A stretch of DNA of 64,000 nucleotides from Microbulbifer bruguierae. GTDB lineage: Bacteria > Pseudomonadota > Gammaproteobacteria > Pseudomonadales > Cellvibrionaceae. Positions 1 through 64,000 of this stretch are shown piece by piece (the first letter of the stretch is position 1; the number at the start of each line of letters is the position of its first letter). Position numbers and translations under genes: made by a program. The stretch is from the NCBI RefSeq assembly GCF_029869925.1, contig NZ_CP118605.1:2880001-2944000 (forward strand). Reading direction: 5' to 3'. Below the pieces are notes generated by a model that ran no database searches, was not told the origin of the DNA, and saw nothing but the letters and a program-made list of their open reading frames with translations.

Positions 1-443
1 TTGTCGGTGCCGGAGAGTTGCGCATCGATGAGGATTCCTTCGGTTATCCCGATAGCTGGCACCAGCGTCAGACCATGCTCAACTTCGGTGCCGGGATCAA
101 ATACCGCCTCGGACCGCGCTGGCAGTTGCGCGGTGATGCGCGGGGCTTCCAGGGTGTGGAAGAAGGTGGTCTGGATGGCTTTGTAAGCCTCGCCATTGGA
201 TATCAATGGGGCGCAGATCCGGTGGTCTATGACCGCGATGGCGACGGGGTATTCGGCGAGATAGACGAGTGCCCACAAACGCCTGTGGGTATCGATGTGG
301 ATGGGCGCGGTTGCCCCATCGATAGCGATGGCGACGGTATCCCGGATTATCTGGACCAGTGCGCCATGACCCCCATGGGCACACCGGTGAATCAGGACGG
401 CTGTCCGCTGGCCCCCTATGACCCCGCAGACCTCTCCAAATAA
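1..443 (+). CDS. Outer-membrane beta-barrel protein with TSP3-like repeats, 3' part only
   Basis: The frame enters at base 3 and no start is present, so only the last ~146 residues are seen. The first ~75 residues alternate polar and hydrophobic positions and contain strand-like segments (GAGIKYRLG, SLAIGYQWG), as in the last strands of an OmpA-type barrel. Two thrombospondin type 3-like, Asp-rich calcium-binding repeats follow (DRDGDGVFGEIDECP and DSDGDGIPDYLDQC). The protein then stops within about 25 residues and has no OmpA peptidoglycan-binding domain. Location in the outer membrane, with the acidic repeats as a periplasmic tail, is inferred. The physiological role cannot be given from the fragment. 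Confidence 0.75.
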   Translation, partial: VGAGELRIDEDSFGYPDSWHQRQTMLNFGAGIKYRLGPRWQLRGDARGFQGVEEGGLDGFVSLAIGYQWGADPVVYDRDGDGVFGEIDECPQTPVGIDVDGRGCPIDSDGDGIPDYLDQCAMTPMGTPVNQDGCPLAPYDPADLSK

Positions 444-491
444 GAGCAAGTAGGTTGAGCAAAGTGCAGCGTGCCCAACGCAATCCCGGGG

Positions 492-2414
492 CTATCCGCC
501 CCTGGCTTCCTCCAGCTGTTCGGATATTTCCAACCACTCCATTTCCAGCGCATCCAGGGTTTCGCGGGCCTGCCCCTGCTCCTGGGTCAGGCGGGTAATT
601 TCATCCTGCTGGCCACCGCTGTACAGACTTTCGTCTGCCAAGCGGGATTCCAGAGCGTGTAACGCCTGCTCCGCCTTTGCCATCTTTTGCTCGATGCTTT
701 TCAGCTTGTTGGTGAGCGGCTTCAATTGTTCCCGCAGGGCGGCAGCAGCACGGCGCTGGGCTTTTTTGTCTTCCGCTGATTTATCACCAGTTTGGGTTTC
801 AGCTGATTCCGCCGGGGTTTCCTGACGGCGCTTCTCATCCCGTTTGAAGCTGAGTAACCACTGCTTGTAGTCATCCAGGTCACCGTCATAGGGCTCGGCG
901 CGACCGTCCGCCACCAGGATGAATTCATCGGTGGTATTGGCCAGCAGGTGACGGTCGTGGGAAACCAGAATCATTGCACCGGGGAATTCTGCCAGCGCCA
1001 GAGTGAGGGCGTGACGCATCTCCAGATCCAGGTGATTGGTGGGCTCGTCCAGCAACAGCAGGTTTGGCTTTTGCCACGCCAGCAGCGCCAGCGCGACCCG
1101 CGCTTTTTCACCGCCGGAAAAACCGCCCACAGGTTCAAACACGCGGTCGCCCACGAATCCGTAACCACCAAGAAAATCCCGCAGCTGTTGCTCGCTGGCA
1201 TCCGGGGAAAGTCGCTGCAGATGCAGCAGAGGTGAGGCCTTGGCATCCAGCGCTTCCAGCTGGTGCTGGGCGAAATAGCCGATCCGCAGGTGTTCGCCAC
1301 ACTGGCGTTCCCCCGATAGCAGTGGCAGGTCGCCGGCGAGGGTTTTGATCAGGGACGATTTACCGGCCCCGTTGGGGCCCAGCAGGCCGATGCGGCGGCC
1401 GGGCTGAACACCGAGCTCCACCCGCGGCATGATGGTTTTTCCGGAATAACCGATCTCCGCCTCACGCAGGTCAATCAGCGGGTTGGAAACCTTGTCCGCA
1501 CAGGGCAGGCGGAAGCGGAACGGTGAATCCACGTGGGCCGGAGCGATTTCCGCCATGCGATCCAGTGCCTTGAGGCGGCTTTGCGCCTGCTTGGCCTTGG
1601 TCGCCTTGGCGCGGAAGCGGCGCACGAAGTCTTCCATATGCGCGCGCTCGGCTTGCTGCTTCTCGTACTGAACCTGCTGTTGCGCCAGGCGTTCAGCACG
1701 GGTGCGCTCGAAGGCGGTGTAGTTGCCGCTGTAGAGCACCAGTTCTTGCTGTTCAAAACTGATGATGCCGTCGACCACGGCATCGAGAAAGTCGCGGTCA
1801 TGGGAGATGATCAGCAGGGTGCCGGGAAATCGCTGGAGCCACTGCTCCAGCCACAGGGTGGCATCCAGATCCAGGTGGTTGGTGGGTTCGTCCAGTAACA
1901 GCAGGTCTGCTGGGCACATCAGTGCACGTGCCAGGTTCAGGCGGATGCGCCAGCCACCGGAAAAGCTTTTTACCGGGCGCTGTTGGTCTGCGTGAGAAAA
2001 GCCGAGACCATCGAGCAGTTGCGCAGCTCGCGCCGGCCCGCTGTAGCCATCGATGGCGGCCATGCGTTCGTGCAGTTCGCCTATACGTTTGCCATCGCTG
2101 CCATCTGCTTCTGCCGCCTCCAGCTCGCGCTGTAATTCTCGCAGGCGGTGGTCGCCGTCCAGGGCGTACTCCAGTGCACTGCGATCGCTGGCAGAAACCT
2201 CCTGGGCCATGTGTGCGACTTCCCAGCCCCCGGGCACTTCAACCGTACCGGCGTCACTGTCCTGCTGTTTCAGCAACAATTTGAACAGGGTGGACTTGCC
2301 GCAGCCATTGGCACCGATGACGCCGACCTTGTGACCGGGAAAGATGCGACAACTGGCGTTGTGGAGCAGGTCGCGCCCGCCCACCTGCAGCGATACGCCT
2401 TGCAGATTAATCAA
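492..2414 (-). CDS. yheS: ABC-F family ATPase, YheS type
   Basis: This is a 640-residue soluble protein with two ABC ATPase domains and no membrane segments. Domain 1 has Walker A GANGCGKST (residues 34-42), FSGGW (about 151-155) and Walker B LLLLDEP (171-177). Domain 2 has GPNGAGKS (346-353), FSGGE (432-436) and LLLLDEP (452-458). A charged linker of about 80 residues joins them, and a Lys/Glu-rich coiled coil forms the C terminus. Length and order match E. coli YheS. ABC-F proteins act on the ribosome, where they relieve particular stalled states; the exact role of YheS is less settled. It is divergent from the TIGR02444 gene, an arrangement also seen in pseudomonads. Confidence 0.93.
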   Translation of the reverse strand: MINLQGVSLQVGGRDLLHNASCRIFPGHKVGVIGANGCGKSTLFKLLLKQQDSDAGTVEVPGGWEVAHMAQEVSASDRSALEYALDGDHRLRELQRELEAAEADGSDGKRIGELHERMAAIDGYSGPARAAQLLDGLGFSHADQQRPVKSFSGGWRIRLNLARALMCPADLLLLDEPTNHLDLDATLWLEQWLQRFPGTLLIISHDRDFLDAVVDGIISFEQQELVLYSGNYTAFERTRAERLAQQQVQYEKQQAERAHMEDFVRRFRAKATKAKQAQSRLKALDRMAEIAPAHVDSPFRFRLPCADKVSNPLIDLREAEIGYSGKTIMPRVELGVQPGRRIGLLGPNGAGKSSLIKTLAGDLPLLSGERQCGEHLRIGYFAQHQLEALDAKASPLLHLQRLSPDASEQQLRDFLGGYGFVGDRVFEPVGGFSGGEKARVALALLAWQKPNLLLLDEPTNHLDLEMRHALTLALAEFPGAMILVSHDRHLLANTTDEFILVADGRAEPYDGDLDDYKQWLLSFKRDEKRRQETPAESAETQTGDKSAEDKKAQRRAAAALREQLKPLTNKLKSIEQKMAKAEQALHALESRLADESLYSGGQQDEITRLTQEQGQARETLDALEMEWLEISEQLEEARGG

Positions 2415-2482
2415 TGGAAACCTCTTTGAATTCGCCCGAATTTGACTAGGCTATCGGCATAAGAAACCGCCGGGATTCTATC

Positions 2483-3004
2483 GTGACAGCAACCGCATCT
2501 CCATCACCGCCCCCCTCGCCGTTACAAAACCCTCTGTGGCACTTCAGCCTGGAATTCTATCGCCAGCCTGAGGTGGCCGATTTTCTACTCGAATGCCAGG
2601 ACGGCAAGGGCGCAGATGTGTGCCTGCTGCTGTGGGCGAGCTATGTAAGTGCCTGTGGAAGGCAGTTGAGTGAAGAGAGCTGGCGCGTAGCCGATCGCGG
2701 TCTGGCGCCGCGCAGAAGGATGATTGTCAGCATGCGCAACCTGCGCCGTTTACTCGGGCGCTTCAACAAACGAGGAGGGCTATACGAATGGTGCAAGCGC
2801 TGCGAGATTCGTATGGAACAGCGCCAACTCGCGGCGTTGTGGAAGCTCAATAGTGAGACCTGGCCGGAAACCCGCTCACCCCTGGCTCTGGCGGGACAGC
2901 AATACGGCCTGCTACAAAAAGATCAGGCCCGCTGGGCGGGCCTGATTGATAACTACAGCGGTAGCATCCGCAGCGCGACCGGTTCACCGGTCGCCGCCAC
3001 TTGA
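2483..3004 (+). CDS. TIGR02444 (DUF2390) family protein
   Basis: A 173-residue soluble protein that begins with GTG. Residues ~17-160 match what I know of the TIGR02444 family, including LWHFSLEFYRQPEVADFLLE near the N terminus and a Trp/Arg-rich middle. The biochemical function of the family is unknown. It lies 68 bp from divergent yheS and ends 10 bp from convergent algP, the usual neighbourhood of this family in Pseudomonas. Its last ~85 bases contain the probable terminator of algP on the other strand. The first dozen residues are Ser/Pro-rich and probably disordered. Confidence 0.8.
   Translation: MTATASPSPPPSPLQNPLWHFSLEFYRQPEVADFLLECQDGKGADVCLLLWASYVSACGRQLSEESWRVADRGLAPRRRMIVSMRNLRRLLGRFNKRGGLYEWCKRCEIRMEQRQLAALWKLNSETWPETRSPLALAGQQYGLLQKDQARWAGLIDNYSGSIRSATGSPVAAT
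2916..2946 (-). terminator. Probable rho-independent terminator of algP, inside the TIGR02444 gene
   Basis: ATCAGGCCCGC (2922-2932) and GCGGGCCTGAT (2936-2946) form a perfect 11-bp stem with a 3-base loop. Read on the minus strand the stem is followed by TTTTTG. It lies about 70 bases past the algP stop codon. No T run follows on the plus strand, so it should act on the leftward transcript only. Confidence 0.7.
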
Positions 3005-3014
3005 TGCTCTACGC

Positions 3015-3971
3015 TCAGTACTTGTGCTTGTGCTCTTCCGGACCGTAGTGCGGATTTTCCTCGCTGGCGAACAGGCTGTTGGGCGGAGTGCTGGGGGTAA
3101 TGCTTGGCGCTACCGGAGTAACCGCGGCGGGGCTGGATTCCGACACCAGCGGTTGCGGCTCTGAGGTTTTGCCCATGATGGGTTCCGCCGCAGGTGCAGG
3201 TTCGGCGGCCGCAGTCTGAGTCGCCGGTTTGCTGCCATTGGTTTTCGCCGGTTTGGCCGCTTTTTTGGCGGGGGCCTTCTTGGCTACCGCTTTCTTGGTC
3301 GCCGCTTTTTTTGCGGGTTTGGCTGGTGCCTGGTCCGCGGCCGGTTTAGCTGCGGCCGCTTTTTTCACCGGAGCTTTTTTGGTTGCGGCTTTTTTCGGAG
3401 CAGCTTTCTTTGCTACGGGTTTCTTTGCCGCCTTTGCTACTACCTTTTTTGCTGCCGCTTTTTTTGCTGGCGCTTTTGCTTCCGAAGATGTCGCTTTCTT
3501 GACGGCCGGTTTCTTGGCGGTCTTGGCTGCGGCTTTTTTCTTCTTCGGCTTGCTGGCTGCCATCACTTTTTTGGCGGTGGCGTCAGCGGCCTTTTTGAGA
3601 GTGCCGGCAGTTTTTACGGCCAGATTGGCTGCAGCCTCAGCTACCTTGGCATCGCCAACGGCCTTGGCGGCATCCTTGGCGATTTTTTCAAGCTTGGCGA
3701 CAGCGGCCTTGGCGGTGTCGATTTTTTTCTTTGCCGAAGTTTTCGCGGCAGGAGTTTTGGCTTTGCCCGCAGCGGTTTTTGCGGTGGCCAGCTTGGCCTT
3801 GGCCTGCTTTACCTGGGCCAGGGCTTTGTCGGCATCCTTGCTGGCTTTTTTCAGGGCCTTGTCGGCATCGGCCGCTTCTTTGGCCCGCGCCTTGTCGAGT
3901 TGGGTGTTGAGCTTGGCGATCTGGCTTTCCAGATCTGCTACGGATACAGCGGCTTTGCGTTTGGCGGCCAT
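3015..3971 (-). CDS. algP: AlgP-like histone H1-type Lys/Ala-rich protein
   Basis: A 318-residue protein taken from the ATG at 3971. The N-terminal ~60 residues form a charged heptad-like helix (DLESQIAKLNTQLDKARAKE). Residues ~120-260 are dense Lys/Ala/Pro repeats of the PAKKA/KKAAAK type, like AlgP (AlgR3) of Pseudomonas and the eukaryotic histone H1 tail. The C terminus is acidic and Pro-rich and ends EEHKHKY. Family members bind DNA non-specifically; AlgP has been linked to alginate gene expression in P. aeruginosa, but nothing here shows that role. Its place between TIGR02444 and an FKBP gene matches the Pseudomonas algP locus. Low-complexity repeats make this gene prone to length variation. 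Confidence 0.85.
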   Translation of the reverse strand: MAAKRKAAVSVADLESQIAKLNTQLDKARAKEAADADKALKKASKDADKALAQVKQAKAKLATAKTAAGKAKTPAAKTSAKKKIDTAKAAVAKLEKIAKDAAKAVGDAKVAEAAANLAVKTAGTLKKAADATAKKVMAASKPKKKKAAAKTAKKPAVKKATSSEAKAPAKKAAAKKVVAKAAKKPVAKKAAPKKAATKKAPVKKAAAAKPAADQAPAKPAKKAATKKAVAKKAPAKKAAKPAKTNGSKPATQTAAAEPAPAAEPIMGKTSEPQPLVSESSPAAVTPVAPSITPSTPPNSLFASEENPHYGPEEHKHKY

Positions 3972-4445
3972 GGGTCGAAATCCTGCGGTTGAAACGGAGT
4001 TGTCGAAATCGGTTTGGTGAAACTGGATTGCCCAGCACCCTGAATACATTCCCCCTGCACTGCAGATCAACCTCTCTGCGGGAGAAATAAAAATCAGGGT
4101 GAGCGCTGATAATAGCGCTGTTATTTGTGATGTGCATCCCTGCACGGGGCAGAATGTAAAGGTTTTTATCGAGTATTTTCCCTGAAGTGTCGGGCATCGC
4201 CTCGAATTGTGCCGGCGGTGCGGAAAAAAGTTGCCGGGATATGCAACGATGGACGGCACTCAGTGTCTGAAGCCAGCGGTGTGCAGTGGCAACCGGCATG
4301 GGTTAGACTTGCCTGTCGCTGGCCCGACCAGCTGCAAATGTGATCCAAAGCACAAAGCGTGCAGCGATCGGGGTGTACAACAGCAGAGAAGGGTGGACCC
4401 TGCTCTACTCAAATAATGCTTCACGGAAATAAAGAGATGATTCTC
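3972..4445. other. 474-bp divergent intergenic region between algP and the FKBP gene
   Basis: I see no gene here. It must hold the leftward algP promoter and the rightward FKBP promoter. The only specific signal I can name is a CRP/Vfr-like palindrome at 4339-4354. A GATAATAGCGCTGTTATT stretch near 4108 is AT-rich and partly symmetric, but I cannot assign it. Confidence 0.5.
4339..4354 (+). promoter_or_regulatory. CRP/Vfr-like palindrome upstream of the FKBP gene
   Basis: TGTGATCCAAAGCACA has the TGTGA-N6-TCACA arrangement of CRP/Vfr sites with one mismatch in the right half. It lies about 90 bp before the FKBP start, a usual distance for activation. It is a single site found by eye. Confidence 0.35.
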
Positions 4446-5237
4446 ATGAATAAAACTTCTTTGGCTGCTGCGATAGCGCTGGGTATTGCACTGGTCGGCT
4501 GTAACAAACAGGAGTCTGCTGAATCTGCAGATATCACACTGGAAACCCAGGAGCAGAAGGTCAGCTATATCATTGCCGAAGATATGGCCCAGCGCCTGAA
4601 AACCCAGGAAGTTGCTCTGGATCCTAAAATCGTTGCCATGGCACTGAACGACGTTGCCAGCGGCCGCGATTCCCGTCTCAGTGAAGACGAGAAGAAAGAG
4701 GTTATTTCGATATTCCAGGAAAGCATGCAGGCCAAACAGAAAGAACTGATGGCCAAGCAGGAAGCCGATTTCCGGGCCAAGGCGGATTCGAATCTGGCCG
4801 AGGGCAAAAAATTCCTGGAAGAGAATGCCAAGAAAGAAGGTGTTCAGACCACTGAATCCGGCCTGCAGTACAAAATCATTACTGAAGGCACCGGCCCCAG
4901 CCCCAGCGAAACCAGTGTGGTGGAAGTGGACTATAAAGGTACCCTGATCGACGGGACCGAATTCGACAGCTCCTACAAAAACGGCAAGCCGGTACAGTTC
5001 CCGGTGAATGGTGTCATCAAAGGCTGGACCGAAGCGCTGCAGCTGATGAAGGAAGGTTCCAAATGGGAACTCTACATTCCTTCCGACCTGGCTTATGGTC
5101 CGGGTGGTGCCGGTGGTCTGATCGGCCCCAACTCCACGCTGATTTTCGAAGTTGAACTGCACAAGGCCGACGTAAACACTGCTGAAGCTGCAGACGAAGC
5201 GGTGGAAGAACAGTCAGAAGAAGCGCAGGACCAATAA
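4446..5237 (+). CDS. FKBP-type peptidyl-prolyl isomerase lipoprotein (FkpA/Mip-like)
   Basis: A 263-residue protein from the ATG at 4446; an ATG three codons upstream (4437) is also possible. The signal peptide ends in lipobox LVGC with Cys19 as the predicted lipidated residue. Residues ~30-130 are a helical, charged dimerisation region, and ~155-240 are the FKBP domain (VDYKGTLIDGTEFDSS, then GVIKGWTEALQLM and DLAYGPGG). A Glu-rich tail of ~20 residues follows. Such proteins catalyse proline isomerisation and act as periplasmic chaperones. A matching FKBP gene sits between algP and rsd/algQ in Pseudomonas. It is monocistronic, with a strong terminator 40 bp downstream. Confidence 0.92.
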   Translation: MNKTSLAAAIALGIALVGCNKQESAESADITLETQEQKVSYIIAEDMAQRLKTQEVALDPKIVAMALNDVASGRDSRLSEDEKKEVISIFQESMQAKQKELMAKQEADFRAKADSNLAEGKKFLEENAKKEGVQTTESGLQYKIITEGTGPSPSETSVVEVDYKGTLIDGTEFDSSYKNGKPVQFPVNGVIKGWTEALQLMKEGSKWELYIPSDLAYGPGGAGGLIGPNSTLIFEVELHKADVNTAEAADEAVEEQSEEAQDQ

Positions 5238-5273
5238 CTGCTGCTTCAGCCGGTGGAAAAACTGGCAGGCAAT

Positions 5274-5300
5274 AAAAAAGGGGCTGCGGCCCCTTTTTTT
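5274..5300 (+). terminator. Rho-independent terminator after the FKBP gene
   Basis: GGGGC TGCG GCCCC forms a stem flanked by six A and seven T residues. The A run means that it could also work leftward for the rsd transcript, which ends at 5355. Confidence 0.9.
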
Positions 5301-5354
5301 GTTCACCCTGTCTGTGATTGATTCTGAAGCTGGAATTTTTCCCCGATTAAGATT

Positions 5355-5822
5355 TCACGCCAGCTGATTTTTGTGTGCTGTATGCAGGGTATCGATCATG
5401 CGATCTTCAGCGGCAAATCGGGTTTCCAGGGCCACGCCCAGCTCAGACAGGTCCTTGGGCAAAGAGCTCAGGTCGTCGGTTTCCAGATACTTGTCGTTGA
5501 AGTCCACCGCCACATCGGTAGTGGCGTCTATTTCCAGATAGAGGGCTTTTGCCTGTTGCAGGCCTTCGGCATCGCCAAATGCCTGGCCTTCCTGCATCAG
5601 CTGGTCGTACACCTCGAAATGGCCGGCAGAAACGTAGTCCACCAGTTGCTGGCACAGGGTACGCAGATGGGCTTCGGCTTCCCTATCGCCATCGGCGACT
5701 TCTTTTTTTTCCGACAGCCCGCAAAAACTGACTAACAGCGCCTGTCGGGATTGCAACCAGCGGTCAATGATCTGGCTGACGCCACCCCAGCGCTCCTGCG
5801 CATTTTTACAGTTTTCCAACAT
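5355..5822 (-). CDS. rsd: Anti-sigma70 regulator Rsd/AlgQ
   Basis: A 155-residue soluble helical protein taken from the ATG at 5822 (MLENCKNAQERWGGV). Length and the conserved start (CxxAQERWGGV followed by DRWLQSRQALLV) match Rsd of E. coli and AlgQ of Pseudomonas. Rsd binds the housekeeping sigma factor and alters competition between sigma factors in stationary phase. Longer upstream starts exist but give an unlikely leader. It is the last gene of a leftward run after lrgB, with 128 bp between them, so it may have its own promoter. Confidence 0.9.
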   Translation of the reverse strand: MLENCKNAQERWGGVSQIIDRWLQSRQALLVSFCGLSEKKEVADGDREAEAHLRTLCQQLVDYVSAGHFEVYDQLMQEGQAFGDAEGLQQAKALYLEIDATTDVAVDFNDKYLETDDLSSLPKDLSELGVALETRFAAEDRMIDTLHTAHKNQLA

Positions 5823-5950
5823 CTCCAAGTTTCCTTTTTGTGGCTTCAACAGCTGCTTATAGGAATGTAGAAGCTTCCCCCGCCGCGGGCAAGGACGCCG
5901 CCACAATAAGCGCCAGAAAGGGAAGTCCGTCTCATCGTTGACTGGTGACG

Positions 5951-6700
5951 CTAGCCGGCACCGGCAATCAGTGGCAGCAGCAGTGCGGTCAGTGCGCCGC
6001 ACAGGCCCATCGCCAGTGCCGAAAAAGCACCGCACAGGGCGCTGATTTCCAGGGCGCGAACCGTACCTATGGCGTGTGCATTGATGCCCATGGTGAAGCC
6101 AACCACACGCTCATCGGTGATGCGCATACAGCGCAGCAGTGCGGGGCCGAATACCGCACCGACAATGCCGGTAAACGCGACTACGCCGGCGGCGAGACTC
6201 TGGATGCCGTTGATCTCTTCCGCCAGTGCCAGCGCTACCGGCGTGGTTACGGATTTGGTGGTCAGCGCAATTAACACCGTGCGGCTGCCGCCTAGCAGCA
6301 GGGCAATGATTACCGCTACCAGCGGTGCCAGTATCGCGCCCACCAGCAGCCCCAGCATCAGTGGCCAGCCCACTTTCCGCACCATGACCAGATTCTGCTT
6401 GAGGGGGATTGCCAGAGCTACTACGGCGGGGCCCAGCAGCAGGTACAACAGGGCACTGCCGCGCTGATAGCTGGGGTAGTCCACGTCGAGGAGCAACAGT
6501 GCGGCGAAAATCAACAGGCTGCCGCCCACCACCGGGTGCAGCAGTGGGCTGTCGACCCGGCGGTAGAGTTTCAGCCCCAGCCAGAAAGCGGCGACATTGA
6601 GGGGCATGATGACCAGTGGGTGTGCCGCCGACAGCGGCAGTTGAATGGTCTCCCCAAACTGCGCCAGCTGACCCAGCCACTGCTGAACTTCACTTCTCAT
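5951..6700 (-). CDS. lrgB: LrgB/CidB family membrane protein
   Basis: A 249-residue polytopic protein with about seven hydrophobic segments. The family signature TTKSVTTPVALALAEEINGI (about residues 148-167) and the C-terminal GINAHAIGTVRALE are present. LrgB works with LrgA in the CidAB/LrgAB system, which affects murein hydrolase activity and, in several bacteria, pyruvate or small-metabolite movement. It overlaps lrgA by 11 bp, which implies translational coupling. In Pseudomonas this locus runs from rsd/algQ to the dsb gene without lrgAB, so the pair looks like an insertion into an otherwise conserved order. Confidence 0.9.
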   Translation of the reverse strand: MRSEVQQWLGQLAQFGETIQLPLSAAHPLVIMPLNVAAFWLGLKLYRRVDSPLLHPVVGGSLLIFAALLLLDVDYPSYQRGSALLYLLLGPAVVALAIPLKQNLVMVRKVGWPLMLGLLVGAILAPLVAVIIALLLGGSRTVLIALTTKSVTTPVALALAEEINGIQSLAAGVVAFTGIVGAVFGPALLRCMRITDERVVGFTMGINAHAIGTVRALEISALCGAFSALAMGLCGALTALLLPLIAGAG

Positions 6701-7106
6701 TTGGCGTGTTGTCCTTGGGATCAGTACGCGGTGGCCGCCCCTGCGCGCGCTGAATCAGATACTTCAGCAGCAGAGCGGTGAGGGCAAAGCAGATCAGCGT
6801 TCCCAGCACCATGGCGGCAACCAGGGCCAGCCAATCCCCCGGCGCCAGGTCGCGCAGAAAGTAGATACCCACGGAGGCGGGGAGGAAGATCAATACCAGC
6901 AGGCGCAGAATCTGCTCGCTGACCTGTGCCAGGCCTTCGGGCACGCGGCCGTACAGCAGCAGGGCCAGCAACAGCAGCACCATGCCGAATACTGAGCCGG
7001 GTATTGGGAGTGAAAACGTCGCGGCCAGGGCGCCCCCGAGCAGGTCAAAGGCTACCAGCAGAGCAGCCCCGCCACACCAGTGGGCGACCTTGGTGAGTGT
7101 GACCAC
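6690..7106 (-). CDS. lrgA: LrgA/CidA family holin-like protein
   Basis: A 138-residue protein with a GTG start and four predicted membrane helices (about 13-32, 37-53, 64-84 and 93-116). The LrgA/CidA family core IPGSVFGMVLLLLALL is present, as is the conserved FLPASVGI segment. The short C terminus is charged and Pro-rich. It is the predicted partner of LrgB, with which it overlaps by 11 bp, and starts 9 bp after the dsbB stop. Confidence 0.9.
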   Translation of the reverse strand: MVTLTKVAHWCGGAALLVAFDLLGGALAATFSLPIPGSVFGMVLLLLALLLYGRVPEGLAQVSEQILRLLVLIFLPASVGIYFLRDLAPGDWLALVAAMVLGTLICFALTALLLKYLIQRAQGRPPRTDPKDNTPNEK

Positions 7107-7115
7107 CGGTGCGGG

Positions 7116-7616
7116 TCAGTGTTTGCGAAAGGCCTGCCAGATCCCGAACAGGGTCAGCCCCACGAAACCCACCGCGGCCCAGCCGGGGATCGACAGACCC
7201 AACAGAGTCCACTTCACTTCCGCACAATTGCCGTCGCCGGTAAGCAGGGTTTTGATCACATCTGACATCGGGAAGGCTTCCACCATATAAGTGATACCGG
7301 GCCCACAGGCAGGCACCTGGTCGGCGGGCAGGCTCTGCAGCCACAGCTGGCGGCCGGAAAAATACAGGCCGCCGAGGGCGAACAGCGAAACCAGCAATCC
7401 GTAAATGCGGCGGCCGATGTTGTGGATCCCCCGCGGGTTGTGCAGAAACGCAAGCAGGGACACCAGGCCCACGCCCAGGAACATCACTCTCTGGGTGATG
7501 CACAGCGGGCAGGGTTCCAGACCCATGGCGTATTCCATATAAAACGCGGTGGCGAGTACCAGCACGACGGCGATGAACATCAACAGAAAGGTGATTCGGG
7601 GGCTGGGCAGGGTCAT
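7116..7616 (-). CDS. dsbB: Disulfide bond formation protein DsbB
   Basis: A 166-residue inner-membrane protein with four hydrophobic segments. The quinone-side pair CPLC lies in the first periplasmic loop (about residues 36-39) and the second pair in the later loop (Cys in PACGPG and in DGNCAEV). DsbB reoxidises periplasmic DsbA and passes the electrons to quinone. It corresponds to the dsb gene next to algQ in Pseudomonas. It lies 17 bp after acpH and 9 bp before lrgA, so it is probably cotranscribed with both. Confidence 0.93.
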   Translation of the reverse strand: MTLPSPRITFLLMFIAVVLVLATAFYMEYAMGLEPCPLCITQRVMFLGVGLVSLLAFLHNPRGIHNIGRRIYGLLVSLFALGGLYFSGRQLWLQSLPADQVPACGPGITYMVEAFPMSDVIKTLLTGDGNCAEVKWTLLGLSIPGWAAVGFVGLTLFGIWQAFRKH

Positions 7617-7633
7617 GGTGATTATTTTCCGCG

Positions 7634-8218
7634 TTATTGCTGTTGCCGGAACCGCACCGCCTGCTGCGACAGGTCGGTGAACAGTGTTTGAAAGTCTTGT
7701 TCCAGTGCTTCTTTGTCTGCCTGCAGCAGCGGCAGCATATCTGCCAGAGGCTGTGGGCGGCGCAGGCGTGTGCCGACGCGCTCCAGAGTGCGCTGGATTA
7801 CCGCTACCTCGCGGTAGCCGGGCAGCAGTTTAAATTGCTCGGCGCGCTGAATAAATGCCCGGGCATTTTCCGGTATCCACTGGCGGCGGGTGCGGAAGTT
7901 GGACCAGCACTGATCGACGAAGGTTTCCAGTGGCTGTGGATGCCAGGTTTGCCAGCGGATGGCGAGCAGGTGGTCGAACCAGATATCCAGGGCGATACCC
8001 CCGAGACGCCGCCACTGCGGACCCAGGCGGGTGAGCGCGGCAATATAGGCAGGGTGCTGGTCACTCAGCAGGTCGATACGCCGGTGCAGGCGGATGCCGT
8101 CTTCGATGGCCTGCGGACGCTCGCCCTTGAGTGGGCCTTTGACGAAATCCCCCAGCAACCCGCCCAGTTGCCAGTCCGGATCGGGGCCGGAGAGCAACAG
8201 GTGGGCGAGGTAGTTCAT
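7634..8218 (-). CDS. acpH: Acyl carrier protein phosphodiesterase
   Basis: A 194-residue soluble protein. The N terminus MNYLAHLLLSGPDPDWQLGG, then GDFVKGPLKGERP and GIRLHRRID, match the AcpH family, including the conserved His/Asp residues of its HD-like metal site. AcpH removes the 4'-phosphopantetheine group from holo-ACP, giving apo-ACP. It is 82 bp downstream of gshA and 17 bp upstream of dsbB in the same leftward run. Confidence 0.9.
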   Translation of the reverse strand: MNYLAHLLLSGPDPDWQLGGLLGDFVKGPLKGERPQAIEDGIRLHRRIDLLSDQHPAYIAALTRLGPQWRRLGGIALDIWFDHLLAIRWQTWHPQPLETFVDQCWSNFRTRRQWIPENARAFIQRAEQFKLLPGYREVAVIQRTLERVGTRLRRPQPLADMLPLLQADKEALEQDFQTLFTDLSQQAVRFRQQQ

Positions 8219-8300
8219 GCGCTTCAGGTCCTATCAGCTGCAGTGGCTGCGCCGCCACCGGGGGAAAGCTTTCCCCGTAGCGCTGCCTTCGCGTTGTAGA

Positions 8301-9890
8301 TCAAAGGTCCCTTTGGCAAAAGGTGTACTGTGCGTAGTAGCGGCCGAGAAAATCTTCGAAGCTGCCTTTATCCGCCTCTTCCACCTCGCGCTGTTTCTGC
8401 AGGGATTCCTGGGCGAGGCGCTCAAATTCCGCCTGCTCTGCCGCATCCAGCGGCCGTTCGAGGAAGTACTGGCGATGTTGCTCGGCCTTGGCCTGGGCCC
8501 ACTGGAAAAAGGTCTGCCGGTGCTCGTGCATTTCCGCCAGTACCTGCGCCGCCGGCGTCGGTGTCTTGCCGCTGATTTTGTCGCGCTGTGCGGTGACCGC
8601 GCGCTGGTAGTCGCTGCTTTCCCACGCCTGGTCGAGAAGCTCCGCCACCGGGGTGATTTCGTCCAGCAGTGCGCCGGCCCAGTCGGTGAGTTTGCGCTCC
8701 TGGCCATTGTGGACAAGTTGCAGCTCCGGATCGCGACCGCGGTAGACGATGCGCGACTGGTTTTCCTGTACTGCGCGGTAGTCGGCGTCGTCGGTGATCG
8801 GGCTGTCGCTGAGCAGGCAGTGCAGCAGGAAGGCGTCGAGGAAGCGCATCTGCGGTGCTTCGATACCCAGAGGCACGAAGGGATTCAGGTCGAGGCAGCG
8901 CACTTCGATGTATTCCACACCGCGCGCATCCAGTGCCGAGAGTGCGGTTTCGCCCATACCGGCCGGGTTTTTCGGCCGAATCGGTGAATAGAATTCATTT
9001 TCGATCTGCAGCAGCCCGGTGGAGAGCTGCTGATAGTCGCCGTTGGCGTCCTTCACGCCCAGTTCGTGGTACGGCGGATAGGGGCGGCTGATCGCGGCAC
9101 ACAGGGTGGACAGGTAGCTGGGCAGGTCGTTGTAGCAGACGATCAGGGATTTCTGTGCGTCGCTGGTGTAGCCGAGGTCGCCCATGCGCAGGGAGGTGGC
9201 CTCCGGTGCGTAAAGGCTGCGGCCATCGCCGTCGAAGGACTGCAGCTTGTGCTCCCGGTCCTGCACGAAGGTCCCGCACACCGCCGGCGCGGCGCCAAAC
9301 AGGTAGATCAGCAGCCAGTAGTGGCGGCGGAAATTGCGGATCAGGTCGAAATAGCGGCGGGTCTTGAATTCACTGAGCGACTCGCTGCTGCCCTCTTTCT
9401 GCTGCAACCACTGCCAGAAAGTGTCCGGCAGAGAGAAGTTGTAATGGATCCCGGCGATGGTCTGCATGGCGCGTCCGTAGCGCAGCCCGAGACCCAGGCG
9501 GTAGATCGACTTCATGGTGCCGCTGTGGGAGCTGCCGTAGCGCGCTACCGGAATGTCCGCATCGCGGCCGATGCGCCCGGGCATGCTGTTGACCCACAGG
9601 CGCTCATCTCCGATCTGGCTGTAGGTAAAGCGGTGGATCTGGTCGAGCTTTTCCAGTGCCTGCTCCGGCGTCGCCACCGGCGGGGTGATGAACTCCAGCA
9701 GTGCTTCGGCGAAATCGGTGGTGATGCAGTCCTGGGTCAGGGCCGAGCCCAGGCCCCGGGGGTGTTCGGTCTGGGCCAGCTCGCCGGCGGGGGAAACCCG
9801 CAGGCTTTCTTTTTCGATGCCGCGGCGAATGCCCTTGAGTAGTGGCAGGGTTTCCGGCTGGGCCAGTTCGGCCAGATTGAAAGTGGGCAC
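8301..9890 (-). CDS. gshA: Glutamate-cysteine ligase
   Basis: A 529-residue protein, about the length of E. coli GshA (518). It contains GIEKESLRVSPAGELAQTEH near the N terminus, the substrate region around ITTDFAEALLEFITP, and the conserved SSHSGTMKSIYRLGLGLRYG segment. It makes gamma-glutamylcysteine from glutamate, cysteine and ATP, the first step of glutathione synthesis. gshB is not in the window. It is the first gene of the leftward run towards acpH and dsbB, though an 82-bp gap containing a GGGGAAAGCTTTCCCC palindrome separates it from acpH. Confidence 0.95.
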   Translation of the reverse strand: MPTFNLAELAQPETLPLLKGIRRGIEKESLRVSPAGELAQTEHPRGLGSALTQDCITTDFAEALLEFITPPVATPEQALEKLDQIHRFTYSQIGDERLWVNSMPGRIGRDADIPVARYGSSHSGTMKSIYRLGLGLRYGRAMQTIAGIHYNFSLPDTFWQWLQQKEGSSESLSEFKTRRYFDLIRNFRRHYWLLIYLFGAAPAVCGTFVQDREHKLQSFDGDGRSLYAPEATSLRMGDLGYTSDAQKSLIVCYNDLPSYLSTLCAAISRPYPPYHELGVKDANGDYQQLSTGLLQIENEFYSPIRPKNPAGMGETALSALDARGVEYIEVRCLDLNPFVPLGIEAPQMRFLDAFLLHCLLSDSPITDDADYRAVQENQSRIVYRGRDPELQLVHNGQERKLTDWAGALLDEITPVAELLDQAWESSDYQRAVTAQRDKISGKTPTPAAQVLAEMHEHRQTFFQWAQAKAEQHRQYFLERPLDAAEQAEFERLAQESLQKQREVEEADKGSFEDFLGRYYAQYTFCQRDL

Positions 9891-10015
9891 TCGAATCTCC
9901 TGTGAGCAGCCGGTGGGCGAATATCCCGCCTAAATGGGGGCGTTGAAACCCAACTCAAGGGCTCGGCCCTGCAGAAATGCGTTTGAACTTCTCTGGGCCG
10001 CCTCGAGTGCCGGAA

Positions 10016-10531
10016 TCAGGCCTGGCTGATTGTGGCTTCCGGGGGCTGATCCGGCAGGATTTCCGGTTCTACCTGCGGCTCGATCTCGGGGCTTGTGCCT
10101 GGGTACTGGTCCGGTTCCACTTCCGGGGCGGGGGTGGGATCGATTTCGGGATTGTATTCCGGCGGTGTTTCGCTGGGGGCTGGCTGCGGAAGTTCTTCCG
10201 GGTCACCGCCATCGGTGTCTGCCGCAGCTTCCACCACAGTGCTCTCGTCGGATTCCGTTGCCGGGGATTCCTCTGGCGGGGTTTCCCGTTCCAGAGGCTC
10301 CGGACTCAGGGCGTCGGCGGGAACCAGGGGCTGCTTCTTGGCGTCCAGCTCGCATTCCAGTAGTTCGATGCGCTGGGTGACGTCACGGGTATTGGCCTCG
10401 AACATCTGGTTGATGGCGACATCCTTGAATTCACTGCGAAACAGCTTGGCGACCTCGCGGCCGTCGATCCATTCGTTGCTCTTGCTCAAAAACTGCAGGT
10501 GCTGGTTGGTCAGCACGTAGACGTGACTCAT
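10016..10531 (-). CDS. Unknown protein with a conserved-looking N terminus and an acidic Pro/Glu tail
   Basis: A 171-residue protein from the ATG at 10531; a TTG at 10543 is less likely. Residues 1-65 look folded (MSHVYVLTNQHLQFLSKSNE, later RIELLECELDAKK). From about residue 70 to the end it is almost only Pro, Glu, Asp, Ser and Thr, with repeated PE/EPE units, and must be disordered and strongly acidic. There is no signal peptide or membrane segment. It is separated from gshA by 125 bp. I do not recognise a characterised family. Confidence 0.6.
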   Translation of the reverse strand: MSHVYVLTNQHLQFLSKSNEWIDGREVAKLFRSEFKDVAINQMFEANTRDVTQRIELLECELDAKKQPLVPADALSPEPLERETPPEESPATESDESTVVEAAADTDGGDPEELPQPAPSETPPEYNPEIDPTPAPEVEPDQYPGTSPEIEPQVEPEILPDQPPEATISQA

Positions 10532-10624
10532 GCGATAGGACAACTTTGCTCAGACATGGGTCGCAGTTTAGCGGTGGCTGGGGTGAGGCTCAAGAATTGG
10601 GGGCGAGCTGTGTGCGCTCGACCT

Positions 10625-10706
10625 GCAGGAGCCTGCCTGCAGGCGAAACTTTCAAGGACTCCAGGCCGTTGATAGCGGCCTGTTCGCCTGCAGGCAGGTT
10701 CCTACA
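10625..10706. repeat. REP-like inverted repeat, copy 1 of family A
   Basis: The left arm GCAGGAGCCTGCCTGCAGGC (from 10625) and the right arm GCCTGCAGGCAGGTTCCTAC (to ~10705) are near-perfect reverse complements, about 22 bp each. A second small inverted repeat (GGCCGTT...AGCGGCC) lies between them. Related copies are at 20024-20093 and 26611-26679. Confidence 0.85.
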
Positions 10707-10719
10707 AATAAGATCGGGG

Positions 10720-11973
<1,254 letters not shown>

Positions 11974-12141
11974 CAGGATGTCATCTCTAGGGTTTGGAAT
12001 GCCGACAGCATTCTGCGGCTGGCGGCAGGTTACAGCGGATATTTTGATTTTATTGTTGGGGGCGCACTGTCCCCTTATCCGGGGCGCGAAGAATAACCGA
12101 GACGACTGAGGGTTCACAAGCTCAAAAACTGAGCGCCGTAG

Positions 12142-12960
12142 TTATTTTCTACTAATTTCAATGGTGAATTCCGAGTCTACAGAAATAAACCACCTTTTAT
12201 TTTGCTTATGTTGGGATGAATATTTCGCTCCGCGGTCCACCAGCCAACCTTTCACTTCTATTTTGCGTCCTTGCCAATCGCGCCCGCCAAAGTGGCCATT
12301 ATCCCGGGGCTGTGGCAGGCGCACCGCCACCGGCCCGTCCAGTTCCAGCCACAGGTAGCGATTTTGGTCGACGTTTTTGACGGTGCCCGTGAGGCGCACG
12401 AATCCGCCGTCACCGGGACGCACCTCTGCGGCCTTGAGTACCGGCCAGACCCCGGGAGCCCAGATGCCGCGACCGTGAGCGCGGGCTTCCTGTTCGCGAC
12501 TGGCAAGGCATTCCGCCAGGGCGAAGTTGGGAGCAATGGCGATATGAAAGGCCAGCCCGGCGGAGAGCAGCGCCGATTCCAGGCTGTCGCCGCGGTGATT
12601 GTAGACGTGGGCCAGTACGCGGCCGTGGTTGTCGTGGCGGTCGCGATCGTACACGAGCTCCAGGTCGCCGCCGGCGAGAAAGCGCTCAGTAAACTCGCGG
12701 GCTTCCCGCGCCAGCGGCTGTGCCTTGTGCTTGCCGTGGGCCAGTTCCGGGGCGTTGACGCCGATAAGACGCACTCTTCGGCCATCCCTGAGGCGCAGTG
12801 TGTCGCCGTCGATGACCTTCTGCAGGGCCGCCAGCTCGTCCGCCTGCCCGAGTACACAGTCCGCCAGGCCGCTGCCGGGGAACAGTGCCAGCGGGAGCAA
12901 AATTAGGGCGTAAAAAAAGGCGCCGAGGGAGACCCTTGGCGCCTTTTTCTGATTCACCAT
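12142..12960 (-). CDS. Secreted thermonuclease-family (SNase-like) protein
   Basis: A 272-residue protein from the ATG at 12960; a GTG at 12981 is also possible. A signal peptide (about residues 10-33, ending SGLADC) is followed by a staphylococcal-nuclease fold: VIDGDTLRLRDGRRVRLIGV, NAPELAHG, YDRDRHDNHGRVLAHVYN and RGIWAP. The Asp, Arg and Glu positions of the SNase active site are there. The C-terminal ~100 residues look like an OB-type beta domain with unknown role. The first codons overlap a strong intrinsic terminator that follows rpmE, so expression may need its own promoter or readthrough. Confidence 0.8.
   Translation of the reverse strand: MVNQKKAPRVSLGAFFYALILLPLALFPGSGLADCVLGQADELAALQKVIDGDTLRLRDGRRVRLIGVNAPELAHGKHKAQPLAREAREFTERFLAGGDLELVYDRDRHDNHGRVLAHVYNHRGDSLESALLSAGLAFHIAIAPNFALAECLASREQEARAHGRGIWAPGVWPVLKAAEVRPGDGGFVRLTGTVKNVDQNRYLWLELDGPVAVRLPQPRDNGHFGGRDWQGRKIEVKGWLVDRGAKYSSQHKQNKRWFISVDSEFTIEISRK
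12912..12948 (-). terminator. Rho-independent terminator after rpmE, overlapping the start of the thermonuclease gene
   Basis: GGCGCCGAGGG (12919-12929) and CCCTTGGCGCC (12933-12943) form an 11-bp stem with one G-T pair. A-rich and T-rich runs flank it, so it can work in both directions. On the minus strand it lies 57 bases after the rpmE stop and covers codons ~6-16 of the thermonuclease frame. Confidence 0.8.
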
Positions 12961-13004
12961 CACCGGCAACACGCAGGTCACTCCGGTGTGTGATCCAGCA
13001 GCAT

Positions 13005-13217
13005 TTACTTGGAAATGCGGCTGCCGAAACGCTTCTTGAAGCGGTCTACACGGCCACCAGTGCTGGCCTGCTTCTGCTTACCGGTGTAGAACGGGTGGCA
13101 GTTGGAGCAGACGTCCAGCTGGAGGTCTTTGCCCAGAGTGGAGCCCATTTTGAACTCGTTACCACAGGAGCAGGTTGCGGTGATTTCAGCGTAATTCGGG
13201 TGGATATCGGTCTTCAT
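13005..13217 (-). CDS. rpmE: 50S ribosomal protein L31, zinc-binding form
   Basis: A 70-residue protein from the ATG at 13217, the usual length of L31. It has the four-cysteine zinc motif of the C+ type: CSCG in the N-terminal part and [10 protein letters not shown] in the middle, followed by the basic tail [12 protein letters not shown]. It is part of the large ribosomal subunit at the subunit bridge. The zinc-binding form is usually paired in genomes with a cysteine-free paralogue used under zinc starvation; none is seen here. Confidence 0.96.
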
Positions 13218-13392
13218 GTTGGCCTCTTTCGACACCGCCACCCAGTCATCTGCTGAGCACGGAGCCGTCGTTGGTGCAGGGGAGGATTCCCCGGGCTGTT
13301 TAAAAAGTCGGCGCATACTATCAGATTAGCCTGCCGTTTCAAGGGAAAATGCGGCCTTGGCGCCCGCTGCCCGGACCGCCGGTCCATCCCGC

Positions 13393-13698
13393 TTATTGTG
13401 CGCTCCCGCTGGCATCGATCAGATCCCGCAGCGCCGCCATATGGGCGTTGAGGGCCGAGCGACCATCGGGGGTGAGCTGATACCAGGTGGTCGGTTTGCG
13501 CTCCACGAAATCCTTGCGGGATTGCAGGTACGCCCGCTCCTCCAGTTTGCGCAGCTGTGCCCCGAGGTTGCCATCCGTTGCCTGCAACAGTGCTTTCAGC
13601 CGTGCAAACGTCAGCTCACCGTGCCTGGTCAGCAGTACGCAGGCACCCAGACGAATTCGGTGTTCCAGCAGCGGATCCAGAGCGGACAGCGCTTTCAT
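13393..13698 (-). CDS. Winged-helix transcriptional regulator
   Basis: A 101-residue protein that is almost wholly one winged-helix domain (LTFARLKALLQATDGNLGAQ as the recognition-helix region, then RKPTTWYQLTPDGRSAL as the wing). It looks like the HTH_34 / MarR-type family often encoded beside a small membrane protein. Its ATG overlaps the stop of the membrane-protein gene (ATGA), so the two are translationally coupled. It could autoregulate through the palindrome and AGAGT repeats at 14337-14382. The ligand is unknown. Confidence 0.8.
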   Translation of the reverse strand: MKALSALDPLLEHRIRLGACVLLTRHGELTFARLKALLQATDGNLGAQLRKLEERAYLQSRKDFVERKPTTWYQLTPDGRSALNAHMAALRDLIDASGSAQ

Positions 13699-14273
13699 GC
13701 TGCGTCACCCGCAGCGCGCAGGGCTGCACGCCGGCTGAGGCCAGCCCACAGCAGCGACAGGCCCACGGTGATGCCGGTAATGGTCCAGGTGTAGGGCGGC
13801 ATTAGCAGTACCAGAACACCGTAGGCCGTCAGCATTAGCAGGCCGCACCACAGCAGAGGGCGCTCCAGATGAACGCCGGCGAGGCCGTAACCGATCCCCG
13901 TCACCAGCAGGAAGTTGGCGCCGCCCATCTCCGGGGAAACTCGCCCCAGCAGCAGTGGCAGGAAGCACAGCAGGAAGGCCGCGCCCATCAGGCCCCAGTG
14001 CAAGCCGTAGCGCTGCGCCATACGGGCATTTTTCACGCCCTGACGGCGGCTCTGGCGCTCCCCGAGCCACCAGCTAAACAGGCCGCCGCCGATTCCGGCC
14101 ACCAGCCAGTAGATACCTGCCAGTTGAGGGGCAAAGTCTGGCAGGCTGAAACCGGCGGCGATGAGGCCGCCCCACATAAAGTACAGTGCTGGTATGCCAC
14201 CGGCCGTGGCATCCTCGCGCAGGGTGTTACTTATATAGTCGAGGTCGCTTTGCAGTTTGTTGACGTCGGTCAT
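13695..14273 (-). CDS. Polytopic membrane protein coupled to the winged-helix regulator
   Basis: A 192-residue protein from the ATG at 14273. A short soluble N-terminal helix (DVNKLQSDLDYISNTLRED) precedes five or six hydrophobic segments at about 28-45, 48-67, 95-112, 118-135, 140-155 and 160-180. It is always-together type context: the gene overlaps the regulator by 4 bp. I do not recognise a transport or enzyme motif. It may sense or respond to a membrane condition controlled by the regulator, but that is only inferred from context. Confidence 0.75.
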   Translation of the reverse strand: MTDVNKLQSDLDYISNTLREDATAGGIPALYFMWGGLIAAGFSLPDFAPQLAGIYWLVAGIGGGLFSWWLGERQSRRQGVKNARMAQRYGLHWGLMGAAFLLCFLPLLLGRVSPEMGGANFLLVTGIGYGLAGVHLERPLLWCGLLMLTAYGVLVLLMPPYTWTITGITVGLSLLWAGLSRRAALRAAGDAA

Positions 14274-14336
14274 GAGGACAGTTCCTTTGTTTGTTTTGAG
14301 TGCTTGTCTGGCAGTAATTTTCGAGACTTCCATTGG

Positions 14337-14382
14337 CTCTAATATTTAGAGTTGAATTGTAGAGTACTTTATTTTTTAGAGT
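14337..14382 (-). promoter_or_regulatory. Candidate operator: palindrome plus AGAGT repeats
   Basis: CTCTAATATTTAGAG (14337-14351) is a perfect palindrome around TAT. AGAGT recurs at 14348, 14361 and 14378 in an AT-rich stretch that stands out from the GC-rich surroundings. It lies 64-109 bp upstream of the membrane-protein/regulator operon. This is a likely promoter-operator of that operon. Confidence 0.45.
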
Positions 14383-14639
14383 AAGCAATCCCTGGCGACG
14401 AATTGAGGTGGTGTGCGGCGCCAGTTATTGTTCGGGCTATTGTTGGCAGCGGGTGTGAGTGGTGTGAGTAGCGTGACAAAAATGGGCGAGAAAAAGCCGG
14501 ACAACGCGCGGCTGTACCCACAGGCGCTAGCCGGTAAACTAGCGCGCTTTTGCGATTCGACGGTTGCCAGTGCAGCCGCGACCAGAACATTGGGGGCAGT
14601 TTGACGACAGCGGCAGTACAACAACAAGAAGGGGCGCGC
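14383..14639. other. Intergenic region before priA
   Basis: Together with the operator region this makes a 366-bp gap between divergent transcription units. I see no gene. A GCGCTAG...CTAGCGC inverted repeat at about 14524-14547 could be a hairpin in the priA leader, but the nearby T run is too short to call a terminator. Confidence 0.4.
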
Positions 14640-16829
14640 GTGATTCTACGCCTGGCTGTGCCGGTACCCCTGCGCCGCCTGTTCGACTACCTGCCGCCCG
14701 CGGGGTTGGGTGCCGCCGACTGCAAACCGGGCCAGCGTTTTTGGGTGCCGTTTGGCAACCGCAGCCTGGTGGCGGTACTGGTGGACGTGGTGGATGACTC
14801 GCCCCTGGATACCATCAAGCCCGCCGCTGAGCGCATCGACAGCCAGCCCATCTTCGATCAGCGCAGCCGCCAGTTCCTGCAGTGGGCCGCCGACTACTAT
14901 CAGGCGCCGGTCGGTGAACTCTACGCCGCCGCCCTGCCCGCCGCCCTGCGCAAGGGCAAGCCCGCGGATCACTGGGCGGAGCAGTGGCTGGAACTCACCA
15001 CCGAGGGCAAGGGCCTGCCGGAAACCGCCCTCGCCCGCGCGCCCAAGCAGCAGGCGTTGTTGCAGCTGCTGCTGAACCGGGGCCGCCAGAGCCGCACCGC
15101 GCTGAACGCGCTGGGGCACAACGCCCCGGTGTGCAAGGCGCTGTGCGAACGCAACCTGACCCGCTGGGTAGCCGGCCCTACCGCGCCGCCGCCCATGGAA
15201 GCGGTAGCGCCGCGGTCGGCGCCGGAACTCAACGATGAGCAGCGTGAGGTTATCGATGCGGTGGCCTCCACAGGTTTCAGTGCCTCCCTGCTGGAAGGCA
15301 CCACCGGCAGCGGTAAAACTGAAGTCTATCTGCGGCTGATGGAGCGCGCGCTGAGGGAAGGCAATCAGGCCCTGTTGCTGGTGCCGGAGATTGGCCTGAC
15401 CCCGCAGACCCTGCGCCGAATCGCCGCGCGCTTCCCGGACTTCCGTATCGCCGCCCTGCACTCGGGGTTGGCGGACGGCGAACGCGCGCGCGCCTGGTTG
15501 TCTGCCGCCAGCGGCGTGGCGGATATCGTGATCGGTACCCGTTCAGCGATTTTTACCCCGCTGCCGCGCCTGGGGGTGATTCTGGTGGACGAGGAGCACG
15601 ACGGCTCCTTCAAACAGCAGGACGGTGTGCGCTACTCAGCCCGCGACCTGTCCGTGGTACTGGCGAAAAATGCCGGGGTACCGGTGTTGCTGGGGTCCGC
15701 CACGCCGTCTCTCGAGAGTCTTCACAACGCGCTTAGCGGTCGCTACCAGCACCTGCGTCTGCGCCACCGCGCCGGCAATGCGCGCCCGCCCGAGATCAGT
15801 GTGGTGCCGATTCTGCACCAGCAGCTGCAGGAGGGGTTTGCCCCGCAGGTGTTGCGCCATATCGGCGCCACCCTGCAGCGGGGCGAGCAGGCACTGGTCT
15901 TCATTAACCGCCGCGGCTATTCCCCGGCACTGACCTGCGATGACTGCGGTTGGCTCGCCGACTGCCCGCACTGTTCCAGCAAGCTCACCCTGCACCGCCG
16001 CCAGCGCCAATTGCGCTGTCATCACTGCGACTATCGCCAGCGTGAGGTGCACAGCTGCCCCCAGTGCCACAGCCGCAACCTGAATGCCCTCGGCGCCGGC
16101 ACCGAACGCAGTGAGGACTTCCTCACCCACACCTTCGGCAAGTACCCGGTGATTCGCGTCGATCGCGATACCACTGCCAGCAAGCAGGCCCTGGATCGCC
16201 TGCTGGAACCGGCGCGCAACGGTGAGCCCTGCCTGCTGCTGGGCACCCAGATGCTGGCCAAGGGGCATCACCTGCCAAAGGTCACCCTGGTCGTGATCCA
16301 GGACGCCGACGGCGGCCTGTTCAGTGCCGATTTCCGCGCCCCTGAGCGTATGGGGCAGTTACTGGAGCAGGTGGCGGGCCGCGCCGGCCGCGGCGACCTG
16401 CCGGGCCATGTACTGGTGCAGAGCCGCTACCCCGAACATCCGCTGTTGCAGCTGTTGCTGAACAAGGGCTACGGCGCCTTTGCCCGCCAGTTGATGGAGG
16501 AGCGCAAAATCGGCCAGCTGCCCCCCATCCGCGCCATGGCGCTGGTGCGGGCGGAGTGTGAAGAGCCGCGCTGGGCGGAGGAATTCCTCGCCAACGTGCG
16601 CGACTACCTGCAGGCTTTGGCTCCACCTTCCCCGGAACTGCAATACCTGGGTCCGGTGCCGGCACTGCTGGAGCGCAAATCCGGCCGCTTCCGTTTTTAC
16701 CTGCAGATCACCGCCGACAAGCGCGGCCTGTTGCAGCAGATGCTCGCGCACTTCTGCCAGTGGGCCGAGGGCAATAAAAACCGCCGCCTGCGCTGGGCCG
16801 TGGATATGGATGCTCAGGAATTGTCGTAA
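14640..16829 (+). CDS. priA: Primosomal protein N' (replication restart helicase)
   Basis: A 729-residue protein from the GTG at 14640, preceded by AAGGGG; a TTG at 14601 would add 13 residues. Domains in order: the N-terminal 3'-DNA-binding domain (LAVPVPLRRLFDYLPP), a helicase core with Walker A GTTGSGKT (220-227), DEEH (317-320) and GSATPS (352-357), then a zinc domain with paired Cys at 433/436, 442/445, 460/463 and 473/476. It is close to E. coli PriA (732 residues). It reloads the replicative helicase at stalled forks. In Pseudomonas argS follows priA; here a SPOR gene follows directly. Confidence 0.96.
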   Translation: MILRLAVPVPLRRLFDYLPPAGLGAADCKPGQRFWVPFGNRSLVAVLVDVVDDSPLDTIKPAAERIDSQPIFDQRSRQFLQWAADYYQAPVGELYAAALPAALRKGKPADHWAEQWLELTTEGKGLPETALARAPKQQALLQLLLNRGRQSRTALNALGHNAPVCKALCERNLTRWVAGPTAPPPMEAVAPRSAPELNDEQREVIDAVASTGFSASLLEGTTGSGKTEVYLRLMERALREGNQALLLVPEIGLTPQTLRRIAARFPDFRIAALHSGLADGERARAWLSAASGVADIVIGTRSAIFTPLPRLGVILVDEEHDGSFKQQDGVRYSARDLSVVLAKNAGVPVLLGSATPSLESLHNALSGRYQHLRLRHRAGNARPPEISVVPILHQQLQEGFAPQVLRHIGATLQRGEQALVFINRRGYSPALTCDDCGWLADCPHCSSKLTLHRRQRQLRCHHCDYRQREVHSCPQCHSRNLNALGAGTERSEDFLTHTFGKYPVIRVDRDTTASKQALDRLLEPARNGEPCLLLGTQMLAKGHHLPKVTLVVIQDADGGLFSADFRAPERMGQLLEQVAGRAGRGDLPGHVLVQSRYPEHPLLQLLLNKGYGAFARQLMEERKIGQLPPIRAMALVRAECEEPRWAEEFLANVRDYLQALAPPSPELQYLGPVPALLERKSGRFRFYLQITADKRGLLQQMLAHFCQWAEGNKNRRLRWAVDMDAQELS

Positions 16830-16910
16830 AGCGGGAACTGGCCCAGCGGACAGTGCCGGGCGCAAGGGTTACAATTTGCCGCCTGTAAAATAACGAAGTC
16901 GAGAAACCCC

Positions 16911-17486
16911 ATGAGCCGCCGCAATACCCGCCGCAGTCAATCCACCGGCAAGCCCGCCTGGGTCTGGTTCGTGCTCGGCAATTTTGTCGGCGGCTTCGCT
17001 GTATTTATCTTCCTGCTCAACGACCTCAAAACCGCGCAGCCCCAGGTTGCCGCCAGGGCGGACAAACCGCCGGCGGAAAAAAACGCTCCCACAGATTCCA
17101 AGCCGAAGTTCGATTTCTACAAGCTGCTGGAAGAAAACGAAGTCAAAGTGCCGGCGCCGAAAAACCAGCAGGTGCGGGTGCGGGAAAGTGACAGCGAAAA
17201 AAATACGGACAGTAGTGCAACGGCGCGCAGTGAACCCGAATCCGACCTCGTCTATATCCTCCAGGCCGCCAGTTTCCGCGACAGGGAAGAAGCCGAGCGC
17301 CTGCGTGCGCAGCTGATGCTCGCCAACCTTGATGTCAAAGTGGAATCTGCCACCGACAGCCGCGGCACCTGGCACCGGGTCCTCGTCGGCCCCTATACCA
17401 ACCGCTCCAAAGTGGCCAAGGCGCGCAGCATCCTCGCCGAGCACCGGTTGATGCCGCTGGTATTAAAGCGCCCGGCGCAGGGGTAA
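16911..17486 (+). CDS. SPOR-domain protein, FtsN-like
   Basis: A 191-residue protein with a short basic cytoplasmic N terminus, one membrane helix (about 16-36), a charged Pro/Lys linker, and a C-terminal SPOR domain (about 110-186, starting YILQAASFRDREEAERLRAQ). SPOR domains bind glycan strands that lack stem peptides at the division septum. The gene between priA and hslV in related genomes is this type of FtsN-like protein. It is 81 bp after priA. Confidence 0.85.
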   Translation: MSRRNTRRSQSTGKPAWVWFVLGNFVGGFAVFIFLLNDLKTAQPQVAARADKPPAEKNAPTDSKPKFDFYKLLEENEVKVPAPKNQQVRVRESDSEKNTDSSATARSEPESDLVYILQAASFRDREEAERLRAQLMLANLDVKVESATDSRGTWHRVLVGPYTNRSKVAKARSILAEHRLMPLVLKRPAQG

Positions 17487-17577
17487 GTACTGGATTCTAG
17501 CTTTCTGGCGGTGAAGGTCTCGCGAGGTAGCACCCGCTAGCGACGCCTTCGCCCGGAGTTTTGGTGTTCTTTCTGGA

Positions 17578-17811
17578 CTATTCAGTCTCAACCAACCGGC
17601 GGGTAATCATGTGCGCTACCGGCGCAACCATCGAAACCAGCGGGAACGCCACCGCCCAGGCCACCAGCCAGGCATGAAACCAGCGGGTCAGAAACCCGGC
17701 GGCAATACCGGTGTTCATTACCGTGATCACCCCCGACATCATCGCCGACATAAACAGCGACATGAATACTGCAAAAACCAGGGTGTAATACCGGTGCTTG
17801 ATACGCGCCAC
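17578..17811 (-). CDS. DUF2798 small membrane protein
   Basis: A 77-residue protein with a GTG start and two hydrophobic helices (about 9-34 and 43-66). It matches the DUF2798 family as I know it (YYTLVFAVFMSLFMSAMMSG, later RWFHAWLVAWAVAFPLV). Function is unknown. It lies on the opposite strand between the SPOR gene and hslV, and breaks the usual contiguous order of that locus. Confidence 0.8.
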   Translation of the reverse strand: MARIKHRYYTLVFAVFMSLFMSAMMSGVITVMNTGIAAGFLTRWFHAWLVAWAVAFPLVSMVAPVAHMITRRLVETE

Positions 17812-17868
17812 TAGCCGTCTCCACAGAACCTCAGAAGAAGGCGCGGATTATAGGGCTTGCACCGACAA

Positions 17869-17897
17869 GTTGAAATTTGCCCTCCGCGACCACACTT
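17869..17897 (+). promoter_or_regulatory. Sigma32-like heat-shock promoter of hslVU
   Basis: GTTGAAA (17869-17875) resembles the sigma32 -35 element CTTGAAA in six of seven bases. After 14 bases comes CCACACTT (17890-17897), which matches CCCCATNT at five of seven defined positions. The site is 32 bp upstream of the hslV start. hslVU is a classical sigma32 operon, which supports the call. Confidence 0.5.
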
Positions 17898-17929
17898 AGA
17901 GCAACTGAACTGAAAACGCAGAGGCACAA

Positions 17930-18469
17930 GTGGAACAATATCGCGGCACAACCATTCTCTCCGTGCGCCGGAACGGCAAAGTCGTTATTGGCGGTGACGG
18001 GCAAGTCTCCATGGGCAACACCATCATGAAGGGCAATGCCCGCAAAGTGCGCCGCCTGTACAACGACAAAGTCATCGCCGGATTTGCCGGCGGCACCGCC
18101 GACGCCTTCACCCTGTTCGAACGTTTCGAAGCCAAACTCCAGGCTCACAACGGCCAGCTCACCCGCGCCGCGGTAGAGCTCGCCAAAGACTGGCGCACCG
18201 ACCGCGCCCTGCGCAGACTGGAGGCGTTGCTCGCCGTCGCCGACGAAACCGCCAGCCTGATCGTGACCGGTAACGGCGATGTCATCCAGCCGGAAGACGA
18301 CCTGATTGCCATCGGCTCCGGCGGTCCGTTTGCTCAGTCCGCCGCTCGCGCACTGCTCGACAACACTGATATGGATGCCAGAAGCATCGTCGAGCAGGGT
18401 TTGAAAATCGCCGGCGATATCTGTGTGTACACCAACCAGAACCACACGATTGAAGAATTGAATTACTGA
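17930..18469 (+). CDS. hslV: ATP-dependent protease peptidase subunit HslV
   Basis: A 179-residue protein with a GTG start. A short propeptide (MEQYRG) precedes the catalytic threonine of [20 protein letters not shown]. The conserved [15 protein letters not shown] and [16 protein letters not shown] segments are present, and the C terminus carries [14 protein letters not shown]. HslV forms a dodecamer of N-terminal threonine peptidase subunits that degrades proteins unfolded by HslU. A sigma32-like promoter lies upstream. hslU follows after a 228-bp gap filled by a large inverted repeat. Confidence 0.96.
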
Positions 18470-18523
18470 AATCCGAGCGCAGCAGAAACAAGTTTCTGAC
18501 GAAGTTAATCATTACGAATTGAA

Positions 18524-18635
18524 GGCGGGGTGCCGGGTAAAGGTTTTTGAAAGCGTCGGCGACAGGGATGTCGCCGACGCAGCGTACAGGGATGTATTCA
18601 CAGCGGTTTCAAAAACCTTTACCCGGTGCCCCGCC
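18524..18635. repeat. Large inverted-repeat element between hslV and hslU, copy 1 of family B
   Basis: Outer arms of 29 bp (18524-18552 and 18607-18635) pair with two mismatches. Inside, GCGTCGGCGAC AGGGAT GTCGCCGACGC (18553-18580) is a perfect 11-bp hairpin with loop AGGGAT. A second CAGGGATGTATTCACAGC motif follows (about 18587-18604). A related element with unrelated stem sequences is at 24131-24238. Confidence 0.85.
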
Positions 18636-18697
18636 GCCACCGCGCCACATTAGAACGAGCGGCGGTGGGAAAAACTGAAAGAATCCGAGTAAAGACC

Positions 18698-20011
18698 ATG
18701 TCCATGACCCCCAGAGAAATCGTCCACGAACTCGACCGCCACATTGTTGGCCAGAACGACGCCAAGCGCGCCGTGGCTATTGCCCTGCGCAATCGCTGGC
18801 GCCGCATGCAGGTCAACGAAGAACTGCGCGCGGAAATCACCCCGAAAAACATCCTCATGATCGGCCCCACCGGCGTCGGTAAAACCGAAATCGCCCGCCG
18901 CCTGGCGAAACTCGCCGGCGCGCCCTTCATCAAGGTCGAAGCCACCAAATTCACCGAAGTCGGCTACGTCGGCCGCGACGTTGAATCCATCGTGCGCGAC
19001 CTGGTGGAAATGGCAGTAAAACTCGAGCGCGAGCGCGCCGTGGAAAGTGTAAAACAGCGCGCCATGGACGCCGCCGAAGAGCGTGTCCTCGACGCCCTGC
19101 TGCCCCCCGCGCGCTCCACCGAACCCGGCGACCGCGACTCCAGCACCCGCCAGGTCTTCCGCAAGAAACTGCGCGAGGGCGAGCTCGACGACAAGGAAAT
19201 CGAAATTGACGTCTCCGCCAGCCCCATGGGTGTCGAAATCATGGCCCCCCCCGGCATGGAAGAAATGACCAACCAGCTGCAGGGCATGTTCTCCAACATG
19301 TCCAAGGGCAAAACCCAGAAGCGCAAACTCACCGTAAAAAAAGCCCTCAAGCAGCTCGCCGACGACGAAGCCGCGAAAATGATCAACGACGAAGAGATCA
19401 AAACCCGCGCTATTCAGTCCGCCGAACAAAACGGCATCGTCTTTATCGACGAAATCGACAAAGTGGCCAAGCGCCAGGGCAACAGCGGTGCTGACGTCTC
19501 CCGCGAAGGGGTACAGCGGGACCTGCTGCCGCTCATCGAAGGCTGCACCGTGACCACCAAATACGGCATGCTCAAGACCGATCACATCTTGTTTATCGCG
19601 TCCGGTGCCTTCCATCTGTCCAAGCCCTCCGACCTGATCCCGGAACTGCAGGGACGACTGCCGATTCGCGTGGAGCTGAGCTCGCTCACCTCCAAAGACT
19701 TCCAGCGCATCCTTACCGAACCCAGCGCCTCACTGACCGAGCAGCAGAAAGCCTTGATGGGCACCGAAGGCGTAAACCTGGAATTTACCGACGATGGTAT
19801 CCGGCGCATCGCCGAAGTCGCATTCGATGTGAATGAATCCACGGAAAATATCGGCGCCCGCCGCCTGCACACCGTTTTGGAAAGGCTGCTGGAGGAAATC
19901 TCCTTTACTGGCGCTGACGGGGACAACACCGTGATCATTGACGCGGCGTATGTCGATTCGCAGCTCGGAGAGCTGAGCAAGGACGAAGACCTCTCGCGTT
20001 TTATTCTGTGA
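18698..20011 (+). CDS. hslU: ATP-dependent protease ATPase subunit HslU
   Basis: A 437-residue AAA+ unfoldase from the ATG at 18698 (ATG at 18704 also possible), close to E. coli HslU (443). Walker A is GPTGVGKT (56-63), the substrate-pore motif GYVG is at about 89-92, and Walker B IVFIDEID is at about 246-253. The intermediate I-domain (about 110-240) is complete. The C terminus ends LSRFIL, the type of tail that inserts into HslV. It unfolds substrates and feeds them to HslV. It should share the heat-shock promoter of hslV unless the inverted repeat between them ends part of the transcripts. Confidence 0.96.
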
Positions 20012-20023
20012 TCACACTGCACT

Positions 20024-20093
20024 CTGTAGGAGCCTGCTTGCAGGCGAATGGCTCAGCGCACTGGACCGTTCGCCTGCAAGCAGGCTCCTACAG
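20024..20093. repeat. REP-like inverted repeat, copy 2 of family A
   Basis: The arms CTGTAGGAGCCTGCTTGCAG and its reverse complement (27 bp including GCGAA/TTCGC) are perfect and enclose about 16 bp. It starts 12 bp after the hslU stop and ends 22 bp before the DUF971 start. It may serve as an mRNA 3'-end structure for hslU. Confidence 0.9.
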
Positions 20094-20115
20094 GGTCGTT
20101 CACCCCGGAAACAAC

Positions 20116-20493
20116 ATGTCTGCCCCACAAAAAATCCGCCTCGACAAAGCTGGCAAAAAGCTGGTCCTGCAGTACCGCGATCAGGCGTTCCAGCTCCCTG
20201 CGGAATACCTGCGGGTCTATTCCCCCAGTGCCGAGGTGCGCGGTCACGGCATCGGTGAAGGCACCCTGGTCAGTGGAAAAATGCACGTTGGCATCGAAAA
20301 AGTGGCCGCCGCCGGTCGCTATGCCCTGCAGATCTTTTTTGACGATGGCCACGATAGCGGTATTTATACCTGGGCCTATCTGCGCGAACTCTGCGATACC
20401 CATAACGAAAAATGGCAGATTTACCTCGAGCGCTTGCAGCGGGAAGGCAAGGGGCGGGACCCGGACGAGAGCGCCGTGAAATTTATCGGCTAG
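20116..20493 (+). CDS. DUF971 family protein
   Basis: A 125-residue soluble protein from the ATG at 20116. It has the DUF971 pattern: a beta-rich N-terminal half (KLVLQYRDQAFQLPAEYLRV, EVRGHG) and the segment YALQIFFDDGHDSGIYTWAY, which in this family contains conserved His and Asp residues. The domain also occurs in proteins linked to gamma-butyrobetaine hydroxylases and iron-sulfur cluster handling, but the free-standing form has no firm function. Its location after hslU is common in gammaproteobacteria. Confidence 0.85.
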   Translation: MSAPQKIRLDKAGKKLVLQYRDQAFQLPAEYLRVYSPSAEVRGHGIGEGTLVSGKMHVGIEKVAAAGRYALQIFFDDGHDSGIYTWAYLRELCDTHNEKWQIYLERLQREGKGRDPDESAVKFIG

Positions 20494-20698
20494 GGCTGGA
20501 TCCGCCGTTTTGGTGTCCTCTCGCTGGACGCTCCCGCTCACCCTCGGTCACTTTCTCTCTTTCCTTACCCTCTTGATCCTCTTCCCATATCGGCGCCCAG
20601 CTACCGGTACTCAACCTCTCCGATTCCCGATTACTGCCGATGACCACATTTTTGCCATCCTCCGGTAACATGACTGGTCTTTAATGTGGGCTATTTGC

Positions 20699-20731
20699 CG
20701 CCAGCGGGTGAGAACCCGGCTCCCGGTGGCG
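20699..20731 (+). promoter_or_regulatory. Leader hairpin just before the alkaline phosphatase ribosome-binding site
   Basis: CGGGT GAGA ACCCG (20705-20718) can form a small tetraloop hairpin; an alternative longer pairing joins CGCCAGCGGG (20699-20708) and CCCGGTGGCG (20722-20731). AAGGAG follows at 20736, six bases before the ATG. The two pairings are mutually exclusive, which could mean a switch, but no known riboswitch is recognised. Confidence 0.3.
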
Positions 20732-20747
20732 TTTCAAGGAGTCATGT

Positions 20748-22346
20748 ATGCAACCGAAAGTACTTGTCATCAGTGCCATCGCGGCAGCCCTGTGTCTTGC
20801 TGGCTGTAACGGTGCGGACGCCGGAGCGCAAGCGGCTGAAACCGCAAAGACGCCCGCGCCGCAAATCTCGCTGGCGCAATCCCAGAGCAACAGTCCCTGG
20901 TTCACCGAAGCCGAGCAGCGACTGCAGCGAGCCGCACAGGTAGAAATCAACAACAAGCGTGGCGCGGCGAAAAATATCATTCTGTTTGTGGGCGACGGCA
21001 TGGGGATTTCCACCGTGACCGGCGCTCGTATTCTCGCCGGCCAGCTGCAGGGGCAGACCGGTGAGGAGTACCAGCTCAGCTTTGAGAAGATGCCGTTCGC
21101 CGGACTGATTAAAACCTACAACAGCAACCAGCAGACCCCGGATTCCGCGGGTACCGCCACGGCCATCGTTACCGGAGTGAAGACCAAGGCCGGTTTTATC
21201 AGCGTGGACGAGAGCGTGGCCCGCGGCGATTGCCCGGCGAGCCTCAAACATGGCCTCACGTCGGCCCTGGAGCTGGCGGAAGCTCAGGGCAAGGGCACGG
21301 GTATTATCAGTACCGCGCGCATCACGCATGCCACCCCTGCAACCACCTACGCCAAGGTACCGGAGCGCGATTGGGAACACTCAGCGCCCGAAGGTTGTCG
21401 CGATATTGCCGCGCAGCTGGTGGAAATGCCGGTGGGTGATGGAATCGATGTGATCATGGGCGGCGGTCGCCGCGGCTTCCTGCCGGCGAGCGTGACCGAT
21501 CTGGAAGGCGCGGCCGGCAAGCGCGAAGACGGCCGCAATCTGGTACAGGAGTGGCAGCAGCGCTACGGCGAAGGTGCCGTGTATATCGAGGACCAGGCTG
21601 GATTCAACCAGCTGGATGTCACTTCCACCGGCAAGTTGCTGGGACTGTTCCAGCCATCACATATGCGCTACGAGTCGGACCGCAACCATGACAAGGCCGG
21701 CGAACCCTCTCTGAGCGAGATGACGGCCAAGGGCATAGAGCTGCTGCAGAAAAACAAGCAGGGCTACTTCATGCTGGTTGAGGGCGGTCGCATCGACCAC
21801 GGCCACCACGCGGGCAACGCCTACAACGCACTGCACGATGCGGTGGAGTTCGCGAACGCGGTGCAGGTGGCCATGGACAATACCGATCCCCGGGATACCC
21901 TGATCATCGTCACTGCCGACCACAGCCACACCTTTGTCATCGCCGGTTACCCCACCCGCGGTAACCCGATTCTCGGCAAGGTGGTGAGTAACGACGAGCA
22001 CGGTGAGCCTCAGGATTTCCCGCTGCTGGCTGCTGATGGCAAACCTTATACCACCGTTGGGTATGCCAATGGTTCGGGCTTTGCGTATCTCGGTGACGAG
22101 ACCGATTCCGATCTGCGCCGCGGGGCACCAGCCCACGCCGGACGTGCGGACCTGACCGAAGTGGATACCCTGGCCCCCGGTTTTTATCAGGAAGCACTGG
22201 TGCCCACTTCCGGTGAAACCCACGGCGGTGAAGATGTGGGTATCTGGGCGCGCGGCCCGGGCGCGCACCTGCTGGGCGGCACGAATGAGCAGAACTTTAT
22301 TTTTCATGTGATGGCCCACGCCGGCGGGCTCTTGAGCAAGGACTAG
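20748..22346 (+). CDS. Alkaline phosphatase lipoprotein, PhoA superfamily
   Basis: A 532-residue protein with a lipoprotein signal (lipobox LAGC, Cys20). It has the alkaline phosphatase metal and nucleophile motifs: VGDGMG with Asp83, TPDSAGTATA with nucleophile Ser133, VEGGRIDHGHHAGN, and TADHSHTF. It hydrolyses phosphate monoesters outside the inner membrane. AAGGAG lies six bases before the ATG. No convincing Pho box was seen, so phosphate control is not shown. The stop codon overlaps the stop of the convergent CHAD gene. The symbol phoA is avoided because the lipoprotein form is diverged from the E. coli enzyme. Confidence 0.92.
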   Translation: MQPKVLVISAIAAALCLAGCNGADAGAQAAETAKTPAPQISLAQSQSNSPWFTEAEQRLQRAAQVEINNKRGAAKNIILFVGDGMGISTVTGARILAGQLQGQTGEEYQLSFEKMPFAGLIKTYNSNQQTPDSAGTATAIVTGVKTKAGFISVDESVARGDCPASLKHGLTSALELAEAQGKGTGIISTARITHATPATTYAKVPERDWEHSAPEGCRDIAAQLVEMPVGDGIDVIMGGGRRGFLPASVTDLEGAAGKREDGRNLVQEWQQRYGEGAVYIEDQAGFNQLDVTSTGKLLGLFQPSHMRYESDRNHDKAGEPSLSEMTAKGIELLQKNKQGYFMLVEGGRIDHGHHAGNAYNALHDAVEFANAVQVAMDNTDPRDTLIIVTADHSHTFVIAGYPTRGNPILGKVVSNDEHGEPQDFPLLAADGKPYTTVGYANGSGFAYLGDETDSDLRRGAPAHAGRADLTEVDTLAPGFYQEALVPTSGETHGGEDVGIWARGPGAHLLGGTNEQNFIFHVMAHAGGLLSKD

Positions 22347-23218
22347 TCGGCAGCGTCGATCGGGCGCGGGTGGCTGTGTTTGCGTTGTTCACGCCACTTG
22401 TCGTGGGCAAACAGCTGCTCACATTCGCGTCCAATGGACCGCCGCAATTCCTGCATCCGCTGCTGGGCCTGGTCCAGCAGCGGTATCAGCTCTCTTTCCT
22501 CCTCGGCACCCAGCGCCTGCTTGTGTGTTGCCAGAAAGCGGCACAAAAGGTGCAGGTCGCGCCAGTCACCCAGGGCACTCGCCAATAGTTTCAGTCGAGT
22601 GCGGCGACCGCCAATTTTTTGGGGTTTCAGTTCTTGCAGCAAACGGGTGTGATACCACTGATCCTTTATTCGTTTGCGCAGGGTGTGGAAACTTTCGCCG
22701 TCTTCCCGCGCGAACGCCTGCTGCATGGCGCGATAGGCGCGATGGTAACTGCGTGCGTAGCCGCGCTTGAGGTCTCTGGTGGTCAGTCCGAACAGTTCCC
22801 AGCATTCGACCTGCCGTTGACCCTGGACCAGTAGCTGCTGGGCCTGCGCCAGTGCGGCACCGGCGCCGCTGGTGTCAATGCGGGCTTTGAGCGCTGCCGC
22901 GGTTGCGGGAAATTGTGTCGCTGCCAGCTGCTTGGTGAGCGCGTCGTACAGCGACACGGCGTCGCGGCTGCCGGATAGGGTCTGCGCAACGCTGCGGTAG
23001 TGGGCGTTCTCAACCGGATACAGCCGTTCGGTATGACGATTGGTTTTCTGCACCAGTCGCACCAGTGCGCGCATCTTTTTGCAGTGTTTGCGGATCTGGT
23101 GGATTGCCTCCTGCTGCTCCAGTTGCTGGGCCGCGTGCAGTGCGGAGGCGAGCTGTTCCCGGGCAATCCGTTGAATTTGTTTCGCTGGCGACTGGTGTGG
23201 ATCAAAGCGGTAGGTCAT
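22343..23218 (-). CDS. CHAD domain protein
   Basis: A 291-residue soluble protein from the ATG at 23218. It is rich in Arg, Lys and His and helical throughout, with the conserved CHAD pattern EAIHQIRKHCKKMRALVRLV at about 40-59 and FHTLRKRIKDQWYHTRLL in the second half. CHAD domains bind inorganic polyphosphate through basic helices. The neighbouring phosphatase makes a link with phosphate metabolism attractive but unproved. The stop is shared as CTAG with the alkaline phosphatase gene. Confidence 0.85.
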   Translation of the reverse strand: MTYRFDPHQSPAKQIQRIAREQLASALHAAQQLEQQEAIHQIRKHCKKMRALVRLVQKTNRHTERLYPVENAHYRSVAQTLSGSRDAVSLYDALTKQLAATQFPATAAALKARIDTSGAGAALAQAQQLLVQGQRQVECWELFGLTTRDLKRGYARSYHRAYRAMQQAFAREDGESFHTLRKRIKDQWYHTRLLQELKPQKIGGRRTRLKLLASALGDWRDLHLLCRFLATHKQALGAEEERELIPLLDQAQQRMQELRRSIGRECEQLFAHDKWREQRKHSHPRPIDAAD

Positions 23219-23348
23219 CAGATATTCCGGAATTCCTGTGCTGTGGTCAGTGTAGGGCGTTGCGCAGCGAGCAAGTGCTCCCGGCGCTCGCCCCATCTAC
23301 CTCGGCCCATGTACAATGGCGCCCTGAATTTGGCTCAGCAGGCGCAAG

Positions 23349-24098
23349 ATGACAGAACGCAAGACGACCCATTTCGGTTACCAGCAGGTGCCGGTCGAAG
23401 AGAAGGCCGGGCGGGTAGCGGATGTTTTTCACTCGGTGGCGGCGCGCTACGATGTGATGAACGATCTGATGTCCGGCGGCATTCACCGCCTGTGGAAGCG
23501 CTTTACCATCGAGCTGTCGGCGGCGCGTCCGGGGCAGGCGATTCTGGATATCGCTGGCGGTACCGGTGACCTGACGGCGCGCTTTTCCCGTATCGTCGGC
23601 CCCACCGGCAAGGTGGTGCTGGCAGACATCAATGCGTCGATGCTGAAGGTGGGCCGCGATCGCCTGCTGGATCGGGGCATTGCCGGCAATGTGGAGACGG
23701 TGCAGGCGGACGCGCAGTACCTGCCGTTTCCGGATAACACCTTTGACTGCATCACCATTGCTTTTGGCTTGCGCAATGTCACCGACAAGGATCTGGCGTT
23801 GCGTTCGATGCTGCGGGTGCTGAAGCCCGGTGGTCGCCTGTTGGTGCTGGAGTTTTCCAAGCCCCAGTCGAAGCTGCTGGAGAAAGTGTATGACCAGTAT
23901 TCGTTCCGTCTGTTGCCGTTTATGGGCAAGCTGGTGGCGGACGATGCGGACAGCTATCGCTATCTGGCGGAAAGTATCCGTATGCATCCGGATCAGGAAA
24001 CCCTGAAAGACATGATGGGCGACGCAGGTTTTGTGGATTGCGAATTCCACAATATGACCGGCGGTATTGTCGCCCTGCACAAGGGCATCAAGCCCTGA
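23349..24098 (+). CDS. ubiE: Ubiquinone/menaquinone C-methyltransferase UbiE
   Basis: A 249-residue SAM-dependent methyltransferase. The motif [15 protein letters not shown] (about 77-90) and the family pattern [17 protein letters not shown] (about 36-52) are clear; [13 protein letters not shown] and [17 protein letters not shown] follow. It methylates the C-2 ring carbon in ubiquinone synthesis. It leads the ubiE-ubiJ-ubiB set; a large inverted repeat fills the gap to ubiJ. Confidence 0.96.
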
Positions 24099-24130
24099 TT
24101 AATTTCCGCCAACAGTGAATCCTGTGGCGC

Positions 24131-24238
24131 CCCGGCTGGCGGTAACCCCTCGCGAGACACGCCGTGAACCCATCCCTGGGGGCTCTTCGAAAACATCCCT
24201 GTTTTCGAAGGTCTCGCGAGGGGTTACCGCCAGCCGGG
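24131..24238. repeat. Large inverted-repeat element between ubiE and ubiJ, copy 2 of family B
   Basis: Outer arms of 28 bp (24131-24158 and 24211-24238) are perfect reverse complements. Inside, CTTCGAAAAC ATCCCT GTTTTCGAAG (24185-24210) is a perfect 10-bp hairpin whose loop is the complement of AGGGAT. CCATCCCTGG with GTGAAC beside it gives the second motif. Relative to the hslV-hslU copy the core is in the opposite orientation. Confidence 0.85.
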
Positions 24239-24281
24239 CCTTCGCATCTGCGTTTCGCGCACTGACAAAGCCAGAACAAGA

Positions 24282-24953
24282 ATGACCGATCCCACCTTCC
24301 GCGCCGGCTTCGACGCCACTCTGGAAGCCGCCATCAACACCGCCCTGCGCTACGACCCGGGCAGCCGCGCGCGCCTTGGCAGGCTCGCGGGCAAGGTGCT
24401 GGGGGTGAGTCTCACCGCGCCTTCCATGAATTTATTTCTGGTCATCGAGGACGAGGAAGAAGGTGGCTATGTGGAAGTGCACAGCCGCTGGAGTGGTGAG
24501 GTGACCACGGAGCTTTCCGGTTCCGCGCTGGCGTTTGTCCAGCTGTTAAAGAATCGCGACGCCACCCCGGCGAAACTGGGTGTGACGGTGCGCGGTTCCA
24601 GTGCACTGCTGGCGGAGCTGCAGGCGATACTGCGGGAGTTGGACATCGATTGGGAAGAGCCGTTGGCGAAGCTGATCGGAGATGCCCCCGCGCACCAGCT
24701 GGGGACCGGTGTGCGTATCGCCGCAAGCTGGCTGAAAGACGTACTGGGCCGGGCGCCCCGTGCGGCGTCGGAGGCGGTGAGTGAGGAGTGGCGGATGACA
24801 CCGCCGCAGGCGCAGTTCGAGGCGTTCGCGGAGGATGTGGCGGAGTTCGCTCAGGGGGTGGAGCGGCTGGAGGCGCGGGTGGAAATCCTGCGCCGCAAGC
24901 TGGAAGGCCGTGATAACCAGGGTCAGAAGAAACCGGGTCAGGGGAAATACTGA
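24282..24953 (+). CDS. ubiJ: Ubiquinone biosynthesis accessory factor UbiJ
   Basis: A 223-residue soluble protein. The N-terminal ~110 residues form an SCP2-like lipid-binding fold (alternating strands around [20 protein letters not shown] and the buried helix following), and the C-terminal ~60 residues form a coiled coil ([20 protein letters not shown]). UbiJ binds hydrophobic ubiquinone intermediates and helps organise the soluble Ubi complex with UbiK. It ends one base before the ubiB start. Confidence 0.9.
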
Positions 24954-24954
24954 A

Positions 24955-26592
24955 GTGCCGATTGCGAGAAGTCTGACCATTGCGCGGGTATTCCTGCGCT
25001 ATCGCCTGAATGAGTTGATCCCGGGGGAATACCAGCCCCTGTGGCTGCGGGCGCTGTGGGCGCCGGCTAAGTTGCTGCCGCAGAGCGGCAAAACCAGGAA
25101 TATGGGCCGCGGTGAGCGGCTGCGGCGGGCGCTGGAGGATCTGGGGCCGATCTATGTGAAGTTCGGCCAGCTGCTGTCCACCCGCCCGGATTTGATGCCA
25201 CCGGATTTTGTCGAGGAGCTGAACCAGCTGCAGGACAATGTGCCACCCTACCCGGCGAACCAGTGCATTGCCCGCATTGAGGAGGCGCTGGGAGCGCCGG
25301 TGGATGAGTTGTTTGCGGAATTTGAGCGCGAGCCGCTGGCCTCCGCGTCCGTGGCCCAGGTGCACGGTGCGCGTCTCAAGGGGGCCGATGGCAAGCCCGG
25401 CAAGTCGGTGGTGGTAAAGGTACTGCGACCGGGCATCGACAAAGTGATCCAGCAGGATCTGCAGCTGCTGGGGTATATCGCGCGCTGGATCGAGCGCTAT
25501 TTGCCGGATGGCCGCCGTATGCGCCCGCTGGAAGTGGTGGAGGATTACCGACACACCATTGAGGGCGAGCTGGACCTGGTGCGCGAGGCGTCTAACGGCT
25601 CGGAGCTGAAGCGCAATTTTGCCAATTCCCCGCTACTGTATATCCCCGAAGTTTACTGGGACTACACCCGCGAAAACGTGCTGGTGCTGGAGCGTATCGA
25701 CGGTATTCCGGTAACCGATATGGCGCAGCTGCGGGCGCAGAATACGAATATGGAGCTGCTCGCCGAGCGTGGGGTGGAGATTTTCTTCAAACAGGTGTTC
25801 GAGCACAATTTTTTCCACGCCGATATGCACCCGGGCAATATCTTTGTGTCCCGGGAGCACCCCGAGCGGCCGCAATATATCGCTATCGATACCGCTATCG
25901 TCGGCAGTCTTACCCGCGAGGACCAGTACTATTTGGCGCGTAATTTGCTGGCCATGTTTCGCCGCGATTACCGCATGGTGGCGGAACTGCACGTACAGAG
26001 TGGCTGGGTGCGCCGGGATACGCCGATCAATGCGTTCGAGGCGGCGGTGCGTGCGGTGTGCGAGCCGATTTTTGAAAAACCCCTGGGTGAAATCTCTTTT
26101 GCGCGGGTGCTGATCAGCCTGTTTCAGACGGCGCGCCGCTTCGATATGGAAGTTCAGCCGCAGTTGGTGCTGCTGCAGAAAACCCTGCTGAATATCGAGG
26201 GCCTGGGTCGCCAGCTTTATCCACAGCTGGATCTGTGGAAGACTGCACATCCATTTCTGGAGCGGTGGATGCGCGAGCGCATTCACCCCAAAACGATCAT
26301 CGGCGAAATCCGTCGATATGGCCCAGAATGGCTGGAAAAATTACCCCAGCTGCCGCAATTGGCTTTCTCTGCCCTGGAACAGGGACGGGAACTGGCACCT
26401 CAGTTGCAGCGGCTCGGCGAGGAACTGGCGGGGAGCCGCCAGCGCGGGCGGGCGCGTTATGCGCGTATGGTGGTCGGTGGGTTGCTGGCTGCCGGTGCGG
26501 CGCTGGTGGCCTCTCCCGGATTGCTGGCACAGGTACCGGCGGCGAGCTGGGCTCTGGGGGCTGCGGCCCTGGCGCTGTTGCTCTGGCCATAA
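24955..26592 (+). CDS. ubiB: Atypical kinase/ATPase UbiB
   Basis: A 545-residue protein with GTG start, one base after the ubiJ stop; length matches E. coli UbiB (546). The ABC1/ADCK family motif [14 protein letters not shown] (about 79-92), the Ala-rich loop region [21 protein letters not shown] with the ATP-binding Lys, and [11 protein letters not shown] in the catalytic loop are all seen. Two C-terminal membrane helices follow (about 501-540). It is needed for ubiquinone synthesis, probably by extracting lipid intermediates from the membrane. Confidence 0.95.
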
Positions 26593-26610
26593 CTTCATGA
26601 CTCCGTGACA

Positions 26611-26679
26611 TGTAGGAGCTTGCCTGCAGGCGGACCAGTGCGGAGCCTTGAACGGTTCGCCTGCAAGGCAGGCTCCTAC
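26611..26679. repeat. REP-like inverted repeat, copy 3 of family A
   Basis: TGTAGGAGCTTGCCTGCAGG and GCCTGCAAGGCAGGCTCCTA form imperfect arms around a loop of about 20 bp. It begins 18 bp after the ubiB stop, again directly behind a gene. Confidence 0.85.
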
Positions 26680-26801
26680 GGCCGGTGCAAAAACCTGCGC
26701 CCTACGTTGGGCAAAGCGCAGTGTGGCCAACAAGGTATAAAACGACAGCCGGGAACCGGACCGGCCAGCCTACAATAACCAAAGCAGTAAGGACCCACAG
26801 T

Positions 26802-27200
26802 GTGAGCGAAACCGACTTCACCCAGGCGGTCAAATGGAACAGCGACGGGCTGGTGCCCGCTATCGCCCAGGATTTCAAGACCGGCCGGGTGCTGATGATG
26901 GCGTGGATGAACGCCGAGTCTCTGCGTCTCACCGCCGAAGAGGGCCGCGCCGTTTACTGGTCCCGCTCCCGCGGCAAGCTGTGGCGCAAGGGCGAGTCCT
27001 CCGGTCATGTGCAGCAGGTACGCGAACTGCGTCTCGACTGCGATGGCGACACCCTGGTGTTGCTGGTTGAGCAACTGGGTGGCATTGCCTGTCATACCGG
27101 TCGTGTAAGCTGTTTTTATCAGGTACTCGAAGATGGCCAATGGCAGGTACGCCAGCCGGTGATTACCGACCCGAAAGAGATCTATTCAGGAGAGAAGTAG
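26802..27200 (+). CDS. hisI: Phosphoribosyl-AMP cyclohydrolase
   Basis: A 132-residue protein from the GTG at 26802, the monofunctional HisI form. The family motifs [35 protein letters not shown] and the zinc site region LDCDGDTLV...[13 protein letters not shown] are present. It opens the purine ring of phosphoribosyl-AMP in step 3 of histidine synthesis. hisE follows after 9 bp. The hisI-hisE-tatABC order after ubiB is common in pseudomonads and relatives. Confidence 0.95.
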
Positions 27201-27209
27201 GCCTTTGTC

Positions 27210-27557
27210 ATGAGTAATATGCTGATTCAACTGGACCGGGTGCTGCGCCTGCGCATGCATCAGGGGGATACAGAATCCTCCTATGTCGCCAACCTGCACC
27301 AGAAGGGCCTGAACAAGATTCTCGAAAAGGTGGGCGAGGAAGCCACTGAACTGGTCATCGCCGCCAAGGATGCCGAGGGCAAGGCGCTGGATTCCGACGA
27401 GCACAAGGCACTGATCGGGGAAACCGCGGACCTGTGGTTCCACTCACTGGTGATGCTGGCGCACATGGGAACCGATTCCCGCGCCGTGCTGGACGAACTG
27501 GGCCGCCGTTTCGGTCTGTCCGGGCTGGAAGAAAAAGCCTCGCGTGAGCAGAGCTGA
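27210..27557 (+). CDS. hisE: Phosphoribosyl-ATP pyrophosphatase
   Basis: A 115-residue MazG-like helical protein. The metal-binding pattern [19 protein letters not shown] and [15 protein letters not shown] are typical for HisE. It removes pyrophosphate from phosphoribosyl-ATP, the step before HisI. It starts 9 bp after hisI and ends 67 bp before tatA. Confidence 0.95.
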
Positions 27558-27624
27558 GCCCGGGTTGCGAATACAAGAACGGAAACAACAAGCGAATTTC
27601 ACAAAATAGTCAGGAGCATTTCAC

Positions 27625-27870
27625 ATGGGTATTAGCTGGCAACAATTACTGATTCTGCTGGTCATTGTCTTGCTGATTTTCGGCACCAAGCGCTTGCGCA
27701 ACCTGGGTGGCGATCTCGGTGGTGCCATCAAGGGCTTCAAGAAAGCCATGAAAGACGAAGACAAGAAAGACGGTGAAGAAGACAAGGATCCGGACCTGTT
27801 GGGCAAGGACGACAGCGTCAAGCCGCAGCAGAAAACCTCAACGGAAGAAAAACAGTCCCAGGACAAGTAA
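27625..27870 (+). CDS. tatA: Sec-independent protein translocase subunit TatA
   Basis: An 81-residue protein with the single N-terminal helix (about 5-20), the hinge [20 protein letters not shown], an amphipathic helix, and a charged Lys/Asp tail. TatA polymerises to form the pore for folded proteins with twin-arginine signals. GGAG lies 8 bases before the ATG. Confidence 0.95.
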
Positions 27871-27899
27871 CCGTCCGCACCTGGTAGAGCGAAGCGCAC

Positions 27900-28601
27900 G
27901 TGTTTGATATCGGATTTTTTGAACTGCTGCTGGTGGGTATCGTCGGTCTGGTCGTGATCGGCCCCGAACGCCTGCCCGATGCGGTGCGCACCACGGTGCG
28001 CTGGTGGACCCAGATCAAGCAGACCCTGGGTAGCGCCAAGGAAGAACTGGAGCGCGAGGTGGGTGCCGACGACATCCGTCGGGAGCTGCACAACGAGCGT
28101 GTGCTGCGTGAACTGAAAGAAAGCCAGGAAGCCATGCAGCGCACCTTCACTGAGGCGGAGAAAAAGTTCGAGCAGGACCTGAAGGCTGTCACCGAACAGG
28201 CGGATGCGCTGAAACAGCAAGCCACTGACGTCGATGCCAAATCCGAGGATAAACCGGAGCCGGCGGTTTCCGCACCAGATGTGGAAGCTGACAATCTGCG
28301 CCGGGCGGCGGATTACCTGCCCGACGAAGACACCGCTCCTGCTGCCGACGATTATCTGCCGGAAGAGGACGAGGAAGACCAGGATCAGGAAGACCCCGAC
28401 TACCCCGAACACCTCCACGACCACGGCGACCCCGAGTTCAACCCCCATCACCCGGACCACTTCAAGGAGTGGGAAGAGGATGAATGGGCGGAAGTGGACA
28501 AGGCCGATCCCGCCGACAATCCCGACAACCCCGACACCGAGAAGGCAGCAGCCAAACCCCTCGACGAGCAATCCACCCAGGCGGAAGACAAGCGTCAATG
28601 A
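27900..28601 (+). CDS. tatB: Sec-independent protein translocase subunit TatB
   Basis: A 233-residue protein with a GTG start. The N terminus MFDIGFFELLLVGIVGLVVI followed by GPERLP is the TatB signature. A long amphipathic charged helix (about 25-105) and a very acidic Asp/Glu/Pro/His tail (about 115-233) follow. The tail makes it longer than E. coli TatB (171). TatB forms the twin-arginine receptor with TatC. Its stop overlaps the tatC start (ATGA). Confidence 0.93.
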   Translation: MFDIGFFELLLVGIVGLVVIGPERLPDAVRTTVRWWTQIKQTLGSAKEELEREVGADDIRRELHNERVLRELKESQEAMQRTFTEAEKKFEQDLKAVTEQADALKQQATDVDAKSEDKPEPAVSAPDVEADNLRRAADYLPDEDTAPAADDYLPEEDEEDQDQEDPDYPEHLHDHGDPEFNPHHPDHFKEWEEDEWAEVDKADPADNPDNPDTEKAAAKPLDEQSTQAEDKRQ

Positions 28602-29344
28602 GCGAAAAAGACCAGCCGTTTATTGAGCACTTGATCGAGCTGCGGGACCGTCTGCTGAAGACCCTGCTGGTAGTGATCGCAATTTTTGCCTGTATGGCGC
28701 CCTTCGCCAACGAGATCTACGACTTCGTGGCTGAGCCCCTGCAGGCGCGCCTTACCGAAGGCGCGGGCATGATTGCTACCGAGGTCACCTCGCCTTTCCT
28801 GACGCCGTTTAAAACCACCTTCGTGCTGGCGTTTTTTATCGCCATCCCCTTTGTGCTGTACCAGTTCTGGGCGTTCATCGCTCCCGGTCTGTACAAGCAC
28901 GAGAAGCGCCTGATCGGACCGCTGATGTTTTCCAGCGTGGTGTTGTTCTACGCGGGTATGGCCTTTGCTTACTTTGTGGTTTTCCCGCTGATCTTCGAAT
29001 TTTTTATCAGCTCCGCTCACGCGGATATCAAGGTGATGCCGGATATCCGCAGTTATCTCGATCTGGCACTGAAGCTGTTTTTCGCCTTCGGCTTCGCGTT
29101 TGAAATTCCCATTGCGACCATTGTGCTGATCTGGAGTGGGGCGGTTACCGCCAAGGAACTGGCCAAAAAACGCCCCTATGTCATCGTCGCCTGCTTCGCC
29201 ATCGGCATGCTGCTGACACCACCTGACATCATTTCCCAGACCCTGCTGGCGGTGCCCATGTGGCTGCTGTTTGAAATCGGTGTTTTCTTCGGCCGCTGGA
29301 TCAAGCAGCGCGGTAAGGACGAAGAGGAAGTGGAGGCGCAGTAG
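28598..29344 (+). CDS. tatC: Sec-independent protein translocase subunit TatC
   Basis: A 248-residue polytopic protein with six membrane helices, from the ATG at 28598 that overlaps the tatB stop by 4 bp. The family residues are present: PFIEHLIELRDRLLK at the N terminus, PFLTPFKTTF in the first periplasmic loop and the conserved Glu in FAFGFAFEIPIA. TatC is the primary receptor for twin-arginine signal peptides. Confidence 0.95.
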   Translation: MSEKDQPFIEHLIELRDRLLKTLLVVIAIFACMAPFANEIYDFVAEPLQARLTEGAGMIATEVTSPFLTPFKTTFVLAFFIAIPFVLYQFWAFIAPGLYKHEKRLIGPLMFSSVVLFYAGMAFAYFVVFPLIFEFFISSAHADIKVMPDIRSYLDLALKLFFAFGFAFEIPIATIVLIWSGAVTAKELAKKRPYVIVACFAIGMLLTPPDIISQTLLAVPMWLLFEIGVFFGRWIKQRGKDEEEVEAQ

Positions 29345-29416
29345 CAACCCTGCGCCGGCTGCGTTTTCCCTGTTTTCTTCAGACTGTCACCGGTGCGAGT
29401 CCCGCTATAAAACCCG

Positions 29417-29650
29417 TCACGACAGGGTGAGTACCGCGCCGGCAAATGTGATTACCGCGACGGTAAGAGCAATCAATTCCCCATCCTGCGGGCGCTGTGC
29501 CAATATGATGAGCAATGCCAGCGGAGGTATTGCGATGGCGGTTATGCCAAGCAGGGTGGATTCTGCGAAGGCGAGCCGCAACAGGTAAATCCACAGCACG
29601 GCTCCGAGCACCAGCGTAAAAATCAGTGACACCGCCACGACAGGTTGCAT
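29417..29650 (-). CDS. Small membrane protein of unknown function
   Basis: A 77-residue protein from the ATG at 29650 with three predicted hydrophobic helices (about 3-25, 32-50 and 57-75) and only one charged stretch (AQRPQDGEL) between the last two. GGGA lies 8 bases upstream. No family is recognised. Its start codon shares the CATG with the proposed start of the divergent aminopeptidase gene, which leaves no separate promoter region between them. Confidence 0.55.
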   Translation of the reverse strand: MQPVVAVSLIFTLVLGAVLWIYLLRLAFAESTLLGITAIAIPPLALLIILAQRPQDGELIALTVAVITFAGAVLTLS

Positions 29651-30839
29651 GGAAAATTTCCCGGGTAATGTCCTCGCAAAACTAAAGTTAGTTGCTTCTG
29701 CGGCATTTACGCTGCGTTGGCGCGCTACTGTTCCCGGGCGCAGGGTCCGCCTGCTGATGCTGTTACTGGCTGCGCTGCTGAGCGGTTGCGAATCCATATA
29801 TTTCTATTCTCAGGCGGCCAGCGGCCAGCTGAAAATTCTCGCCGGTCGAAAATCCATTGACCAACTGGTGGCGGATGACACCACCGACAAAAAACTCCGG
29901 CAGCAACTGCAATGGGTGCGCGCAATTCGCGCCTACGCCGGCGCCGAACTGCATCTGCCGGTGGGCAGTGCCTACAGTGAATTTACCCAGCTGGAGGGGG
30001 AATACGCGCTGTGGAATCTGGTGGCGGCACCTGAGTTCTCGTTCTCGCCCAAGCGCTGGTGTTATCCCATTGCCGGCTGCGCCAGTTACCGCGGTTACTT
30101 CGACAAGGCCGACGCAGAGGCCCATGGGGCGCGCCTGCGGGCAGAGGGCTTCGATGTGTACCTGGGACCGGTGCCGGCTTACAGTACCCTGGGTTGGTTT
30201 GATGATCCGGTACTTTCGAGCTTCGTCAATTGGACTCCGGATCGCCTCGCGGGTCTGTTGTTTCACGAGCTGGCGCACCGCCGGGTATATATCTCTGGCG
30301 ATACCCGCTTTAACGAAAGTTTTGCCACTGCGGTATCGCGGATAGCGCTGCCTGACTGGCGCCGGCGCCAGGGTATAGCCGCACCGAAAGTGGAGAGTGT
30401 GGTACAGGCGCGCAGGGTCAATGGGCTGATGGTGACTGCGCGCAAGCAACTGCAGGAGATATACCAGTCCTCGAGCAGCGATGAAGACAAGCGCGAACGG
30501 AAAGCGCAGACACTCGAGCGTTTGCGCACCTGTTACCGCGAAATTTCCGCTGGCTGGGAAGAAGACCGGAATTTCACCAAGATGATCGAAAAGACCAACA
30601 ACGCCACCCTGGCGCTGGTGAGCGAGTACCAGTCACAGGTTCCCGCCTTCGTGCAGTTGTACAACGACAGCGGCAGTGACTGGGAGGCCTTTTACGCCGC
30701 AGTGGAGCAGCTGGGCGCGCAGTCGAAAGAGGTGCGCAGCGAGCGTCTGCAGGCACTGAACAAGCGGGCTCAAACTTCCAGTAAAAAGGTTACCGGGCCG
30801 TCGTTGCAGAGCGATACCTGCATGTCCGCGGCAAACTGA
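29649..30839 (+). CDS. Predicted aminopeptidase lipoprotein (DUF2265 family)
   Basis: A 396-residue protein with the first ATG at 29649; an ATG at 29757 would give a very short signal peptide starting directly before the lipobox. Lipobox LLSGC gives Cys47 in the longer form. The middle contains the zinc-peptidase motif HELAH ([20 protein letters not shown] with the third-ligand Glu), as in the predicted aminopeptidase family PF10023. The C-terminal third is helical and charged. Its last 70 bp overlap the 3' end of convergent dtd. Substrate is unknown. Confidence 0.75.
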
Positions 30840-31216
30840 CCCCCGGCCACGGGCAGTTCCCCCGGCAGCTTGTGCCGCGCCTGATTCAGGAAATATTGAT
30901 AGAGCTTTTCCGCCTGCTGTGGCGTGGCACCGCGGCTGAAACTGGGGCGCAGCCCCTTGGCCGTATCCGCCACCAGGGTGAACTGGCTTACCACCAGCAG
31001 GCCGCCGCCGGCCTGCTGCACATTCAGGTTCATCTTGCCCTGATCGTCGCTGAAAATGCGATAGTGCAGCACCTTGTGCAGCAGCTTGTCTGCGGTTTCC
31101 TCGCTGTCGCTGGCCTCCACTCCGAGCAGCAGCAGAATACCGTGATTGATGGCGCCGACGGATTCACTGCTCACTTCCACTTTCGCGTGCTTTACCCGCT
31201 GAATCAGGCCTTTCAT
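30770..31216 (-). CDS. dtd: D-aminoacyl-tRNA deacylase
   Basis: A 148-residue protein of normal length. The two active-site motifs are present: SQFTL ([10 protein letters not shown], about 77-86) and the Gly-cisPro motif in NDGPVT (about 138-143). It hydrolyses D-amino acids from tRNA and so protects translation. Its 3' end overlaps the convergent aminopeptidase gene by 70 bp. Confidence 0.95.
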
Positions 31217-31377
31217 CGTAATCCTCTTCTAAACTGCATGGACTCTGTAGAACCGCGGCTGCGAATCGCTTAGGGTTCGGTCAAGCAGTTTACCGGTTCG
31301 GCCCCCGGGCAGCGACAGCCGGTTACCCCTATTCCAATCCAAATAATTCATTCCAGAAAAGAGACCGGAATCCTTCC

Positions 31378-33561
31378 ATGAGAACACCTGTCATCGCGCT
31401 GCTCGCGGCTTGTATTGCAGCCGCTGCAGTGATCGCTGCTGCTAACGGTAGTTTCAGCAGTACTGAAAATACCGGCGACCCGCAGCCGCAGAGTCATTCG
31501 AGTAAAAGCTCTGAGATTCAGTATCCGCAAACCGCAACGGTGCCGCACCAGGACGATTATTTCGGCACGCAGGTCAGTGACCCCTATCGCTGGCTGGAAA
31601 AGCAGGAGTCCAAGCCGGTGCAGGACTGGGTGGCGGCCCAGAACGATTTTTCTCTGCCCAAACTCAAGTCACTGCCGGGATGGCAGAAGATCAATCAACG
31701 CCTGAGTGAACTCTGGCAGTACGAGCGTTACGGTGTGCCCTACAAAAAGGCCGGGCAGATCTTTTATGAATACAACGACGGTAGCTGGGACCAGAGTGTC
31801 TTCTACAGTACCCGCGATATCCACAAGGACGGTGGCGTGGTCTTGGATCCCCGCGCCCTCAGCAAGGACGGCACCATCGCGGCGAGACGTTATTCCGTCA
31901 GCCCCAACGGTCGCTACCTGGCCTATGGCACCTCCGACGGTGGCACCGACTGGACGGACTACCATGTGCGCGATCTCAGGACCCGTCGCCTGCTGCCGGA
32001 TCACCTGACCGGCATCAAGTTCAGTGACGCCAGCTGGGCCAAGGATGAGTCCGGTTTCTATTACAGCCGCTATCCGTTCAACGAGGACGGCAGTGCCGAC
32101 GACAGTAAACAGGTCGCGGTGTATTTTCACAAGATCGGTGAGCCCCAGAGCAAGGATCAACTGGTCTACCAGATCACCGATCACCCTACCCGCAACCCCG
32201 ACGCCCGTGTCAGTGACGATGGTAATTACCTGATTTTCGGAATTTTCGACGGCTATGACAGCAACGGTGTTTACTATCGGGATTTGCGCGATAGCAACGG
32301 CGAGGTGGTCAAAATGCTGAACGATTGGGACGCGCTGTATACCTATCTCGGTAACGACGGCAAGCAGTTTTATTTTGAAACCAACGCCGGTGCCACCAAC
32401 GGCAAGATTGTCGCCATCGACATCGATATGCCGGAAAAAACCAACTGGAAAACCCTGGTGCCGGAGCAAAAAAATGCCCTGCAGAGTGCCAGCCTGATCG
32501 GCGGCCGATTTGTGCTGCATTATCTGGAAGATGCGAGATCCAAGGTGGTGGTGACTGACCTCGGGGGCAAGCAGCAGTACGAACTGAAACTGCCGGGGAT
32601 GGGGACCGTAGACGGTTTTTACGGCGAGCCGGACGACAGTGAAACCTACTATGAATTCAGCAATTTCCTGACGCCACCCAGCATTTACAAACTGGATGTA
32701 GCGACCGGCGAGAGCGAAAAAGTCAAAGCGCCGAAATATCCCGCGGACTTTTCCGATTACACCGTCAGCCAGCACTTTTTCACCAGTAAAGACGGCATCC
32801 GGGTACCGCTGTTTCTGGTGCACAAAAAGGGAATGAAAAATGACGGCAGCAATCCCACGCTGCTGTACGGCTACGGCGGATTCAATGCCGCGCAGCTGCC
32901 ACAGTTCTACACCCGTTTTGCCGGCTGGCTGGATATGGGCGGCACCTTCGCGCTGGTGAATCTGCGCGGGGGCAGTGAATACGGTGGCGACTGGCATAAG
33001 GCCGGTACCAAACTACAGAAGCAGAATGTCTTCGATGATTTTATCGGTGCGGCGGAGTGGCTGATCGGAAAAAGAATCACCTCACCGGAAAAACTCGGCA
33101 TCATGGGGCGCTCCAATGGCGGTCTCCTCGTCGGTGCCGTCGAAGTACAGCGCCCGGAACTGTTCAAAGTGGCGCTACCCATCGTCGGCGTGCTGGATAT
33201 GCTGCGCTACCACACCGCCTCCGCCAACGCGCGCCAGTGGTCCAGCGATTATGGTCTGGCGGAGAACCGGGAGGAGTTTGCCGCGCTCTACGCCTATTCA
33301 CCGGTGCACAACACCGTGAAAGGCACCTGCTATCCGGCGACCCTGATTACGACCGCTGACCGCGACGACCGCGTGGTGCCCTGGCACAGCTACAAATTTG
33401 CCGCGGCACTGCAGCGGGACCAGGGGTGTGAAAACCCCATATATCTTGCGGTGGAGACTCGCGCGGGTCACGGTGCAGGCAAGCCGGTGTGGATGCAGGT
33501 GGAAGATTTTACCAATCAGTTTGCCTTTCTTGCCCATCAGCTGGGTCTGCAAATCCAGTAA
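31378..33561 (+). CDS. Periplasmic prolyl oligopeptidase, S9A family
   Basis: A 727-residue protein. An N-terminal signal peptide (about 1-22) is followed by a Ser/Asn-rich linker, the helical cap entry DDYFGTQVSDPYRWLE, a seven-bladed propeller (about 120-460) and an alpha/beta-hydrolase domain. The catalytic triad is visible: Ser579 in GRSNGGLL, Asp in DDRVVPWH (663-670) and His698 in RAGHGAG. The enzyme cuts short peptides after proline. It is monocistronic; a hairpin follows at 33593. Confidence 0.94.
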   Translation: MRTPVIALLAACIAAAAVIAAANGSFSSTENTGDPQPQSHSSKSSEIQYPQTATVPHQDDYFGTQVSDPYRWLEKQESKPVQDWVAAQNDFSLPKLKSLPGWQKINQRLSELWQYERYGVPYKKAGQIFYEYNDGSWDQSVFYSTRDIHKDGGVVLDPRALSKDGTIAARRYSVSPNGRYLAYGTSDGGTDWTDYHVRDLRTRRLLPDHLTGIKFSDASWAKDESGFYYSRYPFNEDGSADDSKQVAVYFHKIGEPQSKDQLVYQITDHPTRNPDARVSDDGNYLIFGIFDGYDSNGVYYRDLRDSNGEVVKMLNDWDALYTYLGNDGKQFYFETNAGATNGKIVAIDIDMPEKTNWKTLVPEQKNALQSASLIGGRFVLHYLEDARSKVVVTDLGGKQQYELKLPGMGTVDGFYGEPDDSETYYEFSNFLTPPSIYKLDVATGESEKVKAPKYPADFSDYTVSQHFFTSKDGIRVPLFLVHKKGMKNDGSNPTLLYGYGGFNAAQLPQFYTRFAGWLDMGGTFALVNLRGGSEYGGDWHKAGTKLQKQNVFDDFIGAAEWLIGKRITSPEKLGIMGRSNGGLLVGAVEVQRPELFKVALPIVGVLDMLRYHTASANARQWSSDYGLAENREEFAALYAYSPVHNTVKGTCYPATLITTADRDDRVVPWHSYKFAAALQRDQGCENPIYLAVETRAGHGAGKPVWMQVEDFTNQFAFLAHQLGLQIQ

Positions 33562-33592
33562 CCTTGAAGGCCGTTTATACGGAATGTCTGGC

Positions 33593-33610
33593 GGGCAGCA
33601 TTTGCTGCCC
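33593..33610 (+). terminator. Hairpin after the prolyl oligopeptidase gene
   Basis: GGGCAGC ATTT GCTGCCC is a perfect 7-bp stem 32 bp after the stop. Only TATT follows, so it is at best a weak terminator or a processing site; it lies 30 bp before the next start. Confidence 0.4.
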
Positions 33611-33639
33611 TATTAGAATAAAAATGAGGTTTAGAAGTA

Positions 33640-34662
33640 ATGCGTGCATTTGTGACCGGCGGTACCGGATTTCTCGGGGCCAATTTGATTGAACAACTCA
33701 TCGACGACGGCTGGCAGGTGACTGCCATGCACAGGCCTGGCTCCAACACAGAGCGACTGTGCGCACTGGGGGCGACACCGGTGGAGGCGTCTCTGGACGA
33801 CCTCAATTCGCTGCGTCGGGCCCTGCCTGCGGATCTGGATGCAGTGTTTCACCTCGCCGGCAATACCAATATGTGGCGCGGTGGCAACGATCAGCAGTGG
33901 CGAGACAATGTGATCGGCTCGGCGATGATCGCCCGCGCGGCGCGCGAGCATTTCGCTGCGCAGAGCAAACCGGGGCGCCTGATCGTCACCAGTTCCATTT
34001 CCGCCTACGGGTATCAGACAAGCGCCATTAACGAGGACAGCCCGCAATTGGCGGACGACCCAAGACACTACTACCTATACACCAAGAAGCGGGCGGAACA
34101 GGCCGTGCGGGAGGAGATATCCGCGGGACTGGATGCGGTGTTCCTGAACCCCTGCGCCATCGTCGGCAAGTACGACGTATCCAGCTGGGCGCAAACCTTT
34201 TTCCTGATTGCCAATGACAACCTCCCGGGCGTGCCGCCGGGAGCGGGTTCTTTCTGTCACGCCGGTGCGGTCGCGCGGGCGCACATCAACGCGTTTCACA
34301 AAGGGCGCTGTGGGGAGAATTATATTCTCGCCGGTACCGATGCCAGTTTTCTGGAGTTCTTTGGCATCATCGCGACCCTGGTGGGCAAGCCGGTGCCGAC
34401 GCGTACCACCCCGGCCTTCGTGATCCGCGCCATTGCCGCGCTCAACGATCTCGGCTCCCGCATTTCCGGGCGCGAGCCGGCCGTGACGCCTGAGAAGGCC
34501 GCCATGCTGACCCGCCGGGTGGTTGCCAGCAGTGACAAGGCGGCGCGAGAACTTGGCTACGGCACGGCACTCACCCTGGAAGATATGCTGCGCGAATCCC
34601 GCGACTGGCTGGTAGACCAGGGATTGCTGAAATTGACGGAGTCGCAGGTTGAACCGGCGTAA
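33640..34662 (+). CDS. Extended SDR family NAD-dependent epimerase/dehydratase
   Basis: A 340-residue Rossmann protein. It has the nucleotide-binding motif TGGTGFLGANL (7-17), HLAGNTNMW, SSISAYGY as the catalytic Ser region, and YYLYTKKRAEQ carrying the Tyr-x3-Lys pair (Tyr-TKK). The family acts on nucleotide sugars, sterols or flavonoid-like substrates; the present sequence resembles dihydroflavonol-reductase-like members, but the substrate is not predictable. A possible 29-residue membrane protein overlaps its last 14 bp. Confidence 0.85.
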   Translation: MRAFVTGGTGFLGANLIEQLIDDGWQVTAMHRPGSNTERLCALGATPVEASLDDLNSLRRALPADLDAVFHLAGNTNMWRGGNDQQWRDNVIGSAMIARAAREHFAAQSKPGRLIVTSSISAYGYQTSAINEDSPQLADDPRHYYLYTKKRAEQAVREEISAGLDAVFLNPCAIVGKYDVSSWAQTFFLIANDNLPGVPPGAGSFCHAGAVARAHINAFHKGRCGENYILAGTDASFLEFFGIIATLVGKPVPTRTTPAFVIRAIAALNDLGSRISGREPAVTPEKAAMLTRRVVASSDKAARELGYGTALTLEDMLRESRDWLVDQGLLKLTESQVEPA

Positions 34663-34738
34663 TCTCGTTTTCACTCTGGTGCTCACACTGCTGATCCTGC
34701 AGTTGATCCAGCACTATTTCTTCTCCGGCGCCGGCTGA
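34649..34738 (+). CDS. Possible 29-residue single-pass membrane protein
   Basis: A TTG start at 34649 preceded by GGAG (34639-34642) opens a frame of 29 residues: a basic start (LNRRN), a ~17-residue hydrophobic helix (LVFTLVLTLLILQLIQ) and a short HYFFSGAG tail. It overlaps the SDR stop by 14 bp, suggesting translational coupling. The composition and positive-inside start are those of a real small membrane protein, but conservation has not been tested. Confidence 0.4.
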   Translation: MNRRNLVFTLVLTLLILQLIQHYFFSGAG

Positions 34739-34920
34739 GCGGTTTCGCTCGGCCGTACCCCTCTGTCCCCCACTGTGCCCCTCGCTGCCCGCCGGCGCGG
34801 GCATTTCCTGTTTCCGCGAACGCTTCCCGTCACAACTTCCGGTCACAGTGGTGGAAACAGGCGATAGCGCTCTAGCCGTCATCACCGCGCCTAATTTATT
34901 CTTGAGCCCGAATTTCAATT

Positions 34921-35784
34921 GTGGGGGATCGGATTGTGGATGGATTGAAACAGCAGTTGCAGGAGCTCTGGCCGGTAGTGATCGATGTGGGCCTCAATGT
35001 GCTGTGGGCGCTGTTGGCGCTGCTGGTCACCTGGTTCGCGGCCAAACTGGTATCCCGCGCAGTGAATCGTCTCAGCGAGCGCGGCATTGACGAAACCCTG
35101 GTCCCGGTGCTGGAAACCCTCGCGGTGTGGGGAACCTATATGGTGGGCGGCCTGGTGGTGCTGGACATCTTCGGTGCCAATACCACCTCTCTGGTGGCTC
35201 TGCTCGGTGCCGCCGGCATCGCCGTCGGTCTGGCACTGAAGGACACCCTGCAGAGTATCGCTGCGGGTTTCGTATTGCTGGGGCTGCGCCCCTTCCGGGT
35301 GGGGGAGACCATTCAGTTCGGCAGTATCATCGGCACCGTGCGCAAGATTGGCCTGTTCACCACCGAGCTGGATACCCCGGACGGCCTGCGTATCTCCGCG
35401 CCCAACGACAAGGTATGGGGCGAGACCCTGACCAACTTCACCCGCAATGCCAGCCGCCGCATCGAGATCATCGCCAGCATTGCCTACGGCGACGATATCG
35501 AAACCGGCATGAACGTGCTGCGCACACTGGTTGCCAGCGACCCGCGCATCCTCACTGATCCTGAGCCCAGCTATGCGGTGCGCGCGCTGGCCGACAGTTC
35601 CGTGAATCTGCATCTGCGCGCCTGGGCCAGCACCGAGGATTACTGGGATGTCTACTGGGATCTGATGAAGCAGCTGAAGCCGGCGCTGGAAGCCAAAGGC
35701 CTCACCATACCCTTCCCGCAGCGAGAGCTGCATATCGTCAATCAGAGCGAGAAAAAGCCACTGGAAACCGCGCTGCATGAATAG
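34921..35784 (+). CDS. mscS: Small-conductance mechanosensitive channel MscS
   Basis: A 287-residue protein with GTG start, the size of E. coli MscS (286). Three membrane helices occur at about 22-43, 62-84 and 90-120. The pore helix LVALLGAAGIAVGLALKDTL has the Ala/Gly pattern of MscS, followed by GFVLLGLRPFRVGETI and the beta domain with the NDKVWGETLTNFTRN segment. It opens on hypo-osmotic shock to release solutes. Confidence 0.92.
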   Translation: MGDRIVDGLKQQLQELWPVVIDVGLNVLWALLALLVTWFAAKLVSRAVNRLSERGIDETLVPVLETLAVWGTYMVGGLVVLDIFGANTTSLVALLGAAGIAVGLALKDTLQSIAAGFVLLGLRPFRVGETIQFGSIIGTVRKIGLFTTELDTPDGLRISAPNDKVWGETLTNFTRNASRRIEIIASIAYGDDIETGMNVLRTLVASDPRILTDPEPSYAVRALADSSVNLHLRAWASTEDYWDVYWDLMKQLKPALEAKGLTIPFPQRELHIVNQSEKKPLETALHE

Positions 35785-35928
35785 CGGACTTTGCGGGTCA
35801 TCCAGGCGGACCGGTAATTTTCCGCTCCGGTGTATTGATCGGCTTATGAGTGCATCGATCGACTTTTGGTGTATTACATGCCAAATTAGCCGGCGAAATT
35901 TGATTGAGCCTTTATCGAGACGTAAAAC

Positions 35929-37842
35929 ATGACGCTGAAGTTGAGAAATCCGCTGGTGCCCAGTCTGCTTGCCCTCGCCATTCTGTCTGGCTGTCAGGGT
36001 GACGAGGCTGCGCAAACCTCACCAGTGACTCCGCAGTCCGAGAGCGCTGTGGTTGCAGATGCAAAAACCCAAGCCGGCTCCGCAACCGTCGCTGACTCAG
36101 AAGTCGAAACCGCGCGCCTGACCGATTGGCTGGATACCAAGTACGAGGAAGAACTGCAGTTCAGCCCGATCCAGCTGACCTTCCTCGGCCGCAAGGACCT
36201 CAACGGCAAGATCGACGATCTCAGTGAAGCCGCGGAGTTGAAACAGCTCGAGTGGCGGGCGGCGACCGTGCAGGAGCTGAAGGAAAAATTCGACTACAGC
36301 AAGCTCACTGCTGCGGGCAAGGAATCATACGACCTGTGGGTTTTCCAGTACGAAGAAGCCAAGGCGGCAGAACCGTTCAAGCGCAACAGCTATATCTTCC
36401 ACCAGATGAGTGGCCCGCATACCCTGCTGCCGACTTTCCTGATCAGTTTCCACAAGGTGGACGACGAGCAGAGCATGCGCGCTTATATCTCGCGTATCGG
36501 CGAGTCTGCCAGAGCCCTGGGCCAGAGCCTGGAGCGCGCACAGCTGGCGGCCAAAGACGGTATTCGTCCGCCGCGTTTTGCCTATGAAGCCACCATCGAA
36601 CAATCCCGCAAGGTGATTGCCGGCCAGCCCTTTGGCACCGGCGAGGATTCTCCCCTGTGGGCCGACGCGAAACAGAAAATTGCCGCGTTGCAGGAAGGCG
36701 GCAAGATCAATGCCGAGACTGCGGCGGACTTGCAACAGCAGGCCCGCGATGCGCTGACCGGCAAATTGCAGCCGGCCTATGACGCCCTGATCAGCTGGCT
36801 CGACCAGGATCTGGAAAATACCACCGCAGAAGCGAAAGGGGCCAGCAGCCTGCCCAATGGTGACGATTTTTACGGGGTTCAGCTGGCCAAGTACACCACC
36901 CTGGGCCTGAGCGCCGATGAGGTTCACCAGATCGGTCTCGACGAGGTTGCGCGCATCCAGAAGGAAATGGAGGCCATCCGCGAGCAGGTCAAATTTGCTG
37001 GCGATCAGCAGGCGTTTTTCAAATTCCTGCGTGAGGACGAGCAGTTCTACTACCCCAATACCGACGAGGGGCGTCAGGGCTACCTGGATGACACTCGCGC
37101 TTTCCTGGATGAGATCGAGGAAAAACTGCCCGAGTATTTTGGCCTGTTGCCCAAAGCCAAGCTCGAAGTAAAACGTGTTGAGTCGTTCCGTGAGGAAGAC
37201 GGTGGCGCTCAGCACTATTATCCCGGCACCCCGGATGGCTCTCGTCCGGGTACCTACTATGTGCACATGTCGGACATGGGTTCCTATTCGAAAACCGACA
37301 TGGAAACCACTGCCTACCACGAAGGCAACCCCGGCCACCATATGCAGATTTCCATTGCCCAGGAGCTGACTGGTGTTCCGCAATTCCGCACTCAGGCCGG
37401 ATTTTCGGTTTACGCGGAAGGCTGGGCGCTCTACTCCGAGTCCCTCGCCAAGGAGATGGGCCAGTTCAAGGATCCCTACAAGGACTTCGGCCGTCTGACC
37501 GCAGAGATCTGGCGTGCCATCCGTTTGGTGGTGGATACCGGCCTGCACGCCAAGGGCTGGAGCGAAGAGCAGGCAGTGCAGTACTTCCTGGACAATTCTG
37601 CGGTGCCGGAGGGCGCTGCGCGCTCTGAAGTCCGCCGCTACCTGGTGTGGCCGGGACAGGCGACTTCCTACAAGATGGGCATGCTGAAAATTCAGGAGCT
37701 GCGCGGCAAGGCGGAGCAAGAGCTGGGTGACCAGTTCGATATTCGCACTTTCCACGACACCATCCTGGGGGGTGGCGCACTGCCGCTGCCGCTGCTGGAA
37801 AAGCGTGTGAATAACTGGATCGCCAGCGTCAAACAGGCGTAA
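35929..37842 (+). CDS. DUF885 family lipoprotein, putative metallopeptidase
   Basis: A 637-residue protein with lipobox LSGC (Cys22). After an Ala/Ser/Thr-rich linker (to about residue 60) comes a long, mainly helical DUF885 domain. It contains the family motif YHEGNPGHHMQISIAQELTG (about 463-482), an HExxxxHH arrangement suggesting a metal site related to M32-type peptidases, and FSVYAEGWALYSE with a candidate third ligand Glu. Function in the envelope as a peptidase is inferred. It is followed by a bidirectional terminator. Confidence 0.85.
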   Translation: MTLKLRNPLVPSLLALAILSGCQGDEAAQTSPVTPQSESAVVADAKTQAGSATVADSEVETARLTDWLDTKYEEELQFSPIQLTFLGRKDLNGKIDDLSEAAELKQLEWRAATVQELKEKFDYSKLTAAGKESYDLWVFQYEEAKAAEPFKRNSYIFHQMSGPHTLLPTFLISFHKVDDEQSMRAYISRIGESARALGQSLERAQLAAKDGIRPPRFAYEATIEQSRKVIAGQPFGTGEDSPLWADAKQKIAALQEGGKINAETAADLQQQARDALTGKLQPAYDALISWLDQDLENTTAEAKGASSLPNGDDFYGVQLAKYTTLGLSADEVHQIGLDEVARIQKEMEAIREQVKFAGDQQAFFKFLREDEQFYYPNTDEGRQGYLDDTRAFLDEIEEKLPEYFGLLPKAKLEVKRVESFREEDGGAQHYYPGTPDGSRPGTYYVHMSDMGSYSKTDMETTAYHEGNPGHHMQISIAQELTGVPQFRTQAGFSVYAEGWALYSESLAKEMGQFKDPYKDFGRLTAEIWRAIRLVVDTGLHAKGWSEEQAVQYFLDNSAVPEGAARSEVRRYLVWPGQATSYKMGMLKIQELRGKAEQELGDQFDIRTFHDTILGGGALPLPLLEKRVNNWIASVKQA

Positions 37843-37861
37843 TTGTCAGGCGGTAAGTGAT

Positions 37862-37891
37862 AAAAAAGCGGGCAATGTAGCCCGCTTTTTT
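37862..37891. terminator. Bidirectional terminator between the DUF885 gene and maeA
   Basis: GCGGGC AATGTA GCCCGC is flanked by six A residues on the left and six T residues on the right. It lies between two convergent genes, 20-30 bp after each stop. Confidence 0.9.
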
Positions 37892-37921
37892 ATTGTCGAC
37901 GTTTTCGTGTTTCGGCTTAAA

Positions 37922-39601
37922 TCAGAAAGCCCGGCGGCGATAGCGGCGGTAATTGGGCGCCCAGAAATTCTTCTCGATATTCTTTTCGAGTTTTTCCAGG
38001 CTGATACCCGGTGCCACACCGTCTTCCTGCGCCTGCTTGCCCACCGCCATGGCGATGGCCTTGCCCACTTCGCGAATATTCGACAGCGATGGCAGCAGCG
38101 CACCACTGCCCTTCTTCACGACGGGCGCGTTTTCCGCCAGCGCATTGGACGCGGCCATCAGCATGTTGTCGGTAACCCGGTTGGCGCCGGCGGCGATCAC
38201 ACCGAGGCCGATACCGGGGAAAATGTACACGTTGTTGCACTGGGCAATGGGGTACTTTTTGCCGTCCAGTTCAACGGGCTCGAAGGGGCTGCCGGTTGCC
38301 ACCATGGCGGCGCCGTTGGTCCACTCCAGTACTTCCTGGGGCGTGGCTTCGGCACGGGAGGTAGGGTTGGACAGCGGCATCACCAGCGGGCGTTTGCAGC
38401 CCTTGTGCAGGGCCTCGATCACCGGCTGGCTGAACAGGCTGCCCTGGCCGGAGACACCAATGAGTATCGAGGGTTTCACCTGTTCGATCAGCATCTGCAG
38501 GTCCCACTCTGCAGCCTCGGGGTATTTTTCCGGGCTTTGCGCCAGCCTGGCCTGGAAGTCGTGCAGGTTCTTCATGTCGCTGGTGACCAGGCCGTAGCGG
38601 TCGAACATGAAGATCCGGCTGCGGGCCTTGGACTCCGATACACCGTCGTTCACCATGGCTGCCACCACCTGCTCGGCAATGCCACAGCCCGCGGAGCCCG
38701 CCCCTACCACCAGTACCTTCTGCTTCGACAGTTTCTCGTCTTTCGCCTTGCAGGCCGCCAGCATGGTGCCCAGAGCCACCGCAGCAGTGCCCTGAATATC
38801 GTCATTGAAGCAGCAGATCTCGTCGCGATAGCGGTTCAGCAGCGGCATCGCATTGGTCTGGGCGAAGTCCTCGAACTGCACCAGCACCCGGGGCCAGCGG
38901 CGTTTCACGGCAGCGATAAACTCCGCCAGGAACTCGTCGTACTCCTCCTGGGAAATACGCTCGTTGCGCCAGCCCATATACATGGGGTCATTCAGCAGGG
39001 CGCGGTTGTTGGTGCCGACGTCCAACATCACCGGCAGGGTGTACGCCGGGCTGATGCCGCCGCAGGCGGTGTACAGCGAGAGTTTACCGATCGGAATACC
39101 CATACCGCCGATGCCCTGGTCGCCGAGGCCGAGGATGCGTTCACCATCGGTGACGACGATGACTTTCACATTTTCCTTGGTGGCGCTGCGCAGAATGTCG
39201 TCCATGTATTTGCGGTCCGGGTAGGACACAAACAGGCCGCGGTGATTGCGGTAGATATTGGAGAATTCCTCACAGGCGGCGCCCACGGTGGGGGTGTAGA
39301 TGATCGGCAGCATCTCCTCGATGTGCTGCTCGATAAGGCGGAAAAACAACGTCTCGTTGTCGTCCTGAATCGCACGCAGGTAGATGTGGCGCTCGAGATC
39401 CGTGCGGCACTGCTGGTACTGGTGGTAGGCGCGACGCACCTGCTCACTGATAGATTCCACATTGTTCGGCAGCAGGCCGATCAGATTGAATTCAATGCGC
39501 TCTTGCAGGGAAAAGGCGCTGCCCTTGTTGAGCAGAGGGATTTCCAGCAGGGACGGACCGGCATGGGGTATGTATAAAGGGCGCTTGTCTTTCTGGCTCA
39601 T
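37922..39601 (-). CDS. maeA: NAD-dependent malic enzyme MaeA
   Basis: A 559-residue protein, close to E. coli MaeA/SfcA (565). It has [19 protein letters not shown] with the catalytic Tyr, [29 protein letters not shown] with the catalytic Lys, [18 protein letters not shown] as metal site, and [14 protein letters not shown] as NAD fold. It converts malate to pyruvate plus CO2 with NAD. Two malic enzymes in the window suggest separate NAD and NADP routes from the citric acid cycle to pyruvate. Confidence 0.95.
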
Positions 39602-39850
39602 ATCTACGAATTAGGGCAACGAATTGGGGATTTTTGTACGGCATTGTACGTATAGATGGGCTACTGCAAGGGTAGCGGATCAGAGCCGGGGATTTTACGT
39701 GGTATTGACCGCCTCTGTCTTTGGCATTGGCAAAATTGCCCAGCAATTCGGCCGGGTTGGCTGGCAGCTTGTTGCTGCGGTGTAGGCGGTGGTCGAACCC
39801 AGTCAACACTGGTTAAATGCGGCAGCAGTATTCAGAAATCGAGGATTTGT

Positions 39851-40243
39851 ATGTTCACTTATCAGGTAGAGCCGCGCTTTAGCGAAACCGACGCCCTCGG
39901 GCATATCAACAACACCGTGGTTCCGGTGTGGTTCGAGCAGGGCCGCACACCCATATTCAAGCTGTTCAACCCGGACCTGTCGCTGAACAAGTGGAATCTG
40001 ATTCTGAAGAAGATGGATGTGGATTTCGTAGCCCAGATCTACCTGTATTCCCCGGTGGAGATCCGCACTTCACTGCGCGCGGTGGGCAATACCTCGCTGA
40101 CCATTCACCAGGAGGTATGGCAAAAGGATCAGCTGGTTGCGCAGGGTGACTGCGTGATGGTGCACTTCGACTACGAAAACCAGACCAAAGCGCCGATTCC
40201 ACAGCAGACCCGTGCCGAGCTGGAAAAGCACCTGGTGAACTGA
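39851..40243 (+). CDS. Hotdog-fold acyl-CoA thioesterase, YbgC/FadM-like
   Basis: A 130-residue protein from the ATG at 39851. It has the 4HBT signature near the N terminus, RFSETDALGHINNTVVPVWF, in which the Asp and His-Asn-Asn positions form the active site, and then the hotdog helix and strands. It hydrolyses acyl-CoA thioesters; chain specificity cannot be told. Free-standing gene between maeA and a convergent diguanylate cyclase. Confidence 0.88.
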   Translation: MFTYQVEPRFSETDALGHINNTVVPVWFEQGRTPIFKLFNPDLSLNKWNLILKKMDVDFVAQIYLYSPVEIRTSLRAVGNTSLTIHQEVWQKDQLVAQGDCVMVHFDYENQTKAPIPQQTRAELEKHLVN

Positions 40244-40307
40244 TTCCGCGTAATCAACGACTTGCGACAACAACAGTTTCCTGTCTCAACCAAGTCGGGT
40301 CCGGCCC

Positions 40308-41402
40308 TCAGCGGGCAACCACCAGATTGCGCCCGTCGTGCTTGGCGCGGTACATGCGGGCATCGGCCTCGGCCAGAGTCTGGCCGTGGGCCTGGTGGTC
40401 GCCTTCGGCGACCCCAAAACTGATGGAGATACGCACGTCTTCCTGGTAATTCCGCGTCAGAGCCTCGACTTTTTGCCGCAGCTTTTCCGCCAGAACCTCG
40501 CCGCCGTGCAGGTCGGTGTTGCGCAGCAGAATCAGGAATTCCTCTCCACCCCAGCGCGCCACGACATCGTCGGCGCGGGTATTTTCCTTCAGTACCGCAG
40601 CCACGTCCTGCAGTACACGGTCGCCGAAACAGTGGCCAAAGGTGTCGTTGATCGCCTTGAAACTGTCCAGGTCGCCAATCAGCACGGTATAGCGTCCGGC
40701 CAGCTCCAGGTTGCGGCGCTCCATTTCACTGATGGCCTTATAAGCTTCACGGCGGTTGGCCAGGCCGGTGAGAGCGTCGGTCGAGGCATGGTTCTGCAGC
40801 TCTGCGGTGAGCCTGTGCAGCATCTGCTGGGTCTGGTGCCGGCTGCTATCGAGAATCGCCGTGAGCGCCGTAAGCGCACCGAAAATGGCCACAAACCGCG
40901 CACGGTGGGTATTGTCGTAGTACGCCAGCAGGCCGGGGAAGTCCGGGTAAAACAGGATCAGTGCGGTGGCCCCGCCGACAAAGCCGAGAGTCACCGTGCC
41001 CCATTTGTAGCCGTAGAGATTGATAAACCCGGGCACCAGCATCACCGCCCACATCAGCCCGGTATTGTTCACCCCGCCGGAGAGCAGCAGATAGAAGTAC
41101 AGCACCAACAGCAGCAGGCCCACCAGTGCCGGGGTCTTGCGGCTGGGGCCGGCAATATTGACGCCGATATACGACAGCAGAATCACCCCGGTCACGCAGA
41201 ACAGGGTGGTGGCGAGAAACAGATCCGCAGCCATCAGCGCAATCACGCCCATAACGCCAGTAATCGCCAGCGCGAAAATCAGCATATAGCCAGAAGCCTG
41301 GATGCGGCGGCGCAGCTCCAGGCCATGTACCTGGGCGATCGGGTCTACGAAGTCGGCCTCGCGGCCACTCTTGTTGAAAGTGTGTTCTGCAGTAATGTCC
41401 AT
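40308..41402 (-). CDS. Membrane-bound diguanylate cyclase
   Basis: A 364-residue protein from the ATG at 41402. Six hydrophobic helices lie at about 38-58, 60-83, 91-108, 115-130, 136-152 and 168-184. The GGDEF domain follows (about 200-364): DALTGLANRR, IGDLDSFKAINDTFGH and the catalytic GGEEF at 285-289. RADD (276-279) is five residues ahead of GGEEF, so the inhibitory I-site is intact and product inhibition is expected. It makes cyclic-di-GMP from GTP. The membrane part could sense a signal, but no known sensory domain is recognised. Confidence 0.93.
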   Translation of the reverse strand: MDITAEHTFNKSGREADFVDPIAQVHGLELRRRIQASGYMLIFALAITGVMGVIALMAADLFLATTLFCVTGVILLSYIGVNIAGPSRKTPALVGLLLLVLYFYLLLSGGVNNTGLMWAVMLVPGFINLYGYKWGTVTLGFVGGATALILFYPDFPGLLAYYDNTHRARFVAIFGALTALTAILDSSRHQTQQMLHRLTAELQNHASTDALTGLANRREAYKAISEMERRNLELAGRYTVLIGDLDSFKAINDTFGHCFGDRVLQDVAAVLKENTRADDVVARWGGEEFLILLRNTDLHGGEVLAEKLRQKVEALTRNYQEDVRISISFGVAEGDHQAHGQTLAEADARMYRAKHDGRNLVVAR

Positions 41403-41528
41403 GTTCTCTATGATTTTTAGAGATTGTTGTTTCGACCGTATCCCTGGGCCGCAATACCCTGTCTGCGCTGATGTGTTTGCAGCCAGGGGTCTATAGTAAT
41501 GGCGAACGGTTTTGGCGCGGAGGTCACC

Positions 41529-42050
41529 ATGGCAAAGTTGCAACTAATTTGTGATGACATTCTCAATTTGCAGGGTGACGGATTGGTGTGTCCGGCACAT
41601 AAACACCTTATTCGCGGGCGTGGACTGTCGGCGCAGATCTATGACCGCGCCGGAAAAGCGTTAGTCAGTGAGTGCTTACAACAGCCGGAATGTGCCGTGG
41701 GAGAGGCGCGCCTTACCGGTGCACCGGGGTTGGCGGTGAGCTACCTGCTGCATACGGTAACCCCCCAGTGGAGCAGCGGCGACCAGTGGGGCGCTGAGGC
41801 CGTGGCCCAATTGCGCTGCTGCTACCGCAGCGTCCTGGCCCTGGCCCGGGCGCATGGGATGCGCCGGCTGCTGTTCCCGGCCCTGGGCGCCGGCACCAAC
41901 CGCTTTCCCCACCAGATCGCCGCGCACCAGGGGCTCGAAGTACTGCGCGAGGCACAGGACGACTTCGAGACACTCACCGTCTGTCTGCACAGCCCCGCCG
42001 CACTGGCCGAATGGCGCCAAGTCGACGCGCGTTTTTTTGGCCGCCGATAA
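41529..42050 (+). CDS. Macro-domain protein
   Basis: A 173-residue soluble protein from the ATG at 41529, preceded by GGAGG. It follows the macro-domain pattern: the start LQLICDDILNLQGDGLVCPA, a Gly-rich loop (GRGLSAQIYDRAG), CAVGEARLTGAPGL, and LLFPALGAGTNRFPHQIAA, which matches the phosphate-binding loop region. Macro domains bind ADP-ribose or remove it from proteins and O-acetyl-ADP-ribose. The usual NAD/NAAN motif reads CPAHKHL here, so binding residues deviate and enzyme activity is uncertain. The VIT-type gene follows after 27 bp. Confidence 0.8.
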   Translation: MAKLQLICDDILNLQGDGLVCPAHKHLIRGRGLSAQIYDRAGKALVSECLQQPECAVGEARLTGAPGLAVSYLLHTVTPQWSSGDQWGAEAVAQLRCCYRSVLALARAHGMRRLLFPALGAGTNRFPHQIAAHQGLEVLREAQDDFETLTVCLHSPAALAEWRQVDARFFGRR

Positions 42051-42077
42051 CTTGCCACAAACCCACGGATATCTGCG

Positions 42078-42833
42078 ATGAACGCTTCCAAACGCCGGCA
42101 ATTACAGCGTGAACACCGGCCGGAGAATATTGCGCGGCGGCTCGCAGAAACACCGCGGCCCCAGCGCCTGTCGGACATGGTGCTGGGGGGAATCGACGGC
42201 TGTATTACCACCTTCGCCATCGCTTCCGGCGCCTTCGGCGCAGGGCTTTCGCCACTGGTAGTGCTCGCCTTGGGCCTGGCCAACCTGCTGGCGGACGGCA
42301 TCAGCATGGCGGTGAGTAACTACGAAGCGGTCAACGCGCAGCAGCGCTTTGCCGACAACGCCCGACGTATCGAAGAGGAGCATATCCACCTGGTCCCCGA
42401 AGGGGAGCGCGAAGAAATCCGGCAGATATTTGCCAACAAGGGATTTAGCGGACAAAACCTGGAACATATCGTCGATACGGTAACCGCCAACCGCGGCTTG
42501 TGGATCGATACCATGCTGACGGAAGAGTACGGACTCAGCGGTACGCCCCCCGACCCGCTGGCCTCGGCCTGGTGGACATTTATTGCGTTTATTGTGGTCG
42601 GCGCCATTCCACTGCTGCCGTTTCTTGTTCCAGCGCTGGATTTTTCCCGCCAGTTTATCGTCAGTAGCCTGCTGGCAGCCCTGGTGTTTTTTTCCATAGG
42701 TTTGGTGAAAGGCTGGATCTATCACAGCTCTCCATTGCGTGCAGGGATGAAGACATTATTGCTGGGTGGTTGTGCGGCAGCGGTAGCGTATCTCGTCGGC
42801 AATGGAATGCAGCGGGCATTTGGCGCCATTTAG
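42078..42833 (+). CDS. VIT1/CCC1 family metal transporter
   Basis: A 251-residue protein. The N-terminal helix ends in LSDMVLGGIDGCITTFAIAS, the family signature of helix 1; GLANLLADGISMAVSNYEAV is helix 2. A cytoplasmic Glu-rich loop (about 92-150, ADNARRIEEEHIHLVPEGER) resembles the metal-binding domain, and three further helices follow. Eukaryotic relatives move Fe2+ or Mn2+ into vacuoles; bacterial forms probably export these metals. It is 27 bp after the macro-domain gene. Confidence 0.85.
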   Translation: MNASKRRQLQREHRPENIARRLAETPRPQRLSDMVLGGIDGCITTFAIASGAFGAGLSPLVVLALGLANLLADGISMAVSNYEAVNAQQRFADNARRIEEEHIHLVPEGEREEIRQIFANKGFSGQNLEHIVDTVTANRGLWIDTMLTEEYGLSGTPPDPLASAWWTFIAFIVVGAIPLLPFLVPALDFSRQFIVSSLLAALVFFSIGLVKGWIYHSSPLRAGMKTLLLGGCAAAVAYLVGNGMQRAFGAI

Positions 42834-42906
42834 TGGTGAAACTGCCGGACTTCTACGGGTTTAGCCCCTTGACAGCACGCCGCCGGGTCACGGATTATTT
42901 TGGGGT

Positions 42907-42921
42907 TGACATCCATTATCA
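42907..42921 (+). promoter_or_regulatory. Fur-box-like site overlapping a TTGACA element
   Basis: TGACATCCATTATCA matches a 7-1-7 Fur site (TGATAAT-N-ATTATCA) in 11 of 14 defined positions, the right half perfectly. TTGACA at 42906-42911 overlaps it and could be the -35 box of the gene starting at 42948. Found by eye; no other Fur box was seen nearby. Confidence 0.3.
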
Positions 42922-42947
42922 TTCGCCAAATTCAATAGGATAGGCCC

Positions 42948-43358
42948 GTGGACCAGTGGAAGGAAACCGTCGCAGCGGCCAACTGCGCCTATAGCGAGGG
43001 ACGCCATGCCGATGCCGAGCAGCTGTATATCGATGCCGCCCGCCGCGCCGCCCAGTTTGTTTCGCAGTGGCAGGATCGGGAGGCTGCGGTGGCAATGCTG
43101 TCGGTCAGCAATCAGAACCTGGCGGATCTCTATTTTCGTCAGGGCCGACATCCTGAGGCCCTCTCCACCTACGGCCACCTCCTGGCCCAGCTGAATTCCC
43201 TGCGCAGCGCCTCCGACGGCGATCCCGAGCTGGCCCAATTTGCCGAGCGCGCCTGGCGTCGCGTTGCCAGCGAGTTGTCGGGCGAAGTCCGCTCCCGCAA
43301 GCTTGCCCTTCCTGAAGACAATCCCGGCCTGGCCCAGGCTCTCGCCACCACGACCTGA
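42948..43358 (+). CDS. Small TPR-like helical protein of unknown function
   Basis: A 136-residue soluble protein with a GTG start. Two helix pairs resemble tetratricopeptide repeats: ANCAYSEGRHADAEQLYIDA (about 10-29) and NLADLYFRQGRHPEALSTYG (about 56-75). No signal peptide or catalytic motif. The upstream region holds a TTGACA box with a Fur-like site, and the gene lies just after a VIT-type metal transporter gene, so a link to iron is possible but weak. Confidence 0.65.
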   Translation: MDQWKETVAAANCAYSEGRHADAEQLYIDAARRAAQFVSQWQDREAAVAMLSVSNQNLADLYFRQGRHPEALSTYGHLLAQLNSLRSASDGDPELAQFAERAWRRVASELSGEVRSRKLALPEDNPGLAQALATTT

Positions 43359-43537
43359 TCCTCCCAAATATCACTCAGTGACCGCCGGGATCAGAGTCAT
43401 TGATTTTGCAACGGCATAAAGCTAGCTTGCTCTGAACGGTGTTTCATCGAGGAAGCTGGTGGCCGGTGCGCCCCACCGTGTTTCAACGATGTCGACGCTT
43501 TCGATTCGTAGAATTACCCAACAGGAATAATCGCCGT

Positions 43538-44101
43538 ATGAAATTATTTGGCAGCTACACGTCGCCTTTCGTGCGCCATTGTCGTATCGCCCTGATGCAG
43601 TCCGGACTCGACTGGGAAATGGTGGAGCTGGATATCCACACCAGCGAAAACCCGGGTACTCCGACGTTGCGCGTCCCTTTTCTGGAAGATGGTGAACGGA
43701 AGCTGACCGACTCCACACCGATTATTAAATATGTGCGTGAGAAATCCGACCAATCATTTATTCCCGATGTGCAGGATCTTGACCGCTACTGCCTTGCCAA
43801 CACTCTGCTGGATGCAGCGATCAATCTGTTCCTGCTGGAGCGCAGTGGTATTGATATCGATACCAATAAATACACCCGTCGCCAGCAACAACGTGTCGAA
43901 TTGGTGCTCAAGGAGCTTGATTCCGTAACGCTACCCACCTCCGGTGATTTGAGCGATGCGGATTACCGCGTGGCGGTCGCTGCAGCCTGGGGGCAGTTCC
44001 GCAACCGGTTTTCCATTGCGTCTCATGCCAATCTGCAACAGCTGCTGGAAATTGCCGGAAAGGACCCGGTTTTCGTTGCGACCGCGCCGCCAGCAGCGTA
44101 A
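43538..44101 (+). CDS. Glutathione S-transferase family protein
   Basis: A 187-residue protein from the ATG at 43538. The thioredoxin-like N-terminal domain has MKLFGSYTSPFVRHCRIAL and the cis-Pro/Ser segment TLRVPFLEDGERKLTDSTPI, which bind glutathione; the C-terminal part is helical. It is shorter than a typical 200-220 residue GST. Substrate unknown. Confidence 0.85.
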   Translation: MKLFGSYTSPFVRHCRIALMQSGLDWEMVELDIHTSENPGTPTLRVPFLEDGERKLTDSTPIIKYVREKSDQSFIPDVQDLDRYCLANTLLDAAINLFLLERSGIDIDTNKYTRRQQQRVELVLKELDSVTLPTSGDLSDADYRVAVAAAWGQFRNRFSIASHANLQQLLEIAGKDPVFVATAPPAA

Positions 44102-44187
44102 CCGCTACGAAAACAAAATAGCGACAAGCAAGACATTTATCCGAAGTTTCAGCGCTATGGATATTTCCTAGAAAAGGAATAATAAAA

Positions 44188-44787
44188 ATGAGCGACGATA
44201 TTTATCAGGCTCCTGAGGCCGACCTGGAATCTGAGGTCGAGGTGGTCGAACACGAGTTTTATGTGGTGTCCGGCCCAAAATTTCTGGCTCTGATGATCGT
44301 CACACTGGGTTGGTATGAACTTTACTGGTTTTACCGGCACTGGAAGAATTACCGCATCTGCCACAAAGAAAGTATGTGGCCGGTTATGCGTGCCATTTTT
44401 TCCATATTTTTTGCCCACTCACTCTTCGGAAAGATTGATGCCAGCCTGCAGGTGGAAAATAAAAAATTCTCCTGGTCGCCCGGGCTGTTGGCAACGGTTT
44501 ATGTAGTGTCGACTATAGTGAGTCGCTTGGCAGAGCGATTCGCCAACTATTCGGATGAAATAACGGTAATCGATCTGATTTCCCTAGGCTTGTTCCCGAT
44601 CGTGATATGGTGCCTGTATCGCGTGCAGATGGCCGCGAATATTGCCTGCAATGACCCGCAGGCGAGCAGCAATGCCAATTTTACCCCGGCTAATTTTATC
44701 TGGCTGGCTATGGGGGCTCTGCTTTGGGGCCTGGTTATCTTTGGACTCTACGTTGGATTTGTAGAACCTGATTGGGCTTTATCTTAA
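44188..44787 (+). CDS. DUF4234-like membrane protein
   Basis: A 199-residue protein. The acidic N terminus (DDIYQAPEADLESEVEV) is typical of small membrane proteins with a leading cytoplasmic tail. Four hydrophobic segments follow, beginning FLALMIVTLGWYELYWFYRH, which resembles DUF4234. No functional motif is seen. AGGAAT precedes the ATG. It lies 86 bp after the GST gene. Confidence 0.6.
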   Translation: MSDDIYQAPEADLESEVEVVEHEFYVVSGPKFLALMIVTLGWYELYWFYRHWKNYRICHKESMWPVMRAIFSIFFAHSLFGKIDASLQVENKKFSWSPGLLATVYVVSTIVSRLAERFANYSDEITVIDLISLGLFPIVIWCLYRVQMAANIACNDPQASSNANFTPANFIWLAMGALLWGLVIFGLYVGFVEPDWALS

Positions 44788-44892
44788 AAAGTAGAACACC
44801 AATGGAAATTTATCGTCGCTGGCGGGAGTGTTCTGTGGTCAATTTACGGTAGAAAACGTTGCGAAAAAATCGAAACAAGTTGGGATGTTGAG

Positions 44893-45624
44893 CTAGCTCA
44901 ATAGTTCCTGTAATCCCTTGGCGATATACACACTACTAACCAGCAGTATTACCGCGCTGCCAATGCGCTTGAAATGGTGATCGTGTATATGCACCAGCAG
45001 TATTTTTCCCATCACATTGCCGAAGATCGCTGCCGGAACCACGGCAAAAAACAGCCATTGCGGCAGTGAGATCGACAGATTCAGAAACATGGCGTAGTAA
45101 CCGAGCTTGATCACATGCCCAAGGGTCTGGGTGATCGCCTTGGTCCCAATGATTTGATGTCGGGTGAGAGAGCTCTTTACGTAGAACAGATCCAGCACCG
45201 GCCCGGAAACCCCGGCCAGCATTTGCGCCGTTGTTACCAGCAGACCGGCCACAAATGCGACCGGTTTACGGCGGATATCCGGAGCCATTTTATTGGGTAT
45301 CAACAGCGCGATAAACGGAAAGCTGCCGATCAACAGGAACATCACTCCCTTGCTGGGAACAAACGTCAGTATCAGAAACAGCAACAGGATCAGCAGCGAA
45401 CCGGCTGTGTAGGGCAAAAAAACATTCCACTGCACATGTCGCCGGTGTAGCCAGATACGCGAACCGTTGGACGCCGCCTGAGTAACTCCGTGCAAAACCA
45501 TTGCTGCGGGTACTGAAAGAAAAAATCCGAAAATCCCCATCAAAATCGAACCGCCGGCCATACTGAGTACGCCGGAGGTGAGGCTGGTAATCAGGGTTGC
45601 GACAATCAGAAGGAAGTAGGTCAT
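44893..45624 (-). CDS. TSUP (TauE/SafE) family permease
   Basis: A 243-residue protein with seven or eight hydrophobic helices and the TSUP repeat pattern near the start (SLTSGVLSMAGGSILMGIFG) and again after the middle (AGVSGPVLDLFYVKSSLTRH). Family members export or import sulfite, sulfonates or other organic anions. Context gives no substrate. Confidence 0.85.
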   Translation of the reverse strand: MTYFLLIVATLITSLTSGVLSMAGGSILMGIFGFFLSVPAAMVLHGVTQAASNGSRIWLHRRHVQWNVFLPYTAGSLLILLLFLILTFVPSKGVMFLLIGSFPFIALLIPNKMAPDIRRKPVAFVAGLLVTTAQMLAGVSGPVLDLFYVKSSLTRHQIIGTKAITQTLGHVIKLGYYAMFLNLSISLPQWLFFAVVPAAIFGNVMGKILLVHIHDHHFKRIGSAVILLVSSVYIAKGLQELLS

Positions 45625-45738
45625 TGGCCGCGCTCAGCGTTGCGATAGGTCTACTATAAATTTAATGACCGGCGGGATGGTATGACGGTGTGGTATGAAT
45701 GAGGCCAGATTCAATGACTTTGACCTCATTGAACGGAT

Positions 45739-46305
45739 TTAGAATCGGTAGCCAGTGCCCAGGAGAAATGCGACACCTACAGATTCGTCTTCGTAGGCTA
45801 CGCCCATGGTTTCAGCCTTGAGATAAAGCCCGGATGCGGTGCCGGACAGGGTAAAGCGGGCGCCGATACCCAAGGTTGTGCCGGTGCTGGTGTAAGATTC
45901 GGTATACGTAGGGACGCAGTAGTAATAGTCGTAGCAGCCGCCCTGGTAAGTGAATGTTTCCTCGATACTGCCGAGGCCGACTTTGCCATAGAGCCGGAAC
46001 CAGCCGGTGTTGAAGTCGTGGCCAATGTTGGCGCCGACATACTGGATATTCAACTCGTCATCATAGTCGCTCTCGCCGGAGGCGTATTTGACTTCGACAC
46101 CAACGATGTCGTTGAAGTCGTAACCGATCTCAAGGGCTTGGCCAGTGTATTCGCACTCGCTGCAGTCGGAGTTGGCCGCACTGAAAATGCCACCGCCGAT
46201 ATAAAAACCAGCGTCGTCAGAAAAATTTTGCTGTGCCTGTAGCGGAGCGGACAGGCAAAGCGCGCCCAGTACTGCCGAAGCAAGCTTGATTGCGGAAGCT
46301 TTCAT
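45739..46305 (-). CDS. Small outer-membrane beta-barrel protein
   Basis: A 188-residue protein from the ATG at 46305. A signal peptide ends near LQAQQ (about residue 24). The rest alternates as beta strands and ends in TGYRF, a C-terminal aromatic signal for BamA insertion. Cys-rich loops occur (SDCSECEY and GGCYDYYYCVP), which is unusual for such barrels and suggests disulfides at the surface. It resembles OmpA/OmpW-type eight-strand barrels. Function unknown. Confidence 0.8.
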   Translation of the reverse strand: MKASAIKLASAVLGALCLSAPLQAQQNFSDDAGFYIGGGIFSAANSDCSECEYTGQALEIGYDFNDIVGVEVKYASGESDYDDELNIQYVGANIGHDFNTGWFRLYGKVGLGSIEETFTYQGGCYDYYYCVPTYTESYTSTGTTLGIGARFTLSGTASGLYLKAETMGVAYEDESVGVAFLLGTGYRF

Positions 46306-46422
46306 AGGTAATTCCATTCTTTTTAGCTTTTGGGTATTTCAGGGGGCGGGATTTTGTCAGGTTTTGGGGCATTAGGCACGCGCGAACCTGCGGTTGGTGG
46401 TGTCCGAAACGCAGGGGAATAT

Positions 46423-46446
46423 AAAAAACGGGCCATCTGGCCCGTT
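46423..46446 (-). terminator. Terminator after the lyase gene, similar to the typA terminator
   Basis: AACGGGCCA TC TGGCCCGTT is followed on the minus strand by a T run. It resembles the typA terminator at 55749-55780 (both have an AACGGG(G)CCA..TGG(C)CCCGTT stem), and lies 16 bases beyond a decayed copy of the typA 3' end. Confidence 0.85.
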
Positions 46447-46461
46447 TCGAGTTGGAGAATG

Positions 46462-46505
46462 ATTTTTCGCGTGCTTGCGCATATTTTCCTGCCGAGTCTT
46501 CCTGC
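46462..46505 (-). pseudogene. Decayed copy of the typA 3' end
   Basis: Positions 46463-46505 align without gaps to 55801-55843, the end of typA, with 36 of 43 bases identical. In frame it reads RKTRQENMRKHAKN against [15 protein letters not shown] in TypA. The stop codon is lost. It has the same orientation and is followed by a similar terminator. It lies 35 bp after the lyase stop and is not part of any current gene. Confidence 0.75.
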
Positions 46506-46539
46506 AGGAAAAGTCCAGAAGCGCTGACTCTATCTGCAA

Positions 46540-47973
46540 TTACCGCGTAAAACCCTGGCGAATATCCGCTGCACGCGCGGTTTCACAATAGGCGATCACG
46601 GCGGTAACCTGCTGCTCGGCGAGGCCGGTGTAGGTACTGGGGTCAAACAGCCGATCCAGTTCGTTAGCGGTAAACAGATTGCCAAGATCTTCACTTTGCT
46701 CGATGGCAGCGCGCAGCCCGATACCGGTTTCTGTCGCCTCCAGCGCGAGTTCATGCAGGCGTGTATTGGCGGTGGTTTTACCGAGCTTTTCCGCCAGTGC
46801 GAAGGTGACCCGCTGGGACATGATCATACCGTTGGTTTTGTTCAGGTTTTCCGCCATCGCCGACGGATTCACTTTCAGGTTGCTCAGTAATTTTCTGGCG
46901 GTCTCCAGCATGTCGGAAAAATCGAGAGAAATTTCTGCGAGCAGGCGGTTGGTGTGGGAGGTGTTGTCCCGTTCAAACACGTTAACCATATCGTCGGTGA
47001 TGACTTCGGCGGTGCGGGGAATGCGGCGGGCGTGGAAAACCAGCGCTTCGGATTTACTGGGGTTTTTCTTGTGGGGCATGGTGCTGCTGCCCACGGCGGT
47101 GCTTACCCGCTGTTCCTCGGTTTCGCCAATGTCCGACATCTGCAGCAGAAATAGTTCGTTGCCGATACGCCCGTAGGATTTGCTGATTGCCGCGAGAATA
47201 TAGGCGTACTCCGCAATCACGTCGCGGGCGCCGTGCCAGTCGTCCGGGTAAGGCGCCTGCAGGCCAAGCTGCCGGGCAAAGTTTTTTTCCACCGCCATGC
47301 CCTGTTCGCCGAGACCGACATAACTGCCCACTGCACCTTTCAAAATGCCGGAGTGCTGCAAACGGGCATAGACCTGTTTGAGGCGTTCGATATTGCGGCG
47401 GTTTTCGCCCAGCCAGCCGCTGACTTTTTTGCCGAAGGTGATTGGCAGCGCGTGTTGCCCCAGGGTACGCCCCACCATAACGGTGCTTTTTTGCTCTTCC
47501 GCCAGCCGCATCATGATGGTTTCAAGCTCCCGCATCTGGGCTATCAAGGTGCGGGTAGCCGCGCTTAGCTGCAGCACCAGGGCGGTATCGTAGATATCCA
47601 CGGTGGTAGCGCCATAGTGCATGTATTCGGCGGCGCGGGGGTCCAGCGCGCGCTGCCAGACGTTGAGCAGCGCCACCATGCGGTGCCGCACCTTGTCGTA
47701 TTCCTGTGCCAGGTCCTGCTGACTCACGTAGCGGACATGGGCCTTTTCCCGTAGTTCTTTCGCCGCCCACCGGGGAATCATGCCCTCCTCCGCCTGCGCA
47801 GAGGCGAGCGCGGCTTCGATATCGAGGACCTTCTGGGTTTGGTATTCCGCAGAGAAAATTTCGTCGACCGAAAGGGTGTCTGGTTTGGTGCTCGCGGATT
47901 TTGTACTCGCGGTGGCGGCACTGGTCAGCCAGAGCAGTGCGCCGCCGATGAGCAGGGTACGGATGATCGCCAT
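46540..47973 (-). CDS. Signal-peptide-bearing lyase of the aspartase/fumarase superfamily
   Basis: A 477-residue protein. The first ~23 residues (MAIIRTLLIGGALLWLTSAA, then TAS) are a clear signal peptide, so it should act in the periplasm. Then follows a full superfamily lyase: EIFSAEYQTQKVLDIEAALA, MHYGATTVDIYDTA, GRTLGQHALPITFGKK and the signature GSSTMPHKKNP with catalytic Ser at 296/297. The motifs are closest to 3-carboxymuconate cycloisomerase and adenylosuccinate lyase. Enzymes of the superfamily usually release fumarate by beta-elimination and are cytoplasmic; export is unusual. It follows the DASS transporter after 58 bp, which suggests the product is imported. Confidence 0.85.
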   Translation of the reverse strand: MAIIRTLLIGGALLWLTSAATASTKSASTKPDTLSVDEIFSAEYQTQKVLDIEAALASAQAEEGMIPRWAAKELREKAHVRYVSQQDLAQEYDKVRHRMVALLNVWQRALDPRAAEYMHYGATTVDIYDTALVLQLSAATRTLIAQMRELETIMMRLAEEQKSTVMVGRTLGQHALPITFGKKVSGWLGENRRNIERLKQVYARLQHSGILKGAVGSYVGLGEQGMAVEKNFARQLGLQAPYPDDWHGARDVIAEYAYILAAISKSYGRIGNELFLLQMSDIGETEEQRVSTAVGSSTMPHKKNPSKSEALVFHARRIPRTAEVITDDMVNVFERDNTSHTNRLLAEISLDFSDMLETARKLLSNLKVNPSAMAENLNKTNGMIMSQRVTFALAEKLGKTTANTRLHELALEATETGIGLRAAIEQSEDLGNLFTANELDRLFDPSTYTGLAEQQVTAVIAYCETARAADIRQGFTR

Positions 47974-48031
47974 GGTGAATAGGGTTTCCTATGTCCGAAG
48001 GATACGAATTTTCGGTATGGTTTGACGGCCT

Positions 48032-49534
48032 TCAGTTCAAGAGGCGCGGCGCCCACTGAATCGCGACCAGGGTCAGCACCACCAGGCCGAACAGGTTCAG
48101 CGCGATACCGGCGCGCACCATCTGCGGAATGGTCAGCAGGCCGGAGGCGTACACGATGGCATTGGGTGGTGTGGCCACCGGCAGCATAAAGGCGCAGCTG
48201 GCAGCGAGGGTGACGGGTACGCACAGCAGCAGTGGCGAAATGTCCGCCTGCACGGCAATCGCGGCCACCGCCGGCAGGAAGGTGGCGGTGGTGGCGAGGT
48301 TGCTGGTGAGTTCGGTGAGAAAGATCACCAGTGCGGTGGCGGCGATCACCAGCGCAACCACACCGATTGCCGATACCAGTGACAGGCTTTCGCCGAGCCA
48401 GGCGGCGAGGCCGGATTCGGATACCTGAGCCGCCAGGCTGAGGCCGCCGCCAAACAGGATCAGCACGCCCCAGGGCAGTCGGCCTACATCGTGCCAGGTC
48501 ATCAGGTGCGGCTGCTTGTGGTCACCACTGGGCATCAGGAACAGCAACAGTGCCGCAATCATGGCGATCCCCGCGTCGGAAAGCCCCTCCAGCCCCAGCG
48601 CCGACGACAGCGGCCGGCGCAGCATCCACGCCAGCACTACCAGTGCAAATATGCTGGCCACCCGCGCTTCCGGGCGCGAGATGGGCCCCAGTTCGGCTTG
48701 CAGTTCTCGCAGGTGAGTCTTCACTTCCGCGCTCTCGGGGATCTCCACCCGGTATATCCAGCGGGTGAGCAGTAACCAGCCCGCCGGCAGCAGGATGGCG
48801 GCCACCGGCACACCCACCAGCATCCAGCGGGCGAAGCCGATCTCGATACCGTAGTTCTCGGTCATAAAAGCTGCCAGCAGGGCATTGGGCGGGGTGCCCA
48901 CCAGCGTCGCCAGGCCGCCGATGGTGGCGGCGTAGGCCAGTGCCAGCAGCATGGCGGTCTGGAACTGGGATTTGGCCTGCTCGGTCAGGCCCTGCACATG
49001 CTCCACAATGATGGCGGTCACCGAGATGGCGATGGGAAACAGCATCATGGTGGTGGAGGTGTTGGTCATCCACATGGACAGCAGTGCCGCCACCAGCATA
49101 AACCCGCCGATCATGCGCCGACCGTCGGTGCCAGTGCGGCTCAGGATCATCAGCGCGATGCGCTTGTGCAGGTTCCAGCGCTCCACCGCCAGCGCCAGTA
49201 CGAAGGCGCCCATAAACAGGTAGATGATGGGGTTGGCGTAGGGGGCGGCGGCCTCCTTGATGGAGGTGATGCCCACCAGTTCGAAGGTGGCGATGGGCAG
49301 CAGCGCGGTCACCGGAACCGGTACGGCTTCCGTGGCCCACCAGGCGGCCATCCACAGGCCGATGGCGGCCACCTTCCAGGCGACCGGGTTCATGGTGGTC
49401 TGGGCGTCGGCGAACAGCATCATCAGCGCAAACAGTGCCGGCCCCAGCAGCAGACCCACCGTCTGATAGCTGGGGTTCTGCAACCTGGCGGTGGACTCGG
49501 CTGAGAGGCTGGCCGGGCTCGAAGTATTGCTCAT
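48032..49534 (-). CDS. DASS (SLC13) family sodium:dicarboxylate transporter
   Basis: A 500-residue polytopic protein with about 11-12 hydrophobic segments. Both sodium/substrate signature loops are present: MTNTSTTMMLFP in the first half and TSNLATTATFLPAVAA in the second, as in VcINDY. Known substrates of the family are succinate, fumarate, malate, citrate or sulfate. Between the TonB receptor and the periplasmic lyase, import of a C4 dicarboxylate such as fumarate is the simplest idea. Confidence 0.92.
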   Translation of the reverse strand: MSNTSSPASLSAESTARLQNPSYQTVGLLLGPALFALMMLFADAQTTMNPVAWKVAAIGLWMAAWWATEAVPVPVTALLPIATFELVGITSIKEAAAPYANPIIYLFMGAFVLALAVERWNLHKRIALMILSRTGTDGRRMIGGFMLVAALLSMWMTNTSTTMMLFPIAISVTAIIVEHVQGLTEQAKSQFQTAMLLALAYAATIGGLATLVGTPPNALLAAFMTENYGIEIGFARWMLVGVPVAAILLPAGWLLLTRWIYRVEIPESAEVKTHLRELQAELGPISRPEARVASIFALVVLAWMLRRPLSSALGLEGLSDAGIAMIAALLLFLMPSGDHKQPHLMTWHDVGRLPWGVLILFGGGLSLAAQVSESGLAAWLGESLSLVSAIGVVALVIAATALVIFLTELTSNLATTATFLPAVAAIAVQADISPLLLCVPVTLAASCAFMLPVATPPNAIVYASGLLTIPQMVRAGIALNLFGLVVLTLVAIQWAPRLLN

Positions 49535-49615
49535 GGAAAGAATCTCGAAATACGCGGTGTGCTGTGCCGCCCGCGCCGGTGTCCTACCGGGGCGGGGGCC
49601 AGTCAGGGTAAAGGC

Positions 49616-52615
49616 TTAGAAGCTCGATCTCAGGCTCAGGTAGTAATAGCGGCCATAGTCGCTGTGGGCATCGGAGAAGAAGCCGAAGTAGCCGTCCGCC
49701 AGGGGCGCGCGTTCGTCGGTCAGGTTTTTCACACCCAGGCGCACGCGGTTACTCGCCCCGGCGTAGTCGAAGCGGTAATCGACGGTGGCGTCGTAGGTGG
49801 TCATCGATGGCAGCCAGTAGCGGGTGCCATCTTCCAGGGTCAGGTCTTCGTCATAGAAGCGACCGACACTGTAGCCGCCCAGGGATGCGCCGAAGCGGTC
49901 GTAGCGCCAGGTCAGGGTCAGCGAGTGACGCTCTTTCTGATTGCCGTTCTTCTGGATCAGGTCGGCGAAGCCCGCCACCGGGAAGTTACCGGGGATTCCA
50001 CCGCTGGCCTGGGCATCCACCAGCAGCAGGGCATCGCCACCGGCTTCCTGATCGAATTTGGTCAGGTGTGAGCCGTTGTACTTGAGGCTGAACTCACCAA
50101 AGTCGGTGGACAGGTCATAGTAGACACCCAGGTCGTAGCCCTCGAGGGTACGGGTATCCAGGTTGGCGTAGTTGTCCTCTACGTAGGCAATGTCGCCGGC
50201 GGCACAGATGCCGGCCGCTTCATAGATAGCCGCTTCGTCCAGGCCCACCTCGTCGCGCACAACCGCACTGTTGCCGACCCCATCGCAGTTGCCGTTACCG
50301 GCTTGCAGGCGATAGTAGAGATCCAGCAGGGTGTGGTTTTCCTCACCCAGCAGGCCGATGGTGTTTTCCTTCTCGATACTCCAGAAGTCCACGGTCATGG
50401 TCAGGCCATCCATCGGCGTGAACACCAGACCCAGGGACGTGTTGGTGGACTCCTCCGCTTCAAGGTCCACGCTGCCCTGAGCGATGCGCTGGATATTGTT
50501 TTCGCAGTCCAGTACATCCTGGCCCGGGTCGCCGCCGTTCTCGGCCGCGTACACACAGGCCCAGTCAATGCGGGTGTTGTTGCGCGCAACAATCTCCTCG
50601 TTGATGGTCACCATGTTCGGTGCGCGGAAGGCCTCGGACCAGGAACCGCGCAGCAACAGCGATTCAACCGGGCGGTAACCAAAGGCCACCTTGCCCACGG
50701 TGGTATCGCCGAAATCGGAGAAGTCCTCGTAGCGCAGCGCCAACTGCAGGTCGAAGTTGTCGAACACCGGTACCTGCAGTTCGCCGAACAGGGAGGTCAC
50801 CGAGCGGTCGCCGCGGTTGTCCGGTGTCGGGCTGGAGTTCACCACGTCGGACACGTAGGGATAGGTATCGCCATCGGCATCGGTGAACACGATGGTGCCG
50901 TCGAGACGGGGGTCGCGGTCGTCCACGAAGGACTCCTCGCGGTACTCAAACCCCGCCAGCGCCGCCACCGGGCCGGCGGGCAGGTTGAACAGGTCGTTGT
51001 TGGAGAATTTCACGTCGAAGCTTTTCAGCTCGCTCTTGCTGTCGCGGCGCACGTCGACCAAAGCGCGCTCGATATTGCTGTTCACGCCCCCGCTCAGCGG
51101 GTTGTACGCAGCCTCGGTAGGATCGTTGAGGGCTTCCTGCATCAGCAGGTTGGAAACGCGGTTGTGGGTGACGTCGCTTTTCTCGTCGCGGTTCCAGAGT
51201 ACAGCGGTATCCCAGTCCCAGTTGCCCAGGCTGCCGCGCAGGCCTTGCAGCAGACGGATATTCTCGCCGTCGTTGTCGATGATCCGGGGCACTTCCGCAA
51301 AGCGGTAATTGTCCAGGGTCATGTCGACACCCCAGGGGTTGTAGTAGTTGTCGGCGCCAAAGATCAGTTTGGACGCGGTGAAGGATGCCGCCGGGTGGGC
51401 GCGCTTGTTGGTGCTGGAGCGGTAGTAACCGATCTCGGAGAAGCTCTCGATACCGTTGCCCAGGTCGTGATTCACAAACACGAACAGGTTGTTGCGCTCG
51501 AGTTGCGAGCTCACATCGCGGAATTCGTTGAGGTTGTAGCGCACCGTGCCCTGGCCGTCGACGGCGCCGCACACCTGGTCATTGATGGCGTACTCGCAGC
51601 GCTCGTCGCCCACCGGGTAGACCTCAAGTTCGCCACTGCCGTCGGTGATGCCATCGAGACGGCCCGAGTCCACCATATCCAGCTGCGGGTACAGGGAGTT
51701 GGCGCTGTCGTTACGGAACGCGGTATCGCCGTACCAGGGGGAGTCTTCCGGCACCAGCTCCATCAGATCGGAATTCGCCCAGCGCGAATCCTCGGAAGCG
51801 GTGATGCGGTCCCGTCGGTAATGGCTGAAGAAAGTGCTTACATTGGTGCGGCCCTCGTTGAAGGTCTCGCCCCACTCGATGCTCAGGTTCTGGGCATCGC
51901 GTTCGAAGTGATCGTATTCGGTCTGCTTGAAGGAAATGCTGAAGCCCTCGAAATCGCTCTTCAGCACATTGTTCACCACCCCGGCTACCGCATCGGCGCC
52001 ATAAATGGCGGAGGCGCCGTCGCGCAGCACTTCCACCCGCGCCAGCCCGGAGGTCGGCAGCATGTTTGAGTTGACGGTTACCACCGGCACAAAACTGCCG
52101 CCGATTTCTTCTGTCTGGTAGGCCGCGGCGTTCACCACGCGGCGACCGTTCAGCAGCACCAGAGTGTTGCCGGTCCCCAGATTGCGCAGGTTAAAGGCGC
52201 CGATATCACCGCGCGCCGCATTCACCCCACCACTCAGGGTTTCCGCCTCATTGAAAAAGTTTTGCCCGTTCTCGGGGATCATGGCGAGCAGTTCGTCGCC
52301 GGAGTCGACGCCAAGAACTTCGATATCGTCGGCGCTGATTACCGATACGGCCAGAGCTTCATTGATCTTGGCACCCTTGATCTGGGTGCCGACCACCGAT
52401 ACTTCTTCCAGTGACTGCTCTTTACCGACACTCTTTGTGGCGGATGTTTGCTTGCTGTCGCCGGCGGCCTGGTCCTGAATGGCCAGGGCCAGCGGGCTCA
52501 ACAGCATGCCCGAAATCAGGCCGATACCTGACATCGCGCCGAAGGAGCGCTTGAGGCGCGGTTGGGATATCGCTGTTCTATGATCGGCTTTTAGGCTCAT
52601 GGCGTTTTTGCTCAT
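49616..52615 (-). CDS. TonB-dependent outer-membrane receptor
   Basis: A 999-residue protein. A long signal peptide ends near PLALA (residue 45). A TonB-box-like EEVSVVG is at 70-76. The plug follows with DIGAFNLRNLGTGNTLVLLNG, GLARVEVLRDGASAIYGADA, and a C-terminal barrel ending YYYLSLRSSF. There is no room for an STN signalling domain before the plug, so it should not signal directly to a FecR protein. It belongs to the large receptors common in marine polymer and peptide scavengers. Ligand unknown. Confidence 0.94.
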   Translation of the reverse strand: MSKNAMSLKADHRTAISQPRLKRSFGAMSGIGLISGMLLSPLALAIQDQAAGDSKQTSATKSVGKEQSLEEVSVVGTQIKGAKINEALAVSVISADDIEVLGVDSGDELLAMIPENGQNFFNEAETLSGGVNAARGDIGAFNLRNLGTGNTLVLLNGRRVVNAAAYQTEEIGGSFVPVVTVNSNMLPTSGLARVEVLRDGASAIYGADAVAGVVNNVLKSDFEGFSISFKQTEYDHFERDAQNLSIEWGETFNEGRTNVSTFFSHYRRDRITASEDSRWANSDLMELVPEDSPWYGDTAFRNDSANSLYPQLDMVDSGRLDGITDGSGELEVYPVGDERCEYAINDQVCGAVDGQGTVRYNLNEFRDVSSQLERNNLFVFVNHDLGNGIESFSEIGYYRSSTNKRAHPAASFTASKLIFGADNYYNPWGVDMTLDNYRFAEVPRIIDNDGENIRLLQGLRGSLGNWDWDTAVLWNRDEKSDVTHNRVSNLLMQEALNDPTEAAYNPLSGGVNSNIERALVDVRRDSKSELKSFDVKFSNNDLFNLPAGPVAALAGFEYREESFVDDRDPRLDGTIVFTDADGDTYPYVSDVVNSSPTPDNRGDRSVTSLFGELQVPVFDNFDLQLALRYEDFSDFGDTTVGKVAFGYRPVESLLLRGSWSEAFRAPNMVTINEEIVARNNTRIDWACVYAAENGGDPGQDVLDCENNIQRIAQGSVDLEAEESTNTSLGLVFTPMDGLTMTVDFWSIEKENTIGLLGEENHTLLDLYYRLQAGNGNCDGVGNSAVVRDEVGLDEAAIYEAAGICAAGDIAYVEDNYANLDTRTLEGYDLGVYYDLSTDFGEFSLKYNGSHLTKFDQEAGGDALLLVDAQASGGIPGNFPVAGFADLIQKNGNQKERHSLTLTWRYDRFGASLGGYSVGRFYDEDLTLEDGTRYWLPSMTTYDATVDYRFDYAGASNRVRLGVKNLTDERAPLADGYFGFFSDAHSDYGRYYYLSLRSSF

Positions 52616-52729
52616 GGTATGTACCTGTTATTTTTTTAATTGTGAGTGCTCGGATAGCACCGCCGGGGTACCTCTAACCCTTAACAACGCATGAGACAGG
52701 GAAAACCCCTACTAAGCGGAAACGGAAAT

Positions 52730-53227
52730 TCAGTCGCTAATGAATCCCGGGCGGGTGGGGGTGGGAGATTGATTGAGGGGAATATGTTGCTGCGGGGTGT
52801 GTTTTTGCACTGTCGCAGGCTTGGATGTTGCCGGGTTGTGAATACCGAAACCGAGGCCCACAGCGATCAGTAACAGCACTGCAATGGCCTGCCAATTGGC
52901 CCGGCGCGACGGTGATGGCCACACATCGGTGGCCGGTGCCCCGGTAACCGGCGGTGGGGTTTGCGGAAAAAGAAATACCTGGGGCGCATCGATCTGTCCC
53001 CGCACTTGTGACAGGGTGGCAGTGCGGGCATAGAGTTGCGACAGCTCTTCAAATGCCCAGCGGTGCAGTGGATCTTCATCCAGCCACACAGACAGGCGCT
53101 GGCGTTCATCCAGCGAGACGTGATCGGCATCCAGGCGCGCCAGCCAGGCTGAGGCCTGGTCCATCACCTCGTCGGGAATGCCGATACAGAGCCACTCATC
53201 CAGCTGCAACGTCTTGATCCTTCTCAT
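52730..53227 (-). CDS. Shortened FecR-like anti-sigma factor
   Basis: A 165-residue protein; the ATG at 53227 overlaps the sigma gene by 32 bp, an ATG at 53164 is also possible. The N-terminal part (about 20-70: MDQASAWLARLDADHVSLDE then LSVWLDEDPLHRWAFEEL) is the DUF4880 sigma-binding domain. A membrane helix is at 112-129. Only ~35 Pro/Thr-rich residues remain on the periplasmic side, so the FecR domain that contacts the receptor is missing. It may hold the sigma factor without a receptor signal, or respond otherwise. Confidence 0.8.
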   Translation of the reverse strand: MRRIKTLQLDEWLCIGIPDEVMDQASAWLARLDADHVSLDERQRLSVWLDEDPLHRWAFEELSQLYARTATLSQVRGQIDAPQVFLFPQTPPPVTGAPATDVWPSPSRRANWQAIAVLLLIAVGLGFGIHNPATSKPATVQKHTPQQHIPLNQSPTPTRPGFISD

Positions 53228-53846
53228 GTTGGAGGGTGGATTGAGATGGGCATTCCGCTCCCCGGCCGGTGTTTCTCAGTTGCACGATATGCTCGCGACA
53301 CAGGCGCATGCCCCGCGCCAGGTGATTTTCCACGGTCTTTGCGGAAACCCCCAGCACTGCGCTGATCTGGCTGTGGGGCATACCGTCGATTTTGCGCATG
53401 ACGAAGACCTGGCGGCACTTTGGTGGCAGCGCATTGATGGCCGAAATCAGCAACGCCTGCTCCTGATCCCGGCTGGCCTGGTCCTCTACATCATTGTGAT
53501 TCTGCTCCGGGGACATCACCAGTTGCAGGTGGCCACCGTGTTGTGACGCCATTTTCTGGTGCCGCAGATGACTGATGGCAAGGTTCCGGGCCACTCGGAA
53601 CAGGAAGGCGCGCGGTTCAGGCGCCCGTTTTTCCCTCAGCGCCTGCAGCAGTTTCAGGTAGGCTTCCTGCAGCACTTCTTCCGCCTGCGCAGGCTCGAGC
53701 ATACGGCACAGACTGGCCAGCAGCTGCTTGCGGGTATCGGTGTGAATCTGGTCCAGTAACTGCAGAATTTGCGCTTCTCCCTGCGGATCGGATCCACGGG
53801 GCGCGAACAGGCTGAGACGCAGCTGGGGAAAAAAGCTATTCGACAT
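53196..53846 (-). CDS. ECF-type RNA polymerase sigma factor, FecI-like
   Basis: A 216-residue protein with sigma region 2 (about 35-105: EEVLQEAYLKLLQALRE and PRAFLFRVARNLAISHLRHQ) and region 4 (about 135-190: LPPKCRQVFVMRKIDGMPHS then VSAKTVENHLARGM). An extra His/Gln-rich stretch (about 105-130) joins them. It is coupled by overlap to a FecR-like gene and is followed by a TonB receptor, the classical iron-starvation-type order. It probably drives the receptor, transporter and lyase genes. Confidence 0.9.
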   Translation of the reverse strand: MSNSFFPQLRLSLFAPRGSDPQGEAQILQLLDQIHTDTRKQLLASLCRMLEPAQAEEVLQEAYLKLLQALREKRAPEPRAFLFRVARNLAISHLRHQKMASQHGGHLQLVMSPEQNHNDVEDQASRDQEQALLISAINALPPKCRQVFVMRKIDGMPHSQISAVLGVSAKTVENHLARGMRLCREHIVQLRNTGRGAECPSQSTLQHEKDQDVAAG

Positions 53847-53942
53847 GGGTAATTATTCGTTGTTATTTTGTCGTTAAGCCGGTGTATTGCTACGGCCCGA
53901 AAACCTTAGCACGTTCTTTGCCGCAAAAGGAAACCGCAAACC

Positions 53943-54716
53943 TTGAAAACTCTGATCATTACCTCGCTGGTAATTTTTTTCTGCGGATGTGTCGCCCAGT
54001 CGACCATTCCCACGTTTCCGGATCCAGAACTCAAACGTGCACAGGTCACCCCAGGCACGGTGTACCGCGCGATCGAAATTGAAAATGCATTGAATGCAAA
54101 AAATGGAGAACTGCTAGAAGCGGGCGCGCCGTGGTTTGAAGTCATTCCGGGGCGAATTCCCGTTGTTATCACCGCACCGCACGCCACGCGCCCACTGCGT
54201 GATGGCAACCGGCGCTTTTCCGATGGCGGCGGCACCGCGGCGCTCGCGCTCGCGGTGGCGGAGCTGACCGGTGCCCACGTCATTTACACCACCGCCGAGG
54301 GACCATCGGACCCCAATTACTACGACGACAATGGTTTCAAGCGCGCCTTGAAACAGCTGGTCGACGAGGTTGAACCGAAACTGGTGCTGGATATCCACGG
54401 CAGCCACCCGTTCCGTCCCTACGATGTGGATCTGGGCACTATGGGCGGTACTTCACTGCTGGGGCAGGAAAATATGCAGCGGCAGCTTGTCGAGAGCCTG
54501 CGCCATGAAGGCATCCTGAATATTTCCGACAATTTTTTTGCGGCGACAAAAAACCAGACCATTACCAAATTTGTCGCGGCCTATGAAACGCCCGCAATCC
54601 AGTTCGAAGTGAACACTACTTACCTGTCACCAGCAAAGGGTGATATCGAAGCGCAACGGTTTTCCCAGTTGCTGCAGGCGTTAGTGCGGTTTGTGGATAT
54701 TGTGCAGCGGGATTGA
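53943..54716 (+). CDS. N-formylglutamate amidohydrolase-like lipoprotein
   Basis: A 257-residue protein with a TTG start. The N terminus is a signal peptide with FCGC, a weak lipobox (Cys16). The rest looks like the N-formylglutamate amidohydrolase fold: VVITAPHATRPLRDGNRR, GGTAALALAVAELTGA, then KLVLDIHGSHPFRP with metal ligands, and AIQFEVNTTYL. The family cleaves N-formyl or related amides and acts as zinc enzyme. Export is unusual for it. It diverges from the sigma gene, with 96 bp between them. Confidence 0.75.
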   Translation: MKTLIITSLVIFFCGCVAQSTIPTFPDPELKRAQVTPGTVYRAIEIENALNAKNGELLEAGAPWFEVIPGRIPVVITAPHATRPLRDGNRRFSDGGGTAALALAVAELTGAHVIYTTAEGPSDPNYYDDNGFKRALKQLVDEVEPKLVLDIHGSHPFRPYDVDLGTMGGTSLLGQENMQRQLVESLRHEGILNISDNFFAATKNQTITKFVAAYETPAIQFEVNTTYLSPAKGDIEAQRFSQLLQALVRFVDIVQRD

Positions 54717-54853
54717 TGTTTCGGGGCGAGGAGGAGACCGGAAATCAGCGAAGTTTCTGGAATCGCAGAACCAATGACTCTGATCCCATTGAAAAAGCGA
54801 GCCTCAGGTGAGGCTTGCTTTTTACCGAATTCAGGGCTGAGTAATTCTAAATA

Positions 54854-55372
54854 CTAACGTTCAATACAATGTGGTCGATTTAAAGATTCGCAGTGCTGAG
54901 CCAGCCTTTGCATTTCATCGATATGGTTACAAGATGCGGCTTTAGCATATTGCTTTGTCAAAGCGAGGCCTTCCTCGGTTTTATAGGGGACCGGGACTGT
55001 TCGCTCTTCGCCATAGCCGCAATTGAATGCGTATTGGTAGTGACGATAACCTTCAGAGTTGACCTCACTATTGCCACTGTTCACTGGTTGTTTGTTGGTG
55101 CTAAAACTGTGTACGTCAGCAAAAGAATCTAAATCCATTGCGGGCTGATGGCTGGTCCCTGACTGGACTACCGACATGGTCGCCCGTGCCGCTAGCTCCC
55201 CGCCTACGGCCGGATCTATACCTGCATCTGCGGCGCCAGCTACAACGGCAAGGCCCGCAAGCCCTCCAGCAACCCACTTCATGCCATCCTCTCCTTCCGG
55301 TAATAACGCTCCACACCCGGAAGTTGCAATAGTAATAGAGGATATAAAGACCCCAGTAATTAGCTTGTTCAT
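54854..55372 (-). CDS. Lipoprotein of unknown function
   Basis: A 172-residue protein from the ATG at 55372. The signal peptide ends in lipobox TSGC (Cys20). A Gly/Ala-rich segment (about 34-58: WVAGGLAGLAVVAGAADAGI) resembles glycine-zipper envelope proteins. The C-terminal half has four Cys (FNCGYGEE, ASCNHID, QHCES, PHCIER) that could form two disulfides. It is not recognised. The gene and the gap after it are visibly lower in GC than the neighbours. Confidence 0.65.
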   Translation of the reverse strand: MNKLITGVFISSITIATSGCGALLPEGEDGMKWVAGGLAGLAVVAGAADAGIDPAVGGELAARATMSVVQSGTSHQPAMDLDSFADVHSFSTNKQPVNSGNSEVNSEGYRHYQYAFNCGYGEERTVPVPYKTEEGLALTKQYAKAASCNHIDEMQRLAQHCESLNRPHCIER

Positions 55373-55748
55373 TTTTAGCATTTCCCCCCAATTTTTTTCA
55401 AATACAGAAATATCGTTTTGTGCTTGTAGATGGCTTGTGTACGGATTTTTTGATCGAAAGATCGGAATTGATTTTTTGTTTTACAAGTACTGCTTGGTCA
55501 ACTTTTTGTTTTGTCACTAGCCTGCGTCGCGCCGGATCTTATATAAGTGGGCAATGGCGTGCAATGCGCCAAAAGGGCGTGTCTCAACGTGTCGGATATC
55601 GTCTGTTTTTTAGGATTAGGAATTATTTTTAGTAAATCTATTTTTGCGGGAATGAAAGTCTGCTTAACAAGAAGGGAGGTCGTAGTGCTTTGAGCAGCCA
55701 TATAGAAATGAGGATTATTTTCGCAGGACAGCTCATTTTTTTACTCCA
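55373..55748. other. AT-richer gap of about 380 bp between the lipoprotein gene and the typA terminator
   Basis: I see no gene. The stretch 55391-55530 is unusually T-rich and the rest mixed. It lies immediately inside the typA end of the proposed inserted block. A short segment near 55540-55600 has paired CGTG/CACG-like motifs but does not make a clear attachment site or integron attC. Confidence 0.4.
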
Positions 55749-55780
55749 TAAAAAAACGGGGCCAATTGGCCCCGTTTTAT
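55749..55780 (-). terminator. Terminator after typA
   Basis: AACGGGGCCA and TGGCCCCGTT form a perfect 11-bp half-palindrome stem (AACGGGGCCAA/TTGGCCCCGTT) and seven T residues follow on the minus strand. It is 20 bp beyond the typA stop. A similar one is at 46423-46446. Confidence 0.9.
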
Positions 55781-55796
55781 ATTGCTTGCGAAGAAA

Positions 55797-57605
55797 TTAC
55801 TTCTTCGCGCGCTTGCGCATGTTTTCCTGCAGGATCTTCTTGCGGATCCGGATGCTTTCCGGGGTCACTTCCACCAGTTCGTCGTCTTCGATGAACTCCA
55901 GCGCCTGCTCCAGGGTGTGACGGATGGGCGGTGACAGGGTCAGCGCGTCGTCGGTACCGGAAGCGCGCACGTTGGTGAGCTGCTTGGCCTTGGTGGGGTT
56001 TACCACCAGGTCATTGCCGCGGGAGTGGATGCCGACTACCTGGCCTTCGTAAACTTCCTCACCGTGGCCCAGGAACAGGCGGCCGCGGTCTTGCAGTGCG
56101 AACAGGCCGTAGGCCAGGGTTTTGCCCTTGACCATGGACACCAGTACGCCGTTGATACGCTTGGCCACGTCGCCCATCTTCACCGGACCGTAATGGTCGA
56201 AGATGCTGGTCATGATGCCGGAGCCGCTGGTGATGGTGAGGAACTGGTTGCGGAAACCGATCATGCCACGGGACGGTACGATAAAGGTCAGGCGCACGCG
56301 GCCCTTGCCGTCCGGCTCCATGTTGGTGAGGTCAGCTTTACGCAGACCCAGCTCTTCCATGATCGGACCCTGGTGCTGTTCTTCTACGTCGATCACTACC
56401 TGCTCGTAGGGTTCCTGCACTTCGCCATCGACGATCTTCTGTACTACTTCCGGGCGGGATACACCCAGTTCGAAGCCTTCGCGACGCATGGATTCGATCA
56501 GTACCGACAGGTGCAGTTCGCCGCGGCCGGATACTTTGAATTTGTCCGGGGAGTCACCCTGCTCTACACGCAGTGCCACGTTGTGGATTAGTTCCTGCTC
56601 CAGGCGATCCTTGATGTTGCGGCTGGTAACGAACTTGCCTTCTTTACCGGCAAACGGCGAGTCGTTCACCTGGAAAGTCATGCTTACGGTGGGCTCGTCC
56701 ACGGACAGCGCCGGCAGCGCTTCCGGGTGTTCCGGGTTACACAAGGTGTCGGAAATGTTCAGCTCACCCACACCGGTAATACACACGATGTCACCGGCGC
56801 TGGCCTGTTCCACTTCCACGCGCTCCAGGCCCAGGTAACCCATGACCTGCAGCACCTTGGCTTTGCGGGACTTGCCTTGGCTGTCGAGGATCACGACCTG
56901 CTGGTTCGGCTTCAGGGTACCGCGGGTGATACGGCCAACGCCGATGACACCGACGTAGCTGTTGTAGTCCAGCGCAGAGACCTGCATTTGGAAAGGACCT
57001 TCACGGTCTACCTGCGGCGGCTTTACCTTGTCGACGATCATCTGGAACAGCGGGGTCATGTCTTCCGCCATATCGGTGTCGTCGAGACCGGCGATACCGT
57101 TCAGGGCGGAAGCGTAGACTACCGGGAAGTCCAGCTGCTCGTCAGTGGCACCGAGGCTGTCAAACAGGTCGAATACCTGGTCCATGACCCAGTCCGGACG
57201 CGCACCCGGGCGGTCGATCTTGTTGATCACCACGATCGGGTTCAGGCCCTGCTCGAAGGCCTTGGAGGTTACAAAGCGGGTCTGCGGCATGGGGCCGTCT
57301 ACCGCGTCCACCAGCAGCAGTACCGAGTCCACCATGGACAGTACGCGCTCTACCTCACCGCCGAAGTCGGCGTGTCCGGGGGTGTCGACGATGTTGATGC
57401 GGTAGTCATTCCAGCGGATGGCGGTGTTCTTGGCCAGGATGGTGATGCCGCGCTCTTTTTCCTGATCATTGGAGTCCATCACCCGCTCGGAGTCGGCGCT
57501 GCGGCGGTCCAGGGTGCCGGACTGGGACAGCAGCTTGTCGACCAGGGTGGTCTTGCCGTGGTCAACGTGGGCGATGATCGCAATATTGCGCAAATTCTCT
57601 ATCAC
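55797..57605 (-). CDS. typA: Translational GTPase TypA/BipA
   Basis: A 602-residue protein from the GTG at 57605 (E. coli TypA has 607). The GTPase motifs are AHVDHGKT (about 10-17), the RGITI switch, DTPGHADF (G3), NKID (G4); EF-G-like domains III and V follow, then the TypA-specific C-terminal domain ending RKRAKK. It binds ribosomes and aids 50S assembly at low temperature and stress. Its last codons have a decayed second copy at 46462-46505. Confidence 0.96.
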
Positions 57606-58586
57606 TGGGGGCCTCTGGGGGTAATGCGTGACTGGGTGTGCACTAGTTGGGCACACCGCGAAAATTAGGTACAGGCGGGGCTGTGCTGAGATTGGGAACA
57701 GCGGCTATCCGGCCAAAGCGCGCGCATTATAGAGGCGAACCGTGACAATTGGGAGTTGATTTGGCGGAAATTTGTGCGATTTGCTGCTGTCACGTTCCGA
57801 TAGATGTTATCGGCAGCGCATATTAGTACCGGTTTTCCTTCGGGTAATAATGAAAATAAAAAGAGGGCTTGGCACCGGTTTCCCGCGACTGCCAGGAGGT
57901 TGGATGACTAGTCGCGATTTTGCCGCGGTCTAGGAAGTTTTGAAACGTTCGCGAACCGGCTCCCGGACGTTCGCCAATCCCAGAATGAGGCAGTAAGGGC
58001 CATTGGACTATTCAGTCGCGATCTCGGCAAACTTTTAGCCGAGATTGGCACCGCACCCAGTTCTACCCCGCCCCGAGCTAGGACTCGAAATCACACATGT
58101 CCCTATATGAGGCATACAGAAAACGGATGAGGGATATTGCGTCAATTTGCGCCAAATAGTATAAATCGGCGAAAAATGTGTGATGCATTTATCACGCACG
58201 AAGGAAGAGGCGCGCCGCATCCATAGTGGTCGCGGACTTATCTCTCCCCCCTCATGCTGGTCGCGGCTGGGGTGCGGTTTTCACTTCATTCTGAAGCACA
58301 GAAGTAATCCGAATATGGCCATGGTGTCCAGAGGTGCGAATTGCCCTGTGGGTATTGTTCGTGGAATCACCAGCTCCAAGTTCTGTGCGGATTTTCTCGG
58401 CAACTTCTCATGTGCCGGGTTGTGCCTGTTATTTTGCAATGACGATTTCGGTGACTCCAACGAACGGAAGTTGCCGGAGCTGGCGCTGCAATAAATAAGG
58501 GTTTTCCCTGAAATCTCTTTTCTGGAAAAGAGAAAGCTTACTCAAACATTTACCGTGAACAATGCAATTCGAGTGCAAATAAAAAT
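57606..58586. other. 981-bp intergenic region upstream of typA
   Basis: I see no convincing gene. It should contain the leftward typA promoter and the rightward promoter of the GloVer lipoprotein. A hairpin ATCTCGGC / GCCGAGAT occurs at 58021-58045 with a 9-base loop. A 104-codon open frame at 58180-58494 has no recognisable protein character. The long non-coding length is unusual for this dense region and could hide a small RNA. Confidence 0.4.
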
Positions 58587-60416
58587 ATGAAAAATATCGG
58601 CTACATGATTTTGGTATCGCTGTTGCTGGTTGGTTGTGGGGGCGGCAGCAGCGGCAGTTCTGATAATAATGGGGGAGACGGGGATGGCGGTGGCTCTACG
58701 CGATATCAGGTATCCGTAAGTGCATCACCTGCAGCAGCCGGAACGGTTACTGGTGGTGGAAACTATGACGCGGGCAGTAGCGTGACCGTGTCGGCTGCTG
58801 CCAATGCGGGTTATTCGTTCGTCGACTGGATGGAATTCGGGGAGGGTGTTGCCAGCTCTGCTGAATACACATTTACGCTCAGCGCAGAGCGCAGCCTGAC
58901 CGCAAATTTTGTGGCAAATGAATACCGGATCGGTGGCACAGTCTCAGGTCTGGTCGGCGCCCTGGTTCTGCGTAACAACGGTGGCGATGACCTGATCGTT
59001 GAAGCGGATGGCAGCTTCAGCTTTTCCGCCCCCGTTGTCCACGGTGAAGGTTACTCGGTAACGGTCGCCGAGCAACCGGATGGCCAAGCGTGCACCGTCG
59101 CACAAGGCAGTGGCGCGGTGAGCGCGGCTGACGTTACCGGAATCAGCGTCACTTGCATTGGCACCGTGGCCAAGAGTTGTGCGGACTACAACATGGATGG
59201 GCGGGCACCGGTGGTGCAAAACGATCTATATATGGATTTGGCTTCATTCACCAGAGATCCTTCCGCGCCCTACACTTCCGGTGCAAACGGAGAAGACCCC
59301 CGAGGCGTTCTTGTCGAGGGCCCAGATGGAAATTTCTACGGTGTGACTTATCGAGGAGGCGTCCCAGCAGATAACGGCGCTGAATACCAGGGGTACACGG
59401 GCGAGGGTGTCGTCTTTCGTCTCGCGCCCGATGGTACCCTGGCCCGACTACATACGTTTAATTACATTTCCGGCGATGCGCTTTACGGTACCAAGCCCAT
59501 GGGCGGGTTGGTGTTGGGCAGCGATTGCCAGTTGTACGGTACTACCTACCAAAGTGGGGGCGTGTCGGGAACCAACGGTGGAACCGTGTTCAGGATCAGC
59601 CTCGAAGGCGAGTTGACCTACCTGGCGGGCTTTCAGGGCGGTAATGGCATGTCGCCTCGCGAGCGCCTCACCTTGGGAAGCGACGGGAATTTCTATGGCA
59701 CCACCCTTGCCGGTGGAGCCCAGTACGGAATTCTGGCTCAGAGATATCAGGGTACCGTATACAAACTGACTCCGGACGGAACGCTGACCACGCTGTTTTC
59801 ATTTGACAAGGAGAATGGCGGCACGCCCACAGGGCCTCTGGTAGAGGGAGATGATGGGTACCTGTACGGAATGACCCGTTATGGCGGTACCTTTGACGGC
59901 GGCACTGTATTCAAGATTTCGAAAGCCGGTGACTTCAGCTTGTTGCATTCCTTCAACAAGGAGCTGACAACGCTGGACCAGGAATTCGGACTCGCGAAAG
60001 GTGCGGATGGGAATTTCTATGGATTTATTCAATATGGTGGGGCTTTCAATGCCGGAGGCGTGTTCAGAATCACGTCCCAGGGCGAATATTCGCTGTTGAG
60101 CTCCTTCAATCCGGTGACGCCGGAGCTCGGCTGCAATTGTGGTATTGCTTCACCTAATGGCAGTCTTGTGTTGGCGGCAGACGGATTCCTTTACGGTGTC
60201 GCAAACATTGGTGCCGCAGCGGCCGGTAATGGTTCCAAGGGTGCGGTGATCAGGGTGACCCATGAAGGTGATGTAAGTCCTCTGGTGTATTTCCAAGACT
60301 ATGGAAATGCCTGGACTGAGGGTTTGACTCAGGGCAGTGACGGGCATCTTTATGGCATGTCACGTGAGGGTGGTACCGAAGATAACGGGCTGATCTACCG
60401 CGTGCTGCTTCCGTAA
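58587..60416 (+). CDS. Lipoprotein with bacterial repeat domain and GloVer tandem repeats
   Basis: A 609-residue protein with lipobox LVGC (Cys17) and a Gly/Ser/Asp linker. Residues ~40-112 are an InlB-type bacterial repeat domain (SASPAAAGTVTGGGNYDAGS, YSFVDW, then LTANF). A short beta domain follows (113-197). From about residue 215 to the end, tandem repeats of ~50 residues share a G-x-DGNFYG(T/V)T and G(T/V)VF(K/R)(I/L) pattern, the TIGR03803 GloVer repeat, probably a beta-propeller. Envelope surface or periplasmic binding is likely; the ligand is unknown. It is monocistronic. Confidence 0.85.
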   Translation: MKNIGYMILVSLLLVGCGGGSSGSSDNNGGDGDGGGSTRYQVSVSASPAAAGTVTGGGNYDAGSSVTVSAAANAGYSFVDWMEFGEGVASSAEYTFTLSAERSLTANFVANEYRIGGTVSGLVGALVLRNNGGDDLIVEADGSFSFSAPVVHGEGYSVTVAEQPDGQACTVAQGSGAVSAADVTGISVTCIGTVAKSCADYNMDGRAPVVQNDLYMDLASFTRDPSAPYTSGANGEDPRGVLVEGPDGNFYGVTYRGGVPADNGAEYQGYTGEGVVFRLAPDGTLARLHTFNYISGDALYGTKPMGGLVLGSDCQLYGTTYQSGGVSGTNGGTVFRISLEGELTYLAGFQGGNGMSPRERLTLGSDGNFYGTTLAGGAQYGILAQRYQGTVYKLTPDGTLTTLFSFDKENGGTPTGPLVEGDDGYLYGMTRYGGTFDGGTVFKISKAGDFSLLHSFNKELTTLDQEFGLAKGADGNFYGFIQYGGAFNAGGVFRITSQGEYSLLSSFNPVTPELGCNCGIASPNGSLVLAADGFLYGVANIGAAAAGNGSKGAVIRVTHEGDVSPLVYFQDYGNAWTEGLTQGSDGHLYGMSREGGTEDNGLIYRVLLP

Positions 60417-60658
60417 CTGCCAGCTAACCCTCCTCGCGAGAAGTACCGCTTTTGGGACGGTCGGTCTGCGGGGAGGCATTTTTCGGGCCTCGGGGGAGTT
60501 TGGTATTTGCCTGTCGCGAAGCTACAAACTGTTACAGTCGAGCCGCTCGGTTATGCGCTCAGGCGAGTTACAGTTTCCCATTGTCAGGTTTTTTGGCAGA
60601 TGAGAATAATGACCGGGTTGGCCGCGTGCGCCCCGAAGTAACACAGTGGAACTGAAGT

Positions 60659-61876
60659 ATGAGTGACGCAGACGTAACCGCCGCAACTGAGACTCCGTCG
60701 GATGTCCAGGACGAGCAACTGATGGAAAACCAGGATCAGGGAAGTGCTGAAGGTGCAACAGAAAGCGCAGAAGTGACCGAGCCGACCGCGGGCGAGCAGC
60801 AACAGCCGAAACCCGAGCCTGTGCGCAAGTCCTGCTCCTCCGGCCTGGCGCAGTGGATGCACCAGCGCCAGTTGTCGGTGGCGTTCACCTCCTATCAGTC
60901 TGGCCGTGTCTACATGGTCGGTGCCGAGCCCGGCGGCAAGCTGTCGTTCCACGAGCGCATCTTCCAGCGCGCCATGGGCATTGTCGGCAACCGCAAGCGC
61001 ATCTATATGGGCGGCCTGTATCAGGTGTGGCGCTTTGAAAACGTATTGCAGCCGGGGCAGGTGGCGAACAAGATCTTTGATGCCTGTTATGTGCCGCGCA
61101 ACGCGCAGTTCACCGGAGAGGTGGACATCCACGAGCTGGGTATCCAGAAAGACGGCAAGATTATTTTCGTCAACACCAAGTACAACTGCCTGGCGGAACT
61201 GAGCCTCTCTCACAGCTTCCGAGCTATCTGGAAGCCGCCGTTTATCTCCAAGATCGTACCGGAAGACCGCTGCCACCTGAACGGTCTGGCGATGGTGGAC
61301 GGCAAGCCCAAGTACGTCACCGCGGTGTGCAAGTCCGACACCATCGACGGCTGGCGCGAGCGCCGTGACAACGGCGGCATCGTGATCGATGTGGAAACCA
61401 ATGAGATCGTGTGCGAAGGCCTGTCGATGCCGCACTCCCCGCGCTGGGTGGATGGCAAGCTGTGGGTGCTGAACAGCGGTACCGGTTACCTGGGCACCGT
61501 GGATTTCGAGAACAAGTGCTTTGTGCCCCACACCTTCTGCCCGGGCTTTATGCGCGGTCTCGCGATTCACGATGGCTACGCGATTGTCGGCCTGTCCAAG
61601 CCCCGTTACGAGCGTTTCGAGGGACTGGATCTGGATAAGAACCTGGCTGAAAAAGATTCCGAAGCCTGGTGCGGTGTGCAGTTCATCAACCTGCAGAGCG
61701 GTACCGTGGAGCACTGGATTCGCCTCGATGGCCCGGTAACCGAGCTGTTCGACCTGACCGTATTGCCGGGCGTGCGCTGTCCCATGGGCATCGGCCAGCA
61801 GAGCAAGGAAAACCTGACTATGGTGACCTTTGAGGATGCCACCAGTAGCAGTGACAGCGGGCTGGCACAGGCTTAA
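60659..61876 (+). CDS. TIGR03032 (DUF4915) family protein
   Basis: A 405-residue protein with no signal peptide. The first ~57 residues are acidic and low in complexity (Glu/Gln/Thr/Ala). The rest is the TIGR03032 domain: GGLYQVWRFENVL, DIHELGIQKDGKIIFVNTKY, HLNGLAMVDGKPKYVTAVCK, MPHSPRWVDGKLWVLNSGTG and PGFMRGLAI, with strand-rich spacing that suggests a propeller. The function of the family is unknown; it is sometimes found near TPR or sulfotransferase genes elsewhere. Terminator 38 bp downstream. Confidence 0.85.
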   Translation: MSDADVTAATETPSDVQDEQLMENQDQGSAEGATESAEVTEPTAGEQQQPKPEPVRKSCSSGLAQWMHQRQLSVAFTSYQSGRVYMVGAEPGGKLSFHERIFQRAMGIVGNRKRIYMGGLYQVWRFENVLQPGQVANKIFDACYVPRNAQFTGEVDIHELGIQKDGKIIFVNTKYNCLAELSLSHSFRAIWKPPFISKIVPEDRCHLNGLAMVDGKPKYVTAVCKSDTIDGWRERRDNGGIVIDVETNEIVCEGLSMPHSPRWVDGKLWVLNSGTGYLGTVDFENKCFVPHTFCPGFMRGLAIHDGYAIVGLSKPRYERFEGLDLDKNLAEKDSEAWCGVQFINLQSGTVEHWIRLDGPVTELFDLTVLPGVRCPMGIGQQSKENLTMVTFEDATSSSDSGLAQA

Positions 61877-61913
61877 ATATTGAAGCGGTTTAAATATCTA
61901 TCTTGATCTTTCA

Positions 61914-61935
61914 GGGGGCGTAAGCCCCCTTTTTT
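61914..61935. terminator. Terminator between the TIGR03032 gene and the histidine kinase gene
   Basis: GGGGGC GTAA GCCCCC followed by TTTTTT. It serves the rightward gene; the leftward kinase gene ends 7 bp further on, but no A run precedes the stem, so leftward action is less clear. Confidence 0.9.
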
Positions 61936-61941
61936 GTTTTG

Positions 61942-63123
61942 TTAGCGCTTGTTTGGCCAGCGCAGGGTAGCACGGGTGCCGCCGAGGGTGGGGGAGCGGT
62001 CCAGGGACAGTTCGCCCTCGTGCCACATCATGACTTTCTTGACGATATACAGGCCGAGGCCATAGCCCTGGTCGTCGGTGGCGGAGCGGGTGAAGGCGTC
62101 GGTCAGTTCCAGCGCGTCGCCGCCCAGCCCCGGGCCGTTGTCCTCTATTCTCAGCACACAGAATTCACCGTCAAAATCAAAGTGCAGGTTCACACGGTCG
62201 CGGGCGTATTTACCGGCGTTGACCACGAGGTTCTGAATCGCGATGGTGAGGGAATCCGGTTCCAGCCAGCCTTCGCCGTCAGGGAAATAGTAAGCAATTT
62301 CCAGTTCCGGGCACTGCACTTCCAGGGTTGATCCCAGTTCGTCAAAAAAGCTTTCCAGTGCGACCGGCTTGCGCGCAATCAACTGCTCATTGATCTCGAT
62401 GCGGGCAAAGTTCAGGTATTTTTCCACCAGCTGCTCGATATCGCGGGTCGCGCGGCTGATCACCTGGGCACTTTCGCTGTCGCTGTCCACCAGTGCCTGC
62501 TGAAATTTGATCCGCGCCAGTGGCGTGCGGATTTCATGGGCGATAGTGCGCGCGAGATCCTGGTTCATCTCGAAATAGCCGGTGACGATATTGGCCATAC
62601 GCCGAAAGGTTTCCGCCAGCGGATAAATGGTGGAGCGGCGGCTGACCGCTTCGGGCATGTTGAACGGTTTCTGGCTGAAGCGGATTGCCTGGTTCTGCAG
62701 TTGGTTGAGATCGCGAAACAGCGGCCAGGTGAGCAGTGCCAGCATCACCAGCATCACGCCGATAAACAGCAATCGCCACTGGGTGACGCTCTCCGCGGGC
62801 TGGTGGGGGAAAGGGCCCACCTCGAGGATGGTGTTGCCGTTGAGGTGATAGAACAGAATCTGGTTTTCACCGGTGTCGAGACCCACCACTTCTCCCGCAT
62901 CCAGGCGCTTGCGCAGGGGCTTGGCGAAGTGGATGGCATCGGCGGAATAGCGCTGGGCGATGGGCGCTTCGCCGCGCTCCAGCGCCTCTGCCAGCTGCGC
63001 GGCACTGATGGTGTATTCGTGCGGGGCGGCGGAGTAGAGGTTGTAGAGGGTGGCTACAGCGGAATACACCACCACCAGCGCCAGCGTCAGTACCCCGACG
63101 AGGCGCAACATCTGTTTGCGCAT
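61942..63123 (-). CDS. Sensor histidine kinase, RstB-like
   Basis: A 393-residue protein. Membrane helices at about 5-27 and 117-134 enclose a ~90-residue periplasmic sensor domain. After a HAMP-like stretch come the phosphoacceptor His196 in AHEIRTPLARIKFQ, the N box NLVVNAGKYA (298-307), DNGPGLG (328-334) and GYGLGLYI (353-360). The arrangement and the GYFEMNQDLARTIAHEIRTP pattern resemble RstB. It starts in the stop codon of the regulator gene (TGATG). Signal unknown. Confidence 0.92.
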   Translation of the reverse strand: MRKQMLRLVGVLTLALVVVYSAVATLYNLYSAAPHEYTISAAQLAEALERGEAPIAQRYSADAIHFAKPLRKRLDAGEVVGLDTGENQILFYHLNGNTILEVGPFPHQPAESVTQWRLLFIGVMLVMLALLTWPLFRDLNQLQNQAIRFSQKPFNMPEAVSRRSTIYPLAETFRRMANIVTGYFEMNQDLARTIAHEIRTPLARIKFQQALVDSDSESAQVISRATRDIEQLVEKYLNFARIEINEQLIARKPVALESFFDELGSTLEVQCPELEIAYYFPDGEGWLEPDSLTIAIQNLVVNAGKYARDRVNLHFDFDGEFCVLRIEDNGPGLGGDALELTDAFTRSATDDQGYGLGLYIVKKVMMWHEGELSLDRSPTLGGTRATLRWPNKR

Positions 63124-63881
63124 CAGTCGCGGGCCGTATTCAGGGAGTAGCCGCGTCCGCGGATTGACTGAATGGCCACGCCCCCGGGAATGGCATCGAG
63201 TTTTTTGCGCAGGCGGCTGACGCGCATGTCGATCACCCGGTCGAGTCCGTCGAACTCGCGCCCGATCACCCGCCGGAACAGGTACTCGCGGCTCAGCAGG
63301 CGCGCGGGTTGTTCGGCGAAAATCTGCAGCAGGTCGAATTCGTTGGTGGTCAGAGACAGGGTGGTGTCGTGGACGATCGCCTGGCGGCTGACCAGGTCGA
63401 CCACCAGCGGGCCGAACGTCAGGCTGGCGACAGGGGCCGCCTGACTGTTGCTCAGGCGCAGCTGTGCTTCAATTTTTGCCCACAGCAGATGGGGGTCTAC
63501 GGGTTTTACCAGGTAATCGTTGGCGCCCAGTCGCAGGCCGGCCACCTGGTCGTCCACCGAGCTGAGTGCGCTGAGGAAAATCAGCGGGCAGCTCAGCTGG
63601 CTGCGAAATTGTTCCAGCAATTGGAAACCACTGGCATCGGGCAATACCACGTCGGCAATAATCAGGTCGTACTCGCGGTGGTGAATGGCTTTCATGAACT
63701 CGTTGCCATTGGCCGCGTAGGTCACATCACAACCGCGATCGGCCAGAAAGCGCTGGATCAGCTGTGCCAGCTGCTCGTCGTCTTCGAGCAGCAGCAGGCG
63801 ATGTCCGGAAGATGGGCCGGAAGATGATGTAGTGGCAGCGGATTCGCGCTCCGCTGCGGGTATTGTGTTTGCGGCGTTCAT
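63123..63881 (-). CDS. OmpR-family response regulator, RstA-like
   Basis: A 252-residue protein. An unusual Ser/Thr-rich extension of ~25 residues precedes the receiver domain, with Glu/Asp at 33-35 (LEDDE), phosphoacceptor Asp77 (IIADVVLPD) and Lys126 (LVKPVDP). The winged-helix C-terminal domain (about 150-250) has LTTNEFDLLQIFAEQPARLL and RVSRLRKKLDAIPGG. It pairs with the downstream kinase through a 1-bp overlap. Target genes are unknown; its ATG overlaps the stop of a further gene upstream. Confidence 0.93.
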   Translation of the reverse strand: MNAANTIPAAERESAATTSSSGPSSGHRLLLLEDDEQLAQLIQRFLADRGCDVTYAANGNEFMKAIHHREYDLIIADVVLPDASGFQLLEQFRSQLSCPLIFLSALSSVDDQVAGLRLGANDYLVKPVDPHLLWAKIEAQLRLSNSQAAPVASLTFGPLVVDLVSRQAIVHDTTLSLTTNEFDLLQIFAEQPARLLSREYLFRRVIGREFDGLDRVIDMRVSRLRKKLDAIPGGVAIQSIRGRGYSLNTARD

Positions 63882-64000
63882 AACAGCCCCCAGCCGTACC
63901 GGCGTCGGTGTCGTTTTGGGTGGTACTGGGCCACTACCAAGGTGGCTGCGGCCACCGGCGCACCGGTTTCGCCCTCGGTTACCGTGAACTGGATGTCCTG
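63878..64000 (-). CDS. 3' end of a gene upstream of the response regulator
   Basis: The last 40 codons of a leftward gene enter from the right edge; its TGA overlaps the regulator ATG (ATGA). The visible part reads as a short beta-rich stretch (QFTVTEGETGAPVAAATLVV) and a basic aromatic tail (HRRRYGWGLL). The frame is open to the edge and the overlap is typical of an operon. No family can be named. Confidence 0.55.
   Translation of the reverse strand, partial: QDIQFTVTEGETGAPVAAATLVVAQYHPKRHRRRYGWGLL

Follow-up and report, generated by a model that had tools for sequence, protein, structure and literature searches.

A displaced typA 3' end behind an uptake operon in Microbulbifer suggests a recurrent insertion site

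Introduction

Integrative elements and genomic islands of the tyrosine-integrase type insert at the 3' end of tRNA genes or of conserved protein genes. Homology-facilitated illegitimate recombination, by which foreign DNA can be joined to a single homologous anchor, is known from laboratory transformation. Many known hotspots of horizontal transfer without integrases leave, to our knowledge, no trace of how genes entered. Here we describe a locus in the window (the whole 64,000-nucleotide stretch of Microbulbifer bruguierae DNA that was analyzed) at which, judging from the sequence, an uptake operon appears to have been inserted behind typA, with the old tail of that gene displaced by 9 kb as a decaying scar. 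Decaying copies of a conserved gene end would mark entry points, and could thereby make the mechanism, order, and relative age of insertions readable across the genus.

Results

Two copies of the typA end

The gene for the conserved translation GTPase TypA (typA, or bipA) is intact at 55797..57656 on the minus strand, as indicated by the ORF call and by a TIGR01394 match 952 bits over cut-off. Its resident 3' end (55801..55843, minus strand) is one copy of a direct repeat. The other, the displaced older end or scar (46463..46505, minus strand), was recovered by alignment, genome scan, profile search, and gene-end scan, and is identical to the resident end at 36 of 43 bases (84%) in the same orientation. 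A palindromic terminator lies 3' of both copies in the direction of typA. The one adjoining the resident end (55753..55778, no strand assigned) has the arms ACGGGGCC/GGCCCCGT and reads AAAACGGGGCCAATTGGCCCCGTTTT on the plus strand; the one behind the scar (46426..46447, also unstranded) has the arms ACGGGCC/GGCCCGT and reads AAACGGGCCATCTGGCCCGTTT on the same strand. The latter stem is of the type found in G061, G066, and G019, the nearest relative by typA; the resident stem differs in type from that of G019 and is common to G024, G008, G058, and G020. The gapped similarity of the scar extends through its terminator (nhmmer E 1.4e-11, profile positions 44-137), the profile of typA ends used here including the window's own. 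The displaced copy of the typA tail is thus a confirmed observation, and both the 43-bp match and the terminator after each copy, as described in a first-pass annotation of this DNA, are borne out.

That the similarity reflects chance or gene-end convergence unrelated to any insertion has next to no probability; its shortness and the lack of the exact empty site (see below) are the only points in favor, and we view this explanation as already refuted by several controls. A degenerate 29-mer built from the two copies themselves matched exactly twice in the window with up to three mismatches, at the two typA tails, and never in 100 shuffles. The local alignment score of the scar was 29, against a maximum of 12 when the window's own query was shuffled three times; over 40 loci, shuffled queries reached at most 17, and the best reverse-strand score was 18. 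The test of chance similarity that the annotation had set beforehand, a scan of the whole genome, did not refute the match: a 20-base core with up to two mismatches occurs only in typA and the scar. When 676 of this genome's gene ends (864 kb) were scanned, typA alone gave a clean displaced tail. It was kept from 12 rows within 20 kb, and the 11 dropped rows comprised five in another same-strand ORF (paralogues), three on the opposite strand, one that is the same-strand part of a repeat occurring in both orientations, one next to masked sequence, and a degenerate paralogue of a permease at a distance of 3.3 kb (E 0.002). Among 1264 gene ends scanned, displaced ends were likewise specific to typA (6 of at most 65 typA ends), the other ends giving paralogues or repeats read as dispersed or local. 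For non-typA genes, same-strand copies outside ORFs were found in three genomes: that in G005 (85 bp at 94%) also occurs elsewhere and in both orientations, G006 is repeat-rich, and in G039 the copy is only 37 bp away. On our reading these are probably repeats.

Other origins for the two copies were considered and rejected. The typA tail core gave a single match in viral contigs, in a long ORF that by eye is not typA; no Rfam family reached cut-off in 45000-57000; and there is no tRNA in the window. As for a dispersed repeat, matches outside typA with at most one mismatch were restricted to G000, G019, and G036, where they lie downstream of typA on its strand. Two-mismatch core matches elsewhere recur with a few fixed sequences and look like other conserved genes.

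Genes of the block and its flanks

Seven genes lie between the two copies. Next to typA is a gene for a small protein of 175 aa (54854..55381, minus strand), labeled a lipoprotein in the annotation, with no family match and no match to its product in the other 47 genus genomes. It is followed by a conserved protein of 257 aa (53943..54716, plus strand), for which the label "amidohydrolase-like" finds no backing in Pfam or NCBIfam; its homologues (64-73%) adjoin the sigma gene in five of six block-carrying relatives. The remaining labels agree with domain matches, all on the minus strand: an ECF sigma factor (53196..53846; PF08281/PF04542), a FecR-like regulator of which only the DUF4880 N-terminus is recognized (52730..53227), a TonB-dependent receptor (49616..52615; PF00593, PF07715), a DASS family anion symporter (48032..49534; TIGR00785), and a lyase of the fumarase/aspartase superfamily (46540..47973; PF00206, PF10397). 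In six relatives, the sigma factor is matched at 59-64%, the receptor at 76-79%, and the symporter at 84-86%. The lyase belongs with 3-CMLE, adenylosuccinate lyase, and trans-aconitate decarboxylase, and its nearest solved structure is 1q5n (E 1.2e-57).

On the far side of the scar are an outer-membrane beta-barrel gene (45739..46317, minus strand; PF13505) and a TSUP (TauE/SafE) permease gene (44893..45624, minus strand; PF01925), the latter found downstream of typA only in G002 among the regions compared. Beyond these lie a GST-like gene (43439..44101), a VIT family gene (42078..42833), and a macro-domain gene (41499..42050), all on the plus strand; comparison of relatives marks the last as the core flank of the putative hotspot. 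In G066, a homologue of the GST-like gene directly follows typA, and a homologue of the VIT gene comes next.

Uninterrupted sites and recurrent scars

The locus was compared across 47 other genomes of the genus (G007 was left out for lack of a good typA match), with downstream stretches of 16.8-19.0 kb, but 1.6 kb in G065. A macro or GGDEF flank is in reach in 42 of the 47, at a distance from typA of 60 bp to 16.5 kb, and in 7/42 the next core gene is less than 300 bp away. The region comparison shows an uninterrupted typA flank in G066. The block of the window (the only one so compared) is present at other loci in six of the 47 relatives; in the genome itself, the only high-identity lyase match is the one at typA. 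Cargo at the typA site varies strongly, and gene content on the far side of the scar is not the same from genome to genome either. The annotation had predicted an exact empty site, with typA followed directly by the beta-barrel/TSUP pair, and had taken the lack of any empty site as grounds for rejecting an insertion. This junction was not found in the 47 genus genomes, because none of them has a match to the beta-barrel gene; the locus as such is uninterrupted in G066 and in the seven genomes with a close core gene, and at that level the condition does not refute an insertion.

The annotation had also suggested a search for other insertions at the typA 3' end, and this proved productive. Scars with other cargos were detected in 8 of the 47 genus genomes at E <= 0.003 (seven at E < 1e-5), the best E of a reversed control being 6.5, and these recurrent scars carry at least four cargos. 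Weaker matches (E 0.025 to 7.8), several of them terminator-only and just beyond the first cargo gene, were not counted. In three cargo groups, those of the window, a TonB receptor (c18), and a chitinase (c22), the scar starts at about -38 to -60 relative to the stop, depending on the alignment. Scar lengths vary, from about 38-60 bp in these groups to 157 bp in G055 (start at -157) and 297 bp in G019 (start at -297). Several cargos encode outer-membrane or substrate-acquisition functions (TonB receptors, the chitinase, the uptake operon, and a phosphonate-binding protein), and the remaining ones are of no recognized use.

Outside the genus, one of 29 fetched downstream regions has a scar, that of G055, if an 18-base match in G046 and matches on the minus strand in G040, G107, and G140 are set aside. 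With 103 C-terminal residues of typA as query, 135 order genomes likewise yielded a second fragment only in G055, although such a search misses 50-bp scars. In this outgroup, an array-like stretch is present between typA and its scar.

Affinities of the scars

When scars were ranked against intact typA ends, the window scar scored best against that of G019 (109.5), its own end scoring 93.5 at rank 16/47, although the differences are modest. The own end likewise ranks 18 for the scar of G063, 27 for G060, 27 for G031, and 18 for G061, each of 47. In the two chitinase genomes, it ranks 3 and 2 of 47, so that old and new end are not separated there. Each of seven scars matches some intact typA end better than it matches other scars, and a raised scar-to-scar score is seen only for G060 and G063, which share a cargo. 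Behind typA, the c18 cargo has the terminator of its TonB receptor gene; its scars do not discriminate on whether both copies derive from resident sequence. Within typA itself, the window is closest to G019 from -600 to -60; before that, G063 comes first with G019 close behind, and the final 60 bp offer too little sequence to tell the nearest relative in this mosaic comparison. When as many as 930 bases of each typA were compared with the region downstream of it, no further typA sequence appeared before the scars.

Recombination machinery

No tyrosine recombinase was matched at E <= 1 by a homemade profile (held-out control 9/9) in six-frame pieces of the window and 51 typA-downstream regions, 47 of them from this genus. 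The genome itself has five PF00589 genes, none of them in the window. Serine recombinases are present in 17/48 genomes, some on other contigs of draft assemblies, and on the contig of typA none is closer to it than 80 kb. Seven scars were compared for a cargo-side sequence resembling an attachment arm and shared between different cargos, and none was seen; nor were phage, conjugation, or transposase domains among the cargo proteins scanned. The competence genes comEC and dprA, relevant to homology-facilitated recombination, are present. Being widespread, they are a weak indicator, and both are also carried by bacteria that are not known to be competent.

Discussion

The evidence supports the view that typA now has a new 3' end and that an older one is stranded across the block: uninterrupted flanks occur among relatives, the block is found at other loci, the scar fits the end of G019 better than its own, and scars of this type recur with other cargos. 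To this extent, the rebuilt and displaced end proposed in the first-pass annotation stands. Its attribution to a mobile element with a lost integrase is not supported, given the lack of any tyrosine recombinase match in the stretches searched and of any serine recombinase near typA, the lack of an arm shared among the scars compared, and the varying scar lengths; integrases were also sought near typA in relatives, as it had proposed, and none was found in the 47 genus downstream stretches.

The explanation that we favor, with roughly even confidence, is that the typA 3' flank in Microbulbifer is a recurrent insertion hotspot, at which incoming DNA bearing its own typA end recombined within typA and was joined non-homologously about 50 bp ahead of the old stop. 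A segment with the uptake operon (sigma factor, FecR, TonB receptor, DASS symporter, and lyase) would have arrived attached to the 3' end of a typA and that end's own terminator. This linear DNA, acquired for example by transformation, may then have recombined homologously within typA, while its other end may have been ligated without homology to the resident typA, about 48-60 bp upstream of the stop. Such an event would keep typA intact and leave the old tail and terminator as a decaying scar. Random non-homologous junctions do not predict the near-constant scar start in three cargo groups, and no clear mosaic inside typA emerges, the window being closest to G019 from -600 to -60 and G019 a near runner-up before that. 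The missing exact empty site, the unseparated ends in the two chitinase genomes, and the modest score differences also count against this reading. A more far-reaching reading, which we regard as doubtful, is that the end of typA serves this genus as a dedicated docking site, where unrelated single genes and operons that lack recombinases are repeatedly added at one junction about 50 bp before the stop, each with its own tail and terminator. If so, this would amount to a cassette pathway, driven by homology or acting in trans, that differs from both integrons and integrase islands.

The near-constant scar start in three cargo groups, together with the striking typA specificity and the attL/attR topology at the 3' end of a conserved gene, would also be expected of site-specific integration by a tyrosine recombinase since lost or acting in trans, with attB about 48 bp upstream of the stop codon of typA, elements carrying a replacement end, and the scar as the attR side. 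We consider this a serious but rather unlikely alternative: the 51 regions have no tyrosine recombinase match and the vicinity of typA no serine recombinase, the seven scars have no common cargo-side arm, the cargo proteins scanned have no phage or conjugation domains, and scars of 297 bp and 157 bp are unfit for one crossover point.

The same shared start could alternatively descend from one ancestral scar, with cargos swapped by later homologous exchange between typA and scar, and uninterrupted sites arising from tail-tail recombination. Direct repeats could indeed recombine, and cargo at the site is strongly variable. But all seven scars resemble intact typA ends more than one another, apart from a raised score in the pair with a shared cargo, and the genes beyond the scar differ between genomes, which together make this history improbable. 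An insertion that duplicated a long target site, namely the typA tail, through a staggered break or transposition would give the same direct-repeat topology from resident sequence alone, with no incoming typA end, and would allow the receptor gene's terminator behind typA in the c18 cargo. Against it are the different typA-type terminators on the window's two copies, the better fit, by a small margin, of the scar (and not of the resident end) to the nearest relative, and the absence of transposase domains from the cargo proteins scanned. Duplications of 50-300 bp are, moreover, unusual for transposition, and we judge this model to be very improbable.

Because several cargos have outer-membrane or substrate-acquisition roles, the typA site may be one at which niche genes are swapped while a conserved translation GTPase stays unharmed.

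Comparison with known systems

The locus shares features with several described systems. As in tyrosine-integrase islands, a gene end is rebuilt at one junction and the old end lies at the other, with cargo between; unlike in those islands, no integrase was found here, scar length varies, and the scars compared share no attachment arm. Core-gene hotspots without integrases resemble it in their variable content, which here lies between typA and the macro/GGDEF pair, but the insertions at typA leave a recognizable displaced core-gene end. Homology-facilitated illegitimate recombination in natural transformation offers a further likeness, in that one homologous anchor and one non-homologous junction place foreign DNA beside the anchor; here, in contrast, old scars are the sole basis for proposing the process, and their junctions show clustering. 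Finally, the cargos recall integron gene cassettes in being small units without their own recombinase, whereas those at typA, among them a complete operon, are placed behind a protein gene.

Results

On the minus strand at 55797-57656, typA has its downstream side to the left in the window. The tail repeat claimed by the first-pass annotation is real: 46463-46505 is identical to 55801-55843 at 36 of 43 bases in the same orientation and, as had also been claimed, a palindromic terminator follows each of the two tail copies. A 29-base pattern built from both copies had no match in 100 shuffles of the window, and a 20-base core, at up to two mismatches, is present in the own genome only in typA and in the displaced copy, here called a scar. 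At one mismatch or fewer, the core lies outside typA in 3 of 48 genus genomes (G000, G019, G036), on the typA strand and 2.5-9.3 kb downstream of the gene. The displaced end in the window is genuine and belongs to a genus-wide pattern.

A nucleotide profile of the final 90 typA bases and 55 downstream bases, built from 47 genomes, recovered displaced ends downstream of typA in eight of the 47: G019 (E 1e-27), the window (1.4e-11), G063 (1.5e-11), G009 and G060 (3e-10 each), G031 (1e-6), G036 (2e-6), and G061 (0.003). The best match on reversed sequence had E 6.5. Between typA and the scar lie the c18 TonB receptor in G031, G060, and G063, a chitinase in G009 and G036, an amidohydrolase with a phosphonate-binding protein in G019, three small genes in G061, and the uptake operon in the window. 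G019 (L031) carries two amidohydrolase copies, about 721-1121 and 2216-2604 bp past the typA stop and 74% alike in DNA; one is truncated and adjoins the scar.

Outside the genus, one of 29 regions has a scar, that of the outgroup G055, which belongs to another family (166 bp at 90%, 8.5 kb downstream). Before this tail, 1.4-7.3 kb past typA (L151), runs a low-GC, unidirectional series of small genes, one ending in NKALHRPSR, which we take to be integron-cassette-like; after it come a fragment resembling a transposase and a gene resembling a pseudouridine synthase, both named by eye.

A scan of 1264 gene ends in 71 regions, mostly picked for being downstream of typA, found displaced same-strand copies for six of at most 65 typA ends (window, G019, G009, G060, G063, G055). 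Non-typA genes yielded either paralogues or, in three genomes (G005, G006, and G039), copies that we read as dispersed or local repeats. When the 676 gene ends in the 864 kb surrounding the window in the own genome were scanned, 12 matches close by were returned, among which typA is the sole clean displaced tail. Within the window, the end of a small gene recurs in both orientations at a distance of about 6.6 kb (20053-20541 and 26611-26679), in the manner of a dispersed repeat.

Seven scars, G019's being left out, were aligned to all 47 intact genus ends. The window scar is best matched by the intact end of G019, the window's nearest relative by typA (5.6% over 873 bp), and its own end ranks 16th. 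Own ends rank 18th for G063 and G061, 27th for G060 and G031, and third and second for the two chitinase genomes. In six relatives that lack a c18-type terminator and lie within a typA distance of 0.11, the terminator stem is ACGGGCC in three (G019, G061, G066), CGGGCCC in two (G027, G001), and ACGGGGCC, the window's resident stem, in one (G024). The scar stems are ACGGGCC in the window, G063, and G031, and close to it in G060. Judged by these ranks and stems, it is the scar that resembles the inherited end, and the resident end seems newer; the score differences are modest. Behind typA in the c18 group the terminator is the receptor gene's own, so this group cannot separate the models.

The typA downstream flank is a hotspot of variable content in the genus. 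In 42 of 47 genomes the fetched stretch reaches a macro-domain or GGDEF gene, with a gap to typA that runs from 60 bp to 16.5 kb and is under 300 bp in seven of these 42. In G066, typA is followed directly by GST, VIT, and macro genes, which sit further left in the window. Elsewhere the gap holds a TonB receptor (c18), a GH18 chitinase (c22), a 1235-residue Lcl_C protein, a C39-like peptidase, a sulfate permease, an amidohydrolase, or the window operon. The predicted empty site, typA followed directly by the beta-barrel and TSUP genes, was found in none of the relatives. None of the other 47 genus genomes matches the beta-barrel gene (45739-46317, right beyond the window scar). Of the regions compared, only that of G002 has TSUP on the downstream side of typA, after other genes; the exact empty junction is therefore undocumented, and the beta-barrel gene may be a later or separate insertion.

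A 175-residue orphan gene at 54854 is likewise unmatched across the other 47 genus genomes; it and the gap up to 55796 are AT-richer than the window (GC 0.50 and 0.40 versus 0.59). In G032 (L041), G034 (L052), and G021 (L055), typA is likewise followed by the c18 receptor, which brings a GCGCCCC terminator of its own. No typA scar was detected at these three loci, which may reflect a different insertion route, and typA of G032 clearly retains its own terminator as well.

The cargo of the window (sigma, FecR-like, TonB receptor, DASS, lyase) keeps the same order in G016, G018, G021, G027, G035, and G060, away from typA, and a 257-residue protein adjoins it in five of these six. In G035 and G018, and in G027 if its single contig is circular, about 340 kb separate the operon from typA. 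This suggests an older home from which the window lineage's copy was moved, or where it was replaced; among the matches listed, the sole high-identity lyase match in the own genome is at typA. In the named genome collection, only Microbulbifer litoralis GXH0434 has a relative of the lyase. Among lyases of solved structure, 3-carboxymuconate cycloisomerase and trans-aconitate decarboxylase are some of the nearest; as substrate we would guess either a di- or tricarboxylate or else a metallophore cleaved afterwards.

Discussion

The first-pass annotation had envisaged a mobile element entering the typA 3' end, in an event either old, with no integrase left, or mediated in trans. Recombinase searches lend this no support. 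A tyrosine recombinase profile from 30 genus members, whose 21-member version recovers all nine held-out members, matched none of the six-frame pieces of the window and 51 typA-downstream regions at E ≤ 1. Of 48 genomes, 17 carry serine recombinases, but on the contig with typA none of these lies closer to the gene than 80 kb, and the own genome has none at all.

These searches, the flank comparison, the scar-to-intact matches, and the clustered scar starts together underlie our ranking of three mechanisms. We place first, at about an even chance, homologous recombination inside typA with a non-homologous far junction. The 125-bp cargo-side flanks of the seven scars are alike only within the same-cargo pairs G060-G063 and G009-G036, the remaining pairs falling inside the shuffled range; the G031 flank, although its cargo is c18, is unlike those of G060 and G063. 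A purely random junction is opposed by the scar starts, which cluster about 38 to 60 bases before the typA stop in three cargo groups. Ranked second, and rather unlikely, is a site-specific system acting in trans. Exchange of cargo at a single ancestral scar comes third and is improbable: each of the seven scars is better matched by an intact end than by other scars, which favours separate origins. For the favoured recombination inside typA, the presence of ComEC and DprA hints at DNA uptake.

Like known insertions behind a conserved gene, the typA site has a rebuilt gene end; it differs from them in that no recombinase was found in the searched regions and in that its cargos are unrelated.
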